A stretch of DNA of 48,133 nucleotides from an uncultured Pseudomonadota bacterium (GCA_950059285.1 CATLTV010000014.1:1-48133); one strand, 5' to 3'; shown: positions 1-48,133, counted from the first letter of the stretch. A program made the numbers and translations. The notes: generated by a model from the sequence alone, not told the origin.

Positions 1-63
1 AAAAAAGGGGCGAGCTGGGCAAAATTTTCCCCCGTAATTTTTCGCCCAGCTCGCCCCTTTTTT
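1..63. terminator. Perfect inverted repeat, two-way intrinsic terminator
   Basis: A 20-nt arm (1-20) is exactly complementary to 44-63, with a 23-nt spacer. The GC-rich stem is flanked by six A on the left and six T on the right, so each strand ends in a U run. It lies just past the end of the glmU/FHA gene pair that reads leftward. Confidence 0.85.
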
Positions 64-92
64 GCTTTCAATACAATGATTTACACAAACAC

Positions 93-998
93 CTATTTCA
101 CATTCACTGCGTCAACCTGGCGTAAATCAAACTCGATCATTCCTGCACCATCAAGCTTGATTAATTCCGATGAGAGGTTGCTCTGCACAAGGCGCTCTCG
201 TAGACGCAACACGCCGACATCAAGTCTGCGACGTAGCGAAGAAGCAAGTGAACGATCCTCGGACCAGACCACGCTCACAAGATCCTCCCAGAACATAGGC
301 GCACCATGTGTTGCCAGCGCAGATAAAATCCTCCCTGGCACACCCGTGATCGTCGTCAAGTGACACCTGCTCGTGCTGATCGATACGCTTCGCGGCGTGA
401 CATCCAACAGCAAAGGATCAGTCAAGGTCTGGCGTGTGCTTGAGCGCGCGGCCTCTCTGAGGTCAACCTCCACAATCTCGAGGTTCTTGCCATCGACCTT
501 AAAGACATCACCCACCCTGATGACACTCCCTGGATCATCCTTACCAAGACGAATACTCCAGCGACCACCCGAGCTCCACAACAAGGCGTGCGCAGCAGGA
601 TTGTAGCCTGCATGCAACCTTGGTTTACCTGCATCAATCACGATGCTCGTGGTTTGTGTCAATGAGACCTGTGGGAGCCCCTCCATCTTGAGCCCCAACA
701 AACGCGCGGGCAAGACGACCTCATCACAGATAAAGGCAAGCTCGTTGTGAAGTTCGATCTCAAGACCTTCCTTGAGTACAACCTTGCTCTTGACCTGGCC
801 ATCCACACGAAATCGTCCGCGCAGAGCCAATAAAACAAGGCTCTCTCCCCTCAAACTCACCATTGCATGAGCCTCGCTAATACGAGGATCATCAATAAAT
901 AAAGCGGCCTGCTCCATACGACCAATCATGTCGCCCATGGATAATAAATAACGCGCATTCTCGTCGTTGGAGAGATGGCCAATCACATATGCTCGCAC
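93..998 (-). CDS. FHA-domain protein with C-terminal winged-helix DNA-binding domain
   Basis: A 301-residue protein starting at a GTG (996-998). The N-terminal ~100 residues look like a forkhead-associated domain: an IGR turn, then DPRIS..HA, resembling the phosphothreonine-binding loops. The last ~90 residues resemble an OmpR/SARP-type winged helix (Trans_reg_C): a helix with WEDLVSVVW, a basic recognition stretch SLRRRLDVGVLRLRERL, and a beta hairpin. FHA domains read phospho-Thr peptides, so the likely role is a kinase-responsive transcription regulator (inference). It follows glmU by 31 bp on the same strand and probably shares its transcript, ending at the 1-63 terminator. No signal peptide or membrane segment is seen. 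Both domain calls are by motif only; the target genes are unknown. Confidence 0.6.
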   Translation of the reverse strand: MRAYVIGHLSNDENARYLLSMGDMIGRMEQAALFIDDPRISEAHAMVSLRGESLVLLALRGRFRVDGQVKSKVVLKEGLEIELHNELAFICDEVVLPARLLGLKMEGLPQVSLTQTTSIVIDAGKPRLHAGYNPAAHALLWSSGGRWSIRLGKDDPGSVIRVGDVFKVDGKNLEIVEVDLREAARSSTRQTLTDPLLLDVTPRSVSISTSRCHLTTITGVPGRILSALATHGAPMFWEDLVSVVWSEDRSLASSLRRRLDVGVLRLRERLVQSNLSSELIKLDGAGMIEFDLRQVDAVNVK

Positions 999-1029
999 AA
1001 TACTAGCACCTTAAAAACGTACACTAACT

Positions 1030-2448
1030 TCATGGCCTGTTCTTGCGATCAGCCCAACCTTCGATCACTCTCTGACGACCTCGTGCCACACCCAATGAAC
1101 GAGAAGGAACCTCATTGGTCAATGTCGAACCTGCGGCCACAAACGCACCATCTCCAACCTTGATCGGAGCCACAAGCGCAGTGTTGCTACCAATAAATGC
1201 ACCCTCACCGATCTCGGTCTTGTGCTTGTTCACACCATCATAGTTGCAGGTAATTGTACCCGCACCAATGTTGGCCTTCTTGCCCACGTGAGCATCTCCA
1301 AGATACGTCAAATGGCTGGCTTTGCTGCCATCATCCATACGTGTCTTTTTGATCTCCACGAAGTTACCAACCTTCACGCCATCGCCAAGATCTGCGCCAG
1401 GGCGCAGGTGGGCAAATGGACCAATCGTCACAAACTGCCCAAGACTTGCCTGATCAAGATAACAACTGGACTTGATGTAACACCCATCTCCAAGCACGGA
1501 GTTGCGCACCATATTGCCCTGCTCAATGGTCACATCAGAACCAATACGCGTCTTGCCCTCAAGATGCACGCCTGGATAAAGCACAACATCTTGACCAAGC
1601 TCAACGTCTGGACCAATGAAGACCTGTGATGGAGCAAGACACGTCACGCCCTGAGTCATCCAGTGATCCACAATACGCTGACGCGCATAATCAGTAGCGA
1701 GCGCAAGATCTTGACGCGTGTTCACGCCTTGTGTCTCTTCCACCTGATCAATCACCCAGCCCAACACGCTCCCTTCCCTCTCGCTCGCCATCGCAATCAG
1801 GTCGGTCAGATAAAATTCACCCTGTGCATTGGTGGCTTCACCCTGACAAAGCTCCTCAAGAGCCTCCAGCATGAATGAGGTCTTCATCAAATAGATGCCC
1901 GCATTGATCTCGTCGATCTCAAGCTCATCTTCTGTCGCATCAGCAGCTTCTACAATTGCGACAACTTCACCATGTTGCGGGTCTCGCACAACACGACCAT
2001 AACGTGCAGGCTCTTCCAGAAACGCGGTGATCATTGCCACGCTCTTGCCCGACTCGCTGGCGCGAGCGACAAACGCTTCCAACGTCTGCGTCGAAAGGTT
2101 GGGGACATCGCCAGACAGAATCAACGTGTACTCGGCGTTTGTGCTGCCAAGCTGCTCACGTGCACACCAGACGGCGTGCCCTGTGCCAAGCTGCTCTTCC
2201 TGTGTCACACACACCACGGAGGCATCCTTTCCCTGATGTACTTCCTCCACATGCTGCGTGACACGCTCGCGGTCATGACCCACAACCACAATCATATCGC
2301 GGATATTTGCCTGATAGGCTCCCTCAATCACCCAATCCACAAGGGGTTTCCCAAGCATGGGGTGCAACACCTTGATAGTTTGTGAACGCAAACGAGTCCC
2401 CTTACCTGCGGCCAGGATTAACGCCTGGCAAGAACCTCTCTCAAGCAT
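1030..2448 (-). CDS. glmU: Bifunctional UDP-GlcNAc pyrophosphorylase / GlcN-1-P acetyltransferase
   Basis: GlmU makes UDP-N-acetylglucosamine in two steps: acetyl-CoA-dependent acetylation of glucosamine-1-phosphate, then uridylylation with UTP. The product feeds peptidoglycan and LPS in the cytoplasm. The 472-residue length fits the family. The N-terminal nucleotidyltransferase opens with the signature LILAAGKGTRLR near residue 10, and has the SGDVP metal-binding stretch and NAGIY. The C-terminal third is a left-handed beta helix of hexapeptide repeats with the acetyltransferase segment HLTYLGDAHVG and the acetyl-CoA part GAGTITCNYDG. It is the first gene of a leftward pair with the FHA regulator. 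No odd residues are noted. Confidence 0.97.
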   Translation of the reverse strand: MLERGSCQALILAAGKGTRLRSQTIKVLHPMLGKPLVDWVIEGAYQANIRDMIVVVGHDRERVTQHVEEVHQGKDASVVCVTQEEQLGTGHAVWCAREQLGSTNAEYTLILSGDVPNLSTQTLEAFVARASESGKSVAMITAFLEEPARYGRVVRDPQHGEVVAIVEAADATEDELEIDEINAGIYLMKTSFMLEALEELCQGEATNAQGEFYLTDLIAMASEREGSVLGWVIDQVEETQGVNTRQDLALATDYARQRIVDHWMTQGVTCLAPSQVFIGPDVELGQDVVLYPGVHLEGKTRIGSDVTIEQGNMVRNSVLGDGCYIKSSCYLDQASLGQFVTIGPFAHLRPGADLGDGVKVGNFVEIKKTRMDDGSKASHLTYLGDAHVGKKANIGAGTITCNYDGVNKHKTEIGEGAFIGSNTALVAPIKVGDGAFVAAGSTLTNEVPSRSLGVARGRQRVIEGWADRKNRP

Positions 2449-2497
2449 AGCTCTATCCTACTGATTTATAATACATTTACATGAAAGCAACCAACAT

Positions 2498-2530
2498 ATG
2501 CGGTGGCGTGCCCTGGGCACGCCACCGCAT
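2498..2530. terminator. Short perfect hairpin after add
   Basis: 15-nt arms (2498-2512 and 2516-2530) pair perfectly around a 3-nt loop. It lies between the end of add and the start of glmU, both leftward. It lacks a good U run on either strand, so termination is less sure than for the other palindromes. Confidence 0.5.
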
Positions 2531-2540
2531 AGATTCAGCA

Positions 2541-3740
2541 TTACGCTTCTTCTGTGGCACTTGTATCAAACTCATCACGCTCCAACAACACCTGAGCGTC
2601 AGTGAGCGGACGTGTACCATCTGCCGAGGAGAGTTGAGATGCAATCTCCTGAGCAACGCGAGGATCTGTGATCGCCTTCTGACCAAGCTTCTTTTCGTAC
2701 TCACGGACAAGTTCGTCAAACTCTCTGGCGATCTTGGCGGTCACGGTGGTCTTCTTCCTGTATGGCATGAACGAGGATTTAAAGCCTGCGAGCACAAGCT
2801 TCCTCAGGTCACCGATGTTCAACTTGTAGTAACGCACAGCATGCTCGAACTCATCGGTCATGGTGGTATCTGTCACAAGACGGTTGTCTGTGTTGAGCGT
2901 GCATCGAATACCATAGGAGAGGTAGAAGGGGAGCGGGTGGCTCTCATAGCTCTCGGCGGCCTGTGTCTGGATGTTACTCTTCAGACAGACCTCAAGAGGG
3001 ATGCGGTGATCATTGACGAAGTTGAGCAGATCGCCATCTTCTCTCAGGCGAGTACCGTGGCCAATACGGTGCGAACCACAGACGTGAATGGCCTGGTGGA
3101 TGCTCTCTGGACCGTAGGCTTCACCTGCGTGAATGGTCAGGTTCACGTTGTTGTTGCGGATCAGGTCGAAGGCTGCCTGATAATCCTTGGGAGGGTTATC
3201 ATACTCGGCACCTGCGAGGTCAAAGCCCACAACGCCCTTGTTTTTAAACGCCACGCACAGCTCAGCGAGTCGCAAGCTTGCCTTGGGCTCAATGTGGCGG
3301 ATACCACAGATAATCTGACCACTCATCAGACCATAACGACGCTTGGCATCACGAAGACCCTCGGCCACGGCCTCCACGATCACGGGGAAGCTCAAACCAT
3401 TGCGAGTGTGCAGCAATGGAGAATAACGCACCTCCATGTAACGCACGTTCTCACGGGCAGCATCTTCGCCAAGCTCAAACGCGGCGCGGTAAAGCGCCTC
3501 TTCTGTTTGCAACACCATCAGGGTGATATCAAACGCCTTGAGATAATCTGCAAGGCTTTCGTGATAGGCACCAATCTTGGCGACATCACGAAACTCTTTT
3601 GCGTTCTTGGGGTTGCCAGGAAGCTCCACGCCTTGCTGCTGGGCAAGCTCGAGGATCGTCTCCGGGCGCAAGCTGCCATCCAGGTGGACGTGCAGATCTG
3701 TTTTGGGCATACGATGCAAAAATTCCCTAGTTATTTCCAT
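2541..3740 (-). CDS. add: Adenosine deaminase family protein
   Basis: Hydrolytic deamination of adenosine (and deoxyadenosine) to inosine, in purine salvage, by a zinc TIM-barrel enzyme. From the chosen start the metal motif HVHLDG is at residues 17-22; later come TIHAGE (zinc His and catalytic Glu), RIGHGTRL and NTDNRLV (catalytic Asp), all family hallmarks. The start is ATG at 3738-3740 because AAGGAGGT sits 7 nt upstream; a longer reading frame from 3761 would place that Shine-Dalgarno inside the gene. Length is 399 residues, slightly long for the family because of a C-terminal tail rich in charged residues. It may be monocistronic. Confidence 0.93.
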   Translation of the reverse strand: MEITREFLHRMPKTDLHVHLDGSLRPETILELAQQQGVELPGNPKNAKEFRDVAKIGAYHESLADYLKAFDITLMVLQTEEALYRAAFELGEDAARENVRYMEVRYSPLLHTRNGLSFPVIVEAVAEGLRDAKRRYGLMSGQIICGIRHIEPKASLRLAELCVAFKNKGVVGFDLAGAEYDNPPKDYQAAFDLIRNNNVNLTIHAGEAYGPESIHQAIHVCGSHRIGHGTRLREDGDLLNFVNDHRIPLEVCLKSNIQTQAAESYESHPLPFYLSYGIRCTLNTDNRLVTDTTMTDEFEHAVRYYKLNIGDLRKLVLAGFKSSFMPYRKKTTVTAKIAREFDELVREYEKKLGQKAITDPRVAQEIASQLSSADGTRPLTDAQVLLERDEFDTSATEEA

Positions 3741-4187
3741 AAGATAACCTCCTTCAAACAAAGCTTATAAATACAACAAATGCGGCCCTTGAGATAAGTG
3801 TGTAGGTGCCGCACATATGTCTTGAGATGTGATTAATTTGGGCCACGTGGCGCATACGCGTATTTCAAAACGAGCGCCAAAAAAAGGACCACACCATGAA
3901 GGTGTTCCTGGCCCGAATACGTCCCTGGAGCAGGTTTAATACTGGTATCGCCTGATTTATGTGGCGATTTCCAGACACACTCCTGGACTGGCCTTGTTTG
4001 GTGCAAGGTTGCAGGTCAACATAGGACCTTTTGCAAGAAAACAAAAGACAAAGCTCATGATTTAAACATCAGAGCCCGATAAAGATGAGGAGCATTGAAG
4101 AAAACTTAAAAACAAAACGCAGCAATTTCAGCAACTTAAGAAAAAAACATAAGCCGACGCGCCCTCAAAAATGGCTGCTGTATCAGC
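3741..4187. other. Gene-free interval upstream of add
   Basis: About 450 bp without a convincing gene. Small inverted repeats are seen: TGCGGC/GCCGCA around 3780-3812 in the add leader, ATCGCC/GGCGAT at 3948-3970, and the palindrome ATACGCGTAT inside a TGGCGC/GCGCCA pair near 3847-3880. The add promoter must lie here. I do not recognise a riboswitch. Confidence 0.5.
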
Positions 4188-5699
4188 TTATTCGCTCTGG
4201 TTTTCACTCTTCACAGGGAGACGCAACCTGAAGATGGAGCCCTCTCCGAGCTTGCTTTCAACCGAGAGCACACCTCCCATAAGTTCTGCAAAATGATAGG
4301 AAATGGTCAAACCAAGCCCTGTGCCCCCAAAACGTTTTTGGACCATATCATCGGCCTGACTAAATGGAAGGAACACGCGATGCATCGCCTCTTCACTAAT
4401 ACCACCGCCCTGATCTTCCACTTCAAACACGATCCACGCATCACCATCGTCCTTGAGCCTGAAGGTAACTTCCTTGCCCTTGCCAAACTTCAACGCGTTG
4501 GACAGCAGGTTTGTCAGGATTTGTTTGAGCCTCAGCACATCCACATGCAACACCTTGGCCTTTGACTGGTTGTCCAGCTTCAAGGTTGTGTGGTCCTGCC
4601 TTGCGAGAAGCTCCATTGGCGCAAGCACCTCATCCACGAGGGTTTTGAGCATCATAACTTCGGAGACAAGCTCCATATGCCCTGCTTCGATCTTCGAGAG
4701 GTCGAGTACGTTTTCGATCAAGCGCATCAGATGACGCCCCGCCTGATTGATGCGCTCCATATCGTCCACATAGTTTGCCTCACCAGCGTCTTCCATGTCC
4801 TCCATTACCATCTCAGTGCCACCAATAATAGCGTTCAGCGGCGTCCTGATTTCATGAGACATATTAGCAAGATAGGCACTCTTTGCACGATTTTCCTCGC
4901 GCGCCTTATCACGCGCCGCTGTCAGCTCCTTGTTCAGACGCTCAAGCTCCCGCGTACGCTCCATGATGCGGCGCTCCATCGCCTCTTCCTTCTGGTTCAA
5001 CCTCTGGAGCCGCTCATTCAAATCTTGCTGGTGCTGATGGTACGAATCAAGCTCATGGCCAAGCTTGCGCTCCCCCTTGATGACCTTGCCCACAACGCCA
5101 AGCTTGGACCACACCGAACGTGAACTTGGAAGACGAATATCAATCCAGCTCTCGTGCGAGTTCTCAATCATATACGAGCACTCGGCCTCATCTAACCCCA
5201 TGATCACTCTGGGCATTTTTGCCATCGTCTTGCACATCACCTTGACATACAACTCGCTCATATTGTCCGCAGGCGAATCGACCAACACATACAAACGTAA
5301 GTGTTGTGGTTCAAGCGTCTCCACATGAGCAGAGGCACACGGAAATTGAGACGAACCAAACCCCTTGTTCAACGCCACATACAACCACGCGGGATCACTC
5401 ACGCGGCGTAACAACCCCTGCAAGGGCTCGATCATCATAGGCAACGACAGAAAACGCGACGCGATAAGCTCTGCCCAATCTACACCAGGCTTCTCTTCCT
5501 CCATTCCTGACAACAACAGGTTGAAGACCTCCCAGGATAGATAATCCAGACCTTCAAGCGAAGCCCTCCCCCCAAGCAGCCCCGAGCGCTTGCACATCTC
5601 ATCTGCAGACAATCCCTGGGACTCCGCACAATCAAGACACAACTCAAAAACCGTGGAGGCAACCTCTCGCCTCGTAATACTTGTCTGCAAATCTATCAT
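4188..5699 (-). CDS. Orphan sensor histidine kinase
   Basis: A 503-residue soluble two-component kinase. Residues 1-200 form an alpha/beta sensor region I do not recognise, with no transmembrane segment. A coiled coil at about 210-270 leads into a HisKA domain with phosphoacceptor His282 in NMSHEIRTPLN. The HATPase domain follows, with the N box (LLSNALKFG), the G1 box (VEDQGGGIS), an F box (FLPFSQAD) and the G2 box (RFGGTGLGL). No receiver domain or adjacent response regulator is present, so the partner is unknown. The start is ATG at 5697-5699, with AGAAGG nine nt upstream; a longer frame to 5750 has weaker support. It is divergent from the GH113-like gene. Confidence 0.85.
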   Translation of the reverse strand: MIDLQTSITRREVASTVFELCLDCAESQGLSADEMCKRSGLLGGRASLEGLDYLSWEVFNLLLSGMEEEKPGVDWAELIASRFLSLPMMIEPLQGLLRRVSDPAWLYVALNKGFGSSQFPCASAHVETLEPQHLRLYVLVDSPADNMSELYVKVMCKTMAKMPRVIMGLDEAECSYMIENSHESWIDIRLPSSRSVWSKLGVVGKVIKGERKLGHELDSYHQHQQDLNERLQRLNQKEEAMERRIMERTRELERLNKELTAARDKAREENRAKSAYLANMSHEIRTPLNAIIGGTEMVMEDMEDAGEANYVDDMERINQAGRHLMRLIENVLDLSKIEAGHMELVSEVMMLKTLVDEVLAPMELLARQDHTTLKLDNQSKAKVLHVDVLRLKQILTNLLSNALKFGKGKEVTFRLKDDGDAWIVFEVEDQGGGISEEAMHRVFLPFSQADDMVQKRFGGTGLGLTISYHFAELMGGVLSVESKLGEGSIFRLRLPVKSENQSE

Positions 5700-5908
5700 G
5701 CTCTCATGCCTTCTTTTAGTTCGTACATCACCGCCCCCAACATACACCAATAATTACACCATGACTATAACTTTACACTTAAACTGTAAAAACAGACATC
5801 CCATATGTATGTTCAAATCCCCTTTAAAAAGACATGGAAACTTCCATTTCCAGCCCTATAATAACCATCTGAATAAAGTAATAGATCAACGCGTTAACTA
5901 GTCAAGCC

Positions 5909-7051
5909 ATGACCCTGCATACACCCGCATATTTCGTCATTTTAATCACACTCCTGAACAGTGTCGCCTGCACTCGCACTACCCCCAAACACACCGCACC
6001 TACCCGATCCACTCCGAACACCTCATCCCACACGCCCGATCAGGTGACCAAATCACACACGCTCCCCAACCACATCAGGCGAGGGGTGTGCCTTGCTCAC
6101 AACTGGCAAAATGGAGGCACACAAGGTTATGGCACACAGGCAAGCCTCGACACGCTCACACACCTTGAGTCCATTGGGGCAACATGGGTGTCCATCACCC
6201 CCTTTGGCTGGATGGACTCCGCGCACTCCACCACCATCAAGGGAGAACATATTGACCCACACATGCTCCCCGCAGGTGGCGAGACACAAGAACGTATAGA
6301 GGCTGTCATCAAGCAAGCCCAACAGAAGGACTTCAAGGTCATGCTCAAGCCCCATATCTGGATTCATGGCGGACTTTGGCGAGGAGAGATCGCCTTTGAT
6401 TCTGATGAGCAATGGGCCAAATGGTGGGAGAATTACTCAGACTTTACAATACATTACGCACACATTGCAGAGAGGTTACATGTTGAAAGCCTTGTGCTTG
6501 GTGTTGAGCTCGTCTCAGCCGTCAAACAACACCCCGAGCATATGCTTCAGTTGATTCAGGACGTGCGCAAGGTCTACTCAGGAGAGCTGACCTACAGCGC
6601 CAACTGGGATGAAAACGTACCCGACAAGGTCTGGCGCAACCTGGATGCGATTGGCGTACAGCTCTATCCTCCTCTGAGCAACAACCCCGAGCCCACTGTT
6701 CAGGAACTTCAACATGCCTTACGCCCACACCTTGAGGCCTGGTCATCGCTGGGAGAGCGACTTGATCGCCCCGTGCTCATCACCGAAGTAGGGTATAAAT
6801 CAGCGCCCACAGCGGTCTCCAAACCATTTGAATGGCCAGAACACCTTCCAGAGAGCGCACGCATCAAAAACGAGCAACTCCAGGCCCATGCCTATGACGC
6901 GCTCCTCTCCGAGATCCCACAACACCAACACATTCATGGCCTGTTTCTCTGGAAGTACTTCACAAATCCAGTCACAGATGAGGAAGGAGTCTGGGGATTT
7001 TGTCCACGTGGAAAGCTGGCAGAAGATGTAATTAAAAAAGCATTTCAGTAA
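5909..7051 (+). CDS. GH113-like glycosidase lipoprotein
   Basis: A 380-residue protein with a hydrophobic N-terminus ending in SVAC, a probable lipobox with Cys21, so likely an outer-membrane or periplasmic lipoprotein. A Thr/Pro-rich linker (22-55) precedes a TIM-barrel domain beginning with RGVCLAHNW. Patterns match the glycoside hydrolase 113 (beta-mannanase-like) clan A family: HIWIHGGLWRG, acid/base candidate Glu200 in LGVELVS, and nucleophile candidate Glu293 in ITEVGYKS. Substrate cannot be read from sequence. Its stop codon is inside the long palindrome 7049-7126, which it shares with the convergent neighbour. The ribosome binding site is weak. Family call is moderate; secretion is more certain. 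Confidence 0.72.
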   Translation: MTLHTPAYFVILITLLNSVACTRTTPKHTAPTRSTPNTSSHTPDQVTKSHTLPNHIRRGVCLAHNWQNGGTQGYGTQASLDTLTHLESIGATWVSITPFGWMDSAHSTTIKGEHIDPHMLPAGGETQERIEAVIKQAQQKDFKVMLKPHIWIHGGLWRGEIAFDSDEQWAKWWENYSDFTIHYAHIAERLHVESLVLGVELVSAVKQHPEHMLQLIQDVRKVYSGELTYSANWDENVPDKVWRNLDAIGVQLYPPLSNNPEPTVQELQHALRPHLEAWSSLGERLDRPVLITEVGYKSAPTAVSKPFEWPEHLPESARIKNEQLQAHAYDALLSEIPQHQHIHGLFLWKYFTNPVTDEEGVWGFCPRGKLAEDVIKKAFQ

Positions 7052-7126
7052 CCACACAAACACAACAAAAGCGGCGAGGAGTTGGCTAGCCAACTCCTCG
7101 CCGCTTTTGTTGTGTTTGTGTGGTTA
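7049..7126. terminator. 39-bp perfect palindrome between convergent genes
   Basis: Positions 7049-7087 are exactly complementary to 7088-7126 with no unpaired loop. The core is GC-rich (GCGGCGAGGAGTTGGC) and each arm ends in a T-rich stretch (CTTTTGTTGTG), so it can end transcripts from both sides. The TAA stop of the upstream gene forms its left edge. Confidence 0.85.
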
Positions 7127-7127
7127 C

Positions 7128-8264
7128 TCATGGGTTCATAAAGTCGAAATAATATCGACTCTTACCACCTACTTTTGCTTTGGCACCACCAATCTCAAGC
7201 ATCGCCGCAAACTTGGACTTGAACTCATAGCGATAAGGCTTGCTCACGGCTCCAGCAACAAGCTTTGCTGCGGCGCCATAGCGCTCCAACAGATCCTCAC
7301 GCCACATCTTCTGGCTCCTCAAGATTAGCTTCACCTTGTCCTTTCCTCCCTGCTTACCTTCGATCTGCACGGAGTATGGAATGGTGTAACCTGTGGAGCC
7401 ATCATGCTTTGTATCGCCTGTCTTCAAGACGGCGTCCGCGTCACTGAATACAATCTTGTCCTTGTAACCAACCATCATCCAGGTGAAGGTCTTACCACCA
7501 TAACGATCACTTAACTTGAGCGAGCGCCAAGCGACCATCACATCATCCTTGTAGGTCCTGAAGTGAGCAAAGTGAGACCCCAGATCAAAGGGAGCCACAT
7601 TTGTTGACGAATGGTCCGCGAAGACGCTCTTTGTCCCCGCAATATCTCGCCATTTTCCATCAATAAAGACGCGCCCCTTGAGCGAACCTCGTGGCGTGAG
7701 CAACCCATAAATAAGATAGCCGCCATCAGCCACGTCGATGCGACCGCGACCAGGCTGCCACATGGGAAGATCGTTGGTCACATCAATCTCAACCTTCACA
7801 GATCCGTCGGGCTCTTCAAAGTTGAGCGTAAACCCCTCGCCGTTGTCCTTGGCTTTGAGCTTCATGCCAGCGATGCTCAGGTCAAGCGTATCTTCCTTGT
7901 AACTCCAGTCGCTACGACTGACTTTCTTGAAGTACGTGTATGTCCCCTTGTCCTCACGCTCAGGTAATTTAATCTTGATGCGCGCGGCACCATGACCATT
8001 CCCTAAACCAAGGTTTGATATGGTGAAATAGGCACCAATCCAGCCGCCGCCATCAAGATCCATCGATACGGTGTAGCGCTCAATATATGCCTCTTCATCA
8101 CCAATAGATGGGACAAAATCCTTCGCCGTCACAGGTGCCTCTTTCCCCCCTGATGTCCACCCCTGGGGCTCAATCGCAGGCTTTGCTTCGGGGCCAGATG
8201 CCAACGCCAAAGAAGGCACCCACACCACACAACTCAAGAACATAAATACAAGTACACGGTTCAT
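7128..8264 (-). CDS. Secreted lipocalin-like (AttH/Svf1-like) protein
   Basis: A 378-residue protein with a clear signal peptide (basic MNR, hydrophobic VLVFMFLSCVVWVPSLALA, likely cleaved near SLALAS-GP). The mature part is beta-rich with two similar halves. Motifs such as DADAVLKTG, WQPGRGRIDV and FADHSSTNVAPFD recall the AttH/CrtC/Svf1 two-domain lipocalin-like superfamily, which binds or hydrates lipids and carotenoids. That is a weak match by eye. The start is ATG with GAAGGAAG about 7 nt upstream. It converges on the GH113-like gene and probably acts in the periplasm. Function is unknown. Confidence 0.6.
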   Translation of the reverse strand: MNRVLVFMFLSCVVWVPSLALASGPEAKPAIEPQGWTSGGKEAPVTAKDFVPSIGDEEAYIERYTVSMDLDGGGWIGAYFTISNLGLGNGHGAARIKIKLPEREDKGTYTYFKKVSRSDWSYKEDTLDLSIAGMKLKAKDNGEGFTLNFEEPDGSVKVEIDVTNDLPMWQPGRGRIDVADGGYLIYGLLTPRGSLKGRVFIDGKWRDIAGTKSVFADHSSTNVAPFDLGSHFAHFRTYKDDVMVAWRSLKLSDRYGGKTFTWMMVGYKDKIVFSDADAVLKTGDTKHDGSTGYTIPYSVQIEGKQGGKDKVKLILRSQKMWREDLLERYGAAAKLVAGAVSKPYRYEFKSKFAAMLEIGGAKAKVGGKSRYYFDFMNP

Positions 8265-8824
8265 ATTAAGCTTCCTTCAAACTTCAATCATACATGTCAC
8301 GGTAGAGTTTGACGCGTACACAGCACAACTTATTCAATACCTTAAGTCTCAACCTGAAATATCCATACAGCAGTTAAAACCATTGTGTACGGGCGCTGAC
8401 TGGTCTGAAGGAGCGAGCGCTGTGTCGGAAAACCAGCAGCAGTACAAGGCACTTGCTTTGTTTTCCCTCCTTGCTCTCACGCCTTCATCCTTCGTCACCT
8501 CTTCATACACAATCACTTCAACCACTGTACCAACATGGCGAAAGGCTTAGATTCTCCCCCCAAACGTGTTCATCATGACTACTGGAGTTGCCACTTTGGA
8601 GAGAAACTACTCCAGAGTTGGAGTAATTATACTCCATCCACTTTTATGTGACACAAAAAGATGGATAAAATGCCAAGTTTTTCTCGACATCTAGCCAGTG
8701 GAAGGTTAGAGGCTGTCACTGGATCGAATCTTGCTCAGTCTGGCCAATTGATGCGGTGTGTCATACCGATGGCCACCAACGACGCAGAGCCAATCGTTTT
8801 ATGCCTCATACAAAGACTTGATCG
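8265..8824. other. 560-bp gene-poor interval with a decayed repeat
   Basis: No convincing gene is seen. It holds a 78-bp element (8361-8438) repeated at 30261-30338, a pyrimidine-rich stretch (about 8450-8530), and clustered GGAGT/ACTCC half-sites at 8582-8640, including a near-palindrome TGGAGTAATTATACTCCA that could be an operator for the rightward gene at 8825. Confidence 0.5.
8361..8438. repeat. Dispersed 78-bp repeat, copy 1
   Basis: Aligns without gaps to 30261-30338, with 59 of 78 bases identical by hand count. Most differences are G in this copy and A in the other. The shared core includes GCGCT(G/A)ACTGGTCTGAA. It may be a remnant of a mobile element end. Confidence 0.65.
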
Positions 8825-10135
8825 ATGCAATTACTTATCGCAGCAGGAAACCAAGACGATATCAACACTTACGGGAACCTTCCTGGAACGTTCGACGTGG
8901 GTGGAATCTCTCTGTCACAACGCGCCTTGCGCTCTGCCCACCTGGCAGGAATTACGCACGCGATCGTGATGGCTCCACGAGATCACAAGATCGTTCACGC
9001 CCTTCAACATGATCGCATCCTCAAAGATATGCACCTCTCCTTCGTGCATGATGCGCCTGCGCTTGATCAGATCTCCACACAACAGCTCGCTGAACTCCCT
9101 GGATTGCAAGAAGAATTTATCTTCGCACCAGGAGATCGCGTCCTGACCCCTGCGATCCTCAAGGACCTGCTCAAGTCGCCCAACGCGACCGCGATGTTTG
9201 ATGCTGATAACACGCTCATCGCCGCCAAGCTCACGCCTGGACATATCGAGGAGCTTGACCTCTGCGCCGATGCCACAACCATCGCACACAACTTGCACAT
9301 CACACGCTCCACAACAAAGGCTCCTGCTCTACTCAGTGTCCGTACACAGGAAGATGCAGCGACCGCCAAGGAAGCGCTGTTCAAGACCTTGCGTAAACCC
9401 TTGACACGCAGCGGCGATGGATTGACCGCTTACCTCATCAACCGCCCCATCAGCCTCACTGTCTCAAGGCAACTCATCAAGCTCCCTGTCACACCCAACC
9501 ACGTGACGTTCCTGAACCTCCTGCTTGGGATTTACGCGGGTTACATGCTGGCGAGCGGAAACTTTATGGGGATCGCGATAGGCGCGTTCTTGATGCAGCT
9601 CGTCTCTATCTTTGATGGCATCGATGGTGAGCTTGCCAGAATGAAGCTTCTGCAAAGCCCTCTTGGTGCATGGTTTGATGTCGTGGGCGATGATGTTGTG
9701 CGTGTCGCGACCATCGCAGGTCTTGGCATTAGCTGCTACAAGCTCAACCCCGACCCCATCTACCTGTGGGCCATGGCCGCAGGCACGTTTGGTATCCTGT
9801 CCACCGTGTTCACGCTTTATCGTGACCTCAAGGATGATAACAACGCCTCCCTGAACTCTGTGAAGTGGTTCTTTGAGGAAGAAGGTCGCAAACCTAGCCT
9901 CTGGCAAAACTTCCTGATCATCTTGAGCCTCATCCTCAAGCGCGACACCTACACACTGATCCTCATGGCGATTGCAGCCATGGGTTATCCTCAGGTCGCC
10001 TTGTTCGCCATGATTGTGGGAATTTGTATCATCACAACCACACACTTCATCCAGAAACTCATCGGTCTCCTCAAAGGCGATCAAGCTGATGTCGCGCTCT
10101 CCGCTCAGGAAGCCAAGGAGATGTCGCGCGCGTGA
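8825..10135 (+). CDS. CDP-alcohol phosphotransferase fused to a nucleotidyltransferase-like domain
   Basis: A 436-residue membrane enzyme. Residues 1-205 resemble a sugar/inositol-1-phosphate nucleotidyltransferase (start LLIAAGN, LPGTF, RALRSAHLAGI), but the canonical GxGTR loop is not intact, so this half may be inactive. Residues 225-425 are a CDP-OH-P transferase with several membrane helices and the full motif DG-x2-AR-x8-G-x3-D-x3-D at about 267-289 (DGELAR...GAWFDVVGD). This resembles the archaeal/bacterial IPCT-DIPPS architecture for di-myo-inositol phosphate, and also eubacterial CDP-alcohol phospholipid enzymes. An in-frame stop just upstream (8819-8821) limits the start to 8825 or later. 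It overlaps the next gene by four bases (GTGA), so coupling with the two glycosyltransferases is likely. Confidence 0.82.
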   Translation: MQLLIAAGNQDDINTYGNLPGTFDVGGISLSQRALRSAHLAGITHAIVMAPRDHKIVHALQHDRILKDMHLSFVHDAPALDQISTQQLAELPGLQEEFIFAPGDRVLTPAILKDLLKSPNATAMFDADNTLIAAKLTPGHIEELDLCADATTIAHNLHITRSTTKAPALLSVRTQEDAATAKEALFKTLRKPLTRSGDGLTAYLINRPISLTVSRQLIKLPVTPNHVTFLNLLLGIYAGYMLASGNFMGIAIGAFLMQLVSIFDGIDGELARMKLLQSPLGAWFDVVGDDVVRVATIAGLGISCYKLNPDPIYLWAMAAGTFGILSTVFTLYRDLKDDNNASLNSVKWFFEEEGRKPSLWQNFLIILSLILKRDTYTLILMAIAAMGYPQVALFAMIVGICIITTTHFIQKLIGLLKGDQADVALSAQEAKEMSRA

Positions 10136-11286
10136 GTACTGCACCCAAACGTGTCACGATCGATGCTCGCTACCTGCGCACCAAGCACAGCGGCATCGGT
10201 CGATACACCGAACAGTTTATTACACATATCCTCAAGCTCGACCCCGAGCTTCAGCTCCACCTCATCACTCACCCCGAGTCACCAGCCCCCTTTGGTGAAG
10301 CGCACCCACGTATCACTTACACGGTCTTTAATGCGCCTGCGAACTCCATCTCCACGCGTGCATCGCTGGCGAAGATCGTACACCGCACAAACCCCGATCT
10401 CTATCACTCACCGTTTAACTTCCTCCCTGCAAACCTTCAGGTCCCCTCCATCTTTACGCTGCATGATATTATGTGGCTCATTCATCCTGAATATTGCACA
10501 TCCTCGCGTGCAAGACGACTTGTGCAGGGTACGTTCTACCAACACGTCCTCTCGCATTCACTCCATGAAGCCTCTCAAGTGATGACCGTGTCTCATTACT
10601 CCAAAAAGGACATCGAGACGCACTACCCTCACACCAAAGGTAGAGTCCATGTGAGCTACAATGGACTTGACCCCTACTTCCACCCGATGGCTCCACACAA
10701 GACATGGGAGACCATCTCTCATCTCGTTCCTCCTCGACGTAAGTTTGTCCTCGTTGTGGGCCAGGGTTCTCCTTATAAAAATCACATCGGTGCCCTTGAA
10801 GGCTTCCTTGAAGCCTTCGCAGATGATCCTCAAATCTACCTTGTCATGGTTCGGAGGTTCTCACGTGGCACGGCTCCTCGCCTGAAACAACTGCTGCGCT
10901 CAAAAGCATTGAACTCACGACTGATCACGCTTGATTATGTCTCCGTAGAAGAGCTTCGCGCGCTCTACAACGCCGCAAGCTGCTTCCTTTTTCCCTCGAT
11001 TTATGAGGGATTTGGAATACCTCCACTTGAAGCCATGGCATGTGGCACTCCTGTTGTGGCGAGCAACATTGGCGCTCCTGCTGAAGTGTGTGGAGAGGCT
11101 GCTGAACTTGTCGATCCCTACGACTACAAGAGCATTGCACATGGTCTTAAACAGGTCATATACAACCCCTCTCAACGTGACTTGCGCATCCAACTTGGTC
11201 TGGAACATGTCAAGAAGTTCACCTGGGAACAATGCGCATCTCAAGTCCTAAACGCCTACACAAGTACGCTCCATGCTCAAGCCTGA
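10132..11286 (+). CDS. GT4-family glycosyltransferase
   Basis: A 384-residue GT-B enzyme starting with GTG inside the previous stop. The N-terminal acceptor domain begins TIDARYLRTKHSGIGRYTEQ, and the C-terminal donor domain has the GSPYKN loop and the EX7E motif in YEGFGIPPLEAMACGTPVV, typical of retaining GT4 enzymes that use NDP-sugars. It is the second gene of a tightly packed operon (CDP-alcohol phosphotransferase, GT4, GT4) and may glycosylate the lipid or phosphodiester made by the first enzyme (inference). It overlaps the next gene by 14 bases. Donor and acceptor are unknown. Confidence 0.9.
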   Translation: MSTAPKRVTIDARYLRTKHSGIGRYTEQFITHILKLDPELQLHLITHPESPAPFGEAHPRITYTVFNAPANSISTRASLAKIVHRTNPDLYHSPFNFLPANLQVPSIFTLHDIMWLIHPEYCTSSRARRLVQGTFYQHVLSHSLHEASQVMTVSHYSKKDIETHYPHTKGRVHVSYNGLDPYFHPMAPHKTWETISHLVPPRRKFVLVVGQGSPYKNHIGALEGFLEAFADDPQIYLVMVRRFSRGTAPRLKQLLRSKALNSRLITLDYVSVEELRALYNAASCFLFPSIYEGFGIPPLEAMACGTPVVASNIGAPAEVCGEAAELVDPYDYKSIAHGLKQVIYNPSQRDLRIQLGLEHVKKFTWEQCASQVLNAYTSTLHAQA

Positions 11287-12442
11287 ATACCCCCCTTGCA
11301 TCCTTCTTGACGCCCGCAACCTCACGGACACACCTGCTGGCGTGGGCAACTATGCCAAAAACCTCATCCCTCGCCTCGTCGAACAAGCAGGTGACGCGAT
11401 GCGCTGGATTGTCATTCGTCATGAGAGCAACCTCACACCGCTCCATACGCTCGACGATCCATCTCGTTATATGGAGCTATCATCACCACACAACCATGGT
11501 GACCTGCGTGACTTCGCGCTTGGCAGCGCAGACTTGCACAAGTGGCTTCGCACCTGGGGGCCTGTGGATATCGTCCATGATCTCTTTCATATCAGCCCCT
11601 TTCGCTGGTTTAACTTCGGACCCCACTACCAGCCAAAGTTCATCACCACACTCCATGACTTCATCTGGATCGATCACCCGCTGGCCTCACAACCCACGCT
11701 CTCCAAGGCGCTCTGGGTCAAGACCTTTGGTACGCTGAGCATCCCTCACACCATTTATCACTCCGATCACGTCATCTGTGTCAGCGAGGCCACCCGTGAA
11801 CGCGCGAGCCTCTGGCTTGACCCTGGCGCATCCTCTGTCATCGCTCATGGTGTTCACCCCTCCTTCTTTGAGCAACCTCCTGCGCTCCCAGAAGCGCTCA
11901 TCAACGAGATCGCCAACGAGCCCTACATCTGTTGTGTCAGTAACGATAAACGCTACAAAAACGTGGACATCCTCCTGCAAGCGTTTGCTGCACATCGACG
12001 TCGACACCAGACAGGAAAACTTGTGCTGGTCGGTAAATATCAGAGGTTGCGTCACATGGCTGCTGAGCTTGGCATATCCGATCATGTTGTATTCACTGGC
12101 ATTTTAAACCAAAATCAAATGCACGCTGTCGTCGCACATGGCACACTCTTTGTCTTCCCTTCACTGGTGGAAGGCTTCGGGCTACCCCCTCTTGAAGCGA
12201 TGGCATGTGGTGTCCCCACTGCCATCGCGGACATCGAGCCCATGCGATCCATCGCTGACAGTGGAGCGATGCGCTTTGACCCCCACAACCCTGAAGAGCT
12301 TGGACTGATTATCTCACGACAGCTTCAACGCGAGGACCTCCACCAACACTGGAAAGAGAGAGCACAACAGCGCGCCAGACAGTTCACATGGGAACGCTGC
12401 GCCCAACACACGCTTGATGTGTATCGCAACCTGCTCACTTGA
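11273..12442 (+). CDS. GT4-family glycosyltransferase, second copy
   Basis: A 389-residue GT-B enzyme like its upstream neighbour. It begins CILLDARNLTDTPAGVGNYAKNL and carries SNDKRYKN in the donor domain and the EX7E motif VEGFGLPPLEAMACGVP. The ATG lies inside the end of the preceding gene, which supports translational coupling. The two enzymes share the same plan (DAR..., G(I/V)G.Y), suggesting an old duplication that then diverged to add consecutive sugars. It ends 51 bp before the radical SAM gene, with no obvious terminator in between. Confidence 0.9.
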   Translation: MLKPEYPPCILLDARNLTDTPAGVGNYAKNLIPRLVEQAGDAMRWIVIRHESNLTPLHTLDDPSRYMELSSPHNHGDLRDFALGSADLHKWLRTWGPVDIVHDLFHISPFRWFNFGPHYQPKFITTLHDFIWIDHPLASQPTLSKALWVKTFGTLSIPHTIYHSDHVICVSEATRERASLWLDPGASSVIAHGVHPSFFEQPPALPEALINEIANEPYICCVSNDKRYKNVDILLQAFAAHRRRHQTGKLVLVGKYQRLRHMAAELGISDHVVFTGILNQNQMHAVVAHGTLFVFPSLVEGFGLPPLEAMACGVPTAIADIEPMRSIADSGAMRFDPHNPEELGLIISRQLQREDLHQHWKERAQQRARQFTWERCAQHTLDVYRNLLT

Positions 12443-12493
12443 AACATGCACCTGCTTGCATCCTGATCTCGCGCGTTGTAGAAGTAACTTCTG

Positions 12494-14092
12494 ATGAGTC
12501 TGAGCATCATGTGCTCACCCTTTTACTTGCGTTCACAACACTATAGGTCCACATTGAGCACTAGCTTCGAGTTAAAACAGGAAGTCTCCCAACGCCTGGA
12601 AGACGAGCAGGGAACAATCTACAAGGAGGGCTCTCGCCGTATCGCCCTCGTCTATCCCTCACCCTATCGTATCGGCATGAGTTCGCTCGGTTTTCAGGTT
12701 ATTTACCGACTCCTCAACGAGCGAAAGGACACCGTGTGTGAGCGAAGCTTCTTGCCCGATGATGTTGAAGCCTATCGCAAAAATCGCACACCACTGTTCA
12801 CTTATGAATCGCAGACACCTGTGGGCGATCATGATGTCATCGCACTCTCTGTGGCGTATGAAACAGAAGTCCTCGGCATGCTTGATTGCTTTGACCTGTC
12901 GGGCATCCCCTTTTATGCCGATGAGCGCGATGAAAGCCATCCTCTGATCTTGATTGGTGGCCCGCTTACATTCTCAAACCCGCTCCCCGTGGCTCCCTTT
13001 GCGGATGTCATGATTATGGGCGAGGGCGATGAGCTTGTTGGTGTACTCATGGACTGGTACGACAGCGCGTCGAGCAAGCAACAGTTCCTTGAAGAGGTCG
13101 CGCTCTTACCTGGCGTGTATGTCCCTCAAATCCATGGTGAAACGCTCAGACCTGTGGCGCAGGCAAACGACAGGTTCTTGCCTGCTTACAGCCCCATTAT
13201 CACGCCCAACACAGAGCTCTCATCCATGCACCTTGTGGAGAATGCGCGTGGTTGTCACCGAGGCTGCACCTTCTGTGTGATGCGTCGTACCACCAACATG
13301 GGCATGCGTACCGTGGAGCCAGAGGTGGTCCTCTCCACCATTCCAGACCATGCAAAGCGTGTCGGACTTGTTGGAGCTGCAACCACAGATCACCCGAGGA
13401 TCAAGGATATCATGCGACCGATTGTTGAATCAGGACGCGGACTTGGCCTCTCGAGTCTACGCGCAGATCGACTCGACGCAGAATTCATCGACCTGCTCGC
13501 ACAGGGTGGAGCACGCACGCTCACCATCGCATCGGATGGCTCAAGCCAGCGCATGCGTGATATCGCCAAAAAGAACATCAAGGAAAAGCACCTCATCAAG
13601 GCGGCAGAGTTCGTGCGCGACTCAAACCTCTCACTGCTCAAACTCTACATGGTCATCGCCTACCCCGAAGAAACCATGGAAGATATTGATGAGATGTGTG
13701 ATTTCCTGCTCGAACTCTCCAAGATCTCTCGTGTGGCTCTTGGCATGAGCCCTCTGGTTGCCAAGAAAAACACACCCCTTGATGGCGCACCTTTTGAGGA
13801 TCAAAAAAGCCTTGAGCGCAAGATCAAGCACGTGCACAAACGACTCAACCGCAAGGTTGAGATTCGTTCCACGTCGGTTCGCTGGTCGTGGATTGAATAT
13901 CACCTTGCTCAAGGCGGCTTTGAAATGGCCAAGGTCGCCGTGGATGTCTGGAAAGATGGCGGTGGATATTCTGCCTGGAAGCGCGCCATTAAACGTCACG
14001 GCTTCACACCTGCACCGCTCAGAAAACCAGAATCAAACAAGCTTACACCTGGCGCACTCCTTTCGAGTGAGCACATGATTCAACCACGGTAA
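12494..14092 (+). CDS. B12-binding-type radical SAM protein
   Basis: About 532 residues from ATG 12494. The cluster motif C-x3-C-x2-C (CHRGCTFC) is near residue 254, inside ENARGCHRGCTFCVMRR. The region before it (ALVYPSPYRIGMSSLG, GGPLTFSNPLP, DVMIMGEGDE) is the cobalamin-binding-like Rossmann domain of this family (TIGR03960-like), often paired with a DUF2344 protein. No such partner is seen here. The chemistry is unknown. The first ~20 residues look unlike the family, so TTG at 12554 with AGG seven nt upstream is a possible true start. It may be transcribed with the glycosyltransferases. The end is followed by the palindrome at 14176. Confidence 0.85.
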   Translation: MSLSIMCSPFYLRSQHYRSTLSTSFELKQEVSQRLEDEQGTIYKEGSRRIALVYPSPYRIGMSSLGFQVIYRLLNERKDTVCERSFLPDDVEAYRKNRTPLFTYESQTPVGDHDVIALSVAYETEVLGMLDCFDLSGIPFYADERDESHPLILIGGPLTFSNPLPVAPFADVMIMGEGDELVGVLMDWYDSASSKQQFLEEVALLPGVYVPQIHGETLRPVAQANDRFLPAYSPIITPNTELSSMHLVENARGCHRGCTFCVMRRTTNMGMRTVEPEVVLSTIPDHAKRVGLVGAATTDHPRIKDIMRPIVESGRGLGLSSLRADRLDAEFIDLLAQGGARTLTIASDGSSQRMRDIAKKNIKEKHLIKAAEFVRDSNLSLLKLYMVIAYPEETMEDIDEMCDFLLELSKISRVALGMSPLVAKKNTPLDGAPFEDQKSLERKIKHVHKRLNRKVEIRSTSVRWSWIEYHLAQGGFEMAKVAVDVWKDGGGYSAWKRAIKRHGFTPAPLRKPESNKLTPGALLSSEHMIQPR

Positions 14093-14175
14093 AAACATCT
14101 GCATGACAAACCCTTGAAATTATGAAAGAACCAGACGATCTTGAACACCAAGATGTCATCGAAGTTTTGACGTAA

Positions 14176-14249
14176 GAGACGAAAAAGAGCCAGAGGGGGC
14201 GGCCAGTTGACTAGTCAACAGGCCGCCCCCTCTGGCTCTTTTTCGTCTC
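14176..14249. terminator. Near-perfect long inverted repeat terminator
   Basis: Arms 14176-14204 and 14221-14249 pair fully. The 16-nt middle is itself palindromic (GTTGACTAGTCAAC), leaving a single A-A mismatch pair. The GC core GGGGGCGGCC is followed by GGCTCTTTTTCG on both strands. It lies between the convergent radical SAM and glucan phosphorylase genes. Confidence 0.85.
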
Positions 14250-14319
14250 CTGGATCAGACCAATCTTCTCCTCTTTTCTTTGGGGCAAGCTCCGCGACGG
14301 GAGCTCAGGTCAACAGAAC

Positions 14320-16425
14320 CTAAACAGATGGTGATCCAGAGGCAGGCAAGTAAGAGCCTCTCAGGTAATCAAGCAACATGCGGTTGGCGTTGAACCTCCA
14401 ACCAAGGCTTGCCTTGGCCCACAAAACTCGACGCATCCACTGCTCGGAGAAATCACCTCCATCATTTTGATAATAAAGAGGAATCACCTCACCTTCGAGC
14501 ACCTTATAAAGCGCCTTCACATCATGTGCATCCTGAGCATCTGCTGACGCGAACTCCTCACCATTGCCAATCGCAAAACCATTGAGACCGTCGTAGCCTT
14601 CAGCCCACCAGCCATCGAGCACAGAGCAGTTTAACGCGCCGCTGTAAATCACCTTCTGACCACTTGTTCCGCATGCTTCCTGTGGACGACGCGGGTTGTT
14701 CAACCACACGTCCACGCCTTGCAACATATGACGTGCGATGTTGATGTCATAATCCTCAAGGAACACCACGCGGCCACGGAATTCAGGATCAAGAGAAGCT
14801 CTGATCACTTCCTGAATCAATGCCTTACCACCATCATCATGAGGGTGCGCCTTGCCAGCAAAGACAAACTGCACAGGGCGATCCTCATCTTGAATCATTG
14901 CCTTGAAGCGCTCCATGTCTTTGAGCAACAATGTGGCGCGCTTGTAGGTCGCAAAACGCCTCGCAAATCCAATTGTCAGCACATCTTCTCTGAAGCCGCT
15001 GCCAATGCGCTCGCCGCCCTCTCCCTGACCAAGCGTCGATGTGGAGACGCGCTCCTGAATAAAGGAGAGCAACTTGCGCTTGAGCTGCTGACGCACACTC
15101 CAGAGCTCACGATGATCGACATCAAGCAAGGACTTCCAGATTTCGGGGTTATGCTGTTCTTGCTCCCAGCCCTCTGGCAGGTGTTTGTTGTACAGCTCTC
15201 GCATTTCTGCGGCGAGGAAGCTTGGCATGTGAACACCATTGGTGACGTGACCAATGGGGATATCTTCAATGGGTCGTGTGGGATACAAACCTCGCCACAT
15301 CAGACGACTTACTTCACCATGCAAGTTACTGACACCATTACGATGTTCGCTCATTTTGATCGCCAGCACAGTCATGCAAAATGTCTCTCTGGTATCTCCA
15401 GAGCGCACGCGACCAAGGTCATGGAAGGTGCGATGGTCAAGCCCAAGACGCTCTCTGAGAGGAGCCATTGTGCCCTCGAACAACTCAAGCGAGAAGCGGT
15501 CATGCCCTGCGGGCACAGGTGTGTGTGTAGTAAAGACTGTCTGACGCGCCACACGACGCCTCGCCACATCAAAGCTGATACCTTGCTGCGTCATGAGCGT
15601 GTAACACATCTCAAGCGGAGCAAATGCTGAGTGTCCCTCATTCAGGTGCAGCGCTCCAGGACGCACGCCGAGCGCAGAGAGTAACCTCACACCACCCACG
15701 CCAAGCAACAACTCCTGACGAATACGCACGCGACGATCTCCACCATAAAGACGCGCGGTCAATGCACGATCTTCTTCGGAGTTTTTCTCCACATTAGCAT
15801 CAAGCAAGTACAGTGAGTTGCGGCCAATGTTCATCTTCCACACCTGTGCAAAGATGTCACCCTCACCACTATCCACAACGATCTCAACAGGTTGACCATC
15901 ATCACCACACACAAGCTCGATTGGAAGCTCGTTGACATTGGCCTCATCGTAGCGCTGTTGCTGCCAACCATTCTCATCCATGCTCTGCTGGAAGTAACCA
16001 CTCGCATAAAAAAGCCCGATTCCCATGATAGGAATCGAGAGGTCGCTTGCAGCCTTCATATGATCGCCAGCGAGAATACCCAGCCCACCAGAATAAATGC
16101 GAAGTGACTCATGCAAACCAAATTCAGCACAAAAATAAGCCACGGGAGCACGATGTAGCTTGCCTGCCTCCATGCACGCTTCAGGACCACACTCGCTGAG
16201 ATACTGGCGCTGACGAGTCAACAACTCCTGACCCTTGGCGTGAAGATCCTCTCGACCCTCATAGCCTTCGCCTGCATCTTTGGAGCGCTCCACAAATGCG
16301 ACAGGGTTATGACCAACCTCTTCCCAGAGCGATGGGTTCAGCTCATGAAACAACTGCCAAACCTCGGGTTGCCAGCTCCACCACACATTGGAAGAAACTT
16401 CACTCAACACATTGATAAAACTCAT
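14320..16425 (-). CDS. glgP: Alpha-glucan (glycogen/maltodextrin) phosphorylase
   Basis: A 701-residue enzyme that releases glucose-1-phosphate from alpha-1,4-glucans using pyridoxal phosphate. It has the short bacterial/archaeal form (TIGR02094-like) rather than the ~800-residue E. coli form. N-terminal landmarks are NVWWSW, VAYFCAEFGLHESLRIYSGG and AGDHMKAASDL; TTHTPVPAGHDRF lies in the middle. The PLP region has Lys591 in GTSGQK, followed by SVLDGWWAEGYDG. GGAG sits about 10 nt before the ATG. Gene-end convergence with the radical SAM gene shares the 14176 palindrome. It is divergent from the RCC1 lipoprotein gene, and a palindrome lies in its leader. Confidence 0.93.
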   Translation of the reverse strand: MSFINVLSEVSSNVWWSWQPEVWQLFHELNPSLWEEVGHNPVAFVERSKDAGEGYEGREDLHAKGQELLTRQRQYLSECGPEACMEAGKLHRAPVAYFCAEFGLHESLRIYSGGLGILAGDHMKAASDLSIPIMGIGLFYASGYFQQSMDENGWQQQRYDEANVNELPIELVCGDDGQPVEIVVDSGEGDIFAQVWKMNIGRNSLYLLDANVEKNSEEDRALTARLYGGDRRVRIRQELLLGVGGVRLLSALGVRPGALHLNEGHSAFAPLEMCYTLMTQQGISFDVARRRVARQTVFTTHTPVPAGHDRFSLELFEGTMAPLRERLGLDHRTFHDLGRVRSGDTRETFCMTVLAIKMSEHRNGVSNLHGEVSRLMWRGLYPTRPIEDIPIGHVTNGVHMPSFLAAEMRELYNKHLPEGWEQEQHNPEIWKSLLDVDHRELWSVRQQLKRKLLSFIQERVSTSTLGQGEGGERIGSGFREDVLTIGFARRFATYKRATLLLKDMERFKAMIQDEDRPVQFVFAGKAHPHDDGGKALIQEVIRASLDPEFRGRVVFLEDYDINIARHMLQGVDVWLNNPRRPQEACGTSGQKVIYSGALNCSVLDGWWAEGYDGLNGFAIGNGEEFASADAQDAHDVKALYKVLEGEVIPLYYQNDGGDFSEQWMRRVLWAKASLGWRFNANRMLLDYLRGSYLPASGSPSV

Positions 16426-16777
16426 ATTTTATATCTCCACAAAAGTGTTCTAAATATAGTTAGAACGTGTTTTAAAACCTTGACCAACAAGGTAGAGTAA
16501 GACGATTTCAAGCGCCATGCTCATCCAAACATGGAGATGCAACGCAGCTCATGGCATCATGAGAGCATCACATTGGGGCTTGAATGTGCCTCACGCATCC
16601 GATGGGAGGGAGGGTTTTGAAACACGTTCCTGGTCACGCCAGTACAAAGGCGTCGAGAATCTCCATGCTTATCACGAGATATTCTGGAGCAATACCCTTA
16701 TTTTATGGCACAATGGGTTCGACACAACTCGAATCCCATACATTCATCCCCTCCTACACACCCTCAAGTTGCGGATC
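16426..16777. other. Divergent promoter interval glgP / RCC1 gene
   Basis: About 350 bp between the divergent glgP and RCC1-lipoprotein starts. The reading frame of the RCC1 gene extends back to 16517, but the first 87 residues show no signal peptide and look unlike a mature protein. AT-rich sequence near 16430-16480 is the likely glgP promoter. Confidence 0.5.
16447..16466. promoter_or_regulatory. Palindromic operator candidate upstream of glgP
   Basis: GTTCTAA (16447-16453) and TTAGAAC (16460-16466) form a 7-bp inverted repeat with a 6-bp AT spacer, 21 bp upstream of the glgP start. The size and position fit a dimeric repressor site. The regulator is unknown. Confidence 0.4.
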
Positions 16778-19700
16778 ATGACTCACATCAAAGCCAGTCT
16801 CTACACCAGATATATCCTGAGCATATCAACACTTTCTCTCCTCTCGGCATGCGTCACGCCTCCTGAAGAAGAGACCCCATCTCAGCAGGCCGATATGGAT
16901 ACATCGCCAGATGGTGGCGTGATACCACTCGCGGCCATCAAGAATATTGAGATCGTCCTCAACGGCACAACACCAGGACAAAAGCTTGCGGTCAAACAGG
17001 GGCAACAACTACAGCTCAAGGTTCAGGCGTTCGATACCACGGGTAAACTTATCAGTGATAATGTGATCAGCCAGTCCTCCGTACTCTTCTCCGATCTCTA
17101 TGAGGAATCGGGCACCTACTTAGATGAGATGGGTGTTGTTCAGGAAACTACAATCATCCCCCGAGAGTCCTTGAACCTGGAGCTACAGGGCAACATCATC
17201 AAGGTTCTGGAACGTGGCATCTCTTCAATCGAGGTCAACGTCAACACCGCTGATGGCATCCTCTCCGATACGGTGGTTCTTGATGCGTCCACGACATCAA
17301 GCCTCTTTGGTACACTCCCCAAGATTACGACATTACGCAAAGGTGAGCCCCTCAAGCTTGATGCATCACTCACTGTCCAGGAGAGCCCAAACTCCGACCC
17401 CGTTCCGCTCATCCCACTGTGCGCACCTGAAGGCACTATCACCACAAGCGGTGCAATCACCGTCTACTCGGCCAAGCCCAACACCGATCCTGACGCCACC
17501 TCTCCTTTTGTTTTGTCTGATGACCTCACGTTTAACAATAGCCATATTGTTCAAGGAGATAGAACAGGCATCGGCACGCTCTCCATCGAGTGCACAAAGC
17601 TCGCTGAATATGGGCTCCCCACATCGCTTGAATACTTCTTCCGCGTGGAATCAGCCACAGAGGTCAAGGCTGGTGCAGAACACACCTGCTCACTGATACG
17701 ACCGCAACGAAGCGCCACCGAGAACATCAGCAGCAACCTTCTGTGCTGGGGCAAAAACGAACGCGGACAGGTGGGTACGCTCCTTGGTGGACGACGACAG
17801 GATGTCACCACCCCCACACAGATCTTCGCAGCATCACAAGGTCCCATCGATATCGATACGGGCGCAGAGCATTCCTGCGCTATCGTTGGTGGAGCTGACA
17901 TTGAATCGGGCACACGCTCGGGCAATATCTACTGCTGGGGCGATAACCGCCATGGCCAGAGCGTCCCACTTGAACGCGAAAATGCACCCAAGGACCAGGT
18001 CTCATCGACCCTTCCAAGCCTCTTTGCTGCACCTGTCCCGCTCCAGGTCACCTACATGAAGTTTGCGCAAGTCTGCACAGGTCAAAACTACAGCTGTGCG
18101 CTCAGTGATCAGGGCCGCCTGCTGTGCTGGGGACAAAACTCACACGGACAGCTTGGTGATGCCACGGAACTTGACCAACGCCTCAACCTCCCCACCGAAG
18201 TGTTCCATGATCGCCGCTACCTTGAGGTAAGCTGCGGAGATCATCATGTCTGCGCCACCACAACACAGGGCCAGAGTGAATGCTGGGGACGCAACAATCA
18301 CGCACAACTGGGGCAAGATCCCGCCACATATCCTCTGAGTCAAACCCCTCTCCCCCTGACTCAAAACAACACCCCCTTCAACTTTGAAGCGCTCTTCCTT
18401 GGCCCCAACACGAGCTGTGGTAGCCAGGACAACGCCCTGTATTGTTGGGGGAATAACAGGAATCACCAGATCTCCGACTTCGTCAATGAAAAGACAGTCA
18501 AATCACCTGTCAAAATCGATCTCTCCACACGCACCGACGAACGCGTAGAATCCATCTCCATGAGCGCTCGCCATACCTGCGCCATCACCACATCAAACCA
18601 GCTCGCCACTGACGAAGCCAGCGCATGCCTCATTCCAACACTGGACATGCAAGACTTCAGCATCGACCCCGTCACAAACAAGCCCGTCAACTTCATGCGT
18701 GTGGATGGCACCTGCGCAGACCGAGGTACAAACAAAACCGTCCGTGATGCGTGGCTCACCGACAACACACCAGGCATCTACTCTGACTGCACCACCACAC
18801 GCCACTACTGCTGGGGCGATGCGCAGTGGGGACAGGCCATCGACATCAGCGCCCCCCATCCCCCCCCACCACGACTGCTCTCCTGTCAGGCCATCCCGCC
18901 TGAAGGAACTCCTGTACGACACGATGCATACAAGACTATCACCACAGGCGATATGCACTCCTGCATGGCAGGCCGAACCACCGCAAGCACACGCGATGCA
19001 GTCACCAAACAGATCAGCGTCGACACCAAGGAAAAGGTCTGGTGTTGGGGCCGTACAGACAATGGAAAGTTGGGAAGTAGAAGCACGGACATTATCACTC
19101 CCTCCGCAGAATCCACATTCAAGCGGCTCGCACAAACGCCATCTGCAACAAGCGATAACCTGCTGGACCAACGAGGAAAAAAGGTAGGACAACCAAGGCA
19201 GCTCGCCATTGGTGGTGGTCATAGCTGCATCCGAACCTGCTTGCCAGGAGATAACCCCAACAGCGAATCAGGAGACTCATGCGAGAGGCTCTTTGATGCA
19301 CAGCATCACATCCTGTGTTGGGGCTCCAATGCCTATGGCCAACACGCCAAACTGGACGGCTTCAATGTACAATCATCCTTGAGCTCTACCGCCCCTTCGG
19401 CATTCCAAATCCAAGCCACCACAGCGTCCATGAGCCACACCATTCAGGACATCACCAGTGGCTCAAATCACCTGTGCACAAGCTTCCAATCCTTCCAACG
19501 CACCAACGCCGAAGATCCTCGTCACACATGGACTCAAACCAAAAGCTTGCGTTGTTGGGGTAACAGCTCACATGGTCAAGCAGGCGCCGCCAGCCAGCCA
19601 AACAGCACGCTGGCAAATCCAACAACAGGTATTGGAGGCGGTGCTGACGCAGAATGCCAGGCCACCAACTTCCCTGATAGAATGGGAAACATACACACCT

Positions 19701-20785
19701 GCGCGTTCACGCTCGTGCCTGACTACACAGAGTACTTCAAGCCCAAGTACAATGATCCCAACTCCACCGAGCTTTATGATTATGCCTCTTCTATCCTCAA
19801 GTGCTGGAACAAGGATCGCTTGCCCAATCGCCCCGACGATATGAACCTGAACAGCCTCACATTCAGCCCCAAGGGACAAGCCTATTGCTGGGGCAATGGC
19901 TCACTTGGACAACATGGTAGAGGCACGGCTACCATGGGCAACACACAGGTTGCGCCATCACAAACAGCTGGCGTCAACGAATACTTTAACGGCCTCGCAA
20001 GCTCGGACAACTTGACCTGTGGCTGGTCTAACACCTTCAGTACAGGTGGCGGAGAGATCAAGTGTTGGGGCGCTGATCCTCATGGTCTTGTACGCGACTG
20101 GTCCACAGCAGGCGCAGATGGAGCCCCTACTCCCGAGGAAGAACGCCTCATCTTCAGCCCAACTCGTGTGCAAGGCTGGAATCAAGGCACAGAAATTCGC
20201 GACAAACTCAAAGCTGTGGAGCAGATGGCCATTGGAGAGTCTCACATCTGTGTGATCTCCAATATTCAGAAGGGCTATGTTGTGTGTTGGGGTGATAACA
20301 CCTATGGCCAGTTAGGTGGTGTTGATGAGACATGGCTTGACGCACAGAACGCCAACTTCGTCGAACATGAACCCAACAATGAGCTCACCAATGTGGTGCA
20401 ACTTACTGCGGGCACACACCACACATGTGCGCTCACGAGCGATCAAAAACTCTACTGCTGGGGACGCAATGACCGTGGACAGGCGGGTGCAGTGGATCAG
20501 TTTGGCAACGTCTCAGATAACCTCTATGCGTTGAGCAGCCCTTACCAGTTCTCCACATTCCAGAACAAATACATCAAGGAAATCAAAGCCTTCAATGACC
20601 ACACCTGCGCTCTTGTTGCAGAGGATGTCTTTGAGACATCCCCCACGACTGTACATTGCTGGGGAGAGAATGACCTGGGACAGTCCGCCTGTTGGAGTGA
20701 TCAATCACAAGATCCTGACCAGGACTTCTGTACGTCATCCACACCATGGGCTCGCCGAGCATCATTGATTCAGGCATACCCATAG
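16778..20785 (+). CDS. Large RCC1-repeat lipoprotein
   Basis: A 1335-residue surface or periplasmic lipoprotein. The chosen ATG (16778) is followed by a basic, then hydrophobic stretch ending in LLSAC, a good lipobox. An Ig-like region (about 50-270) precedes many RCC1-type blades, each with the pattern AG..HTC.L......CWG.N..GQ.G, where CWG recurs more than a dozen times. These repeats form seven-bladed propellers and probably two or more stacked units, serving binding rather than catalysis. Paired cysteines in each repeat (HTC and CWG) fit disulfides in an oxidising compartment. The stop codon lies in the 20782 palindrome. Ligand and role are unknown. Confidence 0.85.
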   Translation: MTHIKASLYTRYILSISTLSLLSACVTPPEEETPSQQADMDTSPDGGVIPLAAIKNIEIVLNGTTPGQKLAVKQGQQLQLKVQAFDTTGKLISDNVISQSSVLFSDLYEESGTYLDEMGVVQETTIIPRESLNLELQGNIIKVLERGISSIEVNVNTADGILSDTVVLDASTTSSLFGTLPKITTLRKGEPLKLDASLTVQESPNSDPVPLIPLCAPEGTITTSGAITVYSAKPNTDPDATSPFVLSDDLTFNNSHIVQGDRTGIGTLSIECTKLAEYGLPTSLEYFFRVESATEVKAGAEHTCSLIRPQRSATENISSNLLCWGKNERGQVGTLLGGRRQDVTTPTQIFAASQGPIDIDTGAEHSCAIVGGADIESGTRSGNIYCWGDNRHGQSVPLERENAPKDQVSSTLPSLFAAPVPLQVTYMKFAQVCTGQNYSCALSDQGRLLCWGQNSHGQLGDATELDQRLNLPTEVFHDRRYLEVSCGDHHVCATTTQGQSECWGRNNHAQLGQDPATYPLSQTPLPLTQNNTPFNFEALFLGPNTSCGSQDNALYCWGNNRNHQISDFVNEKTVKSPVKIDLSTRTDERVESISMSARHTCAITTSNQLATDEASACLIPTLDMQDFSIDPVTNKPVNFMRVDGTCADRGTNKTVRDAWLTDNTPGIYSDCTTTRHYCWGDAQWGQAIDISAPHPPPPRLLSCQAIPPEGTPVRHDAYKTITTGDMHSCMAGRTTASTRDAVTKQISVDTKEKVWCWGRTDNGKLGSRSTDIITPSAESTFKRLAQTPSATSDNLLDQRGKKVGQPRQLAIGGGHSCIRTCLPGDNPNSESGDSCERLFDAQHHILCWGSNAYGQHAKLDGFNVQSSLSSTAPSAFQIQATTASMSHTIQDITSGSNHLCTSFQSFQRTNAEDPRHTWTQTKSLRCWGNSSHGQAGAASQPNSTLANPTTGIGGGADAECQATNFPDRMGNIHTCAFTLVPDYTEYFKPKYNDPNSTELYDYASSILKCWNKDRLPNRPDDMNLNSLTFSPKGQAYCWGNGSLGQHGRGTATMGNTQVAPSQTAGVNEYFNGLASSDNLTCGWSNTFSTGGGEIKCWGADPHGLVRDWSTAGADGAPTPEEERLIFSPTRVQGWNQGTEIRDKLKAVEQMAIGESHICVISNIQKGYVVCWGDNTYGQLGGVDETWLDAQNANFVEHEPNNELTNVVQLTAGTHHTCALTSDQKLYCWGRNDRGQAGAVDQFGNVSDNLYALSSPYQFSTFQNKYIKEIKAFNDHTCALVAEDVFETSPTTVHCWGENDLGQSACWSDQSQDPDQDFCTSSTPWARRASLIQAYP

Positions 20786-20831
20786 AACGAACGCCCGAGA
20801 AGACTTAGGTCTTCTCGGGCGTTCGTTCTAT
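20782..20831. terminator. 23-bp perfect inverted repeat terminator
   Basis: 20782-20804 pairs exactly with 20809-20831 around TTAG. It contains the TAG stop of the RCC1 gene and abuts the stop of the convergent topoisomerase gene, so it can serve both. Confidence 0.8.
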
Positions 20832-23246
20832 CTATTCTTCTTCTGTATTGTCATTCGCCGTTTCAGGCTGTGATGCGGTAGCCTCAGGGTCAAGACGCAC
20901 TTCTACAGCAGGACGATGTGATCTGATCAGGTGCCCCTTACGAATCACACTCTGTCCTCGGTTACCACGCGCGATGGGAGAGAACTTCGAGAGCGACGCA
21001 CGAATCACATAACGTGTGCCTCGGTTTGTCTCGACATCAAGACCTTCATAAGGGTCGGTGGTGAGCGTAAAGTCGAGCACAGTATCTTTCTTCTCCAGTG
21101 CGATCGCTTTCACTCCCTTGGCCACACCCTTGTATGACGCGATATCCTTGGCCATAAATGTCATCGCACGACCACCACGTGTTGCAATGGCGACGATCTC
21201 ATCACCCCGACAAGGCTCGCAGTTCACCATAAGAGCGCCCTTACCAAGCTTCATGCATGCACGGCCTCGTACGGTTGAGGGCTCAAGGTAGGATTCAATG
21301 GCAAAACGCACGCCAAGACCATTGTCTGAAATGGCGAGCATGTGTACGCCTTCGTCCTCATCACTGTCGTCATCGTTGACGAGCGCCATTTGCTTGGGCT
21401 CCACATCAGCGTGCTCGTACATGGAGAGCACATCCTTGTGACTTGTGATGACGCCGACAATCTTCTCACCATCAGCAAAGTCAAAGTGTGCCTGCACTGG
21501 CTCGCCATAACCCGAGGTCGAGACGACATCGTTCACACGCATGGTGTAAGCGCTCCCATGTGTGGTGATAAACACTACTGTGCCACGTGTGGTCGCAGGT
21601 AAAGCCCACCTCACCTCGTCATTGTCGCGCACGCGAATACTCGACAGATCGGTGTACGACTTCTGACGCTTGAACCAGCCATCCTTGGTGACGATGACAA
21701 TCGCTTCTTCCTCGATGATGTAGTTCTCCTCGGAGAACTCAAGCTCACGCACGCCTTCACTGATACGTGTACGACGCTCATCACCATAAGCCGAGCGGAT
21801 CGCCTTGAGCTCCTTGCGAATCTCTCGCCAGCGCAACGCCTCATCGGCAAGCAAGGTCTCAAGCGCACCTGCCTGCTTACGCTTCACCTTCAGATCTGCG
21901 CGAATTTGTTCAATTTCAAGCTTCGCGAGCCTGTATAACTTGGTCTCAAGAATGTTGTCGGCCTGAATCTCGGACAGCGAGAAATGTGCGATCAGTTTGT
22001 TGGCTGCATCTGCCTTGCCCTCGGAGGATCGGATGATCTCAAGCGCCGTGTCCAGATCGTTGAAGATGATCTCAAAACCTTCCAGACGGTGAATGTCCTT
22101 CTGAAGTTGCTCAAGCTCATACTCCAAACGTCGTGTCAGGACCTTCATCCTGAAATCAAGGAAATGCTGCAAGATCTGCTTGACGTCCAACCTCGCAGGT
22201 GCACACACCTGCTCGTTTTCAGTCGGCACAAGACATGTCAGGTTGACGTGAAAGCGTTGCTGTAAGGGCGTGTACTTGAACAGGTACGCCATCGCTGCGT
22301 TGGGATCACACCCCTTCTTGAGCTCAAGCACAATGCGTATCTCGTCGGTGGACTCATCACGCACATCCTCAATCTGAGGGAGCTTACCTTGCATCACATG
22401 CTCGGCGATCTTCTCGATCAAGGTTGACTTGGTCACAGTGTAGGGAATGGATGACACCACAACCTGTTGGCGGCCCTTACCCCCTTCAATCTCTTCAACC
22501 CTCCAGTCAGCGCGTGTCGTCACGCTACCATGGCCTTTCTCATAGATCTTGACCATCTCATCGCGATCCTCAAGAATCACACCACCCGTCGGGAAATCAG
22601 GACCTGCAATGTAATTCTCCACAATCTCGGCCACGGTCAGCGTTGGCTTCTTGATCAAGCCCATCAACGCATCCACAACCTCACCAAGATGGTGCGGTGG
22701 AATGTTGGTCGCCATACCCACGGCAATCCCTGTGGCGCCGTTGATCAACATGTTTGGCACCTGCGCTGGCAACACCACGGGCTCCGTGGTCGTACCATCG
22801 TAGTTTGGCCTGAAGGGCACCGTGTTCTTGCGAATCTCATCAAGCAATTCGCCTGCAAGCTCGGTCAACCTCGACTCGGTGTAACGCATCGCCGCTGCGC
22901 TATCACCATCCACACTACCAAAGTTACCCTGGCCATCGACCAACGGATAACGCATTGAAAAGTCCTGCGCCATCCTCACCATCGCATCATAGATCGACTG
23001 ATCACCATGCGGGTGATACTTCGCCATCACTTCACCCGTGACCGCCGCGCTCTTCCTGTGCTTGGCCTGGTGCGTCAACCTCAGGTTCTGAAACATCGCA
23101 TACATGATTCGGCGCTGCACTGGCTTCAAACCATCCCTCACATCGGGCAATGCCCTCGATGTGATCACGCTCATCGCATACGATAAATAACGCTCCTGTG
23201 CTGCCTCGTGTAATGCTACTTCTTCTATGTTGGCTGTCGATGCCAT
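20832..23246 (-). CDS. parC: DNA topoisomerase IV subunit A / GyrA-like type IIA subunit
   Basis: An 804-residue DNA breakage-reunion subunit. The N-terminus has [31 protein letters not shown] and the winged helix with [12 protein letters not shown] at 76-87; catalytic Tyr lies in AMRYTESR near 122. The C-terminus is a beta-pinwheel, and the canonical gyrase box QRRGGKG is not seen (a remote GNRGQ occurs near the end), so decatenation (ParC) is favoured over supercoiling (GyrA). Position 83, Ser in quinolone-sensitive E. coli GyrA, is Gln here; Asp87 is kept. AGAAGG sits 5 nt before the ATG. No ParE/GyrB gene is adjacent. An acidic insert (DDDSDEDEG) lies in the pinwheel. Confidence 0.88.
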
Positions 23247-23508
23247 ATCCTTCTCACCTACATCCTGTATACGTGTGTGCCTTGCTTGACTTGCCCCCTC
23301 CTGATGCTTACCAAATACCTGCCCTTGATGTCATCGGCGAAAACACCTCTTCACCACATCATCACAGTTATTTACACCTCATCAGGACTGCCAACAGTCT
23401 CCCCTGTGTTACCTCTTGCATAACCTCCTCCTCTTTGACACAAAGAAGGGGCTGAACATGCATCAAAATTAACTGAACATTCTTTCACTGTAAAGCATTA
23501 ATCCCACC

Positions 23509-25503
23509 ATGATAAAACGTCATACGATCAAAATCATCGCGGCTGTCGTCACCCTCTCCATCGCCATCGCCCTGATCGTTCTACTCATACCCAAAGAAAC
23601 ACCTGCGCCTCAAACCACACCTGATACCCCTGTTGTCGCCACACCCAGAGCACAACCATCCACACTCACAGGCGTTGCGCGGTTCTCGGATAATACACCT
23701 GCTCAAAATATCTCCATCACGCTCGGTGAACAGACCACAACGTCAAGCAAAGACGGCACGTTCTCCCTCCCCATCCCCACACAAGACAGCACCCTCACGG
23801 CATCCTACCCCCAGCAACTTGCCCCTCCTGACACATACACTCAAGACATCAAAAAAGATGAAACACATCAAGGCCTTATAATCCCAAAACCAGGCACTAT
23901 CTCGGGGCAGATCCTCGCAAAAAATACTCCCCTCAAAGATGCGACGCTCTCCCTGCTTTACTCAAAGACAAACACCCTCACCACCCCTTCCACCACCCCA
24001 TTCACCGTCTCGCTTGAACAGCCCTCCTCCTCCACAGGCACGTTCTCTCTTGATCATGTCCCCCCTGGTGAGTTCAAGATCCTCGCTGAACACAAGGATC
24101 ATCCTCTCTATATGTCCAGAAGCTTTGATCTCAATGCGGGCGATCAACTCGACGATATCACCATCGATGTCGCGCCTGACACTGGACTCACAGTCTCTCT
24201 TGTATCCACGGACAACACTCCCGTTCAAGGCAACCTCATCCTGTTTAATACGCAGAATAAATCGTCCCAAAAACATACGATCAATCCATCTGCCCCCTTG
24301 CTCATCCAGAACCTCCCCGCACACACGCCCCTGAACCTGATCGCATCCGCGCCTGGTCACGCCTACACGCCACTGTCAATCACGCTCAACCCTGGTGAAA
24401 TCCAGAAAAAGACCATCACCCTCGACCGCGCCCCTTCACACCTCTCGGGCATCGTGCTCGCTTCGAACTATACCCCCGTCTCCAAAGCTGTGATTCGCTT
24501 CAATGACAACAAGCGTCCTCGCATCGCACGCACCTCTGCTCAGGGAGAGTTTGAACTCAAGACCGTGTCAGCCCCCACCACTCTCACTGCAAGCTCTCCC
24601 TATCATGCAAAAAAAACGAACATCAACGCGCGCCCAGGAACGCCCTCGCTGATCGTACTCCCTCCAGGCGGCCACATCTCGGGACAAACCATCTCTGCAC
24701 GCGGCGCAGCCATCACCTCATACTCGCTTGAAGTGACTGACTTCCAACCTGCCATCCCACCACGCTACACACGCATCAACACATTTGAACCACTTCAAGT
24801 GCAGAACAACACAGGCACATTCTCTCTTGGCCCTCTTCAACCAGGAACATACTACCTGCGCGCACGCGCCAATGAAGACATCGTGGGCTACTCCACCCCC
24901 ATTCAGGTCTCATCTGCACAGACCACATCCAACATCACCATCACCATCCAAAAACCTGGCTCCATCTCGGGGCAGGTCATCGATCAGGCTTCGGGCAAAC
25001 CGATCCCAAACGTGGCAGTCTCGTTGCTGGAAAACTCCGCCACCACGCTCCTCAGCACCAAGAGCGACGCACAAGGCAACTTTACATTTGAAACGGTTCC
25101 TCCAGGAAGACAATCCATTCGCGCCTCACACAAGGGCTACAAGACACAGTTCGCCGCTGGAATCAATGTCACCCCTGACTCCACCGTCACGCAAAATATC
25201 TCCATGGAGAAAGGAAACGACAAACGTGGCTTCTCTTTTTATGGCATCGGCGCAACACTTGGACAAAACAAGGAAGGCATCTTTATTCGACAGGTTTTGC
25301 CTGGCTCCCCTGCACAAAAAGCAGGCGTACAACAAGGCGATTACATCCTCGCTGTCGATGGAAAAATCACCGACGACTTCCGAACTCGCGATGCAGTCAA
25401 CCTCATCAGAGGCATGGAGAACACCACAGTCCAACTGGAAGTACGACGCAATCAGGCAAGAGTCACCCTGAACGTCATTCGTGGAAAGATTGACTCTCAG
25501 TGA
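23509..25503 (+). CDS. Membrane-anchored protein with carboxypeptidase-regulatory-like repeats and PDZ domain
   Basis: A 664-residue protein. Residues 7-27 are one membrane helix after a basic start, so the bulk is periplasmic. About six beta-sandwich modules of the CarboxypepD_reg type follow, each with a G.V....G.P..NV.V.L pattern and a glycine-rich turn such as PPG.. (for example SISGQVIDQASGKPIPNVAVSLLE). The last ~85 residues are a PDZ domain with GIFIRQVLPGSPAQKAGVQQGDYILAVDG. No protease domain is seen. A role in envelope binding or scaffolding is inferred. The coding strand is markedly C-rich, unlike the G-rich cas genes at the end of the window. It is divergent from the topoisomerase gene. 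Confidence 0.8.
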   Translation: MIKRHTIKIIAAVVTLSIAIALIVLLIPKETPAPQTTPDTPVVATPRAQPSTLTGVARFSDNTPAQNISITLGEQTTTSSKDGTFSLPIPTQDSTLTASYPQQLAPPDTYTQDIKKDETHQGLIIPKPGTISGQILAKNTPLKDATLSLLYSKTNTLTTPSTTPFTVSLEQPSSSTGTFSLDHVPPGEFKILAEHKDHPLYMSRSFDLNAGDQLDDITIDVAPDTGLTVSLVSTDNTPVQGNLILFNTQNKSSQKHTINPSAPLLIQNLPAHTPLNLIASAPGHAYTPLSITLNPGEIQKKTITLDRAPSHLSGIVLASNYTPVSKAVIRFNDNKRPRIARTSAQGEFELKTVSAPTTLTASSPYHAKKTNINARPGTPSLIVLPPGGHISGQTISARGAAITSYSLEVTDFQPAIPPRYTRINTFEPLQVQNNTGTFSLGPLQPGTYYLRARANEDIVGYSTPIQVSSAQTTSNITITIQKPGSISGQVIDQASGKPIPNVAVSLLENSATTLLSTKSDAQGNFTFETVPPGRQSIRASHKGYKTQFAAGINVTPDSTVTQNISMEKGNDKRGFSFYGIGATLGQNKEGIFIRQVLPGSPAQKAGVQQGDYILAVDGKITDDFRTRDAVNLIRGMENTTVQLEVRRNQARVTLNVIRGKIDSQ

Positions 25504-25777
25504 ACGCACGCGATGGCTCACTCCACCACATTGGTCCTCACATCCGACCCACGGCAACTTTGCCTGCCCCAGCGATCAAACACATGTAAACGCAACAAAT
25601 AAAAGCCAGGCAACCGCAAATCTATCGCCTTGAAAACATACAGAATTCTGCCTACTGAATGAGCAGGGCGACCTCACGAACTCATGCTGTAAGAATTTCG
25701 TGAGATGCACTCACAAGAGTCATCTCTTAACGTATCTGTGTCCCATTCACCAAGACACTTTGACACGAGTACTCTTC

Positions 25778-26281
25778 ATGTTGTTACGAAAATACCTACT
25801 CGCCCTCTGCGTTCTGACGTGTCTCGGCGCGATACCGTCGAGCGCAGCAGCTCAATCAAATGATGGTGAGTCACCTCTAGTCCTTCGCATCACGGCAGGT
25901 GCGTTCATCTTCGGTTTATTGAGCACATCGACCTACGTCACGGTCGTGCGCCAGATGCAACTTCGCGAGAACGAGCAGATGAAAGAGGAGATCAAGGAAC
26001 TCAAGACGCTTGTCTTGCTTGAGGGTTACATGCAAGGCAACCAGACAGGACTTCAACAAGACCTCGCACTGGGGAGCGATATCGTGCTGCGTGACATTGC
26101 CGAAATTCTGGCGGTCCCTGTGCAGGACTACGCCGCATGGCACGCCCATGTACTCACACAACGAGACATGTTCGACGACGCGCACGAGGTGCACGACCTC
26201 TACCACGCACTCAAATTGCCAGATGAGCACCACTCCGCATGCGCCTTGAGTGCAAACAACACATTACAGGAGCTGCCATGA
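25778..26281 (+). CDS. Small exported or membrane protein of unknown function
   Basis: 167 residues from ATG 25778. A signal peptide (LLRKYLLALCVLTCLGAIPSSAAAQ) is followed by a second hydrophobic segment (about 36-55, LVLRITAGAFIFGLLSTSTYVTVV), then a charged helical stretch with heptads (LRENEQMKEEIKELKTLVLLEG). I do not recognise the family. Its TGA overlaps the ATG of the following lipoprotein gene (ATGA), so the two are translationally coupled and probably act together in the envelope. The upstream frame to 25700 lacks a signal at its start, so the internal start is preferred, although no strong Shine-Dalgarno is visible. Confidence 0.65.
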   Translation: MLLRKYLLALCVLTCLGAIPSSAAAQSNDGESPLVLRITAGAFIFGLLSTSTYVTVVRQMQLRENEQMKEEIKELKTLVLLEGYMQGNQTGLQQDLALGSDIVLRDIAEILAVPVQDYAAWHAHVLTQRDMFDDAHEVHDLYHALKLPDEHHSACALSANNTLQELP

Positions 26282-27885
26282 ATCGTACATCGTTACGCAT
26301 GTTTTCAATCCTCATGCTGGGCGGGCTTTGCACCACTCCCCTTATTGGCTGCAAGGTCATGGACCCGATGGTGATGCTCATCGACGCAAAGTATGGTGGA
26401 GGGAACTACAAACGAGCCCTCGAACAGAACACATACCTGACCGAGGAGCGTGATGAACTCCAAGCCAGGTACGACGCTTATGTCAAAGAAGCTGACGACT
26501 ACATTGCCACCATGAAACCTCAGATCGAGGCTCACATCAAGGCTGGTGAAATAGGCCCTGCGCTCGTCAAGCTCACGAACATGGATCACAAACTCCATCC
26601 TTTTAGCGATCAGAAACCACGCAACGGTATCAAAGCGGTCGTGGCTCACAGCGGTCGCTCGCAACGGGATTATATCCGCGATGCAGCGAGTCGCACGTTG
26701 GCCAAGGTGGATGGGGTGATGGCCTCGGGCAAGTTTCAACTGCTCGATGTCTGGCTGGCAAAACACAGCTCATTAAGCACAATGGATGATGCCACGCGCA
26801 AGGGGTTCAAGCAAAAACAGGCGCAGCTCAACACCATCTGGCTCGATACTCTGGTCAAGGCCAGTGAGCGCACAAAGTCATCTCACATTGGCAGCTCTCT
26901 TGTCTACGCACTTAAGGGACAGGAGCTCGCAGAAAAGCTTGGCAATGACACATTGCGCAGTGAGCTCGGCAGTCGCATCAAGAAACTGAGTGATGCTCTC
27001 GAAAGCCATCATGGATACGTCTTCTCCATTGGCGATCTCTCGGGCACACACTCACAGGATGTCGCTGGTCTGGTCAAGAAAACGAACTGGAGAGCAAGGA
27101 GGATACGCCTTCAGACATCCAACACATCACACGTCCATGGTGTCCTTCACTTCGCCATCAATGACCCCAAATACTCACGCTCGACGTCCGAGAAGACCGA
27201 CTCGTTTCGCTACAAGTCAGGCACGAGACAGGTTGCCAACCCCGCATACGAAAGCGCTCAGAGTGACGTCGAGCGCTTCCGCGGCGATGTCGAGAAAGAG
27301 CAAAACAATATCAAGAACATGCGTCGAGACACTCAGGGGTGGGAGAACAACCTCAAGTCCTACCAGAGAAACCTTGAGCGAGCGCAAAGCGACCTGGCAC
27401 GAGCACAGGACAAGCTCTCGAGTCTGCCTACCACGGTGACCGAGGACGTCTTCGACAACTACACCTACCCGGTCACCGTGCACACGCTGCGCACGAGCTG
27501 GAATCTCACTTCTCGCGTTGAGGCGTCCCCTCAGATGGTTCTCAATAGCAATGTCTTGAGCTCTCTGTCCGATGAGGAGCACGGCTCTTACAGCAAGAAT
27601 GATGGCGGCGTGGAGGCGGACCCCGCCAACCCCCCTCCCAAATCAAAAGGACTGGCCAGCTTGAAGTTCGACACCGCCAAGGAGCTCAGAGTTTTGCTCG
27701 GCAAGTCTTTTGCGGCCTATCAACAAAACATTTTGAGCAACCTTCCCGAGGACAAAGAGGATCGCATTGACAAGATTGCTCTCCACATTTTCCTCGATCC
27801 GAACTCGGCCGATAAAAAGGCCCTCGCTCAGCTCGAGGAACTCGCAGACGTTAATGGAATGGCCAGACTCTTCCTTCGAGAATAA
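26278..27885 (+). CDS. Coiled-coil lipoprotein of unknown function
   Basis: 535 residues from ATG 26278, with AGGAG seven nt upstream. The signal peptide ends in PLIGC, a lipobox with Cys22. Helical segments follow (EERDELQARYDAYVKEADDYI), and a long coiled coil lies near 335-385 with regularly spaced Arg/Glu/Asn (SDVERFRGDVEKEQNNIKNM). The middle has a beta-rich stretch (YVFSIGDLSGTHSQDV). No catalytic motif is recognised. It is coupled to the small membrane protein just before it. A membrane-tethered assembly or stress role is possible but cannot be shown. Confidence 0.7.
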   Translation: MNRTSLRMFSILMLGGLCTTPLIGCKVMDPMVMLIDAKYGGGNYKRALEQNTYLTEERDELQARYDAYVKEADDYIATMKPQIEAHIKAGEIGPALVKLTNMDHKLHPFSDQKPRNGIKAVVAHSGRSQRDYIRDAASRTLAKVDGVMASGKFQLLDVWLAKHSSLSTMDDATRKGFKQKQAQLNTIWLDTLVKASERTKSSHIGSSLVYALKGQELAEKLGNDTLRSELGSRIKKLSDALESHHGYVFSIGDLSGTHSQDVAGLVKKTNWRARRIRLQTSNTSHVHGVLHFAINDPKYSRSTSEKTDSFRYKSGTRQVANPAYESAQSDVERFRGDVEKEQNNIKNMRRDTQGWENNLKSYQRNLERAQSDLARAQDKLSSLPTTVTEDVFDNYTYPVTVHTLRTSWNLTSRVEASPQMVLNSNVLSSLSDEEHGSYSKNDGGVEADPANPPPKSKGLASLKFDTAKELRVLLGKSFAAYQQNILSNLPEDKEDRIDKIALHIFLDPNSADKKALAQLEELADVNGMARLFLRE

Positions 27886-27964
27886 GTCTCGAAGGAGCTG
27901 CACAACACCTTGCGTCCTTCATAGATCATCCGAATTTTCTCTGCCCTTTAGGTTCAGTGGATAT

Positions 27965-28130
27965 TAGAGCGTAATAAAGAAGGAGTTGTTGGGAAAAGCT
28001 CGTAGAAACCGCGTATTTTGGTGTCGCAAAAACAGAATGTAACACGGCTACTATTCTTGGTTTTTGCTCCGTAAACTCCACGCTTTCTCCTTCGCTTTTC
28101 TTCAACCAGCTCTTTCTCCATCACGCTCTA
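27965..28130. mobile_element. MITE-like imperfect palindrome with TA ends
   Basis: The ~166-bp segment begins TAGAGCGT and ends ACGCTCTA. Its two halves align as an imperfect inverted repeat along most of their length (for example GCAAAAACAGAA against the complement of TTCTTGGTTTTTGC). The TA at each end fits the TA target duplication of IS630/Tc1-mariner elements. No gene is inside. It fills most of the gap between 27886 and 28187. Confidence 0.5.
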
Positions 28131-28187
28131 GCGCCTTCCACACTCTGTATTACCTTTTTATGGTTCTTTTACCCAGAGGAAGTACTC

Positions 28188-29387
28188 ATGACCATGTATC
28201 GTTTTAACCTCCTTGTCTGCGCCCTGGTTTTTGGTGCGTTTACTGCCGCTCCTGAAGACGCGCATGCACAGGTTTCAGGCCCCTACACCAACGTGGTGTG
28301 CGAATGGAACACGGGCACCAGTGCCTATCAGGTTCGTATCGTTGGAATGCCTGCAAACAACGCGATAGTCACTCAGGATTTTGTCAATGACTGTACTGGT
28401 GATCCCAATGACCTGTTTCAAGCTGTTCTGGCTGATCTCAACCAGAACTCAACATTTGCTGGACAGAATGACCAGCTTGGCAGTCAGCAAGATTGGTTCT
28501 GTCCCGGTCCAGATAACCCCAGCCTGATCGGAAATATTTTAACCTCCATGACCTACAGTCATACTGGACATCCTCAGGCAGGGGTGATCATCGATCACAC
28601 CTGTCCCGGTCAAACTGGCGGCGGCGGTACAGGTGTGCCTCCAGATTACACATACACCCATGAGGTGTGTGAGGATGGGTGGCCCATGACCAGCGTTGCT
28701 CACGACGAAGATTCTGCAGTCAAGATGACAAACACAGGCTCCTCAAGCTCATCCACCATGAATAATACCTGGAACATCGAACTCGATGGCGTCCGCTCAA
28801 TGCTTACACAGGTAGATCTAGGCAGTCACATTGATCACTGTGATGCCGCTGCTGTCAGCGCTGCCCAGGATTACATTCAGGCCAATGTAGGATCGATTGA
28901 TTTGCAGAGCGATGGCCAGTGCCCCGAGGAAGATCTCGTCGTGACGATCACCCAATGCACAGACAATGGTACAGACTCAACATATGGCTATGCCGTGGAT
29001 TGTTGCCCGCCCGTGATCCCTGCTGATGCCGTGTGGGGCGGTACATCAAATGGCGCATGTGTCGCCTCTCCCGACGATGTCCCCTTCCACTATGGTCCTC
29101 TCTCGCTTTCCAGCTTCACCAACCAGCTCGCCCCGGCCACATCCACCTACACAGACCCCCTGACCGTGTGCCAGCAAGCTGAACAGGATGCCCGTCTCTG
29201 GTTTGACACCAACCAACCCACGGGTAACCCTCCATGCTTCCAGACCTTCGGCGCCCCCGTGGGTAGCAGTTATGTCCCTGGAACATACTACTTCTCTTCC
29301 TGCTCTGTTTCACCTTCACAACCAGGTCAAAACTGCGCGAGCGGTTTCTATGTAAACTGGCGCCAGGAGTACGCATGCGCGCTGTAA
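28188..29387 (+). CDS. Secreted cysteine-containing protein of unknown function
   Basis: 399 residues from ATG 28188, with AGAGGA eight nt upstream. The signal peptide (YRFNLLVCALVFGAFTAAPEDAHA) is likely cleaved at AHA-QV. The mature protein is acidic, poor in Lys and Arg, and rich in Asn, Thr, Gly and evenly spread Cys, as expected for a disulfide-bonded exported protein. It appears to hold two or three related modules that start with ..YT..V.C.. and end near a ..C.. before a Gly/Pro-rich linker (GGGGTGVPP near residue 147). I do not recognise the family. It is followed by a perfect hairpin terminator. Confidence 0.6.
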   Translation: MTMYRFNLLVCALVFGAFTAAPEDAHAQVSGPYTNVVCEWNTGTSAYQVRIVGMPANNAIVTQDFVNDCTGDPNDLFQAVLADLNQNSTFAGQNDQLGSQQDWFCPGPDNPSLIGNILTSMTYSHTGHPQAGVIIDHTCPGQTGGGGTGVPPDYTYTHEVCEDGWPMTSVAHDEDSAVKMTNTGSSSSSTMNNTWNIELDGVRSMLTQVDLGSHIDHCDAAAVSAAQDYIQANVGSIDLQSDGQCPEEDLVVTITQCTDNGTDSTYGYAVDCCPPVIPADAVWGGTSNGACVASPDDVPFHYGPLSLSSFTNQLAPATSTYTDPLTVCQQAEQDARLWFDTNQPTGNPPCFQTFGAPVGSSYVPGTYYFSSCSVSPSQPGQNCASGFYVNWRQEYACAL

Positions 29388-29421
29388 TGCTCGCCATGTA
29401 TCTTGACACAAACATAGCGTG

Positions 29422-29470
29422 AAGAAGGTAAGGCGGATGTATGTCTCACATACATCCGCCTTACCTTCTT
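29422..29470. terminator. 23-bp perfect hairpin terminator
   Basis: 29422-29444 and 29448-29470 pair exactly around CTC. The stem is AAGAAGGTAAGGCGGATGTA-like and ends in a T-rich stretch. It follows the secreted-protein gene at 28188. Confidence 0.8.
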
Positions 29471-29567
29471 TACATCTACTTCCTTACCAAACAGGCGCAC
29501 AATTTTTAACTTTCACATGAAAATCATGCAAATATTTTATACAAAACAGCACAATAATGAACAGTGC

Positions 29568-29987
29568 TCATCCCCCAATACACCTCGCAAGTTGCATCAC
29601 CGCTGATCTCAAATCACGAATATCTTCAGATAGATCAATGGTGTGTACCTCAATCCTGGAGTTTTCTTCACTCCCCGTATGAGGAATTTCAAAATCCTGA
29701 CGCCAGCACATCTCCACGCCCTCTGGCCTTGGATACAACAAAATGTTTCGCACAGATTGAAAGCGGTGCGCATAACCAAACATCTGGTACAGATCCTCAC
29801 GAGACACATGCTGCCTCCTACTCCCCTCCTTGCGCAGGATCTTCCATTTTGTATCCATTACAATCGGTGGCCTGTCAGGATGCGTAAGAATAATATCTGG
29901 TTTCAAATGAAGGTGCTGCCGTGTCTTTCGCTCCCCTCCAAACAAGACCCCGTTGGGTTTGCCCTTTAGTCCTCGCGGGCACCACAA
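29568..29987 (-). pseudogene. mcrC: Truncated McrC-like nuclease remnant
   Basis: A 139-residue fragment matching only the C-terminal nuclease part of McrC, the cleavage subunit of the McrBC modification-dependent restriction enzyme. Landmarks are LKPDIIL (metal Asp), DTKWK (the D/ExK motif) and SREDLYQMFGYAHRF. The frame continues upstream only about 55 nt before a TAG, and the ~200-residue N-terminal part is missing, as is any mcrB. It starts at TTG if translated at all. The most likely reading is a remnant left after deletion or rearrangement, next to an IS-rich segment. It could still encode a stable fragment, but this is unlikely to restrict DNA alone. Confidence 0.75.
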
Positions 29988-30404
29988 CAGTACATGAAAA
30001 CCAAAATATCCGGGGGTACTTACATGGAGTACATGCCCCTATTCAACAGGCAATCATACAAAAACTGGAAAAAAAACGTTTTGAATTTAACTTGTTAATT
30101 CATCAAGTTCGTACAGATAAGGTTGATTGGCTTAGTTATTCGCAAGATGACAATATGGAGGCCTTTGAGTAGTACACTGTAGATTCAGCAGAAACTTATG
30201 AGGTATGGAGATTTGCCACCAATGAAGACTGGTCATGTAAACCAACTAATAGTGTAAATCAATAATACAGCGGTTAAAATAATTGTATACAAGCGCTAAC
30301 TGGTCTGAAAGTGCGAGAGCTATATCAAAAAATCAGCTTAATCTCTGAAGGATACAGCCCTAACACACATATCATTACAGACTAAGGCTTGATTCACATG
30401 CGCT
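29988..30404. other. AT-rich interval between mcrC remnant and IS4 element
   Basis: No complete gene. A rightward frame up to TAG 30172 ends in a lysine-rich stretch (QKLEKKRFEFNLL) and could be the tail of a lost gene, but it has no recognisable start or domain. It holds copy 2 of the dispersed 78-bp repeat. The sequence is more AT-rich than the core genes, consistent with acquired DNA. Confidence 0.45.
30261..30338. repeat. Dispersed 78-bp repeat, copy 2
   Basis: Ungapped match to 8361-8438 (59 of 78 identical). Most changes relative to copy 1 are G to A or C to T, so this copy has drifted to AT. It lies 76 bp outside the IS4 element's left end. Confidence 0.65.
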
Positions 30405-30413
30405 GAACAATAG

Positions 30414-31813
30414 CATACGTGTTGACTTAAGAAGAGTATAAGTGAAAAGAGATTGAAAAAAGCCATGGAATCCTGGAGAGTTAGATTGCTACACCAAGAC
30501 TCTCTGACTCAGGACTCACATGACTTCCTCCCATGCTCTCACAATGGACGACCTTCTCCAAGCCTGGTTGCCTGATTTTCTCATTCAACGTTTGAGTCGC
30601 GACTCTGGCTTTCTTGAGCGGGATCGCAAACTCGACCCTGTCTTTCTTGTCTGGACCTTGATTCTTGGCTGGACCTCGGGTTCCACACGCTCCCTCTCTG
30701 GTCTCTGGCGTGCTTATCAGCGACACCTTGGATGTGACTGTGATCGTTCGTCTTTTTACAAACGTTTGAATCCTTCGCTCCTTCGACTCATGCGCTTACT
30801 CTGGCCCGAGGTCATGCGCAAACATGCCCCACATCAGCTCGGGGCCTTCAAGGACATTGTCGCCATCGACTCCACAATTCTTGCGTTATATCAACGCCTT
30901 GTGGGTGACTATCCTTCCTGTCATGAGGGAAAAGCCGCGTGCAAACTCCATGTCATCATGAGTCTCTCCAGGGCCAGCCCCAATCGTGTGTTGATTGATG
31001 CTGGAAAAGCCGCAGAACACAAGGGATGGCGCCTGATTGGAGACTGGGTCAAGGGTCATCTTTTCCTCATGGATCTGGGCTATTACGACACATGGAGCTT
31101 TCATCGTTTGGCTTCACATGGAGCCACCTTCCTGACGCGTGTGAAGAAGAATTGTGCGCTCAAAATTGTGCGCGACCTGAGCCCAGGAGCAGGACGCCGA
31201 CCACAAATCGAGGGGGAGACGGTGAGTCAAGCGCTGTCACGCATGACACGTCAGCATGTAGAGTTTGTAGTCGATGTGCCTGTGAAACTACGAGGCGGAC
31301 GCGTGAAGCACTATCACTGGCGTGTGTTGGCGCAAAAGAATGCGCACACAGGGACGTACCACGTGTATATGACCAATGCGGCCAGAGCGCTTATTGATGT
31401 GGACGATGTGGGAGAGCTCTATGCGTTGAGGTGGCAAATTGAATTGTTATTCAAGGGTTTAAAATCAGTGGGGAGGTTGCATCACTTGCCAAGCCGCAAA
31501 CCCGAGGTGGTGAAGTTGCTGATCCTATCAGCGCTGATGTTCGTGGTGTTGTCAGGGTGGTTAAGAAAGATGCTGTGCTCACAAGACTCGCGGTTGGTGG
31601 AGGGGTTTATGCGCACAGTGCTCGTGTTGCGTGAGCATGGAGAGACGTTACTGGGAGAGCTGGCGCAAACGCGACCCAGATACAGGAAACGCAATGGTAT
31701 TGAGCCATTTCGAGCGCAATGTCGCGATCCCAATAGATATCGCAAACGGGCTTTTTGCATCGCTCCGATTGTCGAGTATTCTCAGTTATATACATTTTAA
31801 GTCAACACGTATG
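30414..31813 (+). mobile_element. Complete IS4-family insertion sequence
   Basis: The 1400-bp element has perfect 17-bp terminal inverted repeats, CATACGTGTTGACTTAA at 30414-30430 and its complement at 31797-31813. A 9-bp direct repeat GAACAATAG flanks it (30405-30413 and 31814-31822), the target duplication. Intact ends, intact transposase and an exact duplication suggest a recent insertion. It landed in an intergenic region upstream of the propeller gene at 31895. Confidence 0.93.
30520..31800 (+). CDS. IS4-family DDE transposase
   Basis: A 426-residue transposase. Catalytic triad: Asp117 in VAIDST, Asp185 in FLMDLGYYD, and Glu308 in the YREK signature (Y301-x2-R304-x3-E308-x6-K315 within YALRWQIELLFKGLK), which defines the IS4 family. 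The reading frame is uninterrupted, and its TAA lies in the right terminal repeat. It cuts and joins DNA at the element's ends. A basic N-terminal domain (to about 100) likely binds the ends. Neighbours are unrelated cargo-free flanks. Confidence 0.95.
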   Translation: MTSSHALTMDDLLQAWLPDFLIQRLSRDSGFLERDRKLDPVFLVWTLILGWTSGSTRSLSGLWRAYQRHLGCDCDRSSFYKRLNPSLLRLMRLLWPEVMRKHAPHQLGAFKDIVAIDSTILALYQRLVGDYPSCHEGKAACKLHVIMSLSRASPNRVLIDAGKAAEHKGWRLIGDWVKGHLFLMDLGYYDTWSFHRLASHGATFLTRVKKNCALKIVRDLSPGAGRRPQIEGETVSQALSRMTRQHVEFVVDVPVKLRGGRVKHYHWRVLAQKNAHTGTYHVYMTNAARALIDVDDVGELYALRWQIELLFKGLKSVGRLHHLPSRKPEVVKLLILSALMFVVLSGWLRKMLCSQDSRLVEGFMRTVLVLREHGETLLGELAQTRPRYRKRNGIEPFRAQCRDPNRYRKRAFCIAPIVEYSQLYTF

Positions 31814-31894
31814 GAACAATAGTATAAACTGATTGTTCACATGGAAATATAAGTTCCATATTTTCAGAAAGATAAGTCACCCAAGAAGGCCATC

Positions 31895-33877
31895 TTGATT
31901 ACTAAAAATTACATAAAAATATTCTCCAATTTTACAGTCACGCTTCTTTTATTTTGTGCCAGTATATCTTTGGGATATGCAGAAGAAGTCAAGTGTTCGC
32001 TGGGTGGTTTTGGGCATGAGCAGAACATCACCCCCGTGAAGGTCTCGTGTGAACCTACAATTCATCATGTGCCCAGGACGTGTTGTGATTTAGATTCAAA
32101 AGAGCCGTATTATTCAAGAGATAGATCCTTTGTGTGTGAAGATGGTTCACAGGATTGTATTGAAATCATCAATGAATATAACTCATGTGCAGGTCCGATA
32201 GGTCCATTTATCGTGGATGAGCAAGATAACGTGTATTTTTGGTCTGGACGGGGCCATTTACATAGTTTGGATAAAGACGGAAAATTACGATGGCGATTTG
32301 AGTTTTGTGAAAAAGATACGTTTTTCTCTCAGATGTTGGAGCAGTGTAAAGATCTGGAAGACAGTAGCGTGGAGTGCACTGCAACCAGGACCGCCGCGTT
32401 CATCTATTCCACGGTGATGGATTACCATGGCACCCTATTTTTCTTTGCAGGTAGTTATCTTTATGCGCTGGATAGTCAGTCTGGAGAGCTGATCCACCGT
32501 ACGCAGATTGAGCACCCTGAACTGGGCGAGGACGAAAAGTTAATTGTAAGTAATGGTGTACTTCAGTCCAACTCTTCTCAGACTCACTTCAGAGGGGGTG
32601 ACATGGTGCTGACCCCTGAGGGTTTAATATATGCCACATATATCATCTTAAAACGAAAAGAGGGTTCTTCCGGGAAAACAGCTCTGTCCAAGGGAACAAT
32701 GACCCTGGATCGTCGTGGCAATGTAAAATCGTATTCTGCAAAAGCAGGCGAAGGTACTTATGGTAGCGCACATCTGATTGGTTTTAATCGAGATGAATAT
32801 CTTTCAATTATCGACGATGAAGTGTTTCATAACGACTCACACGTGGATATCACACCGGTGACCAGCAACAGACAGGACAGGTATGGTTCGTATGCAAACG
32901 GGATTCAGGGTAATAGTGCCATTTCGACCGATGGCAAGGCTTACTTCCTGAGTGCAGATGGATATATTAATGCGATGGATATGGCGACCAGGGAGGTGAA
33001 GAGTATATTCAAAATGCCAGGTCTTAATGACTTTAGCTGGCACAACAAAATCACATTGGATGAAGAGAATAATCTCTGGCTTATTGCAGATCCTCGCTAT
33101 GTGTTCACACCTGTCGCAATGCATCTGGATACGTCATTACTCTGGGAAACACCTCAGCTTCTTGATACCTACTGTCCCAGGCGAGTCCACGAGAATTCAG
33201 TGCTTGCTCACCACTGTAGTGAGAACTATTTGAAGCCAGAAGAGTACACTATAAATTATGAAGAAGTACCAGGTGTTACACATTATGTAGCGGGTTGGGG
33301 AGGCGCGTTTAGTACACCTCTCATCGGTCAGAAAAATATATATCTTGGAATCGGTGGTTTGCATGTGTATGACCGAGCACATAAGCATAAAGTGTGGCAG
33401 TTTGGCATGAGAACGCCCGCAACAGCACCTGCAATGCTCTCGGATGGCACGATTGTCGTTGGACAAAGCAGCAATGGTAGAGTGTTCTTCTTGAAAGAAC
33501 GCGACACGGATAGTCCTGTTCTGAGCTCCTGGCCACGCGCGAACCACGATAATTATATGTCCAGACATCGCGATCATCCTCATCGATGGGATCGTAGCGG
33601 TAAAGAGCCCTATAAAAAGGTGACCGAGCTTATGTACGTGGAGAAGCAGCCCACGCCCGATATGGGTGAGATGAACGCATCTGATATGGGTACACCTTAT
33701 GCCAGGGATGATATGGCTCAGATAAGTGCAATGGAGCCCCGGGATGACCATCGCCAGAACAGAGATACATCGTGTAACTCCACGCCGTCTTCAGTGCCAC
33801 CAGGTCGTTACACCATTGTAATCTTGATTTTTGGTGGACTGCTCTGTGGCTGTTTCCGTCAAATCAAGTGGTTCTGA
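31895..33877 (+). CDS. Secreted PQQ-like beta-propeller protein with C-terminal anchor
   Basis: 660 residues if started at TTG 31895, with AAGAAGG six nt upstream; no better ATG fits the signal peptide (FTVTLLLFCASISLGYA, cleaved near YAEE). The mature part has propeller blades with alternating DG or G.W and YALDSQSGEL, HSLDKDGKLRW, INAMDMATREV, typical of PQQ-like repeats. Cysteines cluster near the N-terminus. The tail has Cys (TSCNSTPSS), a hydrophobic helix (TIVILIFGGLLCG), then basic residues (FRQIKWF), resembling a MYXO-CTERM-type sorting signal. The IS4 element sits 82 bp upstream and may have changed its promoter. It is AT-rich compared with the core genes. Ligand unknown. Confidence 0.72.
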   Translation: MITKNYIKIFSNFTVTLLLFCASISLGYAEEVKCSLGGFGHEQNITPVKVSCEPTIHHVPRTCCDLDSKEPYYSRDRSFVCEDGSQDCIEIINEYNSCAGPIGPFIVDEQDNVYFWSGRGHLHSLDKDGKLRWRFEFCEKDTFFSQMLEQCKDLEDSSVECTATRTAAFIYSTVMDYHGTLFFFAGSYLYALDSQSGELIHRTQIEHPELGEDEKLIVSNGVLQSNSSQTHFRGGDMVLTPEGLIYATYIILKRKEGSSGKTALSKGTMTLDRRGNVKSYSAKAGEGTYGSAHLIGFNRDEYLSIIDDEVFHNDSHVDITPVTSNRQDRYGSYANGIQGNSAISTDGKAYFLSADGYINAMDMATREVKSIFKMPGLNDFSWHNKITLDEENNLWLIADPRYVFTPVAMHLDTSLLWETPQLLDTYCPRRVHENSVLAHHCSENYLKPEEYTINYEEVPGVTHYVAGWGGAFSTPLIGQKNIYLGIGGLHVYDRAHKHKVWQFGMRTPATAPAMLSDGTIVVGQSSNGRVFFLKERDTDSPVLSSWPRANHDNYMSRHRDHPHRWDRSGKEPYKKVTELMYVEKQPTPDMGEMNASDMGTPYARDDMAQISAMEPRDDHRQNRDTSCNSTPSSVPPGRYTIVILIFGGLLCGCFRQIKWF

Positions 33878-34499
33878 AAAAGGTATATTATCAAGTGTAT
33901 ATAGTGAGTCTGGATAAACAATAAAAATTTCAGGTTCGTTGTGCACAGGTCATCTGTTTAGTGTACAAGTTGCTGAAAATGAACGATAATTTCTAGAGAG
34001 AAGACATGCCAATTCTATTCTTTCTCACAGTTATCATTTATTTCAATCACTCAAGACACTCAACAGCCTGTCATGATTTAAATATAAAAACATATTGAAT
34101 ATGTATATCTATAGATGAGTTTAATTGGTTTTCATGAAAAGGGTGTCGGGCAAGAAATCTGTATTGAAACGATTCTGCATGAAAGGGAGTCATGATGGCA
34201 ACCGTCACTGACACATTGACCAGGGGATTTTACGTCGTGGAGGTGGTCAAGCGGTATGACCATGAATAAGGAGCCCATTAATCACGCTCATCTCATACCC
34301 ACCACAGCGACCACACAAAAATCGACCTCTCAGATCGCTTCAGAATCGACTTTTTGGCGGTCATTCATATCAACGTGTGGGTTTGGGAATAAGGAACGTT
34401 AAATCGCACATACATCGCTTTTACGATGGGCGCTCACAATCAGACGGTTGGCCTGCTCATAAAATGGATTGAACACAAAAAATCCCCCGACGCCTCAAT
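33878..34499. other. 620-bp AT-rich gene-free interval
   Basis: No convincing gene. A 25-codon frame at 34192-34269 follows AAAGGGAG and starts ATGATG, but it has no recognisable domain or conservation evidence. AT-rich, and consistent with a junction of acquired segments next to the Fic gene. Confidence 0.4.
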
Positions 34500-35894
34500 T
34501 CACAAGCTCCGACGTGCATCCCATGCTTCGAATTGTCTCGGTGTAATCCGATAACGCATAAAATTTCCCTCGTGTAACGCGTCAAGATCTCCCAACACGA
34601 TCGCGATGAACTTCGCACGCTCCTCTCTATCTTCAAAGAGATCTTTTGCATGCGCCTCAACCTCGGACTCGATACGCACATCAGGCATCGAAACTACCTC
34701 TCGTACCACATCATAAATTTTATCGCGGTGCATGAGCCTGAAGGGATCGGGGTCTGGTACAATCGCTCGCACCTCGGGGTAACGCGCACACGAACGCTCG
34801 TATGCATGCATAAAGAGCTCTCGCATTGGTCCAGGATCACGAAACTCATACACACATAACATCGCACGCAGGTAATCCTCTCGTTCAATGTCAACAAAAG
34901 AAAGCGGTCGCACATTATGTCGGAAGAGTGGCAGGTTTGCGATCAACCTCGCCGTGCGCTTGTTCCCATCCAAAAAAGCTTGCAGGTAAGGGAGCGCTAT
35001 AAGTAACAGAAATGACGCATCAAATGGATCGTCGTATGCCCGTGCAAATGCGAAGATACGCTCAAGCTCCTCACGTAGCATCGAGGGAACATCAGGTGGA
35101 ATATATGTGGACATCGAAATGCGGACAGGTCGATCTCGTACAGCTCCCAGCGAGCGCGCGTCATGCAAAAGATCTTCCATCAAGGTCGCATGCAAGTTCG
35201 ACGCAACCAGGCGTGTGATGCCATAGTCAACAGCATCCATGAGAAACTCCAACGCTCGCTTGTGATTCAGGATCATCGTCGTCTCCACACGATCCTTTCC
35301 TTCTGCTGCCACACCGTGCGCGATGAGTTCGCGTGTATCCAGCAAGGAGTATGTGTTTCCCTCAAGAGCTGACGAAGCCCAAGACAGATCGATGAGCAAG
35401 CGCTCATTGATCTGTCGAATGTATGTACCTGCGATGTCATCCTCCAAACCTGTTGCACCCAGTACATGCAAGCGCCGTCGATCATCGGATGTCAACGCTG
35501 AACACGTACCAAGCTCGGTGAGCCAGCTCTGATCATAGTGTGCGATCACACGTGACGCGACAGGAAGATCCAGGCGAGCCATGGTCTCAAGGCTAGCGTC
35601 ACCAAATACAGGATGTGATGGGGTCGCCTTCAAGATAGGCTCGGGCTGTGATGTCTCTGGTACGTCTGGTGACATGTTTTTGATGGATGGTTCAACACAT
35701 GACACATAACGAGTGGATCGACCCTGACCAGTACGCTCGATCGACCCGGCAAGCCTCAAAGCATCAAGGCGATAACGTAACTGGCGATCGGAGAATGTGG
35801 GATTTAGCTCACGTAGCTGCTCCATGCCAAGCCCCTGTTCTCCAGCCTCAGCAAGTTGATCTATAAGTGCTGTATGCAAATCATCGCCTGTCAT
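34500..35894 (-). CDS. Fic-family protein with N-terminal winged helix and degenerate active site
   Basis: 464 residues from ATG 35892-35894, with GGAG seven nt upstream. A longer frame to 36041 merely reads through the tandem repeats. Residues 1-75 form a winged helix (LREL, FSDRQLRYRLDALRLAGSIERTG), probably DNA-binding. The Fic core has the class II inhibitory helix SSALEGN. The active-site loop is QAFLDGNKRTAR, not HPFxDGNxR: catalytic His is replaced by Gln305 and Pro by Ala. Standard Fic AMPylation or related transfer needs that His, so activity is uncertain. Three 42-bp repeats lie just upstream and may be its operator. It is the last gene of the leftward strand here, next to a strong terminator. 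Confidence 0.8.
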   Translation of the reverse strand: MTGDDLHTALIDQLAEAGEQGLGMEQLRELNPTFSDRQLRYRLDALRLAGSIERTGQGRSTRYVSCVEPSIKNMSPDVPETSQPEPILKATPSHPVFGDASLETMARLDLPVASRVIAHYDQSWLTELGTCSALTSDDRRRLHVLGATGLEDDIAGTYIRQINERLLIDLSWASSALEGNTYSLLDTRELIAHGVAAEGKDRVETTMILNHKRALEFLMDAVDYGITRLVASNLHATLMEDLLHDARSLGAVRDRPVRISMSTYIPPDVPSMLREELERIFAFARAYDDPFDASFLLLIALPYLQAFLDGNKRTARLIANLPLFRHNVRPLSFVDIEREDYLRAMLCVYEFRDPGPMRELFMHAYERSCARYPEVRAIVPDPDPFRLMHRDKIYDVVREVVSMPDVRIESEVEAHAKDLFEDREERAKFIAIVLGDLDALHEGNFMRYRITPRQFEAWDARRSL

Positions 35895-35917
35895 GATTTC
35901 TCCAGATTGAGTCGTTG

Positions 35918-36043
35918 CGTGACAGTTATCCTTACACTTTGTCACGAAAAAACCTGTTACGTGACAATTATCCTTACATTTTGTCACGTAAATACGCGTT
36001 ACGTGACAATTATCCTTACACTTTGTCAGGATAATTGTCACGT
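35918..36043. repeat. Three tandem 42-bp operator-like repeats
   Basis: Units begin at 35918, 35960 and 36002 (period exactly 42 bp, four helical turns). Each contains GTGACA, TTATCCTTAC and TGTCA(C/G) in a dyad-like arrangement. The array ends in an inverted copy (GATAATTGTCACG). No spacers, so it is not CRISPR. It sits 24 bp upstream of the Fic start. Confidence 0.85.
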
Positions 36044-36098
36044 AACGACTCCATGAGTTGTCATCAGCTTACTTTCTGAACCTATCACCCGTGTAGAC

Positions 36099-36161
36099 GA
36101 TGAAGCCCCATAAAAACAGCCATATTGCATTGCAATATGGCTGTTTTTATGGGGCTTCATC
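36099..36161. terminator. 31-bp perfect palindrome terminator
   Basis: Arms 36099-36129 and 36131-36161 pair perfectly around a single T (so the top of the stem must open). It separates the CARF-like gene's end from the Fic promoter region; both genes read leftward. Each strand contains GTTTTTAT. Confidence 0.8.
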
Positions 36162-36182
36162 TGGATGAATTTAATATATAAA

Positions 36183-37484
36183 TCAATGCCTTGTGGCTAG
36201 TTTCATCACGTCAAGCTGAGTCCTCTCCACGCTGTACTCCACGCGTGCCCCGTTGTGATAATGCTGTAAGTAAATGGCATCATACCTTTGCGCTCGTGCA
36301 AATTCATACAACAACACGCTATGCTTTGCCTGTCCCGAGGTGAGATCCACGACTACAGTCCTTGAGATGACATCCTCACCCACGAATGCCTTCAACCCCT
36401 TCAAGAACTCACCCATATCCTCGCAATATTCAAACTTCTTTGCCTGAGCATACCTCTCCTTCACCTGGTCAAACGATCTGGCTGTCTGCTCTGTCACCAC
36501 GACCACTGAATGTTTTGGTTTATATAGCTCGTGTAAAAAGTAACAGAGCCCCATGTTCTTGCTCAGCACCATCACCAACGTATCCACATCCTGATAAGCG
36601 AAACCTTCACGCTGCCTTAACGCCTCTGCTAGCGGCTTTGCCAGGTCACTCTCGAAATACGAGCTCCGTTTTCTAAAATCAAGATACTCGCGGTTGGCAT
36701 AGGCGAGCTTTTCCTCAAGCGAGGAATCTTTACCAGGCGGCATATCAAGCTTGTTCAACAGTGGCTTGAGTGCCCTGATAAAGTTGCTCTCGTTCACATC
36801 CAATGCATACACGCTCAACGTTGCATCTGTACGCTCAAGATCCTTGGCCTTCTTCTTCGCCTTTTCATAATTAAGAGGACTCACAAAGAGATGATGCTCC
36901 TTCTCACCTGACTTCTCCATCATCCTGTAGATCGCATCAATCTTCTCCTCAATCCCCTCTACCCCTGCAAGTCCACCATCCCACGCCGCGCTCGCCCACA
37001 CATTCTCCATCGTATTGACCTTCATCACCGCAAGGTAAAGACTCGCCGCGAGTATAAATGTGCCTGACTCGTAGGTGAACAAGAGCGCTTCCCCCTCGTT
37101 ATGCCAGAAACGACGCACCCCCAGGGGGTCATTATCCATAGAATAGGGATGCAGGTGATACCCCTCCAGCTGCTCTGCTTGAAGACCACCCCCACCAAGG
37201 AGCAAGTTCTTGATACGCTCCTCTTCATGTGCAAGCTGTTGCCTGTACTCAGGGTTTACATCAGGTGAAATGTCTTGCTCAAGCCATTGAAATTGAAGAC
37301 AAAAGCCAGCATAAAGAAGGTCGTGTTTGTCATGCTCAAGGAGTGTGTCATGGTAAAAGAGGACCTGTGCAATACCAGAACCTCCCCTCGGCTCAAGTTC
37401 ATCAAGCTCTTTTTGCCAGTACGTGGGCATCAAACGCCTGGCCTGTCGAGGTCTCTTCTCCAAGGCATCTTTCAGTGTGGTCAT
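36183..37484 (-). CDS. Unknown protein with possible CARF-like C-terminal domain
   Basis: 433 residues; no signal or membrane segment. The C-terminal ~150 residues have a Rossmann-like order: strand VVVVTEQT, helix, then VVVDLTSGQAKHSVLLYEFA and IYLQHYHN. The DLTSGxxKxS stretch resembles the hNxTGGTKxM motif of CARF/DUF1887 (Card1-like) domains that bind cyclic oligoadenylate. A weaker echo, ESGTFILAASLYLAV, lies near residue 140, so a doubled fold is possible. No nuclease motif of a known CARF effector is evident. It starts three nt after the 485-residue gene and shares its promoter. The match is by eye and could be chance Rossmann similarity. Confidence 0.55.
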   Translation of the reverse strand: MTTLKDALEKRPRQARRLMPTYWQKELDELEPRGGSGIAQVLFYHDTLLEHDKHDLLYAGFCLQFQWLEQDISPDVNPEYRQQLAHEEERIKNLLLGGGGLQAEQLEGYHLHPYSMDNDPLGVRRFWHNEGEALLFTYESGTFILAASLYLAVMKVNTMENVWASAAWDGGLAGVEGIEEKIDAIYRMMEKSGEKEHHLFVSPLNYEKAKKKAKDLERTDATLSVYALDVNESNFIRALKPLLNKLDMPPGKDSSLEEKLAYANREYLDFRKRSSYFESDLAKPLAEALRQREGFAYQDVDTLVMVLSKNMGLCYFLHELYKPKHSVVVVTEQTARSFDQVKERYAQAKKFEYCEDMGEFLKGLKAFVGEDVISRTVVVDLTSGQAKHSVLLYEFARAQRYDAIYLQHYHNGARVEYSVERTQLDVMKLATRH

Positions 37485-37487
37485 CTG

Positions 37488-38945
37488 TTAAATATCCCTT
37501 ACCTTGATCCCCGAATCAATTGTACCAGTGCCATCAGGGCGTCGTGTAATAAGCATGATTCGCAAAGGTTCCTTGGCTCGCAATGCTCCCAGAGAAACCT
37601 CTGACTCACACACCCTGTCTTCATCGGGTGTGAGCTTGAGACAGGCCGAACCAATATAAAGGCTCTCTATAAAGCCTGGAGACCCTGTGAGGATCACGTA
37701 ACACATGGTGTCATCAGGGAGCGTTTTGTATTGACGAGGCACATAGATCTTCAAGTTCCAGTCTCGACCAAAGCTTTCATATTCAATGATGTACTCGTTG
37801 CTTCCCTCTGATGTTGCTGCTGCTGCTTTGTCCATGCGTTCACCCAGGTTGTTGATAGGTTCATGTTGCTTGGCTTGTTCCTTGTGGTGCTCATCAAAAT
37901 AAGCCCATAAATCAACAACGTTATTGGTATCGGGGAGCAGGTCAACATCCCCAACATCCTCAACCAACTTATCCTCAAACTTTTGCATCAGATGACGAAT
38001 GCTGAGTTCACCCCACCACATGTCGGGCTCTTCATCAGAGACACGATCAAGCCACATATCCGTGGCAAAGTTGAGCTCCATGGGTAACTCCATGAGCGTC
38101 TCTTCTATTTGCGCATCAATACTGTATAACTGCTCATAAATTGTGGGCATATGTGGATACATGATCACACCAATGCTCTGCAAATTATCACGCTGATGAG
38201 CGAGCCTTGTCACCTGGTCATGCAACTCCTCGTGAGACATCTCGGCATCTTGCAGCGCTTGTTGCAACGAGTCATGGTCTTGACCCAAGTCATCGATTGC
38301 GGTCAAAACGAGGCTCTTGATGGGCTCCATATCAAATCTATCCTCGAGAGCATTTTGCCACGCTCTGATAGGAGCTTCAAAATCAGGTCGAACACCACGC
38401 ATCAAGTCCCTGGTCTGTGCTGCTGAGAGCAACGCTTCTGTGGACCACAATCGGATGAAAGCACCTGCTGTAGCAAGCTCTTGCAAGACACCCTTGATCA
38501 AGAATATATCTTTGTGTTTTTCAAAAAAATCGTCATTTTTCAGAGACTTGAGCCACTCCTCAACGGGGGCATCCAACGTCCTGGGAAGACCTGTCGTCAC
38601 AGGCTCGGCCTGCTTGACCACGCCCAACATGAGCTGATCTTCATCATACCAGAGCACCAGGGCAAGTCGTGTCTCGGGATCTTCAATGTGTGCAGGTTGA
38701 ACTTTCACCTCATCAAAGCTCACATATTCCACATGTTTGGGTGTCGTACTGCTCCTGTGACGACCAGGTGCACATGTAACCTTATCTTCTTTCAGGGCAA
38801 GCCCCATCCTGGACAGGTATGTGTTAAACTGTTCTAAATCTTCAGGATCGTCTCGCAGGGTGTCCATGCTCAGAGCAATAAGAATGCCACGAGAAGGATA
38901 GTGATGTGCGTCCAGAATATCGTGAATCTTGGCTTTATGAGACAT
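37488..38945 (-). CDS. Unknown 485-residue protein in the sigma/CARF operon
   Basis: I do not recognise the family. The N-terminal ~100 residues are alpha/beta with a basic loop (APGRHRSSTTPK). The middle is mostly helical with an acidic, coiled-coil-like region (DLGQDHDSLQQALQDAEMSHEELHDQ near 220-245). A beta-rich C-terminal domain of ~120 residues (NEYIIEYESFGRDWNLKIYVPRQ... MLITRR) looks like a separate fold. No catalytic or metal motif is seen. AAGGA is nine nt before the ATG. The bipartite promoter element lies ~50 nt upstream. Because it sits between a sigma factor and a possible nucleotide sensor, it could be an anti-sigma or coupling factor, which is conjecture. Confidence 0.6.
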   Translation of the reverse strand: MSHKAKIHDILDAHHYPSRGILIALSMDTLRDDPEDLEQFNTYLSRMGLALKEDKVTCAPGRHRSSTTPKHVEYVSFDEVKVQPAHIEDPETRLALVLWYDEDQLMLGVVKQAEPVTTGLPRTLDAPVEEWLKSLKNDDFFEKHKDIFLIKGVLQELATAGAFIRLWSTEALLSAAQTRDLMRGVRPDFEAPIRAWQNALEDRFDMEPIKSLVLTAIDDLGQDHDSLQQALQDAEMSHEELHDQVTRLAHQRDNLQSIGVIMYPHMPTIYEQLYSIDAQIEETLMELPMELNFATDMWLDRVSDEEPDMWWGELSIRHLMQKFEDKLVEDVGDVDLLPDTNNVVDLWAYFDEHHKEQAKQHEPINNLGERMDKAAAATSEGSNEYIIEYESFGRDWNLKIYVPRQYKTLPDDTMCYVILTGSPGFIESLYIGSACLKLTPDEDRVCESEVSLGALRAKEPLRIMLITRRPDGTGTIDSGIKVRDI

Positions 38946-38990
38946 ATCAATGCTTCCTTATCAATTCTAATTCTTTGTGGGAGATGTCAC

Positions 38991-39034
38991 TCACCTGTGT
39001 AGAGGGATCTCCATTCGTAAATCTGACACTTTTG
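38991..39034 (-). promoter_or_regulatory. Bipartite shared promoter-like element, site A
   Basis: Read leftward: AAAAGTGTCAG, 17 nt, CCTCTA, 4 nt, GGTGAG. It matches site B (46475) closely and site C (41016) with one extra spacer base. It lies in the 100-bp gap after the sigma gene, about 46 nt before the 485-residue gene's start. Spacing and halves fit an ECF sigma -35/-10 pair. Confidence 0.75.
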
Positions 39035-39045
39035 CGCCATAATTT

Positions 39046-39774
39046 TCACGCATCGTCAATGATTTTCATCATTACAAGCATCGCTTTTACCTGTTCATAA
39101 GTATCTGCGTCCATCTTCCCTGAATACTCTTTAAACCATGTCTCAAGGCGTGCTCTAATACGAGTTCTGCGCTTGTTGATATTATTGACTGCCTTTTTCA
39201 ACTGCTGCTTGGAGAGTGGCTCTTCACTTTGATTTTGAGCGATCTCTTCAGTTGATAACTTCTTGACCTCAAAGTCATAAAGAGTCTCAATGTGTTTGAG
39301 ATCTTGTTCAAGCCATGCATCTTGTCGAACCTTGCTATACTCTTGCTTGAGTAATTTCAAAGACTGCATTTGATAGGAGTTGGGGTTGTGAGGATCTACA
39401 CGCTCTGCGGGTATCAAGCGATCTGGCCTCAATGTGTCGTCTGGTTGAGGAATTTCGGATTCATCATCGCTCACCGTAGTTGAACTCTCACATCGTTCTT
39501 TTCTCTCTTTATAATACTTTATGCACTTATTTCTGAAGATCATCCATAAATAATTCCTGGTGTTTTTAGTAGGCTTGAAAGGACTTGAGCGCTTTGAAAT
39601 ATCAAGCATGATTTCAGCTCTAACATCGTCCACCTCATCTGAGCTAAACGACGGCCATCTAAACGTATTCACCTCTCTTTGAACGACAGCAAACGCAGTT
39701 TCTGACTCTGGGGTATTAACCCTACCATTCATGATCCAGTGGTTGATGACATCCATCGCTTCATCGAGATTCAT
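39046..39774 (-). CDS. ECF-like RNA polymerase sigma factor
   Basis: 242 residues, cytoplasmic. Residues 35-90 match sigma region 2 (EVDDVRAEIMLDIS, then NYLWMIFRNKCIKYYKERKER, the -10-binding helix). An acidic linker is followed by region 4-like helices (LSTEEIAQNQ...LSKQQLKKAVNNINKRRTRIRARLE), which would bind -35. The linker is longer than in most ECF sigmas of ~190 residues. The ATG overlaps the DUF3800 stop (ATGA), so they are coupled. No recognised anti-sigma is adjacent. Three identical promoter-like elements in this island are plausible targets. It has no strong match by eye to a named ECF group. Confidence 0.75.
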   Translation of the reverse strand: MNLDEAMDVINHWIMNGRVNTPESETAFAVVQREVNTFRWPSFSSDEVDDVRAEIMLDISKRSSPFKPTKNTRNYLWMIFRNKCIKYYKERKERCESSTTVSDDESEIPQPDDTLRPDRLIPAERVDPHNPNSYQMQSLKLLKQEYSKVRQDAWLEQDLKHIETLYDFEVKKLSTEEIAQNQSEEPLSKQQLKKAVNNINKRRTRIRARLETWFKEYSGKMDADTYEQVKAMLVMMKIIDDA

Positions 39775-40883
39775 ATCTCCCCCTCTTTCTCAAAATATGT
39801 TTTCCAGTTGTTGTACTGTGTCTGGCCCCAGCTTGGGAGCTGGCTCAACACCTCATGTTCATGTTTGAGGTGGACCATTTCGCCCTGACGATATGTGTTC
39901 AAGCACGCCTGCGTATCACCTGTAATCGCCATGGTATATTGCTCGCTCTCTGGGGCCTTGATGGACAACCCATATTTACTTGAAACAACTGATAAATCTG
40001 ACACTTCGACCTGCCCACCTTCTTTGAGTTTTTTGCGTACCTTGTTGGCGATGTAGTCGGCGTAGGCGAGCAGCGCGGGCGTGGATTGCTTGCCATAGGT
40101 GCGGGTGGCGAAGGTGATTTTGGTGAGGCGCTCGGGTTGCTGCCAGTCCATCGCTTCACTGATGTGGGCGTAGGCTGCTTGACAGTGCTCAAAGTTCATC
40201 ATCTTCCGCTTATAGTCATGTTCAAGATGTGCGACATACCTGTCTGCTACACAGATATCTAACTTGTGCTCGCCAGGGATCGAGAGGATGGCGTCACGTA
40301 CGCGCTCAAATAAACAGATGAGCTGTGTGGTGTAGCGGTCAGGTTGGTTGGTCTGGCGAGGCTCGACGGGGAGTGGTTGATCGGTGACAAAGGCGAGATA
40401 GCTGTCAAGGCCGCTCTCCTTGAATAGAGTCTCCAGTACGTTTCGCTTCTCCGTGGCAAACTGATTCATGCGAATGCGGTCCGCACCATGAAGCGCTTTG
40501 TACGCTGCACGTTCAAATTTTTGTGCAAGCTTATATTTTAGCTCGAGATCCTGCCCTAGTGAGATGGCGAGCTGCTCACGCTCGCGAGGAGACAGACGCT
40601 GCAAGGTTGCCTCGACCCAGCCAAGAACCTCGGGTGAGCTGTTCTTTCTGTAGTATAAAAAATTCCACAAGAACCACATCGGGTTCTTGTTGGTCAGGGT
40701 GGCGTGAGGTGGCCAGGAGAGCTCGGGCAGGGTCGCGCCAATGCGAGCTTGAAGGTCCTCGTTGACCTCGTCCAGGGTGTTGTCCTTGGGAAGTCGAATC
40801 AACACGCCGGCAAGTGTTGTAAGCTCCTTATGACAGTCATAATTCCCTGACTCATCAATATAAAGCGCCCATCTTTGACTCAT
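39771..40883 (-). CDS. DUF3800-like protein
   Basis: 370 residues from ATG 40881-40883. The opening ALYIDESGNY (Asp, Glu near residues 9-10) and the late ALLAYADYIANKVRKKLK match the DUF3800 pattern, an RNase H-like fold found often in defence islands. A nuclease role has been suggested for the family, but activity is not established. The frame runs back to 41102, but the N-terminal 73 residues look non-coding and would cover the opposing promoter, so the inner start, with GAGCGAG eight nt upstream, is preferred. It is the first gene of a leftward pair with the sigma factor. Its own promoter does not carry the shared element. Confidence 0.7.
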   Translation of the reverse strand: MSQRWALYIDESGNYDCHKELTTLAGVLIRLPKDNTLDEVNEDLQARIGATLPELSWPPHATLTNKNPMWFLWNFLYYRKNSSPEVLGWVEATLQRLSPREREQLAISLGQDLELKYKLAQKFERAAYKALHGADRIRMNQFATEKRNVLETLFKESGLDSYLAFVTDQPLPVEPRQTNQPDRYTTQLICLFERVRDAILSIPGEHKLDICVADRYVAHLEHDYKRKMMNFEHCQAAYAHISEAMDWQQPERLTKITFATRTYGKQSTPALLAYADYIANKVRKKLKEGGQVEVSDLSVVSSKYGLSIKAPESEQYTMAITGDTQACLNTYRQGEMVHLKHEHEVLSQLPSWGQTQYNNWKTYFEKEGEI

Positions 40884-41015
40884 AAATATCTCGCTCTCAT
40901 CTGGTATGACTATAGTTATTTCATAGAGCACATTCATGCTTTTCAAACGGTGTGTCAAGCGCATTACCATCCCCACAAGAAAGCCTCTCCACACATTTTT
41001 TATATTTTTCTTGGT

Positions 41016-41060
41016 AAAAGTGTCAGTTTTCCCACAACCCACCCCCTCTTTACTTGTGAA
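41016..41060 (+). promoter_or_regulatory. Bipartite shared promoter-like element, site C
   Basis: Read rightward: AAAAGTGTCAG, 18 nt, CCTCTT, 4 nt, TGTGAA. One base longer and slightly less conserved than A and B. It points toward the acidic-protein gene, start 84 nt past its end. The same interval has the opposite-strand promoter of the DUF3800-sigma pair. Confidence 0.65.
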
Positions 41061-41143
41061 AGCCACTTTACCCCTTGCTGAAAATACACAGCGTCGGGTC
41101 ATCGCACGAGAGAATCACCATGTCTGGGAAAAAGGAGCACGTC

Positions 41144-42253
41144 ATGACTGTACATCACAAGAAAACTCTTAAAGAAGATCAGCAGCTTGACCTCCTGGAC
41201 CTCTCCTGGAGCACGTTTGACCTCACTGAGGATGACGACACCCTCGATGATGTGTCCTGGAACAATCTCACACAGGATTGTCCTGACACCGAGGAGGTGC
41301 TCGTCAAGCCAGCTGCCAGCGCAGACTTCTGGAATGAATCTTCTCTTGATGAAGAGCTCCAGAAGCTGGAGTTTCACGCCAAGGCAACTGTCGAAGCTGT
41401 GCCCCTTGCGCCCGCACAACAGGCCGTCGTGACAGCACCTCTGCCCGAGGATCTCAATATGGATGACTGCTCCTGGAACGACGCTTTCCTTGATGACCTC
41501 GATGATTTTGAGGACTTTGAAGAGGAAGATGAGTTCCTTGAGTGGGACAGCTTTGACGCTGTTCATGACATGGATGCTGCGCCCGCGGGCCCATCTGTGG
41601 ATGACACCCTCGACAAGGAGACCCTCCTGCTCCGCAAGTGCAGCGCGCTGGCCAGCAAGATGGGCCTTGGTGTCGGCCAGCTCAATGCGCTCGACACGCT
41701 CATGGAGATGTTTGTCAAGACGGGGAACTTCACCGCCACGGCAAAGGCTGTGCTCAAGTTTCATACGCATGGTCACAGCTTGCAGGAGCTACACTTTGCG
41801 CAGTCCCTCCGCATGTTCTGGCTTGATTTTGCGCCCAACTGGTGTGTCCACTGGCCGTTTTCCTGGGAGGTCGCCACCGCGCTGGCCGCACGCTTCATGC
41901 ACGAGGTCACGGTGGAAGAGGTCGCCGAGGGGCTGCTCTCGATGCTGGAGTTCTTCACCGAGGACCGCGCCTCGCTGAGCTACGTCTTCTCGGGAAAGAA
42001 GCACGTCGGGCCTGTGCTGCCCATGGCCGAATGGCTTGATTACCCTGACAAGTTCTTCATGCCCTATGTCCTCGCTTGCCTTGAACAGGCCCCCGAGGAG
42101 GTCGAGTTCTATACCTGGGTTGATGAGCTGCTCGCGTGCCCTCTCCCTCCTGGTCTTGAGCCTCCAGCGATGTACTGCTCGCGTCAGGATCATTCCTCCT
42201 GGGATGCCATGGCGACCTCTCAGAAGTACCTCGCTTATATGCTCGGTGACTGA
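41144..42253 (+). CDS. Acidic protein with repeated tryptophan motifs
   Basis: 369 residues from ATG 41144, with AAAGGAG six nt upstream. Residues 15-150 are strongly acidic and probably disordered, with four similar short motifs: LDLSWSTF (18-25), LDDVSWNN (34-41), ADFWNESSLDEEL (60-72), MDDCSWNDAFLDDL (106-119). The remaining ~210 residues look helical and folded (GVGQLNALDTLMEMFVKTGNFTATAKAVLKF). No enzyme motif. The acidic Trp motifs may bind the helicase, RNA polymerase or another basic partner, or mimic DNA (inference). It precedes the SNF2 gene by 115 bp with a hairpin between. GC-rich relative to the opposing operon. Confidence 0.6.
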   Translation: MTVHHKKTLKEDQQLDLLDLSWSTFDLTEDDDTLDDVSWNNLTQDCPDTEEVLVKPAASADFWNESSLDEELQKLEFHAKATVEAVPLAPAQQAVVTAPLPEDLNMDDCSWNDAFLDDLDDFEDFEEEDEFLEWDSFDAVHDMDAAPAGPSVDDTLDKETLLLRKCSALASKMGLGVGQLNALDTLMEMFVKTGNFTATAKAVLKFHTHGHSLQELHFAQSLRMFWLDFAPNWCVHWPFSWEVATALAARFMHEVTVEEVAEGLLSMLEFFTEDRASLSYVFSGKKHVGPVLPMAEWLDYPDKFFMPYVLACLEQAPEEVEFYTWVDELLACPLPPGLEPPAMYCSRQDHSSWDAMATSQKYLAYMLGD

Positions 42254-42260
42254 CCACCCT

Positions 42261-42313
42261 GTCATGATGTAGTATTTGACCATGCAATAAAGCAGCAAAT
42301 ACTACATCATGAC
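42261..42313. promoter_or_regulatory. AT-rich hairpin between acidic-protein and helicase genes
   Basis: 18-nt arms (42261-42278, 42296-42313) pair perfectly with a 17-nt loop. No U run follows, so an attenuator, processing site or regulator-binding site is more likely than a simple terminator. Confidence 0.55.
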
Positions 42314-42368
42314 CTGTCAAAAGTCAAACATTTTTATTATTTAAGCATCTGATTTATAAGGAGTTTTC

Positions 42369-45356
42369 ATGTCCGCATTCACACCCTCCGCACTCGTCCC
42401 ACAACGAGGATGCCTCGTCACGTTCACCAGTCAAGCACAGGACCAAAACCAGGATTTCAAGGGGCTCTGGCAGGTGTTCAACGTCGAGGCCGCGACAGCG
42501 CACTCCCCTGCCTGGCTACATCTCAAGAACACCTCTCCAGGAGCATCCCAGGTGCGCAAGGCCAAAGCCAGTGATGTACAGTGCGGGTTTCGTCCAGGCT
42601 ATTACGTCCAGATGATCCCCTCGACGTACCACACGCAGAGGATCGAAGGTGAGGTCGTGGGTGTCACAACGGTGGCTCATCAGCAGCTCGTCTTTGTGCG
42701 TGACTTCCAGTGTGGGTCCGTGCATAGCATCCCCTTTGAGCTCCTGCGCACGCTCAAAAACCCTTTTAAAAACTATATCGGCGGCGTGTTCACCTCGAAG
42801 GAGAACCACCACAAGGTACAGCCAGCAGAGGCGCTGCGTCTGCGCACGCTAGCGCATGCGCTTGAGCGCTGGAATGAGAACACGGGTGCGCTCTCAAGGC
42901 TCGAGGTCGATCCATTGCCTCACCAGCTCCAGCTCGTGCAGGAGATCCTGCGTAGCGCCAACCTGAACTGGATGATCGCCGATGATGTCGGCCTCGGCAA
43001 GACCATCGAGGTTGGGATGTTGCTCGCTGCGCTTCGTAGCAAGAAGCCCAACATGCGTATCCTCATTGTCACGCCTTCTGGCCTCACAAAACAGTGGCAG
43101 GAAGAGCTCGCGGACAAGTTTAACATGCGTGATTTCATGGTGTACGGCGATGACTTTACTGTCAACGAGGACCATCACTGGTCCGCCTACTCTCGTGTGA
43201 TCGTGTCGCTTGACCGCGCCAAACACGAGAACCACATCCCGACATTCCAACGCTCTGGCGCCTGGGATCTCATCCTGTTTGATGAGGCCCACCGCCTCAC
43301 TCGCCGCGAGTATGGCACCAATTATCACACCTCTCAGCGCTACATGCTCGCGCAGACCTTGCGTGAGCTGACGCCTGCGATGTTGCTGCTCACCGCCACG
43401 CCTCACCAGGGCAAAACAGACCAGTTCCGCGCGCTGCTAAACCTGTTGCGTCCCGAGCATAAGGAGGCGTTTGATGCCATCCACCAGAACGGTGATTTGC
43501 TCGGGGAGATGATCTATCGTAACCGCAAGAGCGACGTCACCGACGCCGAGGGCAAGCGCATCTTCAAGGGACAAAAAGCCCATCAAATTCAGTTCAGTAT
43601 GAGTGATGAGGAGCGCACCTTCGACACCCTCCTCCAGAGCTATTTTCAACAATGCGGCGACGAGGCTCGTCGTCGCGGAGGCACACTTGGTCGAAGCATT
43701 GGCTTTGTGATGACCGTGTTTCGCAAGCTCGCCGCGTCCTCTCATGCGGCAATTTACAGGGCGCTGTGTAACCGTCTCAAGGTGTTGCGCAACGCCCATG
43801 ATAACTTGCTTGAAGTGCGCAACCGTATCGAGCGTGGCCTGATGCCTGAAGAGTTTTTGGAGAAGCACAACATCACCAACACGGAGGCGCTTGATGCGCG
43901 CTTCTCTGGTGAGATTGATGAGCTTGTGGCAGCGCACAAGGTTGCCTCCAGTTTCTTTGACGGTGAGGAGAAGGAGCTTGAGTCGTTGATCGATCTCTTA
44001 AAACCTCTGGTCGAGGATGACTCCAAGCTTGAAACCTTCATGGAGAGGATTTTTGGCGAGATCATTCGCAACGACCGCTCACGTCGTGTGCTTATTTTCA
44101 CGGAGTTCAGGGCCACGCAGGAGCATGTACAATGTGCACTTGAACATGAGCTTGGAAAGCAGCGTGTGGGCCTGATTCATGGTGGGATGAAGATGGATGA
44201 GAGGCGCGAAGTCGTGCGTCGTTTCTCTGATGATATTCAGGTAGTTATCTCGACTGAAGCGGGCGGCGAGGGGCTGAACATGCATGATGATTGTTATACA
44301 ATGGTCAACTATGACTTGCCCTGGAACCCAATGCGTCTCGTGCAGCGCGTGGGCCGTCTGTATCGTTATGGTCAGCAGCGTGAGGTGCTCGTGTTTAACC
44401 TGCAATCACCCGATACGCTGGATGGCAACGTGGTCACGCGTCTGCACGACCGTATCAACAGCGTGGTCGAGGATCTTGGCGACTGGAACAACGAGTATGA
44501 TGACCAGCTTCATCAGGAGATTCTTGGCAGCCTCGTCGAGTTAATTGATGGCAGCAAGATCGCCGAGATTATTGAGCAAAGCGCCTCCCAGAGTGGTTTT
44601 GACGTGGAGCATGAGATCGATCATCTGGTCGATGAAGCGCGTACAAACTTTAAACTTCAGGAAGAGATGCTTGGTTTTGCGCGCCACTTTGATCCCGAAC
44701 TCAGGCAACGCGAGCTGACACTTGAGCATGGCCATCTGGATAGCTTTGTGGAGTCGATGCTTGTGGCGTTGGGGTGTCGTGTCATTGAGCGTCAACATGA
44801 GGGACAGGTCTGGCGCGTGCAGCTCACGGACCAGGTGCGCAACCACCTGGGACTTCGTGCCGAGAGTATCCGCATCACCACTCGCCGTACCTTCAAGCGC
44901 AAGCTCGGGCGCGATGTACGCATGATGGACTTTGAGGATGATCTGTTTTTGCTCCTGATGAACACGGCAAAAGCCGAGTCTTTCGGGGGACATGCAGCGA
45001 GCGTGAACTTCACAACCTCCAAAATGCCTGACGCCAGCTTGCTCTCGTTTGTGCGCGCCGTATGGCAAGACAAACATGGTGAGAAGGTGCGTGAAGAGGT
45101 GGTGTCCATTGGATTGAACGAGGAAGGAGAGGTCAACATCAACGCCGCCGAACATGTGGCGTGGCTTGGTCAACGTGCGCGTACAGGTAGCGCAGAGGTT
45201 TCTCGTGGAGCTGATGCGATGAAGCGTCGCCGTGTGCATGCACATGCAGTGAAGCAGGCGCTTGATGTGTATATGCATGAGCTTGCACAGATGAATTCAG
45301 GCCAGGTGTTTCCGATGTTCTCACATCCGCTCGGGTTTGGAGCAGCACCTGAATAA
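42369..45356 (+). CDS. SNF2/RapA-like helicase
   Basis: 995 residues; AAGGAG five nt before the ATG. Helicase superfamily 2, SNF2 type: motif I DDVGLGKT near 203, DEAH box near 305, TATPHQGK, then the C-terminal lobe with VLIFTEF, STEAGGEGLN and motif VI VGRLYRYGQ near 661. ATP-driven translocation on duplex DNA is the family activity. An N-terminal region with a beta-rich SH3-like stretch (about 1-160) and a ~250-residue C-terminal extension are of unknown role. It resembles helicases in defence islands, such as DISARM DrmD, but with no methylase or DUF1998 partner here. cas1 starts 23 bp later, so they are probably co-transcribed. A role in DNA processing for spacer capture is conjecture. 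Confidence 0.88.
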   Translation: MSAFTPSALVPQRGCLVTFTSQAQDQNQDFKGLWQVFNVEAATAHSPAWLHLKNTSPGASQVRKAKASDVQCGFRPGYYVQMIPSTYHTQRIEGEVVGVTTVAHQQLVFVRDFQCGSVHSIPFELLRTLKNPFKNYIGGVFTSKENHHKVQPAEALRLRTLAHALERWNENTGALSRLEVDPLPHQLQLVQEILRSANLNWMIADDVGLGKTIEVGMLLAALRSKKPNMRILIVTPSGLTKQWQEELADKFNMRDFMVYGDDFTVNEDHHWSAYSRVIVSLDRAKHENHIPTFQRSGAWDLILFDEAHRLTRREYGTNYHTSQRYMLAQTLRELTPAMLLLTATPHQGKTDQFRALLNLLRPEHKEAFDAIHQNGDLLGEMIYRNRKSDVTDAEGKRIFKGQKAHQIQFSMSDEERTFDTLLQSYFQQCGDEARRRGGTLGRSIGFVMTVFRKLAASSHAAIYRALCNRLKVLRNAHDNLLEVRNRIERGLMPEEFLEKHNITNTEALDARFSGEIDELVAAHKVASSFFDGEEKELESLIDLLKPLVEDDSKLETFMERIFGEIIRNDRSRRVLIFTEFRATQEHVQCALEHELGKQRVGLIHGGMKMDERREVVRRFSDDIQVVISTEAGGEGLNMHDDCYTMVNYDLPWNPMRLVQRVGRLYRYGQQREVLVFNLQSPDTLDGNVVTRLHDRINSVVEDLGDWNNEYDDQLHQEILGSLVELIDGSKIAEIIEQSASQSGFDVEHEIDHLVDEARTNFKLQEEMLGFARHFDPELRQRELTLEHGHLDSFVESMLVALGCRVIERQHEGQVWRVQLTDQVRNHLGLRAESIRITTRRTFKRKLGRDVRMMDFEDDLFLLLMNTAKAESFGGHAASVNFTTSKMPDASLLSFVRAVWQDKHGEKVREEVVSIGLNEEGEVNINAAEHVAWLGQRARTGSAEVSRGADAMKRRRVHAHAVKQALDVYMHELAQMNSGQVFPMFSHPLGFGAAPE

Positions 45357-45379
45357 TTACCACCTTACAGGAGCACGAT

Positions 45380-46474
45380 ATGATGGAACGTATGGACATT
45401 ATCGTCGAGGAGTATGGCCTGAAGCTTGGCAAGACCAGTGAACGGTTGTGTATTCGTCGCGGAGAAGAGGTTATCTTTGAAAAACCTCTGACGCATATAC
45501 GTTCCATCATGTTGTATTCGCGAGGTATTTCGTTATCGACGGATTTGATTGCCTCGTGTGCGAGGTATCAAATACCCGTGAGTATATGTGAGCGTGAGGG
45601 CTCTCCACTGGCACGTGTGGTCATCCCCTCTGTGGAGGGCGAGGCGAAGACGAGGAGGATGCAGCTTGAGATATCAAGAGATGGCGACAGGGGGTTTATC
45701 TTGGCGCGCCAACTTGTGGCCGAAAAGTGTCGAGGTCAGCTCAGGATGATGCGTTATCTTGAGCGCAGGGTGAGTGGCAACGTGATGTTGTACAGGGAGG
45801 ACATGGAGCGATTGACCCGACATGGCAAGCGTGTGGTGAGCGTGGAGTGTTGGGGAAAGGATCATCTTGATGAGGCTCTGGACAGGTTAATGGGACATGA
45901 GGGGATGGCTGCGCGCGCTTACTGGAGTGCGTGGGGCAGTACGTTGGGGGTGCAGTCGTGGCAAGGAAGGACAAAGCGAGGTGCAACAGACAGCATCAAC
46001 ATGGCGTTAAACTATGGTTATGCCATCTTACGCGAACAGGTCTGGGGCATGATTGAGCGCGCACATCTTGATGCGTATTCAGGTGTGTTACATCGCGATC
46101 GAGGAGGTCGGCCAGGGTTGGTGCTCGATGTCATGGAGCCGTGGCGTATTCTTGTGGAGGACGCGGTGGGTTCCATGGCGAGGAGGTCCAAGAGCGTGTG
46201 GATGGAGGAAGGTGAACTTTCAACATCAAGACGCCGCGAGATCGCGGATAGCGTGCTGGGTCGTTTGAACTCGCCTGCAAGTTTTGGAAAACGTCGGGCT
46301 CGTGTAGCAGCGTGCATGCAACAGAGCGTGAGGGAAGTGGCGCGCTACATTCGTGGGGAGGTGGAGACGCCAAGGTTATACCGATGGGATGTAAGGGGGC
46401 CAAAGGAGCCCGTGGGTGATGGTGAGCTTGATGAGCTGGAGCGTCTGTTCTGCCGCACAGGACAAAAACGTTAG
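45380..46474 (+). CDS. cas1: CRISPR integrase Cas1
   Basis: 364 residues; AGGAG precedes the ATG. Cas1 integrates prespacers at the leader end of an array, with Cas2. The metal triad is visible: Glu174 in GHEGMAARAYW, His238 in SGVLHRDRGGRPGLVLD, Glu253 (and Asp250) in LDVMEPWR. An N-terminal beta domain precedes the helical catalytic domain; the C-terminus has the usual long helices. It lies 23 bp after the helicase gene. A shared promoter element B starts right at its stop codon, so cas2 has its own start of transcription. The coding strand is strikingly G-rich. Confidence 0.95.
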   Translation: MMERMDIIVEEYGLKLGKTSERLCIRRGEEVIFEKPLTHIRSIMLYSRGISLSTDLIASCARYQIPVSICEREGSPLARVVIPSVEGEAKTRRMQLEISRDGDRGFILARQLVAEKCRGQLRMMRYLERRVSGNVMLYREDMERLTRHGKRVVSVECWGKDHLDEALDRLMGHEGMAARAYWSAWGSTLGVQSWQGRTKRGATDSINMALNYGYAILREQVWGMIERAHLDAYSGVLHRDRGGRPGLVLDVMEPWRILVEDAVGSMARRSKSVWMEEGELSTSRRREIADSVLGRLNSPASFGKRRARVAACMQQSVREVARYIRGEVETPRLYRWDVRGPKEPVGDGELDELERLFCRTGQKR

Positions 46475-46518
46475 AAAAGTGTCAGATTTCGGGGAGTTCA
46501 TGCCTCTAATATGGTGAG
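46475..46518 (+). promoter_or_regulatory. Bipartite shared promoter-like element, site B
   Basis: AAAAGTGTCAG, 17 nt, CCTCTA, 4 nt, GGTGAG, directly after the cas1 stop and 26 nt before the cas2 ATG. It matches site A over both halves and in spacing. An ECF-type promoter for cas2 is the simplest reading. Confidence 0.75.
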
Positions 46519-46544
46519 GGATATGTATCACAGGAGGTTTGGTC

Positions 46545-46832
46545 ATGTATATTCTGGTCATGTACGACATTGGTTCTAACGCAGCGAGACGACGTGTGGT
46601 GAGGGCGTGTAAGGATGAGGGCTTGAGGCGAGTGCAGTATAGCGTGTTTGTAGGCACCGCGGGGATGGAGCAACATGAGCGTTTATCAGAGGTGATGAGG
46701 GTGGCGCTGGGAGATGCTCCTGGTGTGATTCATGTGATGCCATTGCACAGGGAGAGTTTGAAGAGGTTGACCGAGATTTTTAATCCGTGGCCTGAAGAGG
46801 AGGACGAGGACGGGCACCAGGGCGCGGCCTGA
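46545..46832 (+). CDS. cas2: CRISPR adaptation protein Cas2
   Basis: 95 residues from ATG 46545, with AGGAGG seven nt upstream. The ferredoxin-like fold starts YILVMYDIGS, with the conserved Asp of the YDI motif, then RRRVVRACKDEGLRRVQYSVFVG and a short acidic tail. Cas2 forms the dimer that holds Cas1 for spacer integration. It ends 3 nt before the inverted-repeat terminator that separates it from cas4. Confidence 0.93.
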   Translation: MYILVMYDIGSNAARRRVVRACKDEGLRRVQYSVFVGTAGMEQHERLSEVMRVALGDAPGVIHVMPLHRESLKRLTEIFNPWPEEEDEDGHQGAA

Positions 46833-46834
46833 GC

Positions 46835-46903
46835 CACGAAAGTAGAGATGCTGGGGCGGCTGGTTGCTGCGCAACCAGCCGCCCCAGCATCTCTACTTTC
46901 GTG
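46835..46903. terminator. 33-bp perfect hairpin between cas2 and cas4
   Basis: 46835-46867 pairs perfectly with 46871-46903 around TGC. The core is GC-rich (GGGGCGGCTGGTTGC) and the arm ends in CTACTTTCGTG. It would stop the cas2 transcript and uncouple cas4, or allow only read-through. Confidence 0.8.
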
Positions 46904-46945
46904 CAGTTAATTATACATATAAATCAATCACTTGAAGGTTTGTCG

Positions 46946-47626
46946 ATGAGAGGTCAGGAAGGGACACGAGAGGATATAGGGCCGTTTCCAGCAGGGGAGC
47001 TGGTGCGTTATTGTTTTTGTAGCAGGGCATCGTACTGGCGCAGGAGGTTACCGGAGCAGAGGTTGGAGGAGCTTCAGGGGACGGTGGGTGTCATGAGGTT
47101 AAGGGGGAGGCGTTTGCATGCAGAGGTAGGTCAGAGGAGCTTGAGGGAGTTACAGGTGGCGCTTGGGTTGGAGAGTGGAATCAGGAGGAAGCGACACGAG
47201 GTGAAGGTGATGGGGAGGCGCTGGTTTGGGAGGGTGGATTTGGTGTTGGAGCTTGAGAGTGGAGAGGTGGTGTTGGTGGAGATCAAGAGCAGCGCGAGGA
47301 ACAGGCGAGGAGCGAGGAGCCAGCTTGGAGCGTATCTGGAGGCGTGGAGTGAGGAGCATCGTGAGCCAGCCAGGGGGATGGTGTGGGAGCTGGTGGACGA
47401 TGAGTATGTGTATGAGGTGTTGATGGAGGATGTGCGAGGGGATCTTGATGAGATGTACGATGAGCTGGCGAAGATGGAGGTGAGCTGTCGTTTTCCCGAG
47501 ACGCATGCGCCCCCGTCGGCGTGCAAGGTGTGTGAGTATCTGGGGATGTGTGATGATGATCTTTGGAGAGAGCGAGAGGAGCCGGGCGAGGAGGACATCT
47601 TCGTGTACAAATCCCACATCTTCTAA
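46946..47626 (+). CDS. cas4: Cas4 exonuclease
   Basis: 226 residues from ATG 46946, with AAGG about seven nt upstream; a GTG at 46901 falls in the hairpin and is less likely. The RecB-like nuclease core has Asp98 (GRVDLVLE), the E-x-K pair Glu112/Lys114 (VEIKSS) and Gln126 with Tyr (QLGAYLEAW). Cysteines 23/25 near the N-terminus and CKVCEYLGMC (193-202) at the C-terminus suit an iron-sulfur cluster. Cas4 trims prespacer overhangs and sets PAM choice with Cas1. It ends 507 bp before the window edge. The coding strand is very G-rich. Confidence 0.92.
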   Translation: MRGQEGTREDIGPFPAGELVRYCFCSRASYWRRRLPEQRLEELQGTVGVMRLRGRRLHAEVGQRSLRELQVALGLESGIRRKRHEVKVMGRRWFGRVDLVLELESGEVVLVEIKSSARNRRGARSQLGAYLEAWSEEHREPARGMVWELVDDEYVYEVLMEDVRGDLDEMYDELAKMEVSCRFPETHAPPSACKVCEYLGMCDDDLWREREEPGEEDIFVYKSHIF

Positions 47627-48133
47627 ATACCGATATTTTTGTTGATTTTAATTTATATTTCAACAATTTATATTATCCTCACACACATTAAGTTAACATA
47701 ATAAAGTTACCACAAGAAAGATGACAAGAAAACTGTACCACAGCTCAAAACCCCCAAAAACGGGTTGCAATGGTACATTTTTGATACCAAGTGTATTTTT
47801 ATACTATGGTTATTTTGATACATTGATGCACATGATGAATCAATTTTTTAATTTAAATCCTTTGACTTAGCACACATTTTTTGTCATTTTGCATTGCAAC
47901 ATAAAACATGTCCAAAAACAGCCCCAAAAACACCCCAGGTTGTAACACATACCCATTGGTCGGTTTTTGATTTTGAGAAAAATTTTTATTCTTATAATAT
48001 TCAATATGTTAAGAGCGATCAAAAAATGAATGGCATGATAATTGTCAGGACGCTGGAGCAAAAAACTGTACCACACCTCCCCCATTTTGGCCCTCCAGAG
48101 CTGTGGTACAGTTTTTTGCATTGCACATGAACC
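47627..48133. other. AT-rich interval after cas4 with inverted sequence copies
   Basis: No gene. AAAACTGTACCACAGCTC occurs at 47729-47746, and its exact complement at 48098-48115, 350 bp apart. A second, shorter copy (48058-48074) pairs with 48103-48119 as a hairpin ending in TTTTTT. It could be a mobile-element end, a terminator or the start of a leader; it is not a CRISPR array. Confidence 0.6.
48058..48119. terminator. Hairpin with T run near the window edge
   Basis: 17-nt arms (48058-48074, 48103-48119) pair exactly around a 28-nt loop, with six A and six T at the outer ends. It could end transcripts from either side. The right arm also pairs with the 18-nt copy at 47729. Confidence 0.55.

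Follow-up and report, generated by a model that had tools for sequence, protein, structure and literature searches.

Three matching two-part elements stand in front of CRISPR adaptation genes and their neighbours in the window, by which we mean the whole stretch of 48,133 nucleotides that was analysed. They raise the question of whether they are promoters and, if so, which sigma factor reads them. The genes of the island lie on both strands. The order on the minus strand is a DUF3800 protein, a sigma factor, p3 (485 aa) and CARF-Lon, and on the plus strand an acidic protein, a SNF2 helicase, cas1, cas2 and cas4:

39771..40880, minus: DUF3800-like protein, first gene of the sigma operon (Pfam DUF3800 at E 0.046 only; HMM from ten homologous loci, E 2e-38)
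39046..39774, minus: ECF-like sigma factor (TIGR02937, E 2.4e-6; NF041236, E 5.8e-6; module sigma HMM, E 1.9e-4)
37488..38945, minus: p3, 485 aa, the conserved third protein of the module (HMM from ten p3 proteins, E 7e-16)
36183..37484, minus: CARF-Lon protease, 433 aa (PDLC01981, E 1.7e-37; putative catalytic S140 and K181; CARF domain at about 295-433)
41120..42253, plus: acidic protein, 377 aa, of no known family
42369..45356, plus: SNF2 helicase related to DrmD/BrxH
45380..46474, plus: cas1 (PF01867, E 8.9e-60)
46545..46832, plus: cas2 (PF09827, E 1.7e-13)
46946..47626, plus: cas4-like nuclease (PF01930, E 1.4e-7; PADLOC Cas4)

The stop codon of the DUF3800 gene overlaps the start of the sigma gene. 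Directly 3' of cas2 and before cas4, a perfect 33-bp inverted repeat with a 3-nt loop (46835-46867/46871-46903) forms a strong hairpin, perhaps a terminator or a processing site. Further inverted repeats, of the AACTGTACCACA type, are found at 47735-48120, close to the contig end, up to which no CRISPR array or effector genes appear.

The three elements are placed as follows:

39033-38991, minus: element A, with AAAAGTGTCAG at 39033-39023, CCTCTA at 39005-39000 and GTGA at 38994-38991; 5' of p3 and CARF-Lon
41016-41059, plus: element C, with AAAAGTGTCAG at 41016-41026, CCTCTT at 41045-41050 and GTGA at 41056-41059; 5' of the acidic protein, the helicase and cas1
46475-46517, plus: element B, with AAAAGTGTCAG at 46475-46485, CCTCTA at 46503-46508 and GTGA at 46514-46517; starts directly 3' of cas1 and lies 5' of cas2-cas4

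A pattern scan of the window recovered all three at the places and on the strands that the first-pass annotation had given, with the shared blocks and the 17-18 nt gap that it had described. The first block is followed after 17 nt in A and B, and after 18 nt in C, whose spacer is one base longer, by CCTCTA (A and B) or CCTCTT (C), and GTGA is common to the three. Each element precedes a gene in matching orientation, as had been claimed, and the distance from GTGA to the start codon is 45 nt for A (ATG at 38945), 27 nt for B (cas2 ATG at 46545) and 60 nt for C (ATG at 41120). Two of the units proposed behind them have to be amended. Element A does precede both genes of what had been called an unknown-CARF pair, but the supposed CARF protein is a CARF-Lon protease. 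Element C is indeed upstream of the proposed acidic-helicase-cas1 unit, but the acidic-protein gene is separated from the helicase by a segment with a perfect 18-bp inverted repeat (42261-42278/42296-42313) and AT-rich sequence after it, so that this may not be one simple unit. The repeat is a possible attenuator within the unit driven by element C.

When the window was dinucleotide-shuffled 100 times, the pattern AAAAGTGTCAG-N15-20-CCTCTW never matched. The exact form, AAAAGTGTCAG-N17/18-CCTCTW, matches three times in the genome (6,647,234 bases, 441 contigs), always in this island, and shortening the first block to AGTGTCAG added no genome match beyond A, B and C. The spacers and flanks of the three are unrelated to one another, so A, B and C did not arise as copies of a longer repeat. 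All three elements are real, and chance does not explain them. No copy was seen in front of the DUF3800-sigma operon.

A, B and C are the strongest members of a wider set. A weight matrix trained on the three window sites alone was run on 65 kb of other CRISPR contigs, where five matches scored at least 19, against 0.075 expected from Markov simulation. The same three-site matrix gave no match on 332 kb of other genomes. The five matches are:

C31, 12256: before the type III-B operon (CARF-RelE, then cmr)
C31, 36614: before a 1632-aa MkoA-like helicase
C41, 30397 and 30498: before the type I-E cas3 and, divergently, the I-E cas1
C67, 10037: before an I-B-like (MYXAN) operon

Genome-wide, TGTCAG-N17/18-CTCTW matched 25 times and the reversed pattern nine times. 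The extended consensus AAAMN-TGTCAG-N18-CTCTW-N5-GTGA, with up to three mismatches, found 21 sites in the genome against none for the reversed control. This consensus was refined after some sites had been seen, and the three-site matrix test is therefore the cleaner evidence. Seven sites have no more than one mismatch, and every one of them is upstream of defence or CRISPR-associated regulatory genes:

before p3/CARF-Lon, cas2, the I-E cas1 and III-B
C26: before a small protein, then hsdM and hsdS
C26: before a WYL regulator
C36: before hsdR, within the end of the preceding hsdS-like frame (compare site B, directly 3' of cas1)

Further candidate sites front the I-E cas3, the I-B-like operon, the MkoA-like helicase and a PDC-S11 protein (C194). 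At two mismatches there are two sites, on C68 and C142, both of which fall inside reading frames, and twelve sites genome-wide have three mismatches. One of the latter, on C122, was rejected as a gene promoter, as only an unconvincing 113-aa frame lies downstream. At 978-6880 the same contig (L130) holds genes that resemble DISARM drmC, drmB and drmA by eye, and a weak element copy at 422 is directed toward their 3' end. The set comprises about a dozen sites and fronts all four cas-gene loci found in the genome and several restriction genes. The first-pass annotation had spoken of three units and of adaptation; that scope was too narrow, as the set also takes in the effector operons of I-E, I-B-like and III-B, the WYL regulator and type I restriction genes.

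It is extremely improbable that the elements are chance similarities, or copies of a mobile repeat, with no regulatory function. The blocks are short, as such a reading needs, but it is contradicted by the shuffles, the Markov simulation, the reversed-pattern controls and the 56 relatives described below, and by the unrelated spacers and flanks and the promoter-like placing ahead of defence genes.

When twelve sites are aligned, a T-rich stretch lies 5' of the first block, the two blocks are about 23-24 nt apart centre to centre, with start codons downstream, and GTGA or a near match is found 3' of the second block in most sites. Architecture, position and genome-wide distribution together make a predicted sigma-type promoter, shared by the CRISPR adaptation genes, a well supported reading, and the element would act as such a promoter. 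A conserved GTGA 3' of the -10 block is unusual in a plain sigma promoter. The element could instead be an operator, with GTGA as a part of it, for a DNA-binding regulator that acts jointly with the housekeeping sigma. One example would be the WYL protein of C26, whose gene itself carries the element; WYL proteins regulate defence systems. We regard an operator as quite unlikely, in view of two blocks held at a nearly fixed gap of 18-19 nt and at a fixed distance to a third, with no palindrome and no TATAAT-like -10 in the twelve-site alignment.

As to which sigma would read such a promoter, the gene in the window is present in one of 57 genomes of the class and absent from the other 56 at E 1e-5. 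The strict element has eight matches in this genome; the 56 relatives without the sigma have a single, chance-like match together, and the control gave one match. In 257 billion bases, with one genome per species, six single element matches were found in unrelated phyla, all inside reading frames. Among the data searched, element and sigma are confined to one and the same genome, and this co-occurrence, concerning one genome, is not a statistical series. The first-pass annotation had held that an element found everywhere regardless of the sigma gene would speak against its proposal. This is not what the searches gave: copies do exist elsewhere in the genome, but the strong copies were found at defence operons, and the relatives that lack the sigma have no more than the one chance-like match.

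The explanation that we prefer, with moderate confidence, is that the element (T-rich stretch, AAA(A/C)(G/C)TGTCAG, N18, CTCTW, N5, GTGA) serves as promoter for an alternative sigma that controls an immune regulon, and that its most likely reader is the sigma at 39046-39774, released through the module described below. That the island sigma drives the units had been proposed from the start; this link, which we infer, is supported by the co-occurrence in a single genome and by the place of the gene in a protease-sigma module. Against it, other lineage-specific regulators co-occur with the element equally well, the sigma scores below curated cut-offs, and its operon with DUF3800 has no element, although autoregulation is common among ECF sigmas. 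The elements could instead be promoters of another alternative sigma of the same genome, one that controls defence genes including the island, while the island sigma has other targets. Other sigma-like genes in the genome (weak matches) allow for a different reader, and the bare DUF3800-sigma operon fits one, as does a co-occurrence that cannot be counted as statistical. However, the three best copies surround the island sigma gene, one of them between it and its module partners, and protease-linked CRISPR sigmas with cas1 targets are known (PMC10028731). Such a second sigma seems to us unlikely, though by no means negligible.

For the island sigma as preferred reader, the product of 39046..39774 is predicted to be an ECF-like sigma with a recognisable region 2. 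TIGR02937 matches this region at 27.3 bits, below its curated cut-off of 42.9, and Pfam Sigma70_r2 at E 0.0049 and 17.1 bits against a cut-off of 24. NF041236, the type III-E CRISPR sigma, is its second-best NCBIfam model (26.4 bits, cut-off 100), with an alignment that extends to residue 214; support for region 4 is weak. A profile of three sigma sequences had no match among solved structures. Short-peptide patterns, which reach close relatives only, found none in 84,980 species genomes or in IMG/VR, and tblastn against plasmids with CARF-Lon, p3 and the sigma gave no match.

CARF-Lon matches the PADLOC model CARF_m2--CARF_LON. Its residues S140 and K181 are invariant across four homologues at only 23-24% identity, and the region around them aligns by profile with the active-site region of A. 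fulgidus Lon, which points to a Lon domain with a Ser-Lys dyad and predicted catalysis. The C-terminal part has a profile match to the CARF domain of Cam1 and a fold match to the CARF domains of Csm6 and Can2 (Z 13.6 to 14.8). No Lon fold was listed in the fold search, in which the Lon part of the model was barely tested, so its absence is no evidence against Lon. p3 had no meaningful match to solved structures, and its structure model is unusable (mean pLDDT 36); its alignment contains the conserved motifs RDDLxS and WW.

The arrangement of these genes is recurrent. Through DUF3800 homologues, an operon of DUF3800, a sigma-like gene and p3 was found in eight further genomes of the phylum, with ten loci in all. 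A Lon-like gene comes next after p3 at eight of the ten, the assignment being by weak matches and by Ser/Lys motifs seen by eye. HMMs built from the ten loci, with the window excluded, recognised the DUF3800 protein, p3 and the sigma (E values listed above), each far ahead of unrelated window proteins, and the sigma was the sole window protein with E below 1 for the module sigma HMM. The module Lon HMM gave 0.19 on the window, which cannot decide. Several of the module sigma-like proteins match sigma models and others match none; the module sigmas carry a conserved RxRxR-type stretch at the C-terminal end. The module adjoins type III CRISPR at two loci, in one case beside Cas10 (L165, E 5e-71) and in the other (L162) next to a CRISPR array and to genes that look Cmr-like by eye. 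A related arrangement has DUF3800 and a sigma with a Csx1-like gene and CARF-Lon (L057). A 281-aa gene beside another CARF-Lon (L056) looked like a sigma by eye and was rejected, having no family support. DUF3800 had also been considered as the lone conserved partner, an idea dropped when p3 proved conserved too. Most module Lon-like proteins (L160-L169) match no PADLOC sensor family and some of these loci have no nearby CRISPR genes, so other signals may feed the module. In other CRISPR loci, DUF3800 is described as an accessory protein with an RNase H fold (PMC10910872, PMC12669027).

In the preferred explanation, p3 (or the DUF3800 protein) would keep the sigma inactive in the uninfected cell. 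When the type III-B complex detects invader RNA, Cas10 would make cyclic oligoadenylate, the probable trigger, which can be expected here because the genome's type III-B Cas10 bears AGGDD. The signal would bind the CARF domain of CARF-Lon, the Lon domain would cut the inhibitor, and the freed sigma would let RNA polymerase start at the elements. This would raise p3/CARF-Lon, as a feedback, along with the helicase-cas1-cas2-cas4 adaptation genes, the I-E, I-B-like and III-B operons, hsdM/hsdS, hsdR, the WYL regulator and others. This is the simplest model, the CalpL scheme with a CARF domain as sensor. Judged by gene order and conservation, p3 is the first candidate for both sigma inhibitor and protease substrate; it is favoured because it is conserved between sigma and Lon. 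The DUF3800 protein, the stop codon of whose gene overlaps the sigma start, is the second candidate. One sigma, probably freed by a signal-activated protease, may in this way switch on much of the antiviral immunity together.

The type III-B locus (L072, on C31, 22-2957 and 12349-20557) has an array with some 40 repeats, together with the two CARF effectors CARF-RelE and CARF-HEPN. Neither cas1 nor cas2 was seen on this contig, and its array may therefore draw on the adaptation genes of the window.

The window system would work like CalpL/CalpT/CalpS, the Lon protease, anti-sigma and ECF sigma of a type III CRISPR system (PMC11417357, PMC12751052, PMC11229360), and like CASP-sigma, yet it is a member of neither. 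As with the former, a Lon domain, N-terminal in both, is joined to a sensor of cyclic oligoadenylate, an ECF-like sigma and one more protein are encoded next to it, and the expected output is transcription. The sensor is SAVED in CalpL and CARF in the window protein, which is why the latter is not filed as CalpL. In further contrast, the window has an additional DUF3800 gene, p3 is without a shown relation to CalpT, and a candidate regulon is visible in the window's genome.

In the type III-E system of Cas7-11, Csx29, Csx30 and CASP-sigma, three promoter matches for the sigma lie within its own locus, one of them at cas1, and the authors suggested that spacer acquisition is under sigma control; their scan of D. 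ishimotonii found one good site outside the type III-E locus, at nhaA (PMC10028731). The likeness lies in a CRISPR-linked sigma with three promoter matches, one at a cas1-type target, and in the type III-E sigma model being among the two best NCBIfam matches of the window sigma. Cas7-11 and Csx29 are not among the family matches of the island proteins. The protease is caspase-like there and Lon here, the best targets of the window element include several other immune systems, and the window sigma stays under the NF041236 cut-off (26.4 against 100 bits). In Myxococcus xanthus, DdvS/DdvA is presented in a review as an ECF sigma that controls a defence island including a type III-B CRISPR (PMC12288465). 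A title cited there describes one island and a transmembrane anti-sigma, whereas here there is a CARF-Lon module with dispersed targets.

Given CASP-sigma, CalpL/T/S and DdvS, sigma-controlled CRISPR adaptation is not a new idea. What is new is the CARF-Lon/p3/DUF3800 module with a dispersed candidate regulon across several immune systems. It is quite possible, though we stop just short of calling it probable, that a protease gated by cyclic oligoadenylate frees one master-switch sigma for I-B-like, I-E and III-B CRISPR, adaptation and restriction, and that DUF3800-sigma-p3-Lon is a wider family of switches, so far undescribed. If so, detection by one CRISPR system would arm others. CRISPR-linked protease-sigma systems are known with targets so far mainly within their own locus, and a dispersed regulon, to which the sequence points here, would place adaptation, type I interference and restriction under the coordination of type III sensing. 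The defined promoter sequences make the targets of a CRISPR-released sigma directly testable, and p3 and DUF3800 are named as candidate inhibitors within a recurrent module.

Elsewhere in the window, the start of a Fic-domain gene (34500-36041) holds three tandem 42-nt copies, 79-83% alike, at 35914-36039.
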